A DNA stretch of 42,686 nucleotides from a virus: the IMG/VR virus record IMGVR_UViG_3300009702_000043, positions 1 through 42,686 of that record. One strand, 5' to 3'. Under the pieces are notes generated by a model that saw nothing but the letters and a program-made list of their open reading frames with translations, was not told where the DNA came from and ran no database searches. This document shows positions 1 to 42,686 of the stretch, one piece after another (the first letter of the stretch is position 1; each line of letters starts with the position of its first letter). Position numbers and translations under genes: made by a program.

Positions 1-198
1 CAGTATGTCTTGTCCACAACCTCCAGTTCGCGGGGATCATAGATCACATAATTGAATTTATCATACCGGGGTTTCCGGCTCATGGTTCCAACAGGGTATT
101 TCACTCCATCAATTCATAATTGAATTTATCATACCGGGGTTTCCGGCTCATGGTTCCAACAGGGTATTTCACTCCATCAATCCCGGCTTCTTTGTTCA
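1..198. repeat. Contig-end overlap containing a 67-bp tandem duplication
   Basis: Positions 1-113 followed by 181-198 are identical to 42557-42686, so the contig is circular. Positions 47-113 and 115-181 are two identical 67-bp copies, giving a period of 68. The copy at the right end of the window lacks the duplication. Because 68 is not a multiple of 3, the duplication shifts the reading frame of the giant leftward gene, whereas the right-end version keeps it open. This is most simply an assembly artefact at a circular junction. Removing overlap and duplication leaves about 42,488 bp. Confidence 0.93.
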
Positions 199-3100
199 GG
201 AATTTGGAAGCTGCAACATCAGAACGCCTTCCAAATTCCTTTTTAACCAAGGGGTTCTTGGTTAAAATATCCTGAATTTTTTCATAAATCTGTTTTCCAG
301 AATACTCAAGTTTGAACTCCCTGTTCATATCCTGGGGGGATATTTTCGTTCCCTCCTGCGCCTTGTTATCCCACCGGACCCAACCACCGATCTCTTTTTT
401 TATGTAGTTTTCGACCTCATCTCTAGCCTCATTAAAAGCAGTGAAAACTCCAACATTCTCTTCGACTCCATCACCAGGAAAAAGAACAGAAGCTTCGATT
501 CTCCCATCTTCAAATACCCTTATTTGGCCGTTATACCCATTCAAAAACCGAGAGGACATGTATTTATCCTCAGCACCAACAGATTCCTCCCCTTTAATCT
601 CTGGGTAGATCATTCCAGTATCATAGATCTCGCCGTAATCAGATCGAAGAAGCATGTCTACAAAGTTATTAACCTCTTCGTCACTAGCACCCTCTGACCG
701 CATTTTGGTAATTTCATCTGCATTCTCTTCTTCAACTTGCCGTACAGTATCATAATTTTCTTCAGCATATTCAAAGTTTGCCCAGTCAAACTGAGGATCA
801 ATTCTAAAAAAATCTGCTTCAGGTGTTTTAAGAATCCCGTCCGGGAGTTCGTTGAAAAAATCATTCAGGGCAACTTCTAACTCTTTACCAAGAACCTTTC
901 CCCCACTGGGATTAAAAGCTGTTCTGATTTTGGGCAAATTTCGCCGTTCAAGAGCATGATTAATTTTTGCTACAAGCTCATCCGGGGTGGTATCATACCA
1001 ATTCAACCAAGTCTTTTCACCTGGGCGAAGCACCGTTTTGTATTGAATGCGCCTGGTTTTTATACGACTGGCAACCCCTTTAAATTCTTTTTCATATCTT
1101 GCCAGGTTCGCTTTTTCCTTCACCAACCGCTCTTTCCAATAGTCCACATTGGTTGCATCTTTTGCTTTCAGGGCTTTCTCAATGTTGCCGACGCCCATAC
1201 GAATAGGCCCGAGCCAATGATCAATAGCTTCCTTTAGCATGGTTTTTGAAGGCTTAATATTGTTGTCTCGCCGCATGGCAATATAAGACAATAACCGCCC
1301 CGCGATCTCAGCTTCTTCTTCACTGAAGCCATTTTCAGTTAAAAGATCCTTAGCAGCATCCACAGTGCGAAGCTGATCGGGAGTAAATTCAATACCATCA
1401 TAGAAAAATCGACCGGTCACGTGGAGATAATATTTGCTTACCGGATCATATTCAGTAACGTAGTGACCTGCTGAAAAGACCATTCCCCCAGTCCCGGAGC
1501 GGAGAGCCTCATCAGAGAAATGCTGAAAATCCGCGCCAGTGCCATGCCAGAAGACCAGGCGCCGCACATCCTTCCGGGGCATTGGTTCATCCTGGGCCTG
1601 GTGAAAAGCTTCCTTCACTTCCTGCATCACCGAAAAAACATTGTTCGGATCGTGAACTGATATCATTTCGCCATTGGCTTTTGAGTCCCCCTGGATTATA
1701 AAACTATGGAGACTCCCCGACTCATCTCCAAGATCAACATTCCCGTTGTAAATAAGATCAACATTGGAATAAAGATCATTTATGACGTTGGCTATTTCCT
1801 CCGGCGGAAGCGAGCGAAACGCCTCCTGGTTGAATGTTTCCTCCAAAGTGTGACCTTCCGGCTTTATTTTCTCAAAAACCGCAGCCACGGGGCCAGAGGA
1901 AGGCGTATCAACATAATATCCCTGGTATCCAGCATCCTTTATCAGCTTTTCATACACGGATGCAAAATTCGCAAAAGGATCTTTCTTCACGATCTCTCGT
2001 GTTTTCTCCAGGAGCCCATCAGGGTCCTGGGTATAATCATACATCCGGTCAGCATCTAACTCCACAGTGTACTTGTGAGGGCCAAGGCCAGGCTCTCGGC
2101 TGTACCCATTTAGGCCATAGTAGCTCCGGTCAACCCAATGCTCCGGGTCATCCTTTTTTCGTTTCGATTCGGCCCCTTTAATCCCCCGGCCATGTTGTGA
2201 TGGGTCAATTGTCGTCAAATTCGGTTCACTGCTCCAGTGAAAGGCGGTAACCTTCCCATTGACTGGGGTTAAAGCCATTTGCGACAAAGTTTTTTGTGCT
2301 GAGGGAAAATGGTCATAATAGAGTTTCATCCACTCATCGACAGATAAATCAGGAGTATCACCCTCGCTTCCATTGTAACCGGTCTTATGAGATTCAAGGG
2401 TCTGAAGGTCAAAGATCTCAAGTTGCTTGGCCTGTTTTGCAAACTCCAGGGATTCATCCATCTTATCCCTGGGAGCCAAGATAGAAATATCATAATAGGT
2501 CTTCCCGGTTTCCGGGTCTGTCCAGGTCCCAAGGGTAGTCTCAGGATATTTCTGAAAAATATTAAGATGATCGAGATAATACTTCTTTAAACTCTCAGGG
2601 GTCACTGGTTCTTCAGTTACCGCTTCGAGAGGTTTAAAGAGCGAAAACGCGAGAAAGGGCTGTCCACCAAGATCCCGGCCATTCGCATCAAATGTGGACC
2701 CGCCGTTCTCTTCGTGGAGCTTGGCCTGTTCATCAAAGGTGTTGGCCACCCGAACAGAGAAATTCTGTGCAAAAGCTTCAGCGCCTTTGTCTTCAACAAT
2801 CGTGGGATCTTTTGTTACCTGAAGCTTTTTATATATATCCGTGTCCTCGGGAAAGTTCAAAGACCACCGGTCCACAAGCCGAGTAATCGCATCTGCATAT
2901 TCCGGGTCGTAGGCGTTAGAAACCTCCGTTCTGAATCTTTCACGCTCTTTCAGCCGGTTGAAGTAAGTGTCATTCAGGACTTGCTGAACTCTCTGGTAAT
3001 CTTCCACATGCTCGTTATTCTGAGCCTCTGCATAAGAAATATCTGAAGGGTTGAATTTTGTGTGAGGTTGCAGAAGCTTAATCTCATCAGGATTCAGTTT

Positions 3101-4558
3101 TGCCAGAAATTCGGCGAGGGGAACATCCCGGTCCTGCTGGCTGTCCATATACGCGCGGGCTTCCCCCTGGGCCATACCCAATTTTCCCAGAACATCCTGG
3201 GCCACATCTGAATTCTGGAAAAGAGTTCTAAAACCTTCCGGGGTGATAAAAACACTTTGATCGGGGGAAACAATGTTCTCCAGGAACTCCTGGAATTTCT
3301 CAGGATTCCGTTCCTTCAATTTCGCAATGGCAGCGGCCTGATTCAACTGGTCCAGGCTCTTGTAAGTGCTATCAGCCCGATCTCCGGCGGAGAGATACTG
3401 AACCGGCGCGTGAAGAGCCATACCTGTGAGAAAAGCCGCGGGGAAAATATCAATGCTGTGCTCCAACGCTTTTTTGGTATCTTTACCAAGCTGATCTAAT
3501 GAAGCCCCTAGCCCTATATCCCTCGTAGCCGCGGAGAGAGGACCAAATGCGGTTGCAATCGTTCCGCCTTCCATAGCCTTGATCGTTCGTTTCGCGAGCC
3601 GAGTGAGTAGTGTTTTACCTTCTACGCCCTTCAGATATTTATCCAGGCCAACATGGGAAAGAACTTCAGAACCCATTCCAAAAAGATAAGCGGCTGTTAG
3701 AGCCTGATCATTGGATGCCCCCTCCTGAATAAGCTGGTCATACATATCCCCGGCGAAAGACGCCGCGAGGGGAATCGCTCCCCCCGCCGCGCCTAACCCA
3801 AGGTAGTGACCGAGGCCAAGGGTATTGTAGGTCCACCATTCAGGATTCTTTAACAGTTCAGGATGCTCAAGAATACCGCTTTCTTGAACCTTCTTAGAGG
3901 GCAATAGTGCTTTCTGATTCATCAGATTTGACATGACCTGAGCGTTTTTCAAAGACCACTTCTCAGCAGCACCGGCGGCTTTAGACCAACCATCAAAAAG
4001 AAAGTGACCGCCTGACATTTTGGTTGCCATGTCTGCCAAATACTTTACAGTCCCACTCAGAAGACCCGCCGTATCATAGATTGATTTGCCAACAAAAGGG
4101 CCAAATCGAATTAACTGTTGACCCGCGGGCCTGATCACCCCTTGCCAGGCGTCTTTGATCTGCTTTTCCCCCTCTTTGGGGTCGATGTTATACACATTCT
4201 TCAAGACTTTCTCAACCCCGGACAGGGCGGGGATATCATCGTGGGCCTGGACAAAATTCTCAGGCTTCTTCAAAAATGCCGTGGTTTTTGGAGCATCAGG
4301 TTTAAATTTCACCGAAGCTTTTGTCGCGGCTTCTTTCAAAAGGTCAGGGTTCCTCAACAACGAATCAACCGGGAGGCCCGTCTCTTTCGACATGCGTTCC
4401 GCTTTAGCCACATTATCCGGGTCGGAGTCTTTTGCCAGTTTCCACAAAAGCTCATTATCCTCGTCGCCTGGAGTGGGAGTCAGAGGTTTCCATCCGTCCT
4501 CACTCGGGGCCACGGGGACTTGTCTCGGGTTTTCTTTTTCCTGTTCAATCCAGGGCAT
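101..4558 (-). CDS. Giant polyvalent internal virion protein, N-terminal part (continues at 42686)
   Basis: This is the first ~1481 residues of a protein of about 2733 aa; the apparent stop at 101 is created by the 68-bp duplication. The gene starts at ATG 4558, overlapping the upstream stop by one base (TAATG), and lies where T7-like phages encode the ejected gp16-type protein. Residues ~1-110 look like a disordered or helical polyvalent-associated region. A Gly/Ala-rich, possibly membrane-active stretch lies near 245-295. A first ADP-ribosyltransferase-like segment begins near residue 765 (FHWSS ... HGRGIKG). A second begins near 1000 (FWHGTGADFQHFS ... FSAGHYV) and ends at the contig join with AGIDGVKYP ... 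NYVIYDP, the usual end of ART-PolyVal-like domains. Domain names are from pattern memory, not a search. The protein probably enters the host with the DNA; catalysis is unproven. Confidence 0.85.
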   Translation of the reverse strand: MPWIEQEKENPRQVPVAPSEDGWKPLTPTPGDEDNELLWKLAKDSDPDNVAKAERMSKETGLPVDSLLRNPDLLKEAATKASVKFKPDAPKTTAFLKKPENFVQAHDDIPALSGVEKVLKNVYNIDPKEGEKQIKDAWQGVIRPAGQQLIRFGPFVGKSIYDTAGLLSGTVKYLADMATKMSGGHFLFDGWSKAAGAAEKWSLKNAQVMSNLMNQKALLPSKKVQESGILEHPELLKNPEWWTYNTLGLGHYLGLGAAGGAIPLAASFAGDMYDQLIQEGASNDQALTAAYLFGMGSEVLSHVGLDKYLKGVEGKTLLTRLAKRTIKAMEGGTIATAFGPLSAATRDIGLGASLDQLGKDTKKALEHSIDIFPAAFLTGMALHAPVQYLSAGDRADSTYKSLDQLNQAAAIAKLKERNPEKFQEFLENIVSPDQSVFITPEGFRTLFQNSDVAQDVLGKLGMAQGEARAYMDSQQDRDVPLAEFLAKLNPDEIKLLQPHTKFNPSDISYAEAQNNEHVEDYQRVQQVLNDTYFNRLKERERFRTEVSNAYDPEYADAITRLVDRWSLNFPEDTDIYKKLQVTKDPTIVEDKGAEAFAQNFSVRVANTFDEQAKLHEENGGSTFDANGRDLGGQPFLAFSLFKPLEAVTEEPVTPESLKKYYLDHLNIFQKYPETTLGTWTDPETGKTYYDISILAPRDKMDESLEFAKQAKQLEIFDLQTLESHKTGYNGSEGDTPDLSVDEWMKLYYDHFPSAQKTLSQMALTPVNGKVTAFHWSSEPNLTTIDPSQHGRGIKGAESKRKKDDPEHWVDRSYYGLNGYSREPGLGPHKYTVELDADRMYDYTQDPDGLLEKTREIVKKDPFANFASVYEKLIKDAGYQGYYVDTPSSGPVAAVFEKIKPEGHTLEETFNQEAFRSLPPEEIANVINDLYSNVDLIYNGNVDLGDESGSLHSFIIQGDSKANGEMISVHDPNNVFSVMQEVKEAFHQAQDEPMPRKDVRRLVFWHGTGADFQHFSDEALRSGTGGMVFSAGHYVTEYDPVSKYYLHVTGRFFYDGIEFTPDQLRTVDAAKDLLTENGFSEEEAEIAGRLLSYIAMRRDNNIKPSKTMLKEAIDHWLGPIRMGVGNIEKALKAKDATNVDYWKERLVKEKANLARYEKEFKGVASRIKTRRIQYKTVLRPGEKTWLNWYDTTPDELVAKINHALERRNLPKIRTAFNPSGGKVLGKELEVALNDFFNELPDGILKTPEADFFRIDPQFDWANFEYAEENYDTVRQVEEENADEITKMRSEGASDEEVNNFVDMLLRSDYGEIYDTGMIYPEIKGEESVGAEDKYMSSRFLNGYNGQIRVFEDGRIEASVLFPGDGVEENVGVFTAFNEARDEVENYIKKEIGGWVRWDNKAQEGTKISPQDMNREFKLEYSGKQIYEKIQDILTKNPLVKKEFGRRSDVAASKFLNKEAGIDGVKYPVGTMSRKPRYDKFNYELME

Positions 4559-6204
4559 TATTTAGCACCCCATGTATAAAGTTTTCCGCCTTCTTCTTTC
4601 ACCCACCGTTGATTTTTCTCATCCCAGTGAATATTTGCGGGAGGATTATCCGGGTCAAAAGGAATATTTGTGTATTTTGCTCTTTCTTTGGGAGTGAGGG
4701 CAAATTCATATTTTTTGGTATCTCCCCACCAATGCTTATGCAAAACAACCTCTTTCATCATCTCATCAAGAATACCCTGAACCTGGTTTATGGTTCGCTC
4801 ATCTTTCGGAATTTCATCCAGGCGCTTATCAAATTCCTTAAAAAACAAAAATCGTTTTTGAGACGTGTCCACATCTTTTTTGTCCGCTGGGAACCCGATC
4901 GCCTGAAGAGCCTGGTCTCCCATCTTGTAAAAAGATCGTGACTTTGTTATGTGATTTGATTCCTTTTCCCGAGTCTGCTCATCAATCAACTGCTTATACA
5001 CTGGATCTGAAAGCTTGTCCCGGTAATCTCGGAGATCAATTTTTACAAATTTCTCAGGAGATAGGAGTTTCAAATCATAGTAGGCATCATAATCTGTCTT
5101 GACCTTTCCACCATTCAATGCCCGCGCCCGGACAACACTTATCAAAGTGTTCTGTTTTGTGGCTGGGAGCCCGCTAGTCCGAATCATCTTTATGGCCAAA
5201 TCAGGATTCTGAAAATTGGATATCTCCTGATTTATTTCATCAAACGCTTGCTGCTCCGCCTGTTTTTTAATCTCAGCGTTCAGCCTTCGCCGGAAAGTGT
5301 ATGCTTTTCTAACTTCGCTCCGAACAATCGGATCTTTGATTTGTTCGACCAATTTCGACCCCATCGTAATATCGTCGTGACTTTTTTGGACTATCTCTTG
5401 AGTAGTCTTCTCAACTTTTGCAGCTAACGCCGCGGTTTTTAAAGAATCTTCAGCTTTAAGCTGATATGTGCCCAACATATTCTTTTTTACGGATTTGTAG
5501 TACGCCTGGGCAGCTTCCGCATCAGACAGGGCATATTTTTCAGTAACCCCCAAATAATACCTGGACATGTAATCCCGGTACACCAAATCCTTTTCTTTTT
5601 GAGAAGCCCCCGGCAATAGATCATCCGTTGCGATCTTCATTTGCTGGGCCGTGGCTTTCGCACTTGTCGGGTCCGTATAGTTTGCAATCCCATCTTGAAG
5701 AACCGCATCAGCCATGGATTTTGCAGAATCATGTTTCCATCTGAGCGTTTCCGCCCGCTCATAGTTCCCAATTACATCCGCGGTGGATATCCTCCGAGAA
5801 AGAGCCAGGGGCTCAAAAAGCCTTCGCTGGTTGTCATTCTTCAGGAGCTTATTATAATTCGTAGTGAGTTTATCGATCTCATCCTGGGCCTTTTTGGTTA
5901 AACCCATTGCATTCTCACCTTTTTGAGATTGATATTGTTCTTTAAGACCTCTCACATCATCCGTATATTTTTTATACAGATCGCGAACATAGCTCTTGTC
6001 CTGATCATCCTTGGTATCCTTCGCAACCTGGAGAGTGAAATTCTCTATGGTTTTACCAAGATTTCCAAGATTCTGCGCGGCTTGCCCTTCCGCTTGTGTT
6101 GCCTCACCCGCAGCGCTAAGAAGGCCCCCGTAAGTCAATTTCCCACGGAATGAAGGCCGAACCCCTGGAAGTGTTTCAGTCTTTGCCTGTTCTATCTGAG
6201 CCAT
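4558..6204 (-). CDS. Internal virion protein, T7 gp15-like position
   Basis: A 548-aa, almost entirely helical, charged protein with long coiled-coil-like stretches rich in K, D, E and Q and no membrane segment. It lies between a gp14-like protein and the giant gp16-like protein, the order gp14-gp15-gp16 of the T7 ejection apparatus. I therefore infer that it is an internal core or ejection-channel protein in the mature virion. The start at ATG 6204 is supported by an upstream AGGAG; the stop overlaps the next start by one base, suggesting translational coupling. No enzymatic motif is visible. Sequence similarity to T7 gp15 itself is not obvious, so the call rests on gene order, length and composition. 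Confidence 0.7.
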   Translation of the reverse strand: MAQIEQAKTETLPGVRPSFRGKLTYGGLLSAAGEATQAEGQAAQNLGNLGKTIENFTLQVAKDTKDDQDKSYVRDLYKKYTDDVRGLKEQYQSQKGENAMGLTKKAQDEIDKLTTNYNKLLKNDNQRRLFEPLALSRRISTADVIGNYERAETLRWKHDSAKSMADAVLQDGIANYTDPTSAKATAQQMKIATDDLLPGASQKEKDLVYRDYMSRYYLGVTEKYALSDAEAAQAYYKSVKKNMLGTYQLKAEDSLKTAALAAKVEKTTQEIVQKSHDDITMGSKLVEQIKDPIVRSEVRKAYTFRRRLNAEIKKQAEQQAFDEINQEISNFQNPDLAIKMIRTSGLPATKQNTLISVVRARALNGGKVKTDYDAYYDLKLLSPEKFVKIDLRDYRDKLSDPVYKQLIDEQTREKESNHITKSRSFYKMGDQALQAIGFPADKKDVDTSQKRFLFFKEFDKRLDEIPKDERTINQVQGILDEMMKEVVLHKHWWGDTKKYEFALTPKERAKYTNIPFDPDNPPANIHWDEKNQRWVKEEGGKLYTWGAK

Positions 6205-6216
6205 TTTTCTTTACTC

Positions 6217-6762
6217 CTAGCTAAATAAACCAGCGCCGTATGCTTTTTTCCCGGCCCCAACAAGAGTGTTTGCCATCCCGAGATACATAGAAGTCCTGGA
6301 CGCGTTAATTGCTTCCTTATGCTGCCCCTCAGCAAGCTTATAAATCTTCGCCTGTTTCCGGTGCTGCTTCGCTTCTTTATACAACCCCCAAGCTTGCAAC
6401 TCCGAATCATGGTTCAAATTCAGCATATCCGCAGCCACAACCCCAGCACTCTGCATTTTCAGTTCTGTAGCCGTAGCTCCACCAACATTAACTCCCATAG
6501 CGGCCATTTCTGCAAGTTGCCGCCCCTGGAGTTGCCGTCCTTCGACCCCTCGCTTCCGAGCCGCGGCTTGCCCTTTTCTCAAAACTTCCTGAGCCTGAGT
6601 GACAGCGTAGCTTGCATTCTCATACTCCATGTTTGCTTTTTCAATGTCAACAGCCCGTTCAGTGTTGTAATATGATTTTTTGGCATCAAAAGCTTTTTTC
6701 TGGCTATACATTTGTATAGCAGTTGAAGCAACCAAACTGCCGACAACCATCGCCGTACCCAT
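6217..6762 (-). CDS. Internal virion protein, T7 gp14-like
   Basis: A 181-aa protein with a short hydrophobic N-terminus (GTAMVVGSLVASTAIQ), then an Ala/Gln/Lys-rich helical body (repeated KAN, QAQE, RKG, ARKRG patterns) and a Gly/Ala-rich tail. This is the typical look of the smallest internal virion protein of T7-like podoviruses, which inserts into the outer membrane during ejection. The ATG at 6762 is chosen because a near-perfect AGGAGG lies 5-10 bases upstream; the longer open frame to 6822 has no comparable site. It is tightly spaced between the gp13-like and gp15-like genes. Confidence 0.72.
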   Translation of the reverse strand: MGTAMVVGSLVASTAIQMYSQKKAFDAKKSYYNTERAVDIEKANMEYENASYAVTQAQEVLRKGQAAARKRGVEGRQLQGRQLAEMAAMGVNVGGATATELKMQSAGVVAADMLNLNHDSELQAWGLYKEAKQHRKQAKIYKLAEGQHKEAINASRTSMYLGMANTLVGAGKKAYGAGLFS

Positions 6763-6763
6763 C

Positions 6764-7255
6764 TTATTTCCTCCTGGGGTAAATATCTCTATGCGTATAA
6801 AACCGGGTAAATGGGGCATCAAAGGGGCCGAACTTGCCCGTTTTCCCCTCTGTAAATCCCGCCCATTTCATCCACATGATACTCGCTTTATACTCCGCCC
6901 AAACAAAATTTTCCAAATATTCATAGTGGTCAAGCATGATATTGATATATTTTGGGGTAGCCTTAACAAAACTCCATTTCGCTTTTTCCATCAGCGGACT
7001 GCCCAGAAACCAAGGAACAGCTTGGTCAATTTTTAGCATACTTCGCGGTGCACACCCAAAAATAGCCGCTGGTTCATTGTCCACGTAGAAAATCCAGCGG
7101 AGATCTTCCGGCGTTAAAATCCAGCACTGTTTCACATAATACCGAGGGTCGCTTCCAAAAGTCAAATAGACCTCTTCTGAATCCTCTTTCCGCAAATTAT
7201 CCGCAACGTGCCATGCGTCAATCGTGCGGCCTGAATTTATTTTACAAGTCCGCAA
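6764..7255 (-). CDS. T7 gp13-like virion assembly protein
   Basis: A 163-aa protein with a GNAT-like layout: an aromatic-rich middle containing IFGCAPRS, then VPWFLGSPLM, and ending with LENFVWAEYKASIMWMKWAGF. That last pattern (name or neighbour strand, then W.KW.GF) is characteristic of the phage Gp13-like family (PF11090-type) and of degenerate N-acetyltransferase folds in phages. In T7, gp13 is needed for virion assembly. The start is TTG at 7255 with a GAGG eight bases upstream, and it overlaps the tail tube B stop by 14 bases. No ATG lies near the start of the conserved part. Confidence 0.7.
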   Translation of the reverse strand: MRTCKINSGRTIDAWHVADNLRKEDSEEVYLTFGSDPRYYVKQCWILTPEDLRWIFYVDNEPAAIFGCAPRSMLKIDQAVPWFLGSPLMEKAKWSFVKATPKYINIMLDHYEYLENFVWAEYKASIMWMKWAGFTEGKTGKFGPFDAPFTRFYTHRDIYPRRK

Positions 7256-9635
7256 TATCTGTCCTCGGTACTATGGAAAGCACTGTTACCGGCTGAGGGC
7301 CGATTGCTTCAATCCGCAAAGATGTTTCCCGGGAGAACGTGGTTGTTATCGCCTTCAGAACGCTCTCGGACGTTAAAGGAACCGGACCTTCCCCAAGACC
7401 CGGGGTCCTGAATGATACAGGATCGAGTTGACTCGGTGGCCCAACCTTTGCTTCCAGGCTGTCTTTGAAAACGATCGCAACCTGGGGGATTGCTTTTATT
7501 GCTCCCTGAGTGCTCCCACTGTTTTGAAGCTGCAACTCCACTGGCAGCGTCTCAATATAAGAAGTATATCCAAGCCCCACATGGGCTTTTGAAACTGCTC
7601 TGTCCAGTGTAATAGATCCCCCGGAGACTGTTACCGGCGGCATCTTTGCCCCATCCGCAAAAACCCACACAACCTTCCCCTCCAGGTGGCTTAGACCACT
7701 CAGGGTCGTTGTGGCCGCTCCATCATAAGACAGCCCGCAATCAACGAAGAAACAGTTTTCAAGATCACTGCTATCAATCCTGGGCATCATAAATTCAATA
7801 TAGCGTTTCGTTACGCTGTTGATTGTTCGTTTGACTTCAAAATAAGGAACATCCACCCCGGAAGAATCCTGAATGCTGGCAACCGATTCAAAATAACCAT
7901 CCGTCGTGTGCAGGTGCCAACCTTCAACCTTTTGCTCTTTCATATAGGACAATCCACAAAGGGAACCATCTTCACGTATAGCCCAAATAATTGAGTAAGG
8001 CAACCGTGCAAAAGTCCACTCTACAACGGAGTATTTCTCAAAAAAATGATTTGATAACAGAGAAATATCCGATGCAACATATCCATCTTGCTCAAGAGAA
8101 TAAGTAAGCTCATCAACAACTTTTCCACCAACCTGAACAAAAAGGATGCTGTTCCCAATCACGATTGGGAATAAGTTCGCACTTCCGTAGTGAGACTGTA
8201 ATTTAGAACCCGCGGTAGTTGGAGTCAACGCATTCCCGGAAGAAGCAGAGATCTTCCATTCAGCACCCTCGGTCCCAACAATCATGTCCCCCAGAATTGT
8301 CAACCACCTGATTCGGTCAACCTTCCCCGTGGGGAGATTATTAGAAAAGCTGTCATCAGCTTCATACGGACTTGAAAACCCAAAATCCTCGTAATCCCCA
8401 ATTTTTGAAGCCCAATAAGTGTCCGGGTATGTATCCGTGGCCGCGCAAAAGAGCCGCTGCTGATGAATCAACCCAACACTCGGATATCCCCGAGCATCAC
8501 TCCAGGCGCCTTGTCTCCACTGAGTTGTAGTGAATTGATCCACCATAGCTGAAATATAATCAATAGTCGAAGAATTTGTGGCTGAAGTATCCGTTTCAAT
8601 CGTCACATAGAGTGAAGAATTTCCTTGAGTTTGAAAGGTATAGGTATATGTTCCAGCGGTTGTTACCGTCTGAGAAAGCAAAGTCCCATCATTCCAACTC
8701 GGACCAATCTTTATTGTAGTGGTGTTGGTAATTGCTGAAATTTTTACTTGAATACTCCCATTTGCATATTGCTGACATTGAAACTTTTGACCTATCTGAG
8801 CTTTGTCTGTACCGTCCCCTTTTATTGTAACATTTTGAGTAGCATCATTAAAAGTAATTGTTCCTTTATCCCCTAAATACCATCCGGCCAAACCAGCTTT
8901 GAAATTGGCATTTGCTAACCATTCATATCCGGCAAAATCATCCAAATCAATCGTAGCATTTTGACTATCCGTTACCGAAGCAATATTCCCCCATCCCCAT
9001 TGAATATCGTTTGGGTCATCAGGATTCGCAAAACCAAACCGAAAAGGAATCCCAACATCATCCGAAGAAAATAATGCCGAAGACGCTGTTAGAGTAACAC
9101 TGGAACCAGTTCGACCACCAAGAGTCAATCGAATATCCTCATCTGATGTTTCATGCTTTCGATACGGCCCATCTGAAAATGGCGCATCCCCGATCGTCCA
9201 GCTTGTATGACTGTGCCTCTCTAACTTCTGGGGATAATGATTAGGATGAAAAAGATACATAATATCCGCGGACTGAGTGTAATTGATCTCAGAAAGTTCC
9301 GCGGCGGTAAACACTGTAGTCAACTTGACTCGTACTCCAGTTAATTCGATGAATCCCCCAGCCGTAACAAATTCAAGAGTCTGATCTCCAAAAACCAGAA
9401 TATACTGTTGACTTGTAGAAAAAACAAAAGGGATGAGCCTGTGCTTCACCGTCGAGTCATCGACCTCCCCGGCGAAATAGGTTCCCGGTCTATTGCTGGC
9501 TCCCCCGTAGACATGAGCCAAAAAGTTCCGCATCTTTTTCAGCGAGATATCGTACCGGTCATAATCAACCCGACCATAGGCATCCGGGGATAGTTCGCCC
9601 CCGGTAAAGCTTGGTTGTGCAGTGACAATAGGCAT
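7242..9635 (-). CDS. Tail tubular protein B-like nozzle protein
   Basis: A 797-aa protein whose N-terminus (PSFTGGELSPDAYGRVDYDRY ... KMRNFLAHVYGGASNRPGT) is the hallmark of tail tubular protein B / stabilisation proteins of podoviruses. These form the tail nozzle below the gp11-like gatekeeper. Repeated beta-rich motifs follow (RLFCAAT, WASKIGDYEDF, YGSANLFPI, REDGSLCGLSYMKEQ). Residues ~235-360 form a Ser/Thr/Asn-rich insert beginning NFKAGLAGW and resembling a carbohydrate-binding jelly roll, which could mediate receptor or glycan contact. It starts at ATG 9635, one base after the tail tube A stop. Confidence 0.85.
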   Translation of the reverse strand: MPIVTAQPSFTGGELSPDAYGRVDYDRYDISLKKMRNFLAHVYGGASNRPGTYFAGEVDDSTVKHRLIPFVFSTSQQYILVFGDQTLEFVTAGGFIELTGVRVKLTTVFTAAELSEINYTQSADIMYLFHPNHYPQKLERHSHTSWTIGDAPFSDGPYRKHETSDEDIRLTLGGRTGSSVTLTASSALFSSDDVGIPFRFGFANPDDPNDIQWGWGNIASVTDSQNATIDLDDFAGYEWLANANFKAGLAGWYLGDKGTITFNDATQNVTIKGDGTDKAQIGQKFQCQQYANGSIQVKISAITNTTTIKIGPSWNDGTLLSQTVTTAGTYTYTFQTQGNSSLYVTIETDTSATNSSTIDYISAMVDQFTTTQWRQGAWSDARGYPSVGLIHQQRLFCAATDTYPDTYWASKIGDYEDFGFSSPYEADDSFSNNLPTGKVDRIRWLTILGDMIVGTEGAEWKISASSGNALTPTTAGSKLQSHYGSANLFPIVIGNSILFVQVGGKVVDELTYSLEQDGYVASDISLLSNHFFEKYSVVEWTFARLPYSIIWAIREDGSLCGLSYMKEQKVEGWHLHTTDGYFESVASIQDSSGVDVPYFEVKRTINSVTKRYIEFMMPRIDSSDLENCFFVDCGLSYDGAATTTLSGLSHLEGKVVWVFADGAKMPPVTVSGGSITLDRAVSKAHVGLGYTSYIETLPVELQLQNSGSTQGAIKAIPQVAIVFKDSLEAKVGPPSQLDPVSFRTPGLGEGPVPLTSESVLKAITTTFSRETSLRIEAIGPQPVTVLSIVPRTDIADL

Positions 9636-9636
9636 T

Positions 9637-10242
9637 TTACTTCCTCACCGCCGTAAAGCCGTTGTATTCTTCAAAAGACTCATAATCCTCATTCAAATCC
9701 AGGCCCACCATTTGTGCAATGTTCACCTCAGCCAACCCGGAGACTGCTTGAATCATTTTTGAGTTTCTCGTGAGAGGAATTACCAATTTCATTGCCATTC
9801 CCCAAATAAAAGCCATGGTGAAAAACTCACTCCACGAACTTGCTTTATCGGAGACATCCACTGTATAAACCCCAATAGCCGTGGCCTGATTTGTTTCGAT
9901 GTACCGACTTTTATTATCAGCACTCAGTTGAATCGCATATTTTATTGGAGGGCTTTTTAAAGACAGAGAATTATAGATCTCCCGGAACCGAAGACAATCA
10001 GAAGGGTAGGTATAGGCATACGTGTAGTCCACCGGAGAAACCCCGTCCAGTAATGCCAGGTATTGCTTCCGTTCAGCAAAAGACCAGTTATACCGAATCA
10101 GAAGGTCGATCGCCGTCGGGGTGAATAGGAGCTTACATTGTCTTGCTGGGGTTGTATCGTCATCAAGACTCTGAATCAACTCCCCAAGGCCAACATGAGA
10201 AAGGGCCAAATTGCACATTTCAACTTCAGAGATTTTACTCAT
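9637..10242 (-). CDS. Tail tubular protein A-like gatekeeper
   Basis: A 201-aa protein beginning MSKISEVEMCNLALSHVGLG, followed by ARQCKLLFTPTAIDLLIRYNWSFAERK and YPSDCLRFREIY. This is the signature of T7 gp11-like tail tubular proteins, the adaptor or gatekeeper ring under the portal. It directly precedes the nozzle protein gene with two bases between them, the order seen in T7 and BPP-1 relatives. The start is ATG 10242. An intrinsic terminator on the same strand lies just upstream, so transcription of this gene may depend on read-through or a separate promoter. Confidence 0.85.
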   Translation of the reverse strand: MSKISEVEMCNLALSHVGLGELIQSLDDDTTPARQCKLLFTPTAIDLLIRYNWSFAERKQYLALLDGVSPVDYTYAYTYPSDCLRFREIYNSLSLKSPPIKYAIQLSADNKSRYIETNQATAIGVYTVDVSDKASSWSEFFTMAFIWGMAMKLVIPLTRNSKMIQAVSGLAEVNIAQMVGLDLNEDYESFEEYNGFTAVRK

Positions 10243-10256
10243 TTTCTTTTCTCCGC

Positions 10257-10294
10257 AAATAAAAATGGGGAGTCAGCCTATGGCTAACCCCCCA
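10257..10294 (-). terminator. Intrinsic terminator between head and tail genes
   Basis: On the minus strand a hairpin with 11 of 13 paired positions and a 3-nt loop (10266-10294, outer arms GTGGGG/CCCCA) is followed at once by ATTTTTATTT (complement of 10257-10265). It sits between the 82-aa gene and tail tube A. The two mismatches and the interrupted U-tract suggest partial termination. Confidence 0.6.
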
Positions 10295-10330
10295 CTATAC
10301 ATGATAGCCCATCGCGCCATAAAGCTTTTG

Positions 10331-10579
10331 TTACTTCAGGATAGGCATTGCTTCGCCCCCAGTTTTCAATTTGGAGAAAGGAATCGGTTTCGCATCAGGA
10401 CGAGCAGTCTTTTTCTTGACTGTCTCGCTTGCCGCCTTTGACCACTTCTGAAAACAGTTGGCAGGCACATCATTTTCTTTCTCCGTCTCAAGGATATAGT
10501 CCTTTTCTGGAATCCCGGGGGCAGGCGGACGCCATCGGCGGCCAAAGACAAAACATTCCTTGGTGCATAGAAACTTCAT
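10331..10579 (-). CDS. Small conserved-looking virion-cluster protein
   Basis: An 82-aa basic protein, not recognised with certainty. It begins MKFLCTKECFVFGRRW, where the two Cys and FVFGRRW suggest a compact N-terminal fold. The middle is a PAPGIPEKDYIL segment, followed by a KWSKAAS helix and a Pro/Lys tail. Proteins of this size and with a similar cap follow the capsid decoration gene in BPP-1-like phages, so a minor head or connector role is likely by context only. The start at ATG 10579 has AAGGTGA upstream. It lies 25 bases after the decoration gene and before the terminator at 10257-10294. Confidence 0.6.
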   Translation of the reverse strand: MKFLCTKECFVFGRRWRPPAPGIPEKDYILETEKENDVPANCFQKWSKAASETVKKKTARPDAKPIPFSKLKTGGEAMPILK

Positions 10580-10604
10580 AATCTTTCACCTTTTCCTTTC
10601 TGAA

Positions 10605-10976
10605 TTAGCGATCTAACCGCAGCCCGGCATCAATATGACCAGAAGGCGTAGTTCCACCCGGAACATAGTGCAGCTTCACATATCGCAGCACACCTTCAGC
10701 GGGCAACGCAGCATTAAACAGAACATCTCCCGCGGCAGGAGCGGATATGGTTGCACCCGTCAGGAGCGTAACCCAAGTAGACGCATCCGCGCTGGTCAGA
10801 ACCGAAACTGCAACCGTAGGAGTTGTCCCGGTCCAATCATCATTTGACTGGGCAAACACATCAATGGGCTCACCCTTCCCACGATCAGCAATGCCCAAAT
10901 CAATGACATTCGTGCTGTCCGCTTCGGCGGTCACGGCCTGATTGTCAGACACCATGAGTTCTTTATCAAGGATCAT
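10605..10976 (-). CDS. Bbp16-like capsid decoration (cement) protein
   Basis: A 123-aa, beta-rich, Thr/Ala/Gly-rich protein beginning MILDKELMVSDNQAVTA, followed by STNVIDLGIADRGKGEP. This opening is typical of the Bbp16 family of BPP-1-like phages, whose members sit on the capsid surface as cement proteins and are encoded directly after the major capsid gene, as here. Length and position fit. The start ATG 10976 has GGAGGG upstream. A GC-rich hairpin lies between the capsid gene and this one and may tune the transcript ratio. Confidence 0.8.
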   Translation of the reverse strand: MILDKELMVSDNQAVTAEADSTNVIDLGIADRGKGEPIDVFAQSNDDWTGTTPTVAVSVLTSADASTWVTLLTGATISAPAAGDVLFNAALPAEGVLRYVKLHYVPGGTTPSGHIDAGLRLDR

Positions 10977-11001
10977 TTTCTTTTCCCTCCATGTATTGGA
11001 A

Positions 11002-11024
11002 GGGAGGGGGTTCTAGCCCCTCCC
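11002..11024 (-). other. GC-rich hairpin after the major capsid gene
   Basis: An 8-bp perfect stem (GGGAGGGG/CCCCTCCC) with a 7-nt loop lies in the 53-bp gap between the capsid and decoration genes. No U-tract follows on the minus strand, so it is more likely an attenuator, RNA-stability element or processing site than a simple terminator. Confidence 0.55.
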
Positions 11025-11029
11025 AGTTA

Positions 11030-12019
11030 TTACGAAACAACCGCTTCGGTGTTCAGAATCGCATCGCACCGTTTCACGGGAACCGTGTCGAAAGCCAGAA
11101 CATGTTTTCCGGCCACTTCATTCAGGCTCAGAAAAACATTGTTATGGTTCAACATTTGCCGACGCAGAAAAGACCGAATAGTCTTGTTGCAGTAGAAAAC
11201 CGCGCGCCCCATATTCAGAGAAGGCGGAATTTCAAGGGCCTGCACCATAAGGTCGTCCAGGTCCGCGCCGGAAGCGGCATCTTTCTTCAGATCGCTTACG
11301 TCGATGTTGGCAATCCGCACAACATATCTCCAGTCAGGGACAATCATGCCGGGTTTCCACTCGTAGAAAGTCCGGTACGCCTGGAAATAGTTATTACTGG
11401 AATCTTGAGCGGTCACTTCCCCGAGGTCCTTGTTGGTCAGCCCAGCTTTAGAACCTTTGGGAAAAATTCCCGCACAAGACATCGCATCCCAAACCACAAG
11501 CCAAATGGAAGTATTATCAGAACCCGACCCCGCAGCATTCAGAATGTTTTCGCTATTATCCGCACTGAGGTCATTAAACCTGGGCGCGAGACCAACAAAC
11601 TTCTCCGGGTCGGTACCCGTATTCCCATAGAACAATGTCGAAGCCAATTCATTCGACATCCCCATAATATGCGCTGCATCCTCGGTCAGCCTGAAGGAAG
11701 CGGTATTCCCATTAAGATCCGCCAGGTCCTTGTCAACCTCACCATAGTCACTCAGGATACCACACACGTCATCGACCTGCTTGGTCAAAGATTTGCTTAC
11801 TGGGACACCATAATTGAGCATCCTCCACGTCGGGGTAGGAAGCCCGCCACGGATCGTGTGCCTATGACCGGTCGGCAAATTGCCTTCAATCCAAAGCATA
11901 TCATCCAGGATCTCGTTGGTCTGTTTGAGAATCTCGACGATTTTCGCAGTTACGCCGTCGGGATCAAGACGACTTGCCCAATCCGCCAGGGTTAGGGCCG
12001 TTGCACCTATTGTAGCCAT
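11030..12019 (-). CDS. Major capsid protein (Bbp17-like)
   Basis: A 329-aa protein beginning MATIGATALTLADWASRLDP, followed by IVEILKQTNEILDDMLWIEGNLPTGH, LPTPTWRMLNYGV, ADLNGNTASFRLTEDAAH and TLFYGNTGTDPEKFVGLAPRF. This series of motifs is typical of the major capsid proteins of BPP-1-type podoviruses (HK97 fold). It assembles the icosahedral shell together with the scaffold encoded just upstream. The start ATG 12019 is preceded by GGAGGG, and the scaffold stop is 11 bases away. Highest expression is expected here; the GC hairpin downstream fits that role. Confidence 0.92.
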   Translation of the reverse strand: MATIGATALTLADWASRLDPDGVTAKIVEILKQTNEILDDMLWIEGNLPTGHRHTIRGGLPTPTWRMLNYGVPVSKSLTKQVDDVCGILSDYGEVDKDLADLNGNTASFRLTEDAAHIMGMSNELASTLFYGNTGTDPEKFVGLAPRFNDLSADNSENILNAAGSGSDNTSIWLVVWDAMSCAGIFPKGSKAGLTNKDLGEVTAQDSSNNYFQAYRTFYEWKPGMIVPDWRYVVRIANIDVSDLKKDAASGADLDDLMVQALEIPPSLNMGRAVFYCNKTIRSFLRRQMLNHNNVFLSLNEVAGKHVLAFDTVPVKRCDAILNTEAVVS

Positions 12020-12030
12020 TTTCTTCCCTC

Positions 12031-12663
12031 CTATTTCAACTCAGGACTGTTAGGGTAAAAATCTTTAGGGGTAATTTCTTTTGGTCCCCCGGCGGGTTGT
12101 CCACCTGCTAATCGGCTTCCCCCGAGGTTCTTCCCCACATTATACAAAAAACGAATCACTTCGGGATTGTCACCCAATCCAGAGACATCAAGCAACTCAG
12201 TCAGTTCCGGGGTGCCGAAAGTGTTAAGCGCCTTGACAGCGGTGGCCACGGTCTTTTCAAGATTGTGCCCTCCGATTTCAGAATCACTTTTAACTTCAGT
12301 AACCCAATCCTCCCGAAGCTTCTCAACGCCTTGCTTCGTTTCCAAGATGGTATCTTCTACCATCTTCATGCCCATATCAAACAGATTTTGAGCGGCATCG
12401 TTTGAGAGTCCGCTCTCTTTTGCAACCGAATAAAAACTTTCAAGTTGCTCTTCCGCGTGGGTAAAACCCTCCGTGAATTTTATTTCGTACTTTTCTGGAG
12501 CACCTTGAGGCTCCCCACCTTGAGGTTCGCCCTGGGGTTCATTTTGTGGTTCGCCCTGGGGTTCATTCTGAGGATCACCCTGGGGTTCGTTTTGTGGTTC
12601 GCCCTGGGGTTCATTCTGAGGATCACCCTGGGGTTCGTTTTGTCCCAAAATAGTCTCAGGCAT
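12031..12663 (-). CDS. Capsid scaffolding protein with QNEPQG(D/E)P repeats
   Basis: A 210-aa acidic protein located between a small basic gene and the major capsid gene, the normal scaffold position. Residues 8-47 are five tandem octapeptides QNEPQG(D/E)P, disordered and Pro/Gln-rich. Residues ~60-200 are helical (FTHAEEQLESFYSVAKESGLS, MGMKMVEDTIL, FGTPELTELLDVSGLGDNPEVIRFLYNVGKN), a layout common in phage scaffold and capsid-assembly proteins. The C-terminus PKDFYPNSPELK is also frequent in this family. It starts at ATG 12663 with a one-base TAATG overlap with the preceding gene. Confidence 0.8.
   Translation of the reverse strand: MPETILGQNEPQGDPQNEPQGEPQNEPQGDPQNEPQGEPQNEPQGEPQGGEPQGAPEKYEIKFTEGFTHAEEQLESFYSVAKESGLSNDAAQNLFDMGMKMVEDTILETKQGVEKLREDWVTEVKSDSEIGGHNLEKTVATAVKALNTFGTPELTELLDVSGLGDNPEVIRFLYNVGKNLGGSRLAGGQPAGGPKEITPKDFYPNSPELK
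12523..12642 (-). repeat. 24-bp tandem repeat inside the scaffold gene
   Basis: Five in-frame copies of a 24-bp unit encode QNEPQG(D/E)P. The nucleotide sequence alternates in a 48-bp higher-order unit: the 48 bases from 12561 repeat from 12609 for about 35 bases without change. This indicates recent expansion and a locus likely to vary in copy number. Confidence 0.85.
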
Positions 12664-12857
12664 TACTTACCTCTCCTTTTCTTAACCATGGCCCAGTAGA
12701 TCGAAGCCGCAACTTTTTTGCCTGCTTCTTTGGAGCCGTACTTGCGGGCAGCCTTGTTTTCAATCTTTGAAAATCCGCCGGTCTTGTAATTCCGTCCGAG
12801 CCGTTTAACCGCTGCCCGGCCCCTCTCCCTCTTCGGCTTCATTCTCTTGGTCGACAT
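12663..12857 (-). CDS. Small basic conserved phage protein
   Basis: A 64-aa Lys/Arg-rich protein (MSTKRMKPKRERGRAAVKRL) with the core YKTGGFSKIENKAARKYGS and then KKVAASIYWAMVKKRRGK. I recognise the pattern as a small phage protein often encoded next to head genes; its function is unknown. The high positive charge suggests nucleic-acid contact or a role in the virion. The start at 12857 is preferred over 12866 because GAGG lies nine bases before it. It overlaps the Bbp19-like gene by about 50 bases and couples to the scaffold by TAATG. Confidence 0.68.
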   Translation of the reverse strand: MSTKRMKPKRERGRAAVKRLGRNYKTGGFSKIENKAARKYGSKEAGKKVAASIYWAMVKKRRGK

Positions 12858-13146
12858 CTTGATCATCCTCAGACAGCATAAAAGCTAAAATTTCCGCCTT
12901 TCTCTGTTTATCCATGTTGTATGCGTTCTGAATTAAATCCAATAAAAAAAGTGAAGAATTTCGGATTCCTTCCTGAAAATAAGTTAAATGTGGGTTATCC
13001 GGGGCAACTGAGAGTTTTAATAACCGCCCTTCAGACAAAATATATTTGAATAACCGCAACCCCGCGGGAGTCCCAAAAACCGCTCTAACATCGGCTTCAA
13101 GCTGTAATTGAAACAGATCTTCTTTCGTTTTAACCTGTTCCGCCAC
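12805..13146 (-). CDS. Bbp19-like virion-module protein
   Basis: A 113-aa protein with the pattern VFGTPAGLRLFKYIL, then YFQEGIRNSSLFLLDLI and a very acidic tail (EDDQDVDQENEAEEGEG). The FGTPxGxR ... EGxRN combination is typical of Bbp19-like proteins of BPP-1-related podoviruses, found between portal and scaffold as here; the molecular role is not established. I chose GTG 13146 (VAEQVKTKED) because GGGAGG lies eight bases upstream. It overlaps the portal stop by 17 bases and the next gene by about 50. Confidence 0.68.
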   Translation of the reverse strand: MAEQVKTKEDLFQLQLEADVRAVFGTPAGLRLFKYILSEGRLLKLSVAPDNPHLTYFQEGIRNSSLFLLDLIQNAYNMDKQRKAEILAFMLSEDDQDVDQENEAEEGEGPGSG

Positions 13147-14800
13147 CGCCCATACCTCCCAACAGCGCATCTAAAGCTGAATTTTTATCCATCTGCGTAT
13201 CCGAGAGGGTCTTAGCCCCCTGGGTCATCGCATTCGCTTGCTCCGCCGCCTGCTGCGCGGCCTCGGCTTTCGCCCGCTGCGCCCGGATCTGCTCGGCCTC
13301 ATCATCACTGTTAAGCCCCTGAGCTGGAAACCCGGTGAGGTCTGCATAATGTTCAACCACCTTATCCGCATTCAGCTTATCCAGAACTTCCGGTTTTAGC
13401 TGGGCAACCTCGCCGACAAATCGAACCGTCTGTTCAACCGCCGTGGTCCCCACAAGTTTTTGCGCCTGGGCCAACAGCGAAATATATTCAATCACAATCT
13501 CTTCATCCCTCAGTTCATCAGGAATTTCCGGCAAAAGATTGTAGTCCTTCATAATTGAAAGCGTGTTAAGAACAATCGGGTCAAGCAACTCAGTCTGAAG
13601 CCGTTCAATTACCGGCCCGAGGATCAAGAGTTTTTCCTCGTGCCGCTCCCGAACTTCCGTCGCGGACATTTGGTGCTCATCCAATCCGGCGAGCATGAGA
13701 AAAAGATCATTGAAAAGCCCAGTCCGAATCCCCGCATGGACTTTTTCAATATCTGTGCTCAGAACATTAAAGATGTTGACATCAATACTGTAGAGAGGTT
13801 CAAACCCACCCTTTCCGGCCACCGGGTCAACGTAAGTAATTCCACCGGCCACCTGGGTTTTCTTCTCTTTTTTCAAAGATGGAGAGGCTCGCAGCGGAGG
13901 ATCAACGAATTTATACAACGCCTTCAGATATTTGTCCTGCATCCTCTGAAGCATTTTCACATCGGGCAATATCATCATCCCGGGACCCCGGCCATAAACA
14001 TCACTTGAAGTGATATCCCACCTGGGGGCCAGTAATGGAAAAAGCTTCATGTATTCTTCCCGAAGAAAATTCTCTCCGAATGCGTCGTCCCAATAGATCG
14101 ACAGATATTTCTGATTCTCCGGGACCATCTCGCCGGGGATATAGTCCGGGTTAGGAACAACCAACTGAGCGATCTTTGCCCAGTCATACGGCTGGGACTT
14201 CATCTGAACAAGCCGCCTAGCTGATACTTTATCCTTTCCGAACATACCAACCACATCACGATTTCTTAACCAGAACAGTCTTCCAAAAGTATCAATCTCC
14301 CGGTATTCGTTCATCCCGAGGACGTACTCGCCCGCGGTAAACGGGTAGAACTTTACCACGGTCTTGAAATATTCCTCTTCCCACATCGAAGCAGTTCCAA
14401 AAACCACCAATTCCTGATAGATTGTATGAATAGACCCGTAGAAATTTGAAAGAGCGAGAATCGACAAAAGCCTCCGGGTAGCCTGATCAAGCCATTCCCG
14501 GACGTTATGTTTCTCCGCCAGGTCCTTATCCCGCAAAGTCAATTTGACCCATGGACGTGCGGGGGAAGTTAATCCCCCCTGCAAACCCGCGGCGGTAATT
14601 CGGGTCTCTTTCGTGGCAATATCATCCAGAATGTTCTGATTTCTCTTGTCCCCATAATTCGGACGCGAGGTCAAAGACATAAAGCGCCCGCGATCTGAGA
14701 GAATGTACTCGCTCAGTTCCTTATGATAAGATCTCCAAGACCGGTTATACTCCCGCCATAAAGCCTTGAAAAGCTTTTTCGCTTCAATCAAATTGAACAT
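13130..14800 (-). CDS. Portal (head-tail connector) protein, T7 gp8-like
   Basis: A 556-aa protein beginning with a helical LFKALWREYNRSWRSYHKEL segment, then NQNILDDIATKETRITAAGL and QGGLTSPARPWVKL. This is the typical opening of the podovirus head-tail connector family (PF12236). The dodecameric portal conducts DNA and nucleates assembly. Further motifs include VFGTASMWEEEY, VYGRGPGMM, LPDVKMLQRMQ and LDEHQMSATEVRERHEE. The C-terminus is an Ala/Gln-rich helix ending in GGMGGGGTG. It lies three bases after the 117-aa gene and upstream of the Bbp19-like gene, as expected for a head module. Confidence 0.92.
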   Translation of the reverse strand: MFNLIEAKKLFKALWREYNRSWRSYHKELSEYILSDRGRFMSLTSRPNYGDKRNQNILDDIATKETRITAAGLQGGLTSPARPWVKLTLRDKDLAEKHNVREWLDQATRRLLSILALSNFYGSIHTIYQELVVFGTASMWEEEYFKTVVKFYPFTAGEYVLGMNEYREIDTFGRLFWLRNRDVVGMFGKDKVSARRLVQMKSQPYDWAKIAQLVVPNPDYIPGEMVPENQKYLSIYWDDAFGENFLREEYMKLFPLLAPRWDITSSDVYGRGPGMMILPDVKMLQRMQDKYLKALYKFVDPPLRASPSLKKEKKTQVAGGITYVDPVAGKGGFEPLYSIDVNIFNVLSTDIEKVHAGIRTGLFNDLFLMLAGLDEHQMSATEVRERHEEKLLILGPVIERLQTELLDPIVLNTLSIMKDYNLLPEIPDELRDEEIVIEYISLLAQAQKLVGTTAVEQTVRFVGEVAQLKPEVLDKLNADKVVEHYADLTGFPAQGLNSDDEAEQIRAQRAKAEAAQQAAEQANAMTQGAKTLSDTQMDKNSALDALLGGMGGGGTG

Positions 14801-14803
14801 TAT

Positions 14804-15157
14804 TTATGACCCAAGCAGACTTTTCTTCTGTACAGGCGCCTGTCCTTGAGCACCCAAGGCTGAAGTCAGAATTGTGGAACTTCTCCCCGGCGCTTTTGAG
14901 GAAGCCGCCGCAGCCGCTTTCTTCACAAGAGTTAGTTTGTTTTTCCTGTTCTGGTCCACAGCTTTCTTTCCACTCCCAGCCGCAGCTGAAGCAGCCGCAG
15001 TAGAAGGAGCGGGAGAAGAGGTTTGCTGCTCTTGTCCACCATTCAACACTGGACTAACGATCTTCCCAGCGGCCTGTGCAACTGGCTGAAGTATACCGGA
15101 TGCTAAATCTGTAACCGGTTTAACAATATCCCCAACCAATTTTCCAATACTACCCAT
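14804..15157 (-). CDS. Low-complexity protein between terminase and portal
   Basis: A 117-aa Ala/Ser/Gly/Lys-rich protein. The N-terminus (MGSIGKLVGDIVKPVTDLASGI) is amphipathic, the middle is a disordered Ala/Ser/Pro linker with QNRKNK, and the end is GRSSTILTSALG ... KKSLLGS. The closing TILT/SLLG motif is frequent in small proteins encoded beside the portal in podoviruses. Its function is unknown to me; it may be a minor virion or head-completion component. The start ATG 15157 has GGAGG upstream. It is separated from terminase and portal genes by five and three bases. Confidence 0.65.
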   Translation of the reverse strand: MGSIGKLVGDIVKPVTDLASGILQPVAQAAGKIVSPVLNGGQEQQTSSPAPSTAAASAAAGSGKKAVDQNRKNKLTLVKKAAAAASSKAPGRSSTILTSALGAQGQAPVQKKSLLGS

Positions 15158-15162
15158 TCTCT

Positions 15163-16743
15163 TTACCTCCAGTCATAGATATCACTATCTGTTTCGACAG
15201 CATCTAAATTTTTACCCATAGCTTCTATATAAGAAAGTGGTACACCTTCTTCAAATTCCACCATAGGAAAATCAACAAAGATTTTGTCATCCAGGATTCG
15301 AGCCGCACAATCTATCATGTCATCATGCAAAAGAACCGGAAAGGCCACAAACTGCTCAACAATTAGTCTTGTAAAATCCCATTGCTTGTCATTGTCTACA
15401 AAGTAATCATGTAAAGGGAGCCACAACCTAAACTTCTTAGCAATAGGAATAAGACGTTTAATTCTGTCCTCTTTAGCTATTTTTCCCCCAAGCGGAGTTA
15501 TTTCAAACCGATAATTGGAATGCTCCATCACATATTTAATGTGTTCAATATCCGCCTGGAGTCCATATTCCTCATACCCGACCTGCTGGGGCTTATACAC
15601 TTTGTGCATATAAAAAAGCCGGTTTGTCCGCTCATTCAGATTCCACCGGCCACACTCTCCATGAACCAAATAATAATTTTCATCGGACCCGAGGCCAATG
15701 ACCAAGATAACGGTGTAATCACTTTCTTTCTTTTTGCTGTTCGCCGGGTCCACCAACATCACCCGATTGAATCTCTTCCACTTCTCCGGGGCCACGTCCC
15801 AGTATTTAAAATCATCTTCTTCAAATGTTGCAACTTGCCCCTTCTTTGGGTCCAGGAGCATTTGGCAAGCAAAAATCTCCGGCCCCATTTTCTCATATTT
15901 GTCCAGAAGTTCTTCCCGGGTCAAGAGGACAGGCGCTCCACCCACCTTTCCATCATCCGTGGCGGGGTACAGCCGCGCCGGGACCCCTCGTTCAATCATT
16001 GTCCGGTAGGTATCAAAGTAAGCGTACCTGGTCCCAATGTACCTTTCAACGTGGTGCCCCTCAGCCTGGAGATTCAAAGAGAGCTCCCACGCCGCGGTCG
16101 TTTTCCGAACTTGCTCCACGGTTGTCACATTCTCCCGAGTCACCACATCATCATAAACCAGCACGTTAAAGTGTTTACTTGTGGGTTGCCCGTCCACAAG
16201 GCCCCAAGCTTCGATCGTGAGCTCTTTCGGATTACTCTTTCTCTTGAGTAAAATTCCTTTATCAAGTGACCAAATTGAAGATTGTTTCCGCGGCTCATCC
16301 CAAAGCACCGAAGGATATAGAGATTTCAGAAGATCGTTTGACTCAAACTCCAACATAATCTGAGCGAGAAATGCCTTCGCAATAGGTCTATTGTAAGAAA
16401 AGATTGCAAAGGTCTGCTCCCCCGGCCAATGAAAAGGCTCCGGGGAGTGACTGTCAATCACATCCTGAATTGTCTTCGCGTAGGTAATCAGAGTGCTTTT
16501 GTAGTGACCCCGAGCCCAAAGGTCAAGGTAGCCGTTCGGATTGTCCTGGACTTCTTTACACCGATCATATAACCAGTCCCGGTCAACATCGTTCCGGTGA
16601 AGAATAAAGACCAGAAGGAAGAAGAGGTCGGTCCGGCCAAGATAGGCCATTGTTGCCTGGACTTCATCATCGCTGATGAGAGAAGCCGTTTGCAAAATCT
16701 TCTTGTAAAACTCATGTGCTTCTCTTCGTGTTTTTAACACCAC
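15163..16743 (-). CDS. terL: Terminase large subunit
   Basis: A 526-aa packaging motor. The N-terminal ATPase domain has the phage-type Walker A LWARGHYKSTLIT (R78, K82, S83, T84) and Walker B VLVYDD (194-199). The C-terminal RNase H-like nuclease shows VMLVDPANSKKKESDYT, VGYEEYG and a final LHDDMIDCAARI acidic cluster. Length and motifs match large terminases of BPP-1/T7-like podoviruses. The start is GTG 16743, with AGAGG just upstream. The 99-bp gap before it holds only a possible -10 box (16758-16763, TATAAT on the minus strand) without a good -35 element. Confidence 0.93.
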   Translation of the reverse strand: MVLKTRREAHEFYKKILQTASLISDDEVQATMAYLGRTDLFFLLVFILHRNDVDRDWLYDRCKEVQDNPNGYLDLWARGHYKSTLITYAKTIQDVIDSHSPEPFHWPGEQTFAIFSYNRPIAKAFLAQIMLEFESNDLLKSLYPSVLWDEPRKQSSIWSLDKGILLKRKSNPKELTIEAWGLVDGQPTSKHFNVLVYDDVVTRENVTTVEQVRKTTAAWELSLNLQAEGHHVERYIGTRYAYFDTYRTMIERGVPARLYPATDDGKVGGAPVLLTREELLDKYEKMGPEIFACQMLLDPKKGQVATFEEDDFKYWDVAPEKWKRFNRVMLVDPANSKKKESDYTVILVIGLGSDENYYLVHGECGRWNLNERTNRLFYMHKVYKPQQVGYEEYGLQADIEHIKYVMEHSNYRFEITPLGGKIAKEDRIKRLIPIAKKFRLWLPLHDYFVDNDKQWDFTRLIVEQFVAFPVLLHDDMIDCAARILDDKIFVDFPMVEFEEGVPLSYIEAMGKNLDAVETDSDIYDWR

Positions 16744-16842
16744 AACCTCTTAATCTTATTATAGAAATGCTCATACGAAATAAAGAGCCGGGTCCAGTGG
16801 CCCCCGCATCTCGCCCACAAATTCACGGGATTACAATTATGT

Positions 16843-17217
16843 TCAATCCTCAGCCGAATAGACCGCCCTAAGTGTTTTCTCAATGACCTTATGCACACGT
16901 TTTGTTTTGGTCTCCGTCACTTCGACTTTCTTCACAAACATACCTTCAGCCTCCGCGAGAAACCTGGAAGCTGCCAACCTCTGCATAGGTGAAACAAATG
17001 GGTCCCGCATTACCTGGGTCCAGAACATCTTAAGCTCATTTTGATTTGCAACCAATTCTGAGGGCTCTTTCAACCCCTCAGCAATCCGAAACTCCAGGAC
17101 CCGCCGAACAAGAGGACTTGCCAAGATATTATTCACCGCCTCTTGAGTGATCTTGACCCCGGCATGTTGCAGCTTTTTAAAAGTGTAAACCGGGTCCTTC
17201 TCATAGGCATCAATCAC
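16843..17217 (-). CDS. terS: Terminase small subunit, main part (after an in-frame stop)
   Basis: A 124-aa open frame from GTG 17217, immediately upstream of the large terminase. Its sequence (DAYEKDPVYTFKKLQHAG, NNILASPLVRRVLEFRIAEG, FVSPMQRLAASRFLAEAEGM) fits the oligomerisation and DNA-binding regions of small terminases. There is no convincing ribosome site at this GTG. The same frame continues upstream through FLEKIV to a TAA at 17233-17235 and then to the 53-aa frame at 17233-17394. Joined, they would make a 183-aa protein, a usual length for the family. The subunit would recognise the packaging site and regulate the motor. Confidence 0.75.
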   Translation of the reverse strand: MIDAYEKDPVYTFKKLQHAGVKITQEAVNNILASPLVRRVLEFRIAEGLKEPSELVANQNELKMFWTQVMRDPFVSPMQRLAASRFLAEAEGMFVKKVEVTETKTKRVHKVIEKTLRAVYSAED

Positions 17218-17232
17218 AATCTTTTCAAGAAA

Positions 17233-17394
17233 TTAGAAAGCGACGTACTTTGCCCGCTCTATCGGGACTAGCCGTCGCCCTTGTGGAACTGTTTCCTGAA
17301 CAGTCTGCTGGTTGCCTAAATACTCATTCGTGGCCTCATCACGAAGAGATAAAAGTTGTGCATTCTCTACCTCATTTATCAAGTCCTCATCCAT
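17233..17394 (-). pseudogene. N-terminal part of terminase small subunit, cut off by in-frame TAA
   Basis: A 53-aa frame beginning MDEDLINEVENAQLLSLRDE and ending PIERAKYVAF before TAA (17233-17235). ATG 17394 is exactly 59 codons upstream of the GTG used by the downstream frame, in the same register. The closing ERAKYVAF followed by xFLEKIV reads like the continuous first helix region of small terminases. A single base change (for example CAA to TAA) would explain the split. Alternatives are a true separate small protein or stop-codon read-through. AAGGGG lies 16 bases before the ATG, which is rather distant. Confidence 0.55.
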
Positions 17395-17414
17395 TAATGA
17401 TTAACCAATACCCC

Positions 17415-17720
17415 TTAACGATTCACTAATGCTTTCACACCAGCCCACACAGCCGTTCCAATACCCCCAAGAATGATCGTTAAACCAATAAATACAAAAG
17501 CATTGCCTATACTGTTTCGTGCTGAAACCAAGGTGCCCACAAGATCAAGGCGCTTTCTGGTTTCCACGATGCCTTTGTCAAAATCCCCGTTTCCAACCTC
17601 CACGAAGATATCCATAAACGAACCAAATTTGTTCTGAAAATCCTCGGGGATAGGACACTCAAACCGATTTTCCTTGACGATTCCTTTAATCGCCTGAAGG
17701 TCCTGTTCCGTTAATGCCAT
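17415..17720 (-). CDS. Small membrane protein next to holin
   Basis: A 101-aa protein with a soluble N-terminal part (LTEQDLQAIKGIV ... ECPIPEDFQNKFGSFMDIF) and one C-terminal transmembrane segment (FVFIGLTIILGGIGTAVWAG, about residues 74-95). Proteins of this architecture commonly accompany 3-TM holins in phages. It could be a holin partner, an antiholin or a membrane anchor; the sequence alone does not decide. The start ATG 17720 overlaps the holin 3' end by 35 bases, indicating coupled expression. Confidence 0.65.
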   Translation of the reverse strand: MALTEQDLQAIKGIVKENRFECPIPEDFQNKFGSFMDIFVEVGNGDFDKGIVETRKRLDLVGTLVSARNSIGNAFVFIGLTIILGGIGTAVWAGVKALVNR

Positions 17721-18135
17721 TATTTCCTGTTCCTTTTTGCATCATATAGTTTACCAATTTCCGCATTCCAAAAGACGCCGACACCGCGGTAATAAATGCA
17801 ATCTTATACCAGTCCGGCGTGCCCGACAGCGCTTCAAAACCCCGGGAAACTACCTTATCCATCCCCGGAACAAAGCACAACACCGCGGGGATTGACAAGA
17901 GAATGGTGAACCACTCATCTTTCCACCCAGCGGTGTCCAGGGACTTCAGGTCCCACTGAATCTCGGCAAGCTGCCCTTGTTTCATCTTTTCAATCATGGC
18001 CTCGGTTTTCGCTTTCCGAAGCTGTATATTCGACTCAAGCTTAACTTGCTTCTGCTGCTGCCAACCTTTTAATGCGGTACCAATAGGCGCGGCAACTAAT
18101 TTCAACCCCGCCATTATTGCTGTAAAAATGCCCAT
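17686..18135 (-). CDS. Holin, three-transmembrane GTA-type
   Basis: A 149-aa protein with an N-terminal amphipathic segment, a charged helix (NIQLRKAKTEAMIEKMKQ), then the conserved GWKDEWFTILLSIPAVLCF, FEALSGTPDWYKIAFITAV and SASFGMRKL motifs. This matches the family called holin of 3TMs for gene-transfer release (PF11351-type). It would form lesions in the inner membrane that release or activate the endolysin. The M15 peptidase is encoded about 0.7 kb upstream in the same transcript. The start ATG 18135 has GGAGTGAG before it. Confidence 0.75.
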   Translation of the reverse strand: MGIFTAIMAGLKLVAAPIGTALKGWQQQKQVKLESNIQLRKAKTEAMIEKMKQGQLAEIQWDLKSLDTAGWKDEWFTILLSIPAVLCFVPGMDKVVSRGFEALSGTPDWYKIAFITAVSASFGMRKLVNYMMQKGTGNNGINGTGPSGD

Positions 18136-18144
18136 GACTTTATC

Positions 18145-18207
18145 TCACTCCAAATACAACCACACTGGAACAATAAAAATCAGAAAGCCAACTGCAAACC
18201 AGAACAT
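18145..18207 (-). CDS. 20-residue membrane peptide
   Basis: A very short frame encoding MFWFAVGFLIFIVPVWLYLE, essentially a single transmembrane helix. The support is a strong AAAGGGG six bases before ATG 18207, close packing between two genes, and similarity in style to other one-helix peptides in this cluster. It could be a holin regulator or accessory lysis peptide. Function is unknown and expression is unproven. Confidence 0.5.
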   Translation of the reverse strand: MFWFAVGFLIFIVPVWLYLE

Positions 18208-18210
18208 GGC

Positions 18211-18339
18211 TTACCCCTTTGCTAACTTTCGCACCCATGTGCAGAAGTGGTCCACCCCCAGGTACACAAAAAACGTGAGGGACACAACCACATAAAACAC
18301 AAAAGAAAACAGAACCCCGACGAAGTATTTAAGATGCAT
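18211..18339 (-). CDS. 42-residue single-helix membrane protein
   Basis: A 42-aa frame starting MHLKYFVGVLFSFVFY: one strongly hydrophobic helix (residues ~5-28) followed by a basic C-terminus (TWVRKLAKG), predicting N-out/C-in or hairpin topology. ATG 18339 has GGGGGAG seven bases upstream and overlaps the 3' end of the basic-protein gene by 11 bases. Its stop carries the ribosome site of the next tiny gene. Position in the lysis cluster suggests a membrane role; no family is recognised. Confidence 0.55.
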   Translation of the reverse strand: MHLKYFVGVLFSFVFYVVVSLTFFVYLGVDHFCTWVRKLAKG

Positions 18340-18571
18340 TTTTCTCCCCCTGCTTTGCGTTCCGCCGCTGTTTCTTTTGCCATTTCCGAAGTTGCTTCTT
18401 GCTCTTGAAGCCTCGTTCGGTCATCAGGGCCTTCTCATATCTTCGCCCGGGGTTCACCGCTATGTAGGGCCTCGGCTTCCGGGGCTTCAACAACTCCACA
18501 AACTTCTTCAGAACCCGCTTCACCGCGCCCTCGTGAGGATCTTTGATACGTTCATTCGTGTTCGCGTGCAT
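18329..18571 (-). CDS. Highly basic small protein
   Basis: An 80-aa protein with about 26 Lys/Arg against about 7 acidic residues. It has VKRVLKKFVELLKPRKPRP, NPGRRYEKAL and a final RGFKSKKQLRKWQKKQRRN. Such composition suggests nucleic-acid binding or an unstructured RNA/DNA-associated tail; no family is recognised. The start ATG 18571 has AGAGGTG upstream. It lies 26 bases after the DUF3310 gene and overlaps the 42-aa membrane gene. Confidence 0.6.
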   Translation of the reverse strand: MHANTNERIKDPHEGAVKRVLKKFVELLKPRKPRPYIAVNPGRRYEKALMTERGFKSKKQLRKWQKKQRRNAKQGEKNAS

Positions 18572-18597
18572 AACTCACACCTCTCTGTATATACAAG

Positions 18598-18921
18598 TTA
18601 TCCCTGGTTTGACAAAGCATCCAACAAAAAGTCAATATAATGCTTTGCCTTCACAAGATCTTCCGAACCCCCTTTGCGCCTCCACCGACAAACGTATTTG
18701 ATCACATTCCCCTCACAAAAAGGAATGTTGTTCTTCATAATGAAATCTATCGGCTGAATCTCAAACCCGTCCCGGTAATGGGAAGACCCATGTGAATGCG
18801 GGTCATCATTTGCCTTTTGGCTCCGTTCCTTCTCGAGTTGAATGCCAACCGGCCCAAAAAGCTGGTTTCTCCCCGCTTCGAGTGTCCAGGTGGATGAACG
18901 TTTTGTATTTTCCGAGTCCAT
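18598..18921 (-). CDS. DUF3310 family protein
   Basis: The C-terminal ~60 residues match DUF3310: HYRDGFEIQPIDFIMKNNIP, FCEGNVIKYVCRWRRKGG, SEDLVKAKHYIDFLLDAL. The family is frequent in phages, often beside nucleotide-metabolism or replication genes, and has no settled function. I place the start at ATG 18921 because GGAGGG lies eight bases upstream. This makes the gene overlap the M15 peptidase by about 115 bases in another frame. The N-terminal ~40 residues are then an unusual extension. An alternative is a non-ATG start near 18840, which would reduce the overlap. Confidence 0.7.
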   Translation of the reverse strand: MDSENTKRSSTWTLEAGRNQLFGPVGIQLEKERSQKANDDPHSHGSSHYRDGFEIQPIDFIMKNNIPFCEGNVIKYVCRWRRKGGSEDLVKAKHYIDFLLDALSNQG

Positions 18922-19210
18922 AAACTTCGCCCTCCATGAGTTTTTTAATGTGCGCGTAAACTGTTTCAATATCCACACCCGGGATATAGAAATCCGCCGC
19001 CCGACCGAGCAAGTGCTGAGAATGCTTCGCGCCCCCGATCTCTCGGTTATGCTTCTCGCATCTACACCCCGAGAGGATAACCACCGGTCTTTTAAATCTA
19101 ATCCTCAAAAGAGTTAAAACATGAATAAGAGGATAATCTACGGTATCAAACCCGCACCCACATTTACACGCAAACTCTTTTCTTTTAAAATAGGCTGCAT
19201 TCAAATCCAT
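18806..19210 (-). CDS. M15-family peptidase (endolysin)
   Basis: A 134-aa peptidase of the M15_3 type. The zinc site is visible: H66 and D73 in SQHLLGRAADFY and H107 in FIHLD. The preceding LSGCRCEKHNREIGG is the usual lead-in. The family cleaves peptide cross-links or D-Ala-containing stems of peptidoglycan and is a common phage endolysin. There is no signal peptide, so export would depend on the holin encoded downstream. The N-terminus contains a CKCGCGF cluster, often seen in this family. It starts at ATG 19210, next to the previous stop. Confidence 0.85.
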   Translation of the reverse strand: MDLNAAYFKRKEFACKCGCGFDTVDYPLIHVLTLLRIRFKRPVVILSGCRCEKHNREIGGAKHSQHLLGRAADFYIPGVDIETVYAHIKKLMEGEVYGLGKYKTFIHLDTRSGEKPAFWAGWHSTREGTEPKGK

Positions 19211-19629
19211 TATGGCACCTCCCTTAACTCAAACCCAAGCTGTCCATCATCCAACCATCCAATATACCAGCGGCATCTCTTCCCCCGGTATGTCAACCCC
19301 GGAAGATATAAGATCTTCCAGTTGACTATGAACCAGTTGAACCCGCCCTTCGGAGCAAAAAGCCGTTGAGCATATCGGGAATATACAATGATATCCCTGC
19401 CTGCGAAACCAACTGTATAATAAAGACAATTATGAAGAGGGTTTCTGATTCTCCACCACACCCATCGCGCCGCCTTGAATGGTAAAAACAGTCTGAAAAA
19501 ACGATAGACCCAGAACTCTCGGTAGTGCCCATCAAATCTCGCAGGCGGTACCGGGTCATCCAGGTTGTTTATCCAGAACCACGGAGAAAGGCGCGTGTAC
19601 CATTTCAAATTTGGGTGATAATACTTCAT
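19210..19629 (-). CDS. Trp/Arg-rich phage protein of unknown function
   Basis: A 139-aa protein rich in W, Y, F and R with the pattern WFWINNLDDPVPPARF, then FKAARWVWWRIRNPLHNCLYYTVGF, and ending LGFELREVP. The WxxRNPxHN motif is one I associate with a widespread family of uncharacterised phage proteins (DUF7338-like). It has no clear transmembrane helix but could be membrane-associated. The start is ATG 19629, which has GGAGGG six bases upstream, rather than the longer frame to 19650. The stop touches the M15 start. Its place in the lysis cluster is the only functional hint. Confidence 0.6.
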   Translation of the reverse strand: MKYYHPNLKWYTRLSPWFWINNLDDPVPPARFDGHYREFWVYRFFRLFLPFKAARWVWWRIRNPLHNCLYYTVGFAGRDIIVYSRYAQRLFAPKGGFNWFIVNWKILYLPGLTYRGKRCRWYIGWLDDGQLGFELREVP

Positions 19630-19630
19630 T

Positions 19631-19903
19631 TTAGCCCTCCACTTTCTCATAGGTCTTTTGAAAAATCCCTGGTTTGCAGGGGTAATACTCCCCCTCTACC
19701 CCCCGAATAATCCAGTCCCCCGGGCACACAATATGCCCGCCTTCCAAAGTTACAATATAGCCGTGGTCCATTAGGTACCCACCACACTGAACACATGTCC
19801 CATTAGCACTTGTATAAGGTAAAATGTGTGCTTCAGGAACATCCCTAAAAGAAAACCACCGAGCCGCGTGGATAATAACCGGTTTCTTTCTATACTGTTC
19901 CAT
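19631..19903 (-). CDS. PGDYG-type small phage protein
   Basis: A 90-aa protein beginning MEQYRKKPVIIHAARW and ending GDWIIRGVEGEYYPCKPGIFQKTYEKV. This begin/end pattern (RKKPV.IEA ... GD.II.GV.GE.YPCKP.IF..TYE) is very widespread in phages and prophages and is usually called a PGDYG-domain or hypothetical protein. A central CVQCGG pair may bind metal. Role unknown. The start ATG 19903 has a GAGG-type site. It ends just before the next gene in the lysis cluster. Confidence 0.7.
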   Translation of the reverse strand: MEQYRKKPVIIHAARWFSFRDVPEAHILPYTSANGTCVQCGGYLMDHGYIVTLEGGHIVCPGDWIIRGVEGEYYPCKPGIFQKTYEKVEG

Positions 19904-19919
19904 TGTTCTACCCTCTCAC

Positions 19920-20033
19920 CTAAATTTGTTTAATGATTACCCACATCAAAATTCCAAGCGCCGTTCCCATCCCAACCATCATAAGAACAGCTAACCAGAA
20001 AACAAAATCTTCAATCAATCCATCAACATTCAT
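19920..20033 (-). CDS. 37-residue membrane peptide
   Basis: A 37-aa frame starting MNVDGLIEDFVFWLAVLMM with one long hydrophobic helix (residues ~9-34) and a short basic end. It fills the gap between the protease stop (20039) and the PGDYG gene. The ribosome site is only modest (AAAGG close to the ATG), so confidence is limited. It is similar in size and layout to the 28-, 42-, 20- and 49-residue membrane peptides of this arm. Confidence 0.45.
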   Translation of the reverse strand: MNVDGLIEDFVFWLAVLMMVGMGTALGILMWVIIKQI

Positions 20034-20038
20034 GGCCT

Positions 20039-20902
20039 TTATTTCCCCAAATAACGCTGTAGGCCCCCAGCCCACGCCGCGTAAGAATACTCAAGGTCTC
20101 CTGATTCATTAGACATCGCTGCTCGGCCAACTCCAATAAGGACTGGTTTTCCTTTATGGAATACAAAAATGGCTGACCCAGAGTCCCCTGGTTGCATCTC
20201 CATTTTCATGGTGAAGTCCCACATGGAAAACCACGGGAGCTTATCCTCACCTCTACAAGAGATTGCCCGCTTCGCAACAACCTTGCCCCACACGATCGTG
20301 AGGTCATTCGTCATCGTCCCAGCTTTATCTCTCTTATGAACTACCATCGCAATTACATCGCCCACGGTAAACTGAGCTCTCTCAGGATTCAATCCAGCTT
20401 TAAAAGGAATCAAGAAATTGTTGGTCTGAAGCTTTAGAATTGCAATGTCCCGGTTGGTATCAATCATGTATATTTGTGCAAGCACCGGGCTGCCCTCAGA
20501 ATCAAACACAAGAATATATCTTGACAAAACCTCCCGCGGTCTGGTCCTGAATATTGAAATCATACTTGTCCTCACATCCACGGTGTCGGGTTCAACCACA
20601 TGCGCGGCGGTAATAACATACCCGGAAGCAATAACTGTCCCGGAGCCTTCGATATCAAAAGCGCATAATCCCTCAATCCATCGATATTCCCCGCTCTTTA
20701 AATCAGGATATAAAGCAGAAGCAATCCCTATTGTCTTGACAGTCACAAAAGTCTCATAAGCCAAAGGATCAAGATGAAAGTCCGCTGGCTTCTGCTGGTC
20801 ATAGGCGTGAACCCTGGAGCAATAGCCCATCAGTGCCAAAAGAACTCCAAAGATAAAAACCCCCATAATATCAAAAATCACATGATGTTGTTTGCGTTTC
20901 AT
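20039..20902 (-). CDS. Secreted trypsin-like serine protease
   Basis: A 287-aa protein with an N-terminal hydrophobic segment (residues ~9-28) and a plausible signal-peptidase site after VHA33. The complete chymotrypsin-fold triad follows: H101 in VITAAHVVE, D152 in NRDIAILKL and S241 in MQPGDSGSAIF. No PDZ domain follows, so it is not a full HtrA. It would act in the periplasm or at the membrane. It lies in the same leftward transcript as the M15 endolysin and holin, and AGGGG precedes ATG 20902. Possible roles are degradation of envelope proteins during lysis, superinfection control or cleavage of a secreted target. None is shown by the sequence. An exported trypsin-like enzyme is unusual for a phage of this type. 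Confidence 0.85.
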   Translation of the reverse strand: MKRKQHHVIFDIMGVFIFGVLLALMGYCSRVHAYDQQKPADFHLDPLAYETFVTVKTIGIASALYPDLKSGEYRWIEGLCAFDIEGSGTVIASGYVITAAHVVEPDTVDVRTSMISIFRTRPREVLSRYILVFDSEGSPVLAQIYMIDTNRDIAILKLQTNNFLIPFKAGLNPERAQFTVGDVIAMVVHKRDKAGTMTNDLTIVWGKVVAKRAISCRGEDKLPWFSMWDFTMKMEMQPGDSGSAIFVFHKGKPVLIGVGRAAMSNESGDLEYSYAAWAGGLQRYLGK

Positions 20903-20906
20903 TGTT

Positions 20907-20993
20907 CTATCCCCTTATCAAATAAATCAAAGCAATGGCTCCCGCACATATCAAGGAGACTTCCATAAACCAAAGAGCATCTCTCCATCTCAT
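20907..20993 (-). CDS. 28-residue membrane peptide
   Basis: A short frame starting MRWRDALWFMEVSLICAGAI: a positively charged start and a single hydrophobic helix. A GGGGG lies seven bases before ATG 20993. The gene ends four bases before the protease start, and its stop overlaps the ribosome site of the protease (AGGGGATAG), suggesting coupling. No family is recognised. Confidence 0.5.
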   Translation of the reverse strand: MRWRDALWFMEVSLICAGAIALIYLIRG

Positions 20994-20994
20994 C

Positions 20995-21207
20995 TCAATA
21001 CCCCCGTCGCGCCCGCCTGGACCGCCTGAACATGACCACGCAGTGCCCGGCGAACTCCCGCTGAAGTTTATCCCTCAGCCCCAGGTTATCCTTGGAGCAA
21101 GCATATGTCTCACCCTTCTCAAACCGGGAGAAGGCTTCATCATAGACATCCCTCTCATCTTCTGTGAGATCCTCGTAGACAATCCGCGGCTTCGGGTCAA
21201 GTCTCAT
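20995..21207 (-). CDS. Small protein of unknown function
   Basis: A 70-aa soluble protein starting MRLDPKPRIVYEDLTEDERD, with an acidic helical first half and a basic C-terminus (FRRSRRARRG). The start at ATG 21207 gives a four-base ATGA overlap with the previous stop and has AAAGG eight bases upstream; this is preferred over the longer frame to 21228. Unrecognised; its context is the start of the operon driven by the promoter at 21475-21503. Confidence 0.58.
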   Translation of the reverse strand: MRLDPKPRIVYEDLTEDERDVYDEAFSRFEKGETYACSKDNLGLRDKLQREFAGHCVVMFRRSRRARRGY

Positions 21208-21434
21208 AGCTTGAACCTTTCTACCCAAAGGATAAGTTCAACTGCTGCATCATAGCATTCCTTCCCCGCGGTCTCTTGACCAGTCACTACAAACGTCTGT
21301 TCCGCTTCAAACAACGCATTGACCACATGATCAAGTTCTTCGATGTTCGGTCGATGCTCGTAGTCTTCGGGGAAGAAAGGCGCCACATCAGGAACATACT
21401 TCTTCACAATCTGTTTGACCTTTGCCCATTTCAT
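21204..21434 (-). CDS. Small protein of unknown function, first gene after leftward promoter
   Basis: A 76-aa soluble, mostly helical protein (MKWAKVKQIVKKYVPDVAPF ... CYDAAVELILWVERFKL). A strong GGGGGTGA precedes ATG 21434. It is the first gene downstream of a near-consensus sigma70 promoter (TGGACA-17-TATAAT) with a predicted start about 30 bases before its ribosome site. No domain is recognised. Confidence 0.62.
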   Translation of the reverse strand: MKWAKVKQIVKKYVPDVAPFFPEDYEHRPNIEELDHVVNALFEAEQTFVVTGQETAGKECYDAAVELILWVERFKL

Positions 21435-21447
21435 CTCTTCACCCCCT

Positions 21448-21484
21448 CTGTTATAATTTTTAACCTTCTATTATATTATAACAG
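21448..21484. promoter_or_regulatory. Dyad overlapping the leftward promoter -10 box and start region
   Basis: Perfect 10-bp inverted repeat CTGTTATAAT (21448-21457) and ATTATAACAG (21475-21484) with a 17-bp spacer. One arm contains the -10 box; the other falls near the ribosome site of the gene at 21434. It may be an operator, or an RNA hairpin if transcription starts upstream. Confidence 0.5.
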
Positions 21485-21503
21485 TTTTTTCCGGGAGTGT
21501 CCA
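21475..21503 (-). promoter_or_regulatory. Strong sigma70-type leftward promoter
   Basis: On the minus strand TGGACA (complement of 21498-21503) is separated by 17 bp from TATAAT (complement of 21475-21480). This is 11 of 12 consensus bases with ideal spacing. It lies 5' of the lysis and structural genes and would be read by host RNA polymerase. Confidence 0.72.
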
Positions 21504-21505
21504 GG

Positions 21506-21655
21506 TTATCCTCTTAAAAAGAATACGGCCCACCAGCACAAGATCCTCACAAGATGCCCCCGGGAACCAAAGAACCCGAGGAAGAGGTCAAACACAACGC
21601 CGATTGACAAATAGATCGCCACAACTCCAATTAATATCCACCACCATGCACTCAT
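21506..21655 (-). CDS. 49-residue membrane protein
   Basis: A 49-aa frame starting MSAWWWILIGVVAIYLSIGV, with one or two hydrophobic helices and a GSRGHLVR loop, compatible with a small two-helix hairpin. ATG 21655 has GGGAGG eight bases upstream and overlaps the HAD gene stop by four bases. It ends just before the leftward promoter. Unrecognised. Confidence 0.5.
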   Translation of the reverse strand: MSAWWWILIGVVAIYLSIGVVFDLFLGFFGSRGHLVRILCWWAVFFLRG

Positions 21656-22080
21656 TTCTCTGTCCTCCCTATTTTTTTATTCCATGGCTTAAAGGACTTC
21701 ATCTCTTCTACCGTGGGAAAGACCCCTTTAAATGTAATGGCTCTATCATCGATCTGCAAGAACGCAGGGGGCTTTCGTGTTGGAAAATCAATCAACTCCA
21801 AATAATTTGGATCAAGGCCATATCTTACCAGCCATTTCTTCATAGCCCTTCGCCCACCAATATAACGACTTCGACTCGAAAATATGGCAATCTTGAAGTC
21901 AAGGTACTTCGCTCCAAGACCAAAATAACCCGAGCAGCCCAACAAACTCTGCAACCAGTCGATAGCCCCCTCAACAGGCGGATCTGAGATCTTTCTCGGC
22001 CCCTTCCACCCGGATGAATAACTATGAAGCACCCCATCAAAATCCAAACAAAGAATCCTTTTTCTTTTGTGATGTTTCAT
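21652..22080 (-). CDS. HAD-superfamily phosphatase
   Basis: A 142-aa hydrolase with motif I LCLDFDGVLHS (nucleophile D13 and acid/base D15), a motif II FSSRS segment after KIAIFS, and a motif IV-like KPPAFLQIDDRAITF. There is little or no cap domain. Similar small HAD enzymes in phages act on nucleotides or nucleic-acid ends, but the substrate cannot be read from sequence. It follows the resolvase gene in the first leftward segment, with GGGAGGG before ATG 22080. Confidence 0.75.
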   Translation of the reverse strand: MKHHKRKRILCLDFDGVLHSYSSGWKGPRKISDPPVEGAIDWLQSLLGCSGYFGLGAKYLDFKIAIFSSRSRYIGGRRAMKKWLVRYGLDPNYLELIDFPTRKPPAFLQIDDRAITFKGVFPTVEEMKSFKPWNKKIGRTEK

Positions 22081-22119
22081 AATTCTGTCCCTCCCATCTA
22101 TAGAATGTTGTCCAGTGGA

Positions 22120-22827
22120 TTAGATATCCACCAGGGCGAGGTTCGAGTCAATCTTCCCGAGCTCCGGGAAGTAATACGCTGCCCTCAGTTGAAGATGCTT
22201 CGCGATCAAGAGCGCTTCACATCGGTTGTGGTCTTTTACTAAACAAAGAAAGCCCATGAGTTCCGGAAAGAACTTCCGGGCGAGCTCCAAGGATTCTTTC
22301 TTGTCTTTGCTCAGACCAAAATCCCCCTTCCACACATAAGGAATGATTCGCTCATAGCGCAGATTCAAGGCGATGGTCCACCCTTCAACAACCCCGTAGA
22401 GTTGTCCGAAGTTGAACATGGACTTCGCACCCATGATTCGACCTGGTTGTCGGAAGCCCCATTCCCTTTCGATCGCGACAATCACATTGTAGTGCTTCTG
22501 GAGTCCAGGAGAAGCCGCCTCTCGCAGCGTTTCGTAGACCCCTTCCGGGAAGTCAACCACTCCAGAAGAGGGCCATGGCTTGGCCGCTGCTTCGTCGTAG
22601 CCCGTAAAGAAATACCCGAGGGCGCCGTGAACTCCCGGGTCAATTCCTATCCAAAGACAGCCTTTCTTCTTCTTGATCTTTTTTGGCCTGGAAAGGAATC
22701 TCCAAAGGTAATTGGTTTTAATGTCTTTCGGCTTGGCAAGTTTAATCCAGGAGTTCCACTCGTGAGGCTCAAACTTGTGCTTTCTTCGCAGTTTTTGGAA
22801 CTCTTTCAGGTCTTTATGATCGCTCAT
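22120..22827 (-). CDS. RuvC-like Holliday junction resolvase
   Basis: A 235-aa protein with an RNase H-fold nuclease: D63 in WIGIDPGVHGALGYF, E120 in VIVAIERE, and the acidic end motif KDHNRCEALLIAKHL (D199, E204). These match phage RuvC-like crossover junction endonucleases, which resolve branched DNA before packaging. An N-terminal basic extension (~50 residues) precedes the fold. It is the first leftward gene after the control region; ATG 22827 has GGGAGGG upstream. It is read away from the replication genes, which lie on the other strand. Confidence 0.8.
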   Translation of the reverse strand: MSDHKDLKEFQKLRRKHKFEPHEWNSWIKLAKPKDIKTNYLWRFLSRPKKIKKKKGCLWIGIDPGVHGALGYFFTGYDEAAAKPWPSSGVVDFPEGVYETLREAASPGLQKHYNVIVAIEREWGFRQPGRIMGAKSMFNFGQLYGVVEGWTIALNLRYERIIPYVWKGDFGLSKDKKESLELARKFFPELMGFLCLVKDHNRCEALLIAKHLQLRAAYYFPELGKIDSNLALVDI

Positions 22828-22865
22828 AAGCCCTCCCCATAGTTGCTATTGGTTCTTCCTGTTAA

Positions 22866-22900
22866 TACCACTTTGTGGTACTGTAAGTCTTACTGTAAGT
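22866..22900. promoter_or_regulatory. Short dyad and direct repeat upstream of resolvase gene
   Basis: TACCAC-TTT-GTGGTA (22866-22880) is a perfect 6-bp inverted repeat. It is directly followed by two copies of ACTGTAAGT (22880-22888 and 22892-22900) spaced 12 bp apart. Its position 40-75 bp upstream of the leftward resolvase start suggests a regulator-binding site. Confidence 0.35.
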
Positions 22901-22960
22901 GATAGAATTTCGGCCCGCCCTGGGGGTCCGTGTTGCTTGCAATCTTGCAGCGCTCTTGTC

Positions 22961-23008
22961 AATTTGCCCGGCAATCTTTCAGTCTGCTTTAGATTCTCCG
23001 GGCAAATT
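22961..23008. repeat. 11-bp-arm inverted repeat (hairpin)
   Basis: AATTTGCCCGG (22961-22971) is repeated inverted as CCGGGCAAATT (22998-23008). A nested 5-bp pair (AATCT/AGATT) would extend the stem to a bulged structure with a 13-nt loop. The right arm overlaps the first iteron-like unit. There is no U-tract on either strand. Confidence 0.7.
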
Positions 23009-23104
23009 CAACCACCAGTGAGAGAATAAATTCAATCACTAGTGAGGGAGTAAATTCAGCCCAAGCGCCGCGGACTAACTCTAAATTCCAAGAATAAATT
23101 CAAT
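23004..23104. repeat. Iteron-like array, AAATTCA units
   Basis: AAATTCA occurs at 23004, 23028 and 23052 with an exact 24-bp period. The first two units continue as AAYCACYAGTGAG. Two further degenerate units start at 23083 and 23096. Such helically phased direct repeats beside AT-rich DNA are typical initiator-binding iterons, but no initiator is known here. Confidence 0.55.
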
Positions 23105-23239
23105 CTTTTTTCCACTATATTCTTTACGGGGTAAATAAATTTGCTTTCAGGCAAAAAACATTCTGAGTCGAATGATGTTGTCTGAAGCTCTGCAAATATC
23201 CCTGAACAGGAAAAAAGAATAAAATAGAAACGGGCGGGG

Positions 23240-23475
23240 CAATAGCCCCCAGGCGACCCCTTGCCCCGACCGACAACGTTTCACTCAATTTATAATTAGA
23301 TCCTTTTTATTTCTTTGCAAGGAAGTGAAGACTATAAAGGTGAGATAATTTTCTTGAAGCGAAGCTGAGAGAAAATGGATTAGCAAAAAGAAAAAGATTG
23401 ATTTAGATTATATATTTTAAATGGATCAACGCGTACAGACGGACGTGTCAAGGGGTCGCCTCGGGGGGGCTATTG
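23240..23475. repeat. 24-bp inverted repeat flanking an AT-rich 185-bp segment
   Basis: The left arm 23240-23263 (CAATAGCCCCC then AGGCGACCCCTTG) matches the reverse complement of 23449-23475 at all 24 bases, with one 3-nt insertion in the right arm. The arms are GC-rich, while the enclosed 23264-23448 is AT-rich and holds no credible gene. Possible roles are cruciform or origin structure, an invertible segment, or a pair of sites for one protein. Confidence 0.8.
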
Positions 23476-23606
23476 ACCCGTCCTTCTATGTTGTAGCATT
23501 TTTAATTATCGACTTTATAAAACTTTATTCGAGCTGTACTCTATACGTTTTAAGACCTTGTGTAACACAATATTGTTTGAAATCCTGGAAATACCCCAAA
23601 AAGTGC

Positions 23607-23635
23607 TTGACTTTTCTTTCTGAGTACAATATATT
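23607..23635 (+). promoter_or_regulatory. Rightward early sigma70-type promoter
   Basis: TTGACT (23607-23612), a 17-bp spacer and TATATT (23630-23635) give 10 of 12 consensus bases. The -10 box lies inside the first GTAC palindrome (23624-23639), so a protein bound there would block RNA polymerase. It faces the early and replication genes. Confidence 0.62.
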
Positions 23636-23805
23636 GTACCCATGAATTGCTTTTTATTACATATTTTCCAGTTAAATCGGGGATTTAAATGAAAGTACAA
23701 TTTTTTGTACCGGGTACAGAATTTTGTACCTATTTAAAATACTGTTATTATTTGATTTTTCTGACCAGGGTACAAGATCTTATACCAGGTACAGAATTTT
23801 GTACC
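23624..23805. promoter_or_regulatory. Five GTAC-N8-GTAC operator-like palindromes
   Basis: Sites lie at 23624-23639 (perfect 16-bp palindrome GTACAATATATTGTAC), 23695-23710, 23713-23730, 23769-23786 and 23788-23805. The third and fifth are identical (GGTACAGAATTTTGTACC); the fourth has one GTAC changed to ATAC. Sites 2-3 and 4-5 form pairs with centres 19 bp apart, about two helical turns, suggesting cooperative binding of a dimeric regulator. Site 1 covers the -10 box of the early promoter. The regulator is not identified. Confidence 0.8.
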
Positions 23806-23847
23806 ATATTTGGGTTAAAAAGAATTAACTTTTATCAATCTTTTTGC

Positions 23848-23863
23848 TGGCATAGCTCGTGCA
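23848..23863 (+). promoter_or_regulatory. Possible sigma54-type (-24/-12) element
   Basis: TGGCATAGCTCGTGCA has the invariant GG (23849-23850) and GC (23861-23862) with the required 10-bp spacing and TGGCA/TGCA edges, but three of the other preferred bases differ. It lies about 75 bp before the first rightward gene. It could be coincidence. Confidence 0.3.
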
Positions 23864-23883
23864 ATAGAAAATAAGCGTTTCAT

Positions 23884-23902
23884 CCCCGCTGTGGGAGCGG
23901 GG
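23884..23902 (+). other. Leader hairpin before the first rightward gene
   Basis: A perfect 7-bp GC-rich stem (CCCCGCT/AGCGGGG) with a 5-nt loop lies about 37 bases before ATG 23939 in the early mRNA leader. No U-tract follows, so an mRNA-stabilising or processing role is more likely than termination. Confidence 0.55.
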
Positions 23903-23938
23903 CACCCAAAAACCTTAAAATACGAGGGGGCACAAAAC

Positions 23939-24157
23939 ATGGAAAGAATAGGAACCACGGAAAATAAAATTACCGGGAACATGGCCGTGTATTTCAAGGC
24001 GCACCACATGACTATTAAAAGAATTGAAGAGGATATTGTTGACAGCTTGTTCTACAGTGCATTCAAATATTGTGACCTGGTACGCACTGCGCCCTCAACA
24101 TATAAGTTGACAGGTCCCGCGGATTGTGTTATTTCTCTTCTGAAGTTTTTTCGATAA
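23939..24157 (+). CDS. Small early protein of unknown function
   Basis: A 72-aa protein (MERIGTTENKITGNMAVYF ... LTGPADCVISLLKFFR). The start at ATG 23939 is chosen for the AGGGGG eight bases upstream; a longer frame to 23891 would run through the leader hairpin. It is the first rightward gene after the operator region. It is compact, with mixed charge, and has no clear helix-turn-helix, although it is a reasonable suspect for the operator-binding factor because of position. No family is recognised. Confidence 0.6.
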   Translation: MERIGTTENKITGNMAVYFKAHHMTIKRIEEDIVDSLFYSAFKYCDLVRTAPSTYKLTGPADCVISLLKFFR

Positions 24158-24182
24158 CCTTTAATTATAGGGGGATTTAAAA

Positions 24183-24662
24183 ATGAGAAAAGCATTCCTG
24201 ATTACACGCGAAACAGATTCAGAATATGGGCATATCAATGTTCGAGCAATTGAACTTGTAAAGGATGTGCCGCGTAACATTGATTACCTCACCACACCGG
24301 AACTTGCCGACTTCGAGGTCCTTTGTCAAATGGATAACCACACGGATAAAGCTTATGGCTGGGGTTGCAGGTATAAACCATTCACTGTTGGCCTGGACCG
24401 AGCGAAAGCCATGGCCAAAACGCTGAAGGCAATCAGCAGGAAGCGAAACAAAATGAGCGGGGAGCGGGGATACGAGCGATGCTTCTCCGAGTTTGTGGGA
24501 AGAGTTGCTGAGGCCCTGAAGATTAAAGAGTTCGTGTGGCGAGTTCAGGGGGATGGCCCGAGGTACAGCGATAATGTGTACCACATCGACGACCCGGCAA
24601 TGGGACTTCGGTATATTGATAAATTGGAAAAAGAAATTATCAGCAAACTTTCAAACCACTGA
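24183..24662 (+). CDS. Early protein of unknown function
   Basis: A 159-aa soluble protein starting MRKAFLITRETDSEYGHINV, with a central basic helix (RAKAMAKTLKAISRKRNKM) and an aromatic C-terminal half. Not recognised. ATG 24183 has AGGGGG with an AATTATAGGGGGATT leader that reappears before the gene at 31900. It belongs to the early cluster of small genes. Confidence 0.65.
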   Translation: MRKAFLITRETDSEYGHINVRAIELVKDVPRNIDYLTTPELADFEVLCQMDNHTDKAYGWGCRYKPFTVGLDRAKAMAKTLKAISRKRNKMSGERGYERCFSEFVGRVAEALKIKEFVWRVQGDGPRYSDNVYHIDDPAMGLRYIDKLEKEIISKLSNH

Positions 24663-24676
24663 AACCTTCACGGCTT

Positions 24677-24695
24677 GCCCGGAGCCTATCCGGGC
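24677..24695 (+). other. Intergenic hairpin in the early operon
   Basis: A perfect 7-bp stem (GCCCGGA/TCCGGGC) with a 5-nt loop lies between two early genes, ending 16 bases before the next ATG and just upstream of its AGGGGGG site. It has the same geometry as the leader hairpin at 23884. It may be an mRNA processing or stability element. Confidence 0.5.
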
Positions 24696-24710
24696 GAAAG
24701 GGGGGATATC

Positions 24711-24914
24711 ATGGATAGAGAGACAGCAATTGAATATATAGCAAATCTTTTCCCCGCGGATTCGGAATACGAAGAGACGGCGGATATTGGAAAGGCATTG
24801 TTGGAGCGGGCAAAACGTGAGGTCCTGGGATGGAGAAATGAACCCACGGCGGTTTTGGTACGGTACGCCCAGCTTTGCATTCAGAAAGAACACAAACTGT
24901 ATTGGGAGGATTAA
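24711..24914 (+). CDS. Small early protein of unknown function
   Basis: A 67-aa protein (MDRETAIEYIANLFPADSEY, ETADIGKALLERAKREVLGW, ending KEHKLYWED), largely helical and mildly acidic. The start at ATG 24711 has AAAGGGGGG upstream, which decides against the longer frame from 24675. No family is recognised; it looks like a typical early host-interaction protein by size and place only. Confidence 0.62.
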   Translation: MDRETAIEYIANLFPADSEYEETADIGKALLERAKREVLGWRNEPTAVLVRYAQLCIQKEHKLYWED

Positions 24915-24915
24915 A

Positions 24916-25101
24916 ATGAAAACATGTCTGAACTGGAAGGGTCCTGGAGGACTGGAAACAGTGGACGAGTTCGAGCGAGGGGTTGACGCTCCAACAACGC
25001 GCCGAGAGTTTTGGGAGTATGTCCTGAAGCAAGTGAAAGAATACCACGAAGCCGGGATGATAGTTTACGTTTCCGGGAGACCTTGCAAAAATTGGAAATA
25101 A
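24916..25101 (+). CDS. Small early protein of unknown function
   Basis: A 61-aa protein starting MKTCLNWKGPGGLETVDEFE, then a TRREFWEYVLKQVKEYHEAG helix and ending VYVSGRPCKNWK. GGGAGGA lies directly upstream of ATG 24916, one base after the previous stop. It is read through from the preceding gene and is unrecognised. Confidence 0.6.
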   Translation: MKTCLNWKGPGGLETVDEFERGVDAPTTRREFWEYVLKQVKEYHEAGMIVYVSGRPCKNWK

Positions 25102-25133
25102 CCTGTATAATAAAAAGAAAGGAAGATAAAAAA

Positions 25134-25796
25134 ATGAAAAAAGAAAAATTCATCGAAGAGTTGAAGGACCTGGATTCTGTTTATCTGTATGATTATGATG
25201 GACGGTTCGAGCTCAGTATGTGTTCTTATTCAGATTACTCCGGTGGGTTAATTGAACAGACGAACCAGAAGGTTTTTATGGAAAATTATTCTTTCCTGTC
25301 TACGGTAAGAGGGGGAGCGGGAACAGTTGCCGCCATTGTTGACCCGGAAGATCTCCCAGAAGAATCTGGGGACTTCGATCAATTTCTGGAGGATTATACG
25401 AGTCTCGAGGGCTACCCCTGCATTGATGATGATGTGTGGAGCGAACTAAAAGTTCAAGCAGAGATAGAAGCTTGGGCATCCTGGGTTTCTCAAGACTTTG
25501 AAGGGTACCTGGAAGATAAAATCGGGGAGCCCCTGGAAGATCTGGTGGAAAGATTCGTTGAAGAACACGAGGTCAAGATCGACTATGACGAATTTCTCAG
25601 CAAGCTGTTTGAATACGCCCGCATGAAGACGAATCTGTATTACCAGGAAGAAACAGGCGGCGGCATTTATATCGACGTGGACAAAGTGGGCGAAGGTATT
25701 GGAGAGCATACGATTGAAGCGATGCTTTGGCAAGAAAAGATGGAACAGTTGGAGCTCCTGGGACAGCAAAGATTGTTCGAGAGAGGGGGTAATTAA
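25134..25796 (+). CDS. Very acidic early protein, possible DNA mimic
   Basis: A 220-aa protein with about 53 Asp/Glu against about 18 Lys/Arg, strongly negative from residue ~70 onward (DPEDLPEESGDFDQFLEDY, EGYLEDKIGEPLEDL, VERFVEEHEVKIDYDEF). The start ATG 25134 has AAAGGAAG upstream. The central YPCIDDDVWSELKVQAEIEAW pattern resembles uncharacterised phage proteins I have seen, but I cannot name a family. Size, acidity and early position are compatible with anti-restriction or host-factor mimicry as in Ocr or ArdA. That is inference only; no ArdA motif is visible. Confidence 0.62.
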   Translation: MKKEKFIEELKDLDSVYLYDYDGRFELSMCSYSDYSGGLIEQTNQKVFMENYSFLSTVRGGAGTVAAIVDPEDLPEESGDFDQFLEDYTSLEGYPCIDDDVWSELKVQAEIEAWASWVSQDFEGYLEDKIGEPLEDLVERFVEEHEVKIDYDEFLSKLFEYARMKTNLYYQEETGGGIYIDVDKVGEGIGEHTIEAMLWQEKMEQLELLGQQRLFERGGN

Positions 25797-25797
25797 G

Positions 25798-26118
25798 ATG
25801 AAATGGACACGTAAAGACTACATGGGTGGGGTGTGTACACATCAGGAATACTATGACCAGTTTGTAACGTTGGAAACTGAGCGAATTATAAAAGACCTGG
25901 TAGGTGAGGACAAAATTCTTGCTTCTGAAGATCCATATTTCAATGACATTAACTTGAGAATATGGGACAAGTTCGCGATGTACTACAGGTATTACGCTGA
26001 AAAACTCAAGAAAGCAGGAGATTTTTGGTCTATCGCGGGAATGGTCTGCATCGCGAAAGCCGCCGCCCGGCGGATAAAAGCAAGGGATATTGTCGCGGAA
26101 CTTGAGGAATTGTCGTAA
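25798..26118 (+). CDS. Early protein of unknown function
   Basis: A 106-aa helical protein starting MKWTRKDYMGGVCTHQEYYD, with a central Tyr-rich segment (KFAMYYRYYAEKLKKAGDFW) and an Ala-rich end (CIAKAAARRIKARDIVAELE). ATG 25798 has AGAGGGGG upstream and follows the acidic gene by one base. Not recognised. Confidence 0.6.
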   Translation: MKWTRKDYMGGVCTHQEYYDQFVTLETERIIKDLVGEDKILASEDPYFNDINLRIWDKFAMYYRYYAEKLKKAGDFWSIAGMVCIAKAAARRIKARDIVAELEELS

Positions 26119-26199
26119 AACTCGGGGAGTTGTCGCGAACCAGAAATCAGGCAAATGACCTGATTGTGAACCATTTCATATAGTATGGGGGGTATAGCT

Positions 26200-26367
26200 A
26201 TGCCTTGGAGAATTGAAACAGTAAACACCTGGTGCCGATATTTACATATCAGACTAAAGAAAATCAGACAGAATGGAAGAGTTGTGGGTTGGGTGCCTGA
26301 AGAATACTGGTGTAAATATCTGAATAGACCTTGTGGGGAAAAAACATGTCCGTTGAAAATAAGCTAG
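26200..26367 (+). CDS. Small cysteine-containing protein
   Basis: A 55-aa basic protein with four cysteines (C12, C38, C45, C50) in a Trp-rich context (WVPEEYWCKYLNRPCGEKTC), possibly a small zinc-binding protein. ATG 26200 has GGGGGG upstream. It overlaps the start of the prim-pol gene by 22 bases, suggesting coupled translation. Role unknown. Confidence 0.5.
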   Translation: MPWRIETVNTWCRYLHIRLKKIRQNGRVVGWVPEEYWCKYLNRPCGEKTCPLKIS

Positions 26368-28151
26368 GTTGGTTTCTCTTTCCTGCAATCTTTGACCACG
26401 GCCATAAGCCGCGGGTCAAGTGGAAGAAGAATGCAAGCAATGACCCTGAAGTGTGGAAGTCCTGGAAAGAGAAATGGCCGGACTGCTATTTCTGCGTGGA
26501 CACCCGGAAGAGTGGGATAACGATTATCGACGTGGACGTGAAGAAGGGGAAGAATGGGGTTAAGGCCCTGGGGGAGCTCCAGGTCGAACATGGACCACTT
26601 CCCGAGACACTCACCGTGAAAACGCCCTCGGGCGGCTTTCACCTCTATTATAAGGGTGAGGCGCCATATTCAGTTCAGCGACTTGGTGAGGGGATAGACA
26701 CTCCGGTAATGTCCCCGATACCTGGTAGCAACATCCCCCAAAAAGGCCAATATCAAGTTATAAAGAACCTGCCAATAGCTCCACTTCCTGCCTGGATACC
26801 AAAACAACTGCACATCGACGACGACGAAGACTTGGGAGTCTTGTTTGAATCTGATGAGACAATCCGGGCAATCCGGTACCTGGAAAATTCTGCACCTATG
26901 GCCATTGAGGGGGAAGGGGGCGATGCGACAACATACCGCGTGGCCGCTAATCTCAAAGATATGGGACTTTCTTGGGAACAGGCTTATGACTGTATGCTTT
27001 TTCACTGGAATGACCAGTGCGAGCCGCCCTGGGAAGCGAGAGACTTGAAAGAAAAAGTTATTAACGCGTATAAATACGAGCGGAAGGGTCAAGGGGCCAC
27101 TGCACCCGAGGGGGACTTCAGCCGATTCAAGCGCCTGGGGTCCTTCTCCCTAGTTGACCCGCCGAAACCGCCCGGGTGGATAGTCCAGGATCTTGTGCCC
27201 CAGGGACACATTACCGGATTCTTCGGGACCGGCGGCGTGGGAAAGAGTTATTTGATTCTCCAGTTGGCCTTGTCCGTGGCCGCGGGTTTGCCGTTCTTAA
27301 ACAGATTTGTTACGCAACAAATACCAGTCGTATATATCGGGTTCGAGGACCCGACCGATGAAATTGAGCGCCGCCTTTTTACCATCTTGAACCACGAATC
27401 TTTCCACACCATAAAAGAAAATCCGAGGGCCTGTCCGTTCTTCTACACGTCCTTTGCCGGGGAGCTCGCCCCATTTTGGTTTCGTTTATCGACCGAAGGG
27501 ATTGAGCGAACTTCGATTTACCTTGCTCTTGAAAAAGAAATTTCGATTCTGCAAAAATCTCATAAATTAGTGATCGTTGATACCATTACGGACGCGGCCT
27601 GGTTAAATGAAAATGACCGTCACCAAGTGAACGCGGTATTGAAAAAAGGATTCGGCTCATTTATCAAAGACACTGACAGCACCCTTATGTTCATTGGCCA
27701 TACCCCAAAGATTACACAATCTAATTATTCAGGAAGTACCCAGTGGCAAGCGGCAATCCGGTCCGGCCTGGTCTTGAAGAAACATAGTGACGAGGAATGG
27801 GCCGACCTGGGGGTCCTGGAGTTCAACCTATTCAAATCCAATTATTCAAGTGAACTTCATTCTGTTCCGGTCCTCCGGGAAGATACTTTCACGGTCGTTG
27901 AAGAGGGCAGCCTGGATGAAAAGAAAGCGGGTATTGAGAAAGAAAATCAGACAGCGGTTTACGAGTATTTAAAGGCGCACCCGGGAATAAAGTTCACTCT
28001 CAAATCAAGGGGTGAGTTGTCTCTCATGGCTCAAAAGATCTATTACAAGAGGCGAGAGTTGACCACGTTGGCCAAGATCTCCGCGGCTCAACAGCTTGCA
28101 GCGGAGCTATTGATAACAGTAAAAAATGATCAAATAGAAGAGGTGATTTAA
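26346..28151 (+). CDS. Primase-polymerase/helicase fusion
   Basis: A 601-aa protein. The N-terminal prim-pol domain (residues ~5-160) shows the catalytic pair D62/D64 in IIDVDVKKGKNG and the nucleotide motif SGGFHLYY (95-102). The C-terminal RecA-like ATPase (RepA/AAA_25 type) has Walker A GTGGVGKS (294-301) and Walker B LVIVDTITDAAWL, with an IGHTPK sensor. It would prime and unwind DNA at the replication fork with the family A polymerase encoded downstream. The start at ATG 26346 has GGGGA upstream. It may also take part in origin recognition in the control region 2.5 kb upstream. Confidence 0.85.
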   Translation: MSVENKLGWFLFPAIFDHGHKPRVKWKKNASNDPEVWKSWKEKWPDCYFCVDTRKSGITIIDVDVKKGKNGVKALGELQVEHGPLPETLTVKTPSGGFHLYYKGEAPYSVQRLGEGIDTPVMSPIPGSNIPQKGQYQVIKNLPIAPLPAWIPKQLHIDDDEDLGVLFESDETIRAIRYLENSAPMAIEGEGGDATTYRVAANLKDMGLSWEQAYDCMLFHWNDQCEPPWEARDLKEKVINAYKYERKGQGATAPEGDFSRFKRLGSFSLVDPPKPPGWIVQDLVPQGHITGFFGTGGVGKSYLILQLALSVAAGLPFLNRFVTQQIPVVYIGFEDPTDEIERRLFTILNHESFHTIKENPRACPFFYTSFAGELAPFWFRLSTEGIERTSIYLALEKEISILQKSHKLVIVDTITDAAWLNENDRHQVNAVLKKGFGSFIKDTDSTLMFIGHTPKITQSNYSGSTQWQAAIRSGLVLKKHSDEEWADLGVLEFNLFKSNYSSELHSVPVLREDTFTVVEEGSLDEKKAGIEKENQTAVYEYLKAHPGIKFTLKSRGELSLMAQKIYYKRRELTTLAKISAAQQLAAELLITVKNDQIEEVI

Positions 28152-28152
28152 A

Positions 28153-28386
28153 ATGCCGAAATTTGAATTGTGGTGGCTAATCTCAAGAACAAGACCAATT
28201 AAGTATACCAAAGAAGAAAAGTTAGCCTGGAGATATTACAACTGTCCCTGGGAGAGAAAAGCGGGGGAGACTTTTGAAGAGTTCAAAAAGAGACAAAGGC
28301 ATGAGTTCTGGTTTGCCATGGCGCTCCTGGGGCTCGGAACTTTCATTATGCTGGGGCTTCATTTTAGCCTGGGGATTAACTTTTAA
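28153..28386 (+). CDS. Small protein with C-terminal membrane helix
   Basis: A 77-aa protein with a basic, aromatic N-terminal part (FELWWLISRTRPIKYTKEEK, FEEFKKRQRHEFW) and one transmembrane helix at the C-terminus (WFAMALLGLGTFIMLGLHFS). The gene lies one base after the prim-pol stop; GAGGTGA precedes ATG 28153. A membrane anchor for the replication machinery is one possibility, suggested only by context. Confidence 0.6.
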   Translation: MPKFELWWLISRTRPIKYTKEEKLAWRYYNCPWERKAGETFEEFKKRQRHEFWFAMALLGLGTFIMLGLHFSLGINF

Positions 28387-28401
28387 CACGGGGTTTTAAA
28401 C

Positions 28402-29574
28402 ATGAAGAAAGAAGACATGAAAAAACGATTGATAAACGAAGTCCGAGACATGGCAGCACAGTTGAAGACGGACAAGATCACCATTCACAAGTTTGCTCGG
28501 ACGTATCACCATGACCGAAGACTTGTATGGCGGCATTTTGGAACGTGGGAAAATCTCAAAAAGGCCGCTGGTATTGAGTCAAAAAAGATAACACTGGAAA
28601 GTACCGGAGCGGAATTGAAATCCCACTGGAAAGACATCATTGTAAAGGCCATGAAACAAAAGGCGCAGACAATGTATGACCTCCGCGATCTTTGTCACAC
28701 TTATCCTTCAGAGATTAGGAAAATCCTGGAGAGTTTGAATACTCACCCAGGGTTTCTTCATAAAGTGGATGGGGGTACAGACCTTTATCAGATTATTGGG
28801 ACTGGTTCCATGGGGCCGGAGAATCAGGAAGTTCGAGTCCATGAAACCAAGTTCGGGCTGATAGGTGACACCCACCTGGGTTCCAAGTTTCAACAAATGA
28901 CTTACCTTTGGGACTTTTATGAATATTGTGCGAAGCAGGGAATTAAGACGGTCCTCCACGCGGGCGATATGACGGACGGGAACGGTTATCTGTATCGTGG
29001 TCAACAGTTCGAGATGTTCCTCCATGGGTTTCGGGAGCAACGGGAGTACGTGATCGAAAACTATCCAAAGGTGGATGGGATAAAAACCTATGTGATCATG
29101 GGAAACCATGATGAGTCCTGGATTAAATCCGCGGACATTAACATTGTAGAACAGATCGCCCGGGAGCGAGAGGACATTGAATATATCGGGCGTCTGGGGG
29201 CCTATGCCTTTATTGAAAAAGCCCGGGCCTATCTCATCCATCCGATCGGCGGGTCGGCGTATGCCCAGTCATACAAGGCCCAGAAGTTTATTGAGTCCTT
29301 CAGTTCGGAGAACAAACCCCAGCTATTCTTTCTGGGGCATTGGCATTTCGCTTTACAGGGATTTCTGAGAAACATCCACTATATGTTGACCGGATGTTTT
29401 CAGGCTCAGACACCATACGAGTTGGTCCGGGGCCTGCACCCTGCAATCGGCGGCTGGATTTTGAACTTCGATTTGGATAAGGATGGGTACAGCATTAAGA
29501 ATCTTGAAACGATTTTTCGGCCTTACTATCGAATAATCAAAAAAGACTACAGGAGGGATGGGTCATGGGTGTAA
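28402..29574 (+). CDS. Metallophosphoesterase with HNH-repeat-like DNA-binding N-terminus
   Basis: A 390-aa protein. Residues ~1-60 (TDKITIHKFARTYHHDRRLVWRHFGTWENLKKAAGI) resemble the HNH_repeat DNA-binding module often attached to homing enzymes. A winged-helix-like segment follows. The C-terminal calcineurin-like phosphoesterase has all metal motifs: GDTHLG (D156, H158), GDMTDG (D189), GNHD (H236, D237) and GHWH (H313, H315). The layout is similar to SbcD/Mre11-type nucleases but with a different N-terminus and no SbcC partner nearby. Likely a DNA nuclease or phosphatase in replication or recombination. Confidence 0.8.
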   Translation: MKKEDMKKRLINEVRDMAAQLKTDKITIHKFARTYHHDRRLVWRHFGTWENLKKAAGIESKKITLESTGAELKSHWKDIIVKAMKQKAQTMYDLRDLCHTYPSEIRKILESLNTHPGFLHKVDGGTDLYQIIGTGSMGPENQEVRVHETKFGLIGDTHLGSKFQQMTYLWDFYEYCAKQGIKTVLHAGDMTDGNGYLYRGQQFEMFLHGFREQREYVIENYPKVDGIKTYVIMGNHDESWIKSADINIVEQIAREREDIEYIGRLGAYAFIEKARAYLIHPIGGSAYAQSYKAQKFIESFSSENKPQLFFLGHWHFALQGFLRNIHYMLTGCFQAQTPYELVRGLHPAIGGWILNFDLDKDGYSIKNLETIFRPYYRIIKKDYRRDGSWV

Positions 29575-30032
29575 AGATTATTATACGGGCGCTTGAATCG
29601 GATTTGGATAAGCTCAAGAGCCCTTGTTCGAGACTGTACCTGGGCGGGGCATACTCTAATACAAAAGACAAGGATGATACTTGGGGGAGGCACAATCTGA
29701 TTCTTTCTCAGATGAGTAAAATGTATTGTCAAGTATATTCTCCGATTGTTCATAGCCACTGGGCTGATCAACTGCTGGGTGAAGAGAATGAAAAGCTCTA
29801 TCATTTTTGGTTAAATCATTGCCTTGATATGCTTCGCTTTTGGGCCACGGGTATGCTAGTTTACAAGGACCCGGAGAACAATTATTTAAGTTCTTCTGGA
29901 CTCCACACTGAATTGAGGACAATCAGCGCTTTAAACATGCCGATTGGTTATCTTGAAATGCACAAGAGCAATAAAAATATCCTCCAGTGGCGCGGGCCAG
30001 GGGGAAAAATGTGGGGGGAATTGCCATGCTAA
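29565..30032 (+). CDS. DUF1937 / nucleoside deoxyribosyltransferase-like protein
   Basis: A 155-aa protein with LYLGGAYSN near the start, YSPIVHSHW in the middle, and LSSSGLHTELRTISALNMPIGY at the end. These positions fit the DUF1937 family, which has the nucleoside 2-deoxyribosyltransferase fold; the SSGLHTEL segment carries the family glutamate. In phages such proteins may hydrolyse or exchange nucleobases for DNA precursors. The true substrate is unknown. It overlaps the phosphoesterase gene by 10 bases. Confidence 0.72.
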   Translation: MGVKIIIRALESDLDKLKSPCSRLYLGGAYSNTKDKDDTWGRHNLILSQMSKMYCQVYSPIVHSHWADQLLGEENEKLYHFWLNHCLDMLRFWATGMLVYKDPENNYLSSSGLHTELRTISALNMPIGYLEMHKSNKNILQWRGPGGKMWGELPC

Positions 30033-30289
30033 TGAAACAAGTAAGTTATGACATGGGGACCGGGGCTTATGATTTTCCTGGGTATAACTGGGGCCATGAG
30101 CCAACTGAAAAGATTGGGATAATCAGGACTCTTCACATGGAGTTTCGGAATCTTCCTCCTGGAATGGAGTTGGCTCCCACCGAGGAACTGATGAATCAGG
30201 CGATCAAAGTGGAAAAGATTGACAACCTGATGATCGACGAAGTGGAGAAGATCAAGGATTATCTGTATGCGACTTCTGAAGAATGCTAA
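30026..30289 (+). CDS. Small protein of unknown function
   Basis: An 87-aa protein starting MLMKQVSYDMGTGAYDFPGY, followed by KIGIIRTLHMEFRNLPPGM and an acidic helical end (KVEKIDNLMIDEVEKIKDYL). ATG 30026 has GGGGGGAA five bases upstream and overlaps the DUF1937 stop by seven bases; the next gene overlaps its 3' end by 23 bases. Unrecognised. Confidence 0.58.
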   Translation: MLMKQVSYDMGTGAYDFPGYNWGHEPTEKIGIIRTLHMEFRNLPPGMELAPTEELMNQAIKVEKIDNLMIDEVEKIKDYLYATSEEC

Positions 30290-31846
30290 AGTTTGGTATA
30301 ACCCCGAGAAGGGTCGGTTCTACCTCTATGCGGTCGAAGCCAAATCGACGGTGACAATGCTCTACCTCGGTTGGTTTCTGACCCATCAGAAGGGGGTTTT
30401 CTATACTCCCTTCTTCGTGGTAGCCGACCGCTTGTATAATCAGGCGGTGCCGGAAGCCCAGAAACAGCTTGATCTAACCCGGCGCTGGTACCAAGCCCAA
30501 ATGAAAAAGTCTTACTGGACTGAGCCGCCCATGAATTTTACGTATGGATTAAAGAAAGGGTCCCACGGACTATTCCTTTATCCATACCAGGAAGCCACTC
30601 TTTGGCTCCTGAATGAACGACTCCAGTACAGGAATGGGGCAATCCTGGGGGATGATATGGGTATAGGCAAAACAGTTGAGGCATTGGCCTATATCGCTGA
30701 CCACCCGGAGTTCAAGAAGATCCTCATTGTATGCCCGAAGCAGGTCATTGACCAGTGGAAAGAGCATATCGAAACCTGGGTCCCATATTGGAATAACAAC
30801 ACGAAGTATCGAGTTGTTGTCACCAACTATGAGCAACTCAAAAATCTGAAGAAAAAGAATTTCCAGGCGGTTGTGTGTGATGAAGCGCATTATATCAAGA
30901 ACCCGACAGCCCAGAGAACAAAGCTTCTCATGCGGATACTCAGAAGGCGGGTTGACTTTCATCGCCAGGATAGAAGCTTTACCGGGTATCCAAAGGCACT
31001 CTTCTTGACTGGGACCCCGGTACTGAATAGACCCCTGGAGCTCTATCCAATTCTGCACCTGCTAATGTTTCGGGGACGGATACACAATCCCCTAATGTTT
31101 TATATGCTCCGATATTGTGGATGGTTTGGAGTCCGAAGACCGGATGGGAAAGGATCCTCGAACACAGAGGAATTGAACAAAATGCTTCGCGCTCAAGTGA
31201 TGATTCGGCGCGAGAAGAAAGATGTCCTCCCCTGGTTGCCGGACAAAGTAAGACAGATCTTCGTTGTTCCACCCACGGGGAAACTTGCAGCACTGAACAA
31301 AAAAGCAAACTGGACGGAAGTAATTCAAGGGTTCAAACGCGGGCAACGCATAGGGATGGGGGCCAACCTCCAAGAGATTCAAAGGGAATCTGCATTTGCT
31401 AAATTGCCTCGAGTATTTGAGTTCCTGGAAATCCTGGAAAGAGAGGGGGTGAAAAAGGTAGTTCTGTTCGCGCAGCATATCCCGGTTATTCAAGCGCTGG
31501 CTGAGAAATTGGGCGATCAGGCAGTTACCTTCTACGGGAAGACTTCGATGAGAGGACGAAGAGAAGCCCTGGACAGGTTCGCGAGTGACCCTGGGTTCAC
31601 TATTTCATTGCACAAATACGTGCGGCGGGGACTGGCCTGGACAAATTAAAGGCAGCTTCGTACTGTATCTTTGTGCAATTAGACTGGACCCCAGCGGTCT
31701 TGGAACAAGCCGAGGATAGGCTGCTGCGAATAGGACAAAAGAACACAGTCAACATTTATTATTTCGTTATAGGGGGTAGTTTCGATGAATACATGGTAAG
31801 AACATTTTTCTATAAACAGAAGACTATCAGAAAACTATTGCATTAA
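30267..31846 (+). CDS. SNF2/DEAD-type helicase, interrupted by a -1 frameshift
   Basis: An SF2 helicase of about 526 aa after correction. Motif I is DDMGIGKT (129-136) and motif II is DEAH (205-208). Motif III LFLTGTPVLNRP follows, and VVLFAQ marks the second RecA domain. The uncorrected frame stops at 31649 after GFTISLHKY. In the -1 frame from about 31600 the expected motifs continue (FIAQIRAAGTGLDKLKAA, WTPAVLEQAEDRLLRIGQ) to TAA at 31844-31846. One extra T in the TTT run at 31603-31605 restores the whole protein. Such helicases remodel DNA or displace proteins during phage replication. Confidence 0.82.
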
Positions 31847-31866
31847 ATTTCAAATCAGGCTATAAT
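31838..31866 (+). promoter_or_regulatory. Possible second rightward promoter
   Basis: A perfect TATAAT (31861-31866) lies 17 bp after TTGCAT (31838-31843), whose first three bases match the -35 consensus. It lies in the 53-bp gap after the SNF2 gene and would serve the SSB/polymerase gene group starting at 31900. Confidence 0.42.
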
Positions 31867-31899
31867 AAGATTAACAAATAAATTATAGGGGGATTAAAA

Positions 31900-32370
31900 A
31901 TGGAAATTGAATTGGAAGGAATTGGGATTTTTCAGGTAAAGCGGATGGTACTGGCACAGATCGACCCAGCAACGGGAGCAAAAGCTCCGAAGGAAACTAC
32001 GAAGAAACGCGGGCGGACAAAGGGTAGCTCCAAAAAGAAGAAAGAGGAAGCGCCCCCAGCCGAGAGATTTGACGGAGTCAAAACCCCCGAAGAGACCCAC
32101 GAAGTTCCTGCTCCGAAGAAGGAAGAGGCCCCAAAGAAGGAAGAGGCTCCGAAGAAAGAAGAGGACAAGCCCGAGGTCAAAGAGAAACCGCTGGATGTTG
32201 ACCTCCGGGATACCATCATGGCTGTGGTTGCGAACCTGGGGTATGATGAAGCGAAGCGGGCCTTGGAGAAGTACGGCGCAACCAAGCTGTCTGAGGTTGC
32301 TGAGGATGACAAAAAGCTCCTGTTGGCTGATGCAAAAAGCCTGCTGGAGAACGCTGAGGGGATTCTCTAA
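31900..32370 (+). CDS. Charged-linker protein upstream of nuclease
   Basis: A 156-aa protein with a short N-terminal strand region and a long, very charged disordered linker (residues ~25-95; tandem APKKEE units). A C-terminal helical domain (RDTIMAVVANLGYDEAKRAL, LEKYGATKLSEVAEDDKKLL) resembles a small module common in phage proteins. No catalytic motif is visible. The stop overlaps the next start. It may be a recruiting protein for the replication or recombination genes that follow. The leader matches that of the gene at 24183. Confidence 0.62.
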   Translation: MEIELEGIGIFQVKRMVLAQIDPATGAKAPKETTKKRGRTKGSSKKKKEEAPPAERFDGVKTPEETHEVPAPKKEEAPKKEEAPKKEEDKPEVKEKPLDVDLRDTIMAVVANLGYDEAKRALEKYGATKLSEVAEDDKKLLLADAKSLLENAEGIL

Positions 32371-33454
32371 TGCAACCGAAACACAGTCCATTCTCACCAA
32401 GCGGGGCTCACCAGTGGATTAACTGTCCGGCCTCTATTCGGCTGACCGCGGAGTTAAATCTCCCGGAGCCCCCGGCCTCCCTGGAAGCCATGGAAGGAAC
32501 GAACGCCCATTCTCAGGCGGCCTTCGCGTTAGAGAAACGGCTGGCTTCCATAGGAGACCCGGCCATTGATCTGTACCTGGACACTGTTTATGGAATGCTT
32601 GATAAGCTTCCAAATTCCGAGCTTTTTATTGAGAAGAAAGTGAGGATTCTTGTTGATTGCTGGGGGACTTTAGATGCTGCTGTTTATTCTTCCGATAAGA
32701 AAGAACTGCATATCTTTGATTATAAACATGGTAAGGGTATCTTCGTGGAAATCGAAAATAATCCCCAGTTGAAACTGTACTGGTATGGCATGGCGAAACA
32801 GTTGAATGTTGAGCATGGGTCAATGACCATCGTTCAACCGCGCCATTGGTCGAATGAACCCCCGGTAAGGCAGGAGTATCTTAAATTTGCTGAGGTTCGG
32901 CGCTGGATTATAGACGAAGTTGGTCCCGCCATGGAGTCTGTAAAGACAGCGGAAGCAACCCCTGGGGATTGGTGCCGTTGGTGCCCGGCCATGGTTGGCT
33001 GTCCGACCATAAAGGATATGCTATTCACTGGGGCAGCGACAGCCCGGGAAAAGACAGTGGAAGCTCTTTCGGCAACTGAAGCTGAAAAGATGTATCAGGG
33101 ATTGATCTTCCTGGAGCAATACAAGAAGTCACTTGAAGCTCTTATCGCGCAGAAATTGACCACTAAAAATGGGGACTTTACCGCCAGGTTCAAGTTTGTA
33201 AAAACAAGACGGCGGAGAGTGTGGGCTGACGAAGAGGGGGTAAAGCCGTTTATTGAACTGCTGGGCCTGGACCCGGAGAAGTTGTACCAGAAGAAATTGG
33301 TTAGCCCCCGCAAGCCACGAAGATTTTCAAGGATGCTGACTTAACTCCCTTTATCAAAATGGTCGGTGGGAATCCAAAGGTAGCCTTGCTAACGGAACCG
33401 GGAGAAGAGTATAACAGACCAAAACCAGAAGAAGATTTTACGATCATCCAATAA
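32370..33454 (+). CDS. DUF2800 RecB-like nuclease, interrupted by a -1 frameshift
   Basis: A protein of about 361 aa after correction. The N-terminus FSPSGAHQWINCPASI (written with the preceding residues as HSPFSPSG) is typical of DUF2800/PD-(D/E)XK exonucleases. The nuclease core motifs GTLDAAVY and LHIFDYKHGKG follow, and CRWCPAMVGCP marks a probable iron-sulphur or zinc cluster. The uncorrected frame ends at 33344 (PRKPRRFSRM). The -1 frame continues ATKIFKDADLTPFIKMVGGN to TAA 33452-33454, the expected family C-terminus. One extra C in the CCCCC run at 33305-33309 repairs it. The role is probably recombination or end processing, with the SSB encoded next. Confidence 0.78.
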
Positions 33455-33474
33455 AAAGACAGGAGGATTTAACC

Positions 33475-34086
33475 ATGGCAAAAAGAGAAAGAGTAGTTAC
33501 ACCAATGTTCAGGCTATCATTTCCGTATGTGTTCAAGCCTTACAAGAACCGACCAGAAGATGAGCCGTCGTATTCCATTACCATGCTGTTCCCAAAGGAA
33601 ACTGATATGAAGCCACTATCAGCCTTGGCCAAAAACGCGGTCACAGCAAAGTGGGCTAAGGATGTTCCAAAGAATCTTCGGAGCCCATTCCGAGATGGGG
33701 ATGAGAAGGCCCTGGATTACCCCGAGATGGAAGGCATGACGGTTGTGTCGGCCAAAAGCAAGATGCCTCCGGGAATCGTGGATGCTTCACTCCAGAAGAT
33801 TATCAACCCAGATGAACTGTACCCTGGGTGCTGGTGCCGGGCGAGCATTACCGCCTATGCTTACGGCGGCAAAGGAACCCCGTACCGTCCGGGCGTAGCA
33901 TTCGGCCTGGTCAACATTCAGAAAGTCAAAGAGGATGATCCCCTTTGGGTTCGCATTGACCCCTCTGAAGAGTTCGAGGCCCTGGAAGCCCCGGCCAAAG
34001 GGAATGATGCTTCTGATCTTTTCGCCGGCTTTGGTGGACCTGTGTCCGGTAATGACGACAAAACCGACGACGATATTCCTTTTTAA
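33475..34086 (+). CDS. DUF2815 single-stranded DNA-binding protein
   Basis: A 203-aa protein of the DUF2815/gp2.5-like group: FRLSFPYVFKPYKN, YSITMLFPKET, KNLRSPFRDGDEK and YPGCWCRASITAYAYGGKG are family-type OB-fold segments. A disordered acidic tail follows and ends in DDDIPF, the same terminal hexapeptide as bacterial SSB, which is the docking peptide for host SSB partners. The gene is preceded by AGGAGG (ATG 33475) and follows the recombination nuclease; polymerase is downstream. It would coat ssDNA and recruit phage or host enzymes. Confidence 0.8.
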   Translation: MAKRERVVTPMFRLSFPYVFKPYKNRPEDEPSYSITMLFPKETDMKPLSALAKNAVTAKWAKDVPKNLRSPFRDGDEKALDYPEMEGMTVVSAKSKMPPGIVDASLQKIINPDELYPGCWCRASITAYAYGGKGTPYRPGVAFGLVNIQKVKEDDPLWVRIDPSEEFEALEAPAKGNDASDLFAGFGGPVSGNDDKTDDDIPF

Positions 34087-34106
34087 TCAGAGTTCATTAG
34101 CTGCTA

Positions 34107-34150
34107 AGAGGGTTATACGTTCAATAGCTTTAATGTGCGTATAACCCTTT
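34107..34150 (+). promoter_or_regulatory. Large hairpin directly before a ribosome site
   Basis: AGGGTTATACG (34109-34119) pairs with CGTATAACCCT (34138-34148) over 11 bp, extendable to 13 with one G-U pair, around an 18-nt loop. The AAAGG ribosome site of the gene at 34164 follows at once (34151-34155). It may be a terminator remnant, an RNA-processing site or a translational control element. Confidence 0.6.
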
Positions 34151-34163
34151 AAAGGAAAACAAA

Positions 34164-34352
34164 ATGAAATTAGAAAAAGCAGATTGTTATATTGGTTCTC
34201 TTTTTCCTGGAATGATGGTAGTTTTTGTACCTTCGGGGTATAAAGGGGTATGGGTAAAAGTTACCGCGGATGATGCGTATAATGTAGCAGTTAAATATGC
34301 TTCGGACCAAGAATGTAAAATGTTAATGGAGGAAATAAAAAATGCCAAATGA
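34164..34352 (+). CDS. Small protein of unknown function
   Basis: A 62-aa protein (MKLEKADCYIGSLFPGMMVV, SGYKGVWVKVTADDAYNVAV, then a short charged helix). It has a beta-rich, SH3-like or dodecin-like look but no assigned family. ATG 34164 has AAAGG upstream, immediately after the large hairpin. It overlaps the MazG-like start by 11 bases. Confidence 0.58.
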   Translation: MKLEKADCYIGSLFPGMMVVFVPSGYKGVWVKVTADDAYNVAVKYASDQECKMLMEEIKNAK

Positions 34353-34620
34353 ATATTTTGATAATGGTCTTGAGGACGATTGGATTGTGGAACAAGTTCA
34401 AGATGAGAATGCCCGGCAAATTGCCAAATGGGGGTATCAAACTCGCACTGCATTTGAGTGGCTAACATACACCACGGAAGAACTTGGGGAGTTGGCACAA
34501 GCAATCTCTGAGTATGAATACAGAGAAGGATCAGCGGATGATGTTATTAGAGAAGCTATTCACACGGCAACATTGGCTCTTAAAATCGCAGCTATGTATG
34601 AAGACCAGGAGCAGCCATGA
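34342..34620 (+). CDS. MazG-like nucleotide pyrophosphohydrolase
   Basis: A 92-aa all-alpha protein. The core TYTTEELGELAQAISEYEY matches the ExxE metal motif of MazG/dUTPase-like pyrophosphohydrolases, and the second half (DDVIREAIHTATLALKIAAM) supplies the second acidic pair. Short phage versions usually cleave non-canonical or excess NTPs. GGAGG precedes ATG 34342, and its stop overlaps the polymerase start (ATGA), giving coupled expression with replication genes. Confidence 0.72.
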   Translation: MPNEYFDNGLEDDWIVEQVQDENARQIAKWGYQTRTAFEWLTYTTEELGELAQAISEYEYREGSADDVIREAIHTATLALKIAAMYEDQEQP

Positions 34621-36665
34621 AAAAAGTCGTGATCGACTTTGAGACCAGAAGTGCGTGTGATATCCGCAAACATGGCCATTGGGCTTATGCACAACATCCA
34701 ACCACTGAAGTTGTGTGTTGTTCGTACGCCTTATCATCCTCTGAGTTCCGGGTCACCCATATTTGGATTGCCCCCAAATTTAGGAACGAGGATACCGCAG
34801 ATTATCTGAAACGACAGGGATTTAAGTATGACAAGGGAGAGATCCCCTTGTTCTGTAAAAACATTGAGAAGTACCACTTTGTAGCACACAACGCTGGATT
34901 CGAGTATGCGATGTGGAAGTACTCTTGCCCAACATGGCCTGAAGTTCCACCGATAGAACGCTGGTCGGATACTGCTGCCAGGGGCGCATTCCTGGGCCTC
35001 CCTCGAGACCTGGACCGCATGAGCCGGGTCCTTCGGTTGACTACCCAGAAAGATCTTGAGGGTGCCAGGTTAATGTTGAAGTTGACAAAACCCCGGAAAG
35101 CCAGGAAAGCGGAGAAGGCTAGCTATGAAGACTGGGAAGAAAGATTGTTTTGGTATGAGGATGCCAAAGAATATAACCGCTGGTTTCTATACTGCTGCAC
35201 CGACGTAGAGACTGAAAGGCTCCTTGATCAATTCTTGCCGGAACTCCCCGAAGATGAATTGGAGATGTGGCAAGTTGACCAAAAAATTAACGAGCGGGGG
35301 ATTCGCATTGATCGGGAGATGGTTCAAAAGATCGTGGGATTTATCGAGGAATATAAAATCCTTCTGAACAAGAAATTCAGCGAATTGACTAACCATGAAA
35401 TTGAAACGGCAAGTCAAACCCAGAAACTCCTGGAGTGGATTAACAAACAGGGGGTGCAGTTGGATTTCCTTACCGCGGAGTCAATTCGCACAACCCTGGA
35501 AGGACATGCAATCCCTGGTAAAGTTCGGCAGGTCTTACAAATCCGCCGGGAGATTGCCCGGACTTCGACTTCAAAATATGAAGCCATGCTCAATTACACT
35601 TCTTCCAAGGATGATCGCGCCCGGGGAATCCTCATGTATTACGGCGCTCCGGCGACAGGCCGATGGGCAGGCCGAGGAATCCAACCACAAAACCTTCCGC
35701 GAAAAAGCCCGGGGGCAGTGGACCTGGTAGCCGCGTTTCTCAAGAACTGTAAGACGGTAACAGAACTTCAGATTCTCGTTGGAAACCCCCTCAAGTTCTT
35801 TTCATATTGTGTCAGGATGATGTTGATTCCGACCGAGGGGAAGAAGTTTGCGAATGCTGATTACTCTTCTATAGAGGCCCGTCTCGTCGCCTGGTATGCA
35901 AACCAGAAGGAAGTTTTAAACGCTTGGAAAGATGGGAAGGATATCTATAAGATCGCAGCGTCGCAGATATATGGGAAGTCCTATGAGGACATAACCAAGG
36001 ATGAGAGATTTGTCGGGAAAGTGGCGGTATTAGCCCTGGGGTACCAAGGCGCCCAGAATGCTTTTGCATCCATGGCCAAGGGGTATGGCGTCGAGATATC
36101 GGAGAAGTTTGCAAAATACACAGTTCGCAAATGGCGAGAGAAAAATCAGGAAGTAGTAAGATGCTGGAAGAGCGTGGAAACAGCTGCAAAGAAAGCTGTT
36201 CTTTCTCAAGATAAAACTCAGTACCCAGCCCTGAGTGGCCGAGTATTTTTTCAAAAGCGGAAAGTACCTGTCTCCCGTAGGGATATCACTTGGCTGATGT
36301 GTGGTCTCCCTTCAGGCCGAGTCCTGTACTACTTCGAGCCTGAACTGAACGAGGATACCCAGGTGACTTATATGGGAATTAACTCATACACGAAGAAGTG
36401 GGAACGGTTGGAGACCTATGGAGGAAAATTATTTGAGAACATAGTGCAGGCAACCGCCAGGGATATATTGGCCTATGCAATCAAGAATCTTGAAAGGGTC
36501 GGCTATCCAGTGGTTACTCATATCCATGATGAAGTGATCTGCGAGGTTTATCCGGATACTAATTTTCAGACCTTCATGGATTGCTTCACCACATGCCCGC
36601 CATTCATGAAAAATTTTCCATTGTCCGGAGAAGGGAAACTGCAAAATCGCTATGAAAAAAGTTAA
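34617..36665 (+). CDS. DNA polymerase, family A with 3'-5' exonuclease
   Basis: A 682-aa replicative polymerase. The N-terminal DEDD exonuclease has VVIDFETRS (D7, E9), FVAHNAGFEYAMW and YCCTDVETERLL. The polymerase domain has the GRWAGRGIQPQNLPR segment, motif A NADYSSIEARLVAW (D415), motif B GKVAVLALGYQGAQ, and motif C HIHDEVI (H637, D638). All catalytic residues are present. The start ATG 34617 overlaps the MazG-like stop. It works with the prim-pol/helicase and DUF2815 SSB. Confidence 0.93.
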   Translation: MKKVVIDFETRSACDIRKHGHWAYAQHPTTEVVCCSYALSSSEFRVTHIWIAPKFRNEDTADYLKRQGFKYDKGEIPLFCKNIEKYHFVAHNAGFEYAMWKYSCPTWPEVPPIERWSDTAARGAFLGLPRDLDRMSRVLRLTTQKDLEGARLMLKLTKPRKARKAEKASYEDWEERLFWYEDAKEYNRWFLYCCTDVETERLLDQFLPELPEDELEMWQVDQKINERGIRIDREMVQKIVGFIEEYKILLNKKFSELTNHEIETASQTQKLLEWINKQGVQLDFLTAESIRTTLEGHAIPGKVRQVLQIRREIARTSTSKYEAMLNYTSSKDDRARGILMYYGAPATGRWAGRGIQPQNLPRKSPGAVDLVAAFLKNCKTVTELQILVGNPLKFFSYCVRMMLIPTEGKKFANADYSSIEARLVAWYANQKEVLNAWKDGKDIYKIAASQIYGKSYEDITKDERFVGKVAVLALGYQGAQNAFASMAKGYGVEISEKFAKYTVRKWREKNQEVVRCWKSVETAAKKAVLSQDKTQYPALSGRVFFQKRKVPVSRRDITWLMCGLPSGRVLYYFEPELNEDTQVTYMGINSYTKKWERLETYGGKLFENIVQATARDILAYAIKNLERVGYPVVTHIHDEVICEVYPDTNFQTFMDCFTTCPPFMKNFPLSGEGKLQNRYEKS

Positions 36666-37131
36666 GCGAAAATTGACTGAGGATGATCTGCTTTGGGTGA
36701 AGGCGACTGTTATCAAGATAATGAAAAGCCGCCGGTGGCCATGGACCGACTTCGACGATGTACTCCAGGAAGCGTACACAGCCTTAGTGGAAGCCTCCCA
36801 TGTGTACGACAAAGAGCGGGGGATTCCCTTCCGGGCATTCGCTTATTCTTGTGTCAAGCACCGACTGAACAACCACATCAAACGGATTCGACGCTGGGGT
36901 AAAATTCAGTGCCGGGAATTGAATGAGGATACAGACCATATCAATGACCGTGAAGAATTACAAATTGAATTGAGGGATTTGATCACGAAGAAATTGGATA
37001 TTCTTTCTGAGAGTCAGCGGAAACGATTGCTTGATTTGACCCTGGAGCCAGGTCCCCGGCCTATGCGCCGGAAGGATGCCCGGTTCCTCTTGTACGTGAG
37101 GAACCGGGTCCGGGAAAAGTTTAAAGAATAG
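36652..37131 (+). CDS. Sigma-70-like transcription factor
   Basis: A 159-aa protein with a recognisable sigma region 2: DFDDVLQEAYTALVEASHVYD, then RGIPFRAFAYSCVKHRLNNH and a basic region. This corresponds to the core-binding (2.2) and -10-recognition parts. The C-terminal ~50 residues (LDILSESQRKRLLDLTLEPG, DARFLLYVRNRVREK) could be a degenerate region 4. It starts inside the polymerase 3' end and closes the rightward arm, ending two bases from the oppositely oriented fibre gene. It likely redirects host RNA polymerase to later phage promoters; this is inference. Confidence 0.75.
   Translation: MKKVKRKLTEDDLLWVKATVIKIMKSRRWPWTDFDDVLQEAYTALVEASHVYDKERGIPFRAFAYSCVKHRLNNHIKRIRRWGKIQCRELNEDTDHINDREELQIELRDLITKKLDILSESQRKRLLDLTLEPGPRPMRRKDARFLLYVRNRVREKFKE
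37079..37108. other. 11-bp perfect hairpin at the convergent gene junction
   Basis: CCCGGTTCCTC (37079-37089) pairs with GAGGAACCGGG (37098-37108) around an 8-nt loop, inside the last codons of the sigma-like gene and about 25 bases from the convergent stop codons. There is no U-tract on either strand. It may slow or end transcription from both arms. Confidence 0.6.
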
Positions 37132-37132
37132 A

Positions 37133-38845
37133 CTACATTCCATCGGGAAAGTACCAGCCAGCGGTATATATGATAGCACTGTGCAAACCCGTGAGGCTAT
37201 GAACTATTTGTATCCTTTGAGAATCATCGGCGATTACCGGTATGGTATTTGTAGACCTATTTGCGTTATTTGAATCAGTCGACCCGACATGATGCCCATC
37301 AGTACCAGTTTGTCCGTATGTTCTCCAGAAAAGCATTGCAGCAGAGGTGTCCCCAGCAGCATAAGAATAAAAAGTTGTTGATATTTTTCTGCACATGCCA
37401 GGGGCAGTCAGAGTAACTGTAACCCACGTAGTATCAATATCGGTAGCGGGTAAGTCCTCAATATCATCCGCGTAAGTAACAAGATCACCGTCTTGGAAAA
37501 ATTCTAGAATATTATCTGGAGTTGAATTGGCTCGGACAGCAAATATACACCTGTCATCGCCATTCATCCATTGGCGATAAGTATTATTCCAAGTGGGCGC
37601 AGTTGTTGACCAGATAAGCTCAGAGGCTGTAACTGGAATGCCGGATGCAATAGCAGAATAGTCAAGATAGAGATAATACCATGTATCTGCGATCGGGCTT
37701 CCAATGGCATTTGAAGTTAATTGATTGCTCCAATAACAATATTTGTCCTTACACATATATGCCCCGGCACCAACAAGGACGGTATACGCCGCTGTTCCAC
37801 CGTTATAAGTAAACTGTGGCCTTTCAAGATAGCCTCTGGCTAATTGACCTCGATATGTTTCAATATCTTTGTTCGCCGCATTGATCGTGGTTCTCGCCGC
37901 GACTGCATCGGCATCATCCAGAAGAGTTTTGATAAAAGTCGAAACTCCGAGAGTAGTCAAAGCAGCCGAGGCATCTGCATCATCCAGAATTGTTTTTGCA
38001 AAACTGGAGATAATGAGCCCGGAAGTGCTGTCAGTCACACCGGCTGCAAACCATTCAGAAAAAATTTGATCAACCAGAGGGGTACCACTAACTGTCCCGC
38101 TCCCGCTGAGAATTTCGTATTTGCCAGCAATGATCGAGCAGTTAAGAGTAAGATTATTTGAGGTTGCTAACAAAACAGAAGCACCTTCCAGCCATACCAA
38201 TAAGATGTTACTTGGAATTGTAAGTGCTCCGGCATTTATTGTTGGCGTGGTATCAATAAGAACGGTTGCATGGCCTGAGCCTATATCAGAAACCATCTGA
38301 TTTAAACTGTTGCCATGATTCTGAATCGAATCCCACGCCGGGTCAATAACCGCGGTTGCAGCGTAAGTGGCCATTTTTGCGCCCGTGGCGTCAAAACCGA
38401 TAGCTCTCCCAGCGGCGGGAACCACCTGGGTATCAATGGTCCCACTGTAGCCTTCATCAACTTTAATTGACCGGTCAAGTGCATCACTCTCATCCTGGTC
38501 AATACGCCTGGATTTGTCAACCATGGACTCCAGGGGGTCGAGGAAATAGGCTCCCACATTGGAAAGATCGGTACTTTGGTCCAGGGATTCTACTCGCATG
38601 ATGAGGATTTTGAGTCCAGTAGCAAGTGCGGACCCGCTTATCGGATAAGTTACATCACCCCCATTATTGCCTGGATTTAAGCTGACAGTATAGTCTGTGT
38701 CCTTTGTTTGTAGGGTTTTGACCCCAGAATCAATAATATATACCTCCAGCCCGTCATCATCTTCGACCTGGAAATCAAAAGAGAAAACGGTAGTTGAGCC
38801 ATTTCCATCATAAATTACCCGTGGAGATTTTTCCGCAACAGTCAT
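37133..38845 (-). CDS. Tail fibre/spike protein
   Basis: A 570-aa protein. The N-terminus (RVIYDGNGSTTVFSFDFQVE, YFLDPLESMVDKSRRIDQDE) resembles the T7 gp17-type tail-binding domain. Residues ~150-260 (LTIPSNILLVWLEGA, QIFSEWFAAG) look like the start of a pectate-lyase-like beta-helix spike. Two related copies of a T(I/L)LDDADA ... TT element follow near residues 280-320. The C-terminal region is Gly/Ser/Tyr-rich and probably binds the receptor. It is the last gene of the leftward arm and starts with a one-base overlap with the giant gene. Confidence 0.82.
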   Translation of the reverse strand: MTVAEKSPRVIYDGNGSTTVFSFDFQVEDDDGLEVYIIDSGVKTLQTKDTDYTVSLNPGNNGGDVTYPISGSALATGLKILIMRVESLDQSTDLSNVGAYFLDPLESMVDKSRRIDQDESDALDRSIKVDEGYSGTIDTQVVPAAGRAIGFDATGAKMATYAATAVIDPAWDSIQNHGNSLNQMVSDIGSGHATVLIDTTPTINAGALTIPSNILLVWLEGASVLLATSNNLTLNCSIIAGKYEILSGSGTVSGTPLVDQIFSEWFAAGVTDSTSGLIISSFAKTILDDADASAALTTLGVSTFIKTLLDDADAVAARTTINAANKDIETYRGQLARGYLERPQFTYNGGTAAYTVLVGAGAYMCKDKYCYWSNQLTSNAIGSPIADTWYYLYLDYSAIASGIPVTASELIWSTTAPTWNNTYRQWMNGDDRCIFAVRANSTPDNILEFFQDGDLVTYADDIEDLPATDIDTTWVTVTLTAPGMCRKISTTFYSYAAGDTSAAMLFWRTYGQTGTDGHHVGSTDSNNANRSTNTIPVIADDSQRIQIVHSLTGLHSAIIYTAGWYFPDGM

Positions 38846-41800
38846 TATCTTTTACCCCCTGCTATGAAAGCACTTGCCTTTCCGGTTTGTTTATATCCCT
38901 TTTTACCTCTTTGATACTTTCTAACGATCTGCGAAATTGGAACCCTGGAAATGAAGGAAGCATATTCCAACATCGCCCAAAACGCATCCTTGGTTATTTT
39001 CTCAATTCCCTTGTATTTGCCAACATTCTTAACATCCTTCACCACTCGCTTGCCTGAAGAGATTAACTCATTCGCCGTTGAGAGGGCCGGAATGCTGGCT
39101 CCATAATTCCCAAACCAGGACCCGACTACCGGGATTACAACTCCGAGAAGCTGTGATGCTGTTTTTTCAATGATCTTTTTTGTGTCCTCTATACTACTTA
39201 TTGTCCCGCCCTGTAGAATATGAAACAAACTTACCATGCCAAGGGCAGGTAGAAGTTGATCAAACATCAGATGGTCGGCGTATTTGGTCGCCCCGATCTT
39301 TCCACTTCTCCAGGCTCTCCAGTAGGTTCGAGCTCTTTGCTGGTATTTTCCAAGGGTATATGTGGAAAACATCGAGAGGAATAATTTCCATCCGCCTTCA
39401 CGCTGCAATCGGACAAGATCAATGGTTTGCGCCGACGGCTGGGTTTCCCTCACAATCCGGTCCGCGTAATTTATTGAATCTTTTTCCGGGCGCCCCTCGT
39501 GTATTGCCTTTTCATACGCCGTTGTCCAGATGGGCAACACCGCGGCAATATCCATGGCGCGGATTGGAGCAAATCCAATCTTTACCACATCGTTCCAATT
39601 ATAGACTTTATTATCCCCAACAAACCATTTCTTAGCATCAGGGTCCAGTTTGGAGAACAAATCCCCAAATTCACGGTCAAAACTCCGGGTCATACGGTCT
39701 CGCATGTATGGAGACTTCTGAAGCATGAAATTATATCTACCTTTGAGTGCCAAAGGATTCAGATAGGTTTTAATGACTCCTGCTGTAAGCCTAGTCTTGC
39801 CAAGCTCCACCGCTGCATTCGGAAGGGAGAATACCTGTTTCAGCGCAACGGAAGGGTTGAACGCCAGGATATAGGCGGTTACCAGGTTCTTCAGCTTTAG
39901 CATCATTTGATCCCCGGGGCGATCTACTGTGACAAGTTCAGGTCGGGCGACGTAATGAAGCGCTGGTCGGAGATTCTCGTAGACCTCGGGACCCAGGTGC
40001 TTGATCACTGCATCCCGGAAGGCCGGTTCCCGGATAAGCATATCAACATCCCGGAGGGCCTCCGCGTGAGTTGCGTAATGAATCGCGTCTACAATGTGCC
40101 GAAGCTGAGGCTGAAGTGATAACGATAATGGGTAAACAGTCTTAGCCACACGGGGGTTATTGAATCGAGATTTAGCTGCTGGTGTCTGGAATATACTCTC
40201 AGTTCGTTCCCATACATCATCTTTGGCATAAAGTTCTGTAATTCTTGAAGTCTTTGCAGACCGGCGAGCCAATTCGCGATCGTAGGCCACTGGGGTGTAG
40301 CCCCCACGGTAAACACCAAATGCTGTTCTAAAAGGTTTTGGAGGGATTGAAGCAATTTCATATCCATTTTTTCTCCTGTTGACTTTGTTTACCAGTTTAA
40401 AAAGTTCGTCATTGGTGTCCCAAATCTTTTGAATCGCGTCCCATTCTTTCTTGTTCGGTAACTCCATAAGAAAATCAAAATGCTCAGGAGTCATATCCGG
40501 GAAACCGGTAAAGATCCTGCTCATATTGGATTCGTTGCCCCGGTTCAAGGCTAAGGCAAAGATCTGTTCGGGGGTCCAGAAATCTTGGCCATTGTTCCTG
40601 AAGACCTCGGGCACCGGCGCTTCTTTAAAAATCATTTTAGAGCCATACTTCTTCGCTAAACGTTTTTGGCCTTTCAAGAGGACGTTGAAAAAAGGAATGG
40701 ACTTCGGGTAAAATTCCTTCAGCAACTCCGCTTTTTGGTCGATCGCTTCCTCGAGTCTTTGGGTTGTGTATTTTTCTGTTAGAGAAAGCTCCCCTTTGGG
40801 ACCCAGGCTTTTGTATCCGCCCATGGCCTTCATCACAAAATTGAAGGAATCCAGATAAGAATACAGTTTTTGCGCGGTATCCTGGACTCGGCGGAGGAAC
40901 TTTCTCCGTTTCGAGATGGGAGTTTTTTCCTTCAGGGTGGCGGATTCGTCGGCCATTGCAGTCCCAACAGCCGTCACGTCCTCGCCCGTGGAAAGAGTCT
41001 TTTCTTTTTTCCCATGCTTGTTCAAATATCGTAGCAGGCCATACACATCCCGGAGTTGCCCCATTGTCAGATCACGATAATTGATCGGTTTCTGTAATAG
41101 AGAAGTATCAAAGAAGTAGGGGTCCCGGTCAACGGCTCCCTCCGCGGCGAGCAACTCATCAAGAGATTTAACTTCATCAACGGAGAGACTCGGGACTTTG
41201 TTCACATCGACCAGCCCGAAGTTCTTTGCAATCTCTACAATATGGTATTTCCAGGATAAATCCAAGGGTTCGGTTTTTCGGACCTTTGATATTTGTTTTG
41301 CCAGTCTGATCGTTTTCTCCAGGAACCGGCGGTTCTTGACCGCTTCCCCGGCCTGGGTATAAGCCAAGCGAAGTTGGTGATTGGCCTCAGCCGCCTTCCC
41401 GAGATTTCGCTTCAGGAGTGCTTCGCGCTGGCTCCGCTGGAGTTTCTTAAAAGTTCGCATAAAGAGATCATGGCGAATTGCCCGACGAACCGGCTCACCT
41501 TCAAGTGCTGATTTTGCAACGTCCTTGAAAATTCGACGGTTAATCACAGCTTCTTTTACACCACCCCGGAGGTACCGGTCGATACTTTCCATATATGCGT
41601 GGTACTCGGGGGAGTCCAGGATAAAATCCATGACCTTGAATTTCGCGTCATTTTCCGCTTTTTTCTGTTCCAGGTAATAATCGACCCGCTCTTTTTTGGT
41701 GCTCCCGGATTTCAGAATTTCGACTAGCTCTATCGGGGTTTTGTCAAAGGCCAAGGCCATATCCTGGACCGTGAACATGGAATGCTTGGCAATATACTTC

Positions 41801-42686
41801 GAGGGGATCTTCGCCAGGGCATCCTTTCCAAATATTTCGATAACGCTCTCTTTGTCCAGTTTTCCTTTTTCCAAGGTGTCCAGGATTTGATAGATCTCAT
41901 CATTCCCCCGGGCGTAGTTTGTGGCCTCTTTCCGCCATTGTTTCAGCTTTCCACGGTAATCCTTATTCCGGGCGCGGAAGAGCTTGTCCTCGGCTTTCTT
42001 GATCGCGCTGTTATAGAGGCTTAGAAGAATATTCCGATCGCCAGGGAGAACCCCTATCGCATCCAGTTCTTCCTTCGTTTTCGGGAGTATTTCTTCCATT
42101 TTGGCAAATTCATTGGTCTCCGCTTCAATCCCAAAAAACTTATCAAAGACCTGCTCCACTTCAGGATTTAGCTCAACCTTATACTGCTGCTTGAATAATT
42201 TCACACTAGAGTAGATCTGTTTCAGCCATTGGTGAAATCTTTGGGCCAAGCCTGAAATATCCTTGGGGACCTGTTTCCCCTCCAGGAAATAGAGCTCCAG
42301 GCCCCGAGCGAACTTCTCATGGTGGCCTGTACGAATTAAATCCCCTTCTTCCAACCCGAGCCATTTCCGAAGAGAATTGTAATCCTGGGTCATTTCGGGA
42401 GTTGCAAGTTCGGATTTTACAAGCTGTTCGAGTTCGTTCAGAAACACATGGCCAAGTTCGTGCAGAAGGGTGGAAGGATTCGCGTCCTTGAACAATTTTA
42501 CATAATACCCGGTATCATGGATTGTGACTGAACCAAGCTTTTTTTGTCCTTCCTGCCAGTATGTCTTGTCCACAACCTCCAGTTCGCGGGGATCATAGAT
42601 CACATAATTGAATTTATCATACCGGGGTTTCCGGCTCATGGTTCCAACAGGGTATTTCACTCCATCAATCCCGGCTTCTTTGTTCA
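38845..42686 (-). CDS. Giant polyvalent internal virion protein, C-terminal part
   Basis: This is the continuation of the gene at the left end; the frame is open to 42686, and an internal GTG at 42660 only looks like a start. It supplies the last ~1252 of about 2733 residues. After the ART-like end (VIYDPRELEVV) there is a zinc-metallopeptidase motif LHELGHVFLNE (about residue 1527 of the joined protein) with a downstream HHEKFARGLE carrying a likely third ligand. Long helical regions follow. The C-terminal ~270 residues (YADRIVRETQPSAQTID, WKLFLSMFSTYTLGKYQQRA, then hydrophobic segments) resemble the LPD38-type end of phage polyvalent proteins. It stops at 38845, overlapping the fibre start. 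Confidence 0.86.
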   Translation of the reverse strand, partial: NKEAGIDGVKYPVGTMSRKPRYDKFNYVIYDPRELEVVDKTYWQEGQKKLGSVTIHDTGYYVKLFKDANPSTLLHELGHVFLNELEQLVKSELATPEMTQDYNSLRKWLGLEEGDLIRTGHHEKFARGLELYFLEGKQVPKDISGLAQRFHQWLKQIYSSVKLFKQQYKVELNPEVEQVFDKFFGIEAETNEFAKMEEILPKTKEELDAIGVLPGDRNILLSLYNSAIKKAEDKLFRARNKDYRGKLKQWRKEATNYARGNDEIYQILDTLEKGKLDKESVIEIFGKDALAKIPSKYIAKHSMFTVQDMALAFDKTPIELVEILKSGSTKKERVDYYLEQKKAENDAKFKVMDFILDSPEYHAYMESIDRYLRGGVKEAVINRRIFKDVAKSALEGEPVRRAIRHDLFMRTFKKLQRSQREALLKRNLGKAAEANHQLRLAYTQAGEAVKNRRFLEKTIRLAKQISKVRKTEPLDLSWKYHIVEIAKNFGLVDVNKVPSLSVDEVKSLDELLAAEGAVDRDPYFFDTSLLQKPINYRDLTMGQLRDVYGLLRYLNKHGKKEKTLSTGEDVTAVGTAMADESATLKEKTPISKRRKFLRRVQDTAQKLYSYLDSFNFVMKAMGGYKSLGPKGELSLTEKYTTQRLEEAIDQKAELLKEFYPKSIPFFNVLLKGQKRLAKKYGSKMIFKEAPVPEVFRNNGQDFWTPEQIFALALNRGNESNMSRIFTGFPDMTPEHFDFLMELPNKKEWDAIQKIWDTNDELFKLVNKVNRRKNGYEIASIPPKPFRTAFGVYRGGYTPVAYDRELARRSAKTSRITELYAKDDVWERTESIFQTPAAKSRFNNPRVAKTVYPLSLSLQPQLRHIVDAIHYATHAEALRDVDMLIREPAFRDAVIKHLGPEVYENLRPALHYVARPELVTVDRPGDQMMLKLKNLVTAYILAFNPSVALKQVFSLPNAAVELGKTRLTAGVIKTYLNPLALKGRYNFMLQKSPYMRDRMTRSFDREFGDLFSKLDPDAKKWFVGDNKVYNWNDVVKIGFAPIRAMDIAAVLPIWTTAYEKAIHEGRPEKDSINYADRIVRETQPSAQTIDLVRLQREGGWKLFLSMFSTYTLGKYQQRARTYWRAWRSGKIGATKYADHLMFDQLLPALGMVSLFHILQGGTISSIEDTKKIIEKTASQLLGVVIPVVGSWFGNYGASIPALSTANELISSGKRVVKDVKNVGKYKGIEKITKDAFWAMLEYASFISRVPISQIVRKYQRGKKGYKQTGKASAFIAGGKR
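42557..42686. repeat. Right-hand copy of the contig overlap
   Basis: These 130 bases are identical to positions 1-113 plus 182-198 without the 68-bp duplication. This copy keeps the giant gene open and is therefore taken as the correct version of the junction. Confidence 0.93.

Follow-up and report, generated by a model that had tools for sequence, protein, structure and literature searches.

The window, a viral contig of 42,686 nucleotides (IMG/VR record IMGVR_UViG_3300009702_000043), carries a long reading frame on the minus strand at each end. This locus raises the question of whether the two frames belong to one giant protein and, if so, what such a protein might do. The original prediction was a single polyvalent virion protein of about 2733 aa, split by the contig ends and carrying several enzymes.

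By exact-repeat comparison, an 84-bp sequence common to both contig ends was detected (115–198 and 42603–42686). The head was also repeated in the tail (1–113 identical to 42557–42669), and within the head 47–113 was identical to 115–181, a tandem duplication with a shift of 68 bp. Since 68 is not divisible by 3, this repeat breaks the reading frame, and the deposited contig therefore shows a frame of 1485 aa, stopping at 101, and an open-ended frame of 1279 aa, still open at 42684. The contig represents a circle whose start is damaged, bases 1–114 having arisen artefactually during assembly. When bases 1–114 were dropped and 42686 was linked to 199, the circular genome gave one open frame of 2733 aa on the minus strand, from an ATG at 4558 to a stop at 38845. 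The predicted joining of frames 4558–182 and 42686–38845 thus stood, with the boundary at 182 corrected, the head part being better read to 116. The elements of the join are as follows.

1–114, no strand: artefactual contig head, recognised by exact repeats; source of the frame-breaking 68-bp tandem duplication
115–198, no strand: 84-bp terminal overlap, the circular join; relatives are contiguous across it
116–4558, minus strand: residues 1–1481 of the joined protein (frame and join)
38845–42603, minus strand: residues 1482–2733 of the joined protein and stop codon (frame and join)

The contig as deposited reads as two separate proteins, the 68-bp duplication being real, the first protein ending at 101 and the second starting near 42660, where there is a GTG. 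This reading is almost certainly wrong. In its tail, the contig itself carried the 68-bp stretch unduplicated, intact and in frame. Both halves were matched in order by phrog_9880, a phage family of 2231 aa (positions 300–677 by the N half, E 2e-19, and then 935–2097 by the C half, E 3e-123). Eleven relatives aligned without a break through residue 1481/1482, the position of the join (E 4e-12 to 1e-27). Every phage relative examined was a single gene: the 12 extracted from an annotated phage collection were each one intact gene of 1974–4012 aa, in the same slot wherever the neighbourhood was fetched. These four independent lines indicated that the join was right. Two separate proteins would also cost the second ART-like region (ART2) its last strand, NYVIYDP, which straddles the junction, and D1485, which lies beyond it. 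The 2733-aa protein is a single chain, and nothing but the contig ends divides it.

This one chain combined unrelated biochemistries (LPD22, an ART fold, ART-PolyVal and a zincin), and its gene lay among late/virion genes, adjoined by gp14-like and tail fibre genes and with portal, capsid and tail genes upstream. The polyvalent-type architecture that had been predicted was thereby recovered, including both ART-like regions, at about residues 762–912 (ART1) and 1001–1490 (ART2). All features listed here are on the minus strand.

4193–4438, minus strand: LPD22 domain, residues 41–122 (PF18834, E 1.1e-13, 51.7 bits, above the curated cut-off of 28.6)
2864–3391, minus strand: conserved N-terminal chassis region, about residues 390–565 (blastp to many relatives, including L023, L017, L071 and BPP-1)
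1823–2275, minus strand: ART1, an ART-fold domain outside Pfam, residues 762–912, with conserved H774 (alignment A5, AlphaFold, Foldseek)
1379–1558, minus strand: N-part of ART2, ART-PolyVal family, residues 1001–1060, with H1005 and Y1033 (PF18760 below cut-off; family HMM)
269–1378, minus strand: insert inside ART2, about 370 aa, residues 1061–1430 (interval separating the two HMM segments of ART2)
116–271, minus strand: C-part of ART2, first piece, residues 1430–1481 (family HMM segment 1327–1488)
42577–42603, minus strand: C-part of ART2, second piece beyond the join, residues 1482–1490 (D1485 at 42592–42594)
42247–42534, minus strand: zincin (CLCA_X-type) metallopeptidase core, residues 1505–1600
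38848–42246, minus strand: conserved all-helical C-terminal region, residues 1601–2733 (alignments A2/A6; model mean pLDDT 80)
39091–39270, minus strand: hydrophobic C-terminal segments, residues 2593–2652 (hydropathy)

ART2, which is interrupted by the insert, scored below the Pfam cut-off of 31.2 bits for PF18760 (20.1 and 22.0 bits, E 0.0012 and 0.0003). Long inserts at ART2 were present in other relatives too. With a family HMM from which the window sequence had been left out, residues 1001–1053 scored 20.2 bits (E 3e-8) and residues 1327–1488 scored 12.8 bits, the shuffle maximum being 6.5. Alignment to this HMM placed the H-Y-D residues, named for the ART-PolyVal/Tox-ART-HYD2 clade by Iyer et al. 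(PMC5512222), at H1005 (strand 1), Y1033 (strand 2) and D1485 (strand 5). In the ART-PolyVal family the first was kept in 34/34 sequences, the second in 24/34 and the third, as D or E, in 21/29. By supplying D1485, the join completed the third catalytic position of ART2.

ART1 matched no Pfam family. Its relatives were found at 28 IMG/VR loci and within big proteins encoded by L035, L072, L078, L089, DC33 and two cyanophages; none was found in plasmids. PDB sequence searches with ART1 and with the C half of the protein gave no match for either. An AlphaFold model of ART1 (pLDDT 82, most of the core 85–96) was compared with the PDB by Foldseek, and the anti-CRISPR protein AcrIF11 (6kyf) was at the top (probability 0.95, E 5.8e-3), followed by MbcT and then mostly by tankyrases and PARPs, each of low probability; E-values were modest throughout. 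Against viral models, the ART1 model matched further polyvalent proteins of large size and entries named as polyvalent ARTs. The match to ART-fold enzymes that AlphaFold had been expected to reveal was thus obtained for ART1. In alignment A5, H774 was invariant and an aromatic residue stood in strand 2, with no clearly conserved acid assignable in the last strand as the third catalytic residue. PBECR domains occur in some relatives, and a PBECR identity for ART1 was rejected, as Pfam detected no PBECR and Foldseek gave ART-fold enzymes. Judged from its model, ART1 is a predicted member of an ART-fold clade without a Pfam model, and is the one mildly novel element of the protein. AcrIF11, an ADP-ribosyltransferase, has the closest solved fold, yet shares only 13% identity with ART1; moreover, it is a small expressed anti-CRISPR protein, whereas ART1 is a domain of a putatively injected giant protein.

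The predicted HELGH zinc peptidase was confirmed at residues 1529–1533. HELGH, E1577 and E1584 were kept in every covering sequence among 91–93 aligned relatives, the HExxH motif itself in 91/91. The pattern used to fetch the IMG/VR set included E1584 and not HExxH, and the phage-record set was fetched without a pattern, so the HExxH figure was not built in. In the structure model, the HExxH helix (28–48, model numbering) and another helix, which bears the glutamates (77–93), both followed a beta hairpin; the same core, an HExxH helix and a Glu in a second helix, was described for polyvalent MPTases (PMC5512222). The MPTase-PolyVal profile (PF18818) gave no match. The zincin aligned to residues 700–1000 of Bbp10, a founding seed of the CLCA_X metallopeptidase family, of which the consensus is HExxHxxxD (PMC3650047). 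It reads HELGHVFLN, with Asn where the consensus has Asp, and most relatives in alignment A2 have Glu at this position. The CLCA_X-type label is therefore given by homology to the Bbp10 seed, the zincin not being a motif-complete member.

The C-terminal ~1100 aa were helical in the model and conserved across the family, and 86 of 93 proteins had a hydrophobic C-terminal segment of a similar kind. Comparison of the C-terminal model with solved structures gave no match, nor was any solved ejection protein matched. Of the predicted "hydrophobic LPD38-like end", the hydrophobic end was present, whereas LPD38 (PF18857) had no Pfam match in the window, with control genomes silent as well, and was absent among the families of 11 relatives.

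The genes adjoining the 2733-aa protein were the following.

4558–6204, minus strand: 548-aa protein of the gp15/lysozyme slot (PHROG 10475, N-part only)
6217–6822, minus strand: T7 gp14-like internal virion protein (phrog_418, E 1.7e-18; PF24072 just below cut-off)
37133–38845, minus strand: tail fibre/tail protein (phrog_1640, E 6.9e-23)

The gene order (gp11-like, gp12-like, gp14-like, gp15/lysozyme slot, 2733-aa protein, tail fibre) was the same in BPP-1 and its relatives, and by synteny the gene for the 2733-aa protein occupies the slot of BPP-1 bbp10. The capsid protein of the window was 56% identical to BPP-1 Bbp17, and a search of genome contigs with it found no relative. T7 gp16 carries an SLT domain. 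Like the window protein, it is very large and encoded by the last internal-virion-protein gene after a gp14-like gene, the slot of T7-like podoviruses in which the original prediction had placed the protein; unlike in T7 gp16, SLT was not found in the window protein, and the two had no sequence or structure match. The likeness to T7 gp16 is thus an analogy of gene position only. Where SLT was present in the BPP-1 group, it was mostly in the preceding gene, e.g. BPP-1 bbp11, and in one relative it was inside the big protein instead. Pfam detected no SLT in the 548-aa gp15-slot protein of the window, and it was also absent from those of vir555 (566 aa) and Vibrio PS25B (543 aa); that of L023 was similarly short (540 aa).

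Elsewhere in the window were a trypsin-like serine protease whose N-terminal part includes a hydrophobic stretch and which is not expected in a small podovirus (20039–20902, minus strand, PF13365, E 4e-11), and a small sigma-70 region 2 protein (36652–37131, plus strand, E 3.5e-10) directly after the family A DNA polymerase gene (34617–36665). A metallophosphoesterase (28402–29574, plus strand) contained a repeat associated with homing endonucleases (HNH_repeat, just below cut-off), and the scaffold-slot protein (12031–12663, minus strand) had at its beginning an extended series of NEPQGEPQ/NEPQGDPQ-type repeats.

The 2733-aa protein had relatives in 41 records of phages and in at least 592 stretches of IMG/VR. 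When IMG/VR was scanned with the C half as a single protein it gave no match; queried with an alignment, it gave relatives. Homology that was colinear along most of the chain, together with the shared slot, indicated membership of the phrog_9880/Bbp10 family. BPP-1 Bbp10 and the other phrog_9880 relatives (Pseudomonas AF gp16, Caulobacter Jess A, vir555 and DC33) had the slot, LPD22, the zincin and the helical C-terminus in common with the window protein, at about 20–25% identity, and differed in cargo, Bbp10 having PBECR1 in place of the ARTs. Among 72 scanned N-terminal regions or whole relatives, LPD22 was detected in 65 (10/11, 32/36 and 23/25) and ART-PolyVal in 22. Alternative cargo comprised PBECR1, PBECR3, PBECR5, MuF_C, GGDEF, GNAT, RadC, SLT, LPD1, LPD3, LPD5 and LPD23. 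From these sequence comparisons, the family is predicted to consist of a fixed chassis (LPD22, zincin and helical tail) and, placed between LPD22 and zincin, cargo that can be exchanged; in the window this cargo is two ARTs.

The original prediction had called this combination unusual, which did not hold. ART-PolyVal together with ART1 and the zincin occurred in L035, L072 and Limnohabitans phage DC33, and two copies of ART-PolyVal with the zincin in seven further loci (L016, L057, L059, L071, L073, L074 and L090), so the domain combination is recurrent. Multiple ARTs per polyvalent protein, up to 12, had already been described (PMC5512222). The polyvalent proteins of Iyer et al. (2017; PMC5512222) likewise combine LPD, ART(s) and MPTase in a single large chain encoded among late virion genes; the window protein differs in ART1, of the clade without a Pfam model. 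Two records among the relatives deserve mention. vir555 (L008, BK063671.1), a virus assigned to Methanomicrobiales, had a BPP-1-type virion module, a capsid protein 56% identical to that of the window and an ART-zincin big protein, with no SLT detected. DC33 (L014, PQ492659.1) has Inoviridae in its taxonomy line, but has a 39-kb circular genome with a podovirus-type big protein, and is probably misclassified.

We consider it likely that the 2733-aa protein serves a BPP-1-like podovirus as its polyvalent ejection protein of the bbp10 type and acts as proposed here. Beyond the single frame, domain identities, ART2 and zincin catalytic positions, gene slot and cargo swapping established above, we infer a course of events based on the arguments published for polyvalent proteins being injected and processed by MPTases (PMC5512222) and on analogy with T4 Alt and T7-type ejection proteins. 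T4 Alt, a virion-carried ART delivered with the DNA, is the functional model, although it belongs to the R-S-E clade whereas ART2 is H-Y-D. The 2733-aa protein would most likely be packaged in the head alongside the gp14- and gp15-slot proteins, and would exit ahead of or with the DNA. Its helical and hydrophobic chassis may help to conduct DNA across the envelope. Its entry into the cell together with the viral DNA is probable, and it would bring in two ADP-ribosylating enzymes, both predicted, as well as a zinc protease. The ARTs would reach the cytoplasm and modify target host proteins in an NAD-dependent manner, favouring early infection, and the zincin, directly after the cargo, may cut the chain and so free or activate the cargo. 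No published virion proteomics of bbp10-type proteins was found in the literature consulted, and mass spectrometry of BPP-1 covered only two capsid bands.

The protein might instead be mainly a structural ejection or tunnel protein, its ART-like regions being inactive leftovers or structural modules. The chassis is indeed better conserved than the cargo, ART1 has no obvious third catalytic acid and ART2 is split by its long insert, but ART2 retains H-Y-D, with the His in every family member, and the repeated replacement of the cargo by other enzyme domains is as expected for selected enzyme functions, so we regard a mainly structural role as unlikely. Rather more plausible, though still the less probable course, is that protein and cargo are as proposed and the zincin does not cleave its own chain, processing other virion proteins before packaging or attacking a host protein. 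It is kept whatever the cargo, even where no cargo was recognised, and of the precedents, the N4 virion RNAP with its MPTase is packaged uncut and cleavage of P1 DdrB precedes its packaging (PMC5512222); its position directly after swappable cargo, on the other hand, fits cargo release. The preferred reading remains a polyvalent ejection protein whose zincin may release its enzymes. A bolder version, in which ART1 founds an uncatalogued ART-fold clade of virion-delivered enzymes structurally closest to AcrIF11 and these podoviruses would bring in a ready-made, zincin-released ADP-ribosylating counter-defence enzyme before gene expression, is very unlikely as a whole.

The largest gene of a BPP-1-like phage had thus been hidden by an assembly break, and its 2733-aa product adds a well-supported example of the polyvalent proteins already described. 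The bbp10 slot, usually annotated as "hypothetical", "lysin" or "crystallin motif", appears to be a chassis with exchangeable enzyme cargo before an invariant protease. If the proposed delivery is true, this slot would be a place for finding new host-modifying and counter-defence enzymes, with the ART1 clade a concrete candidate.
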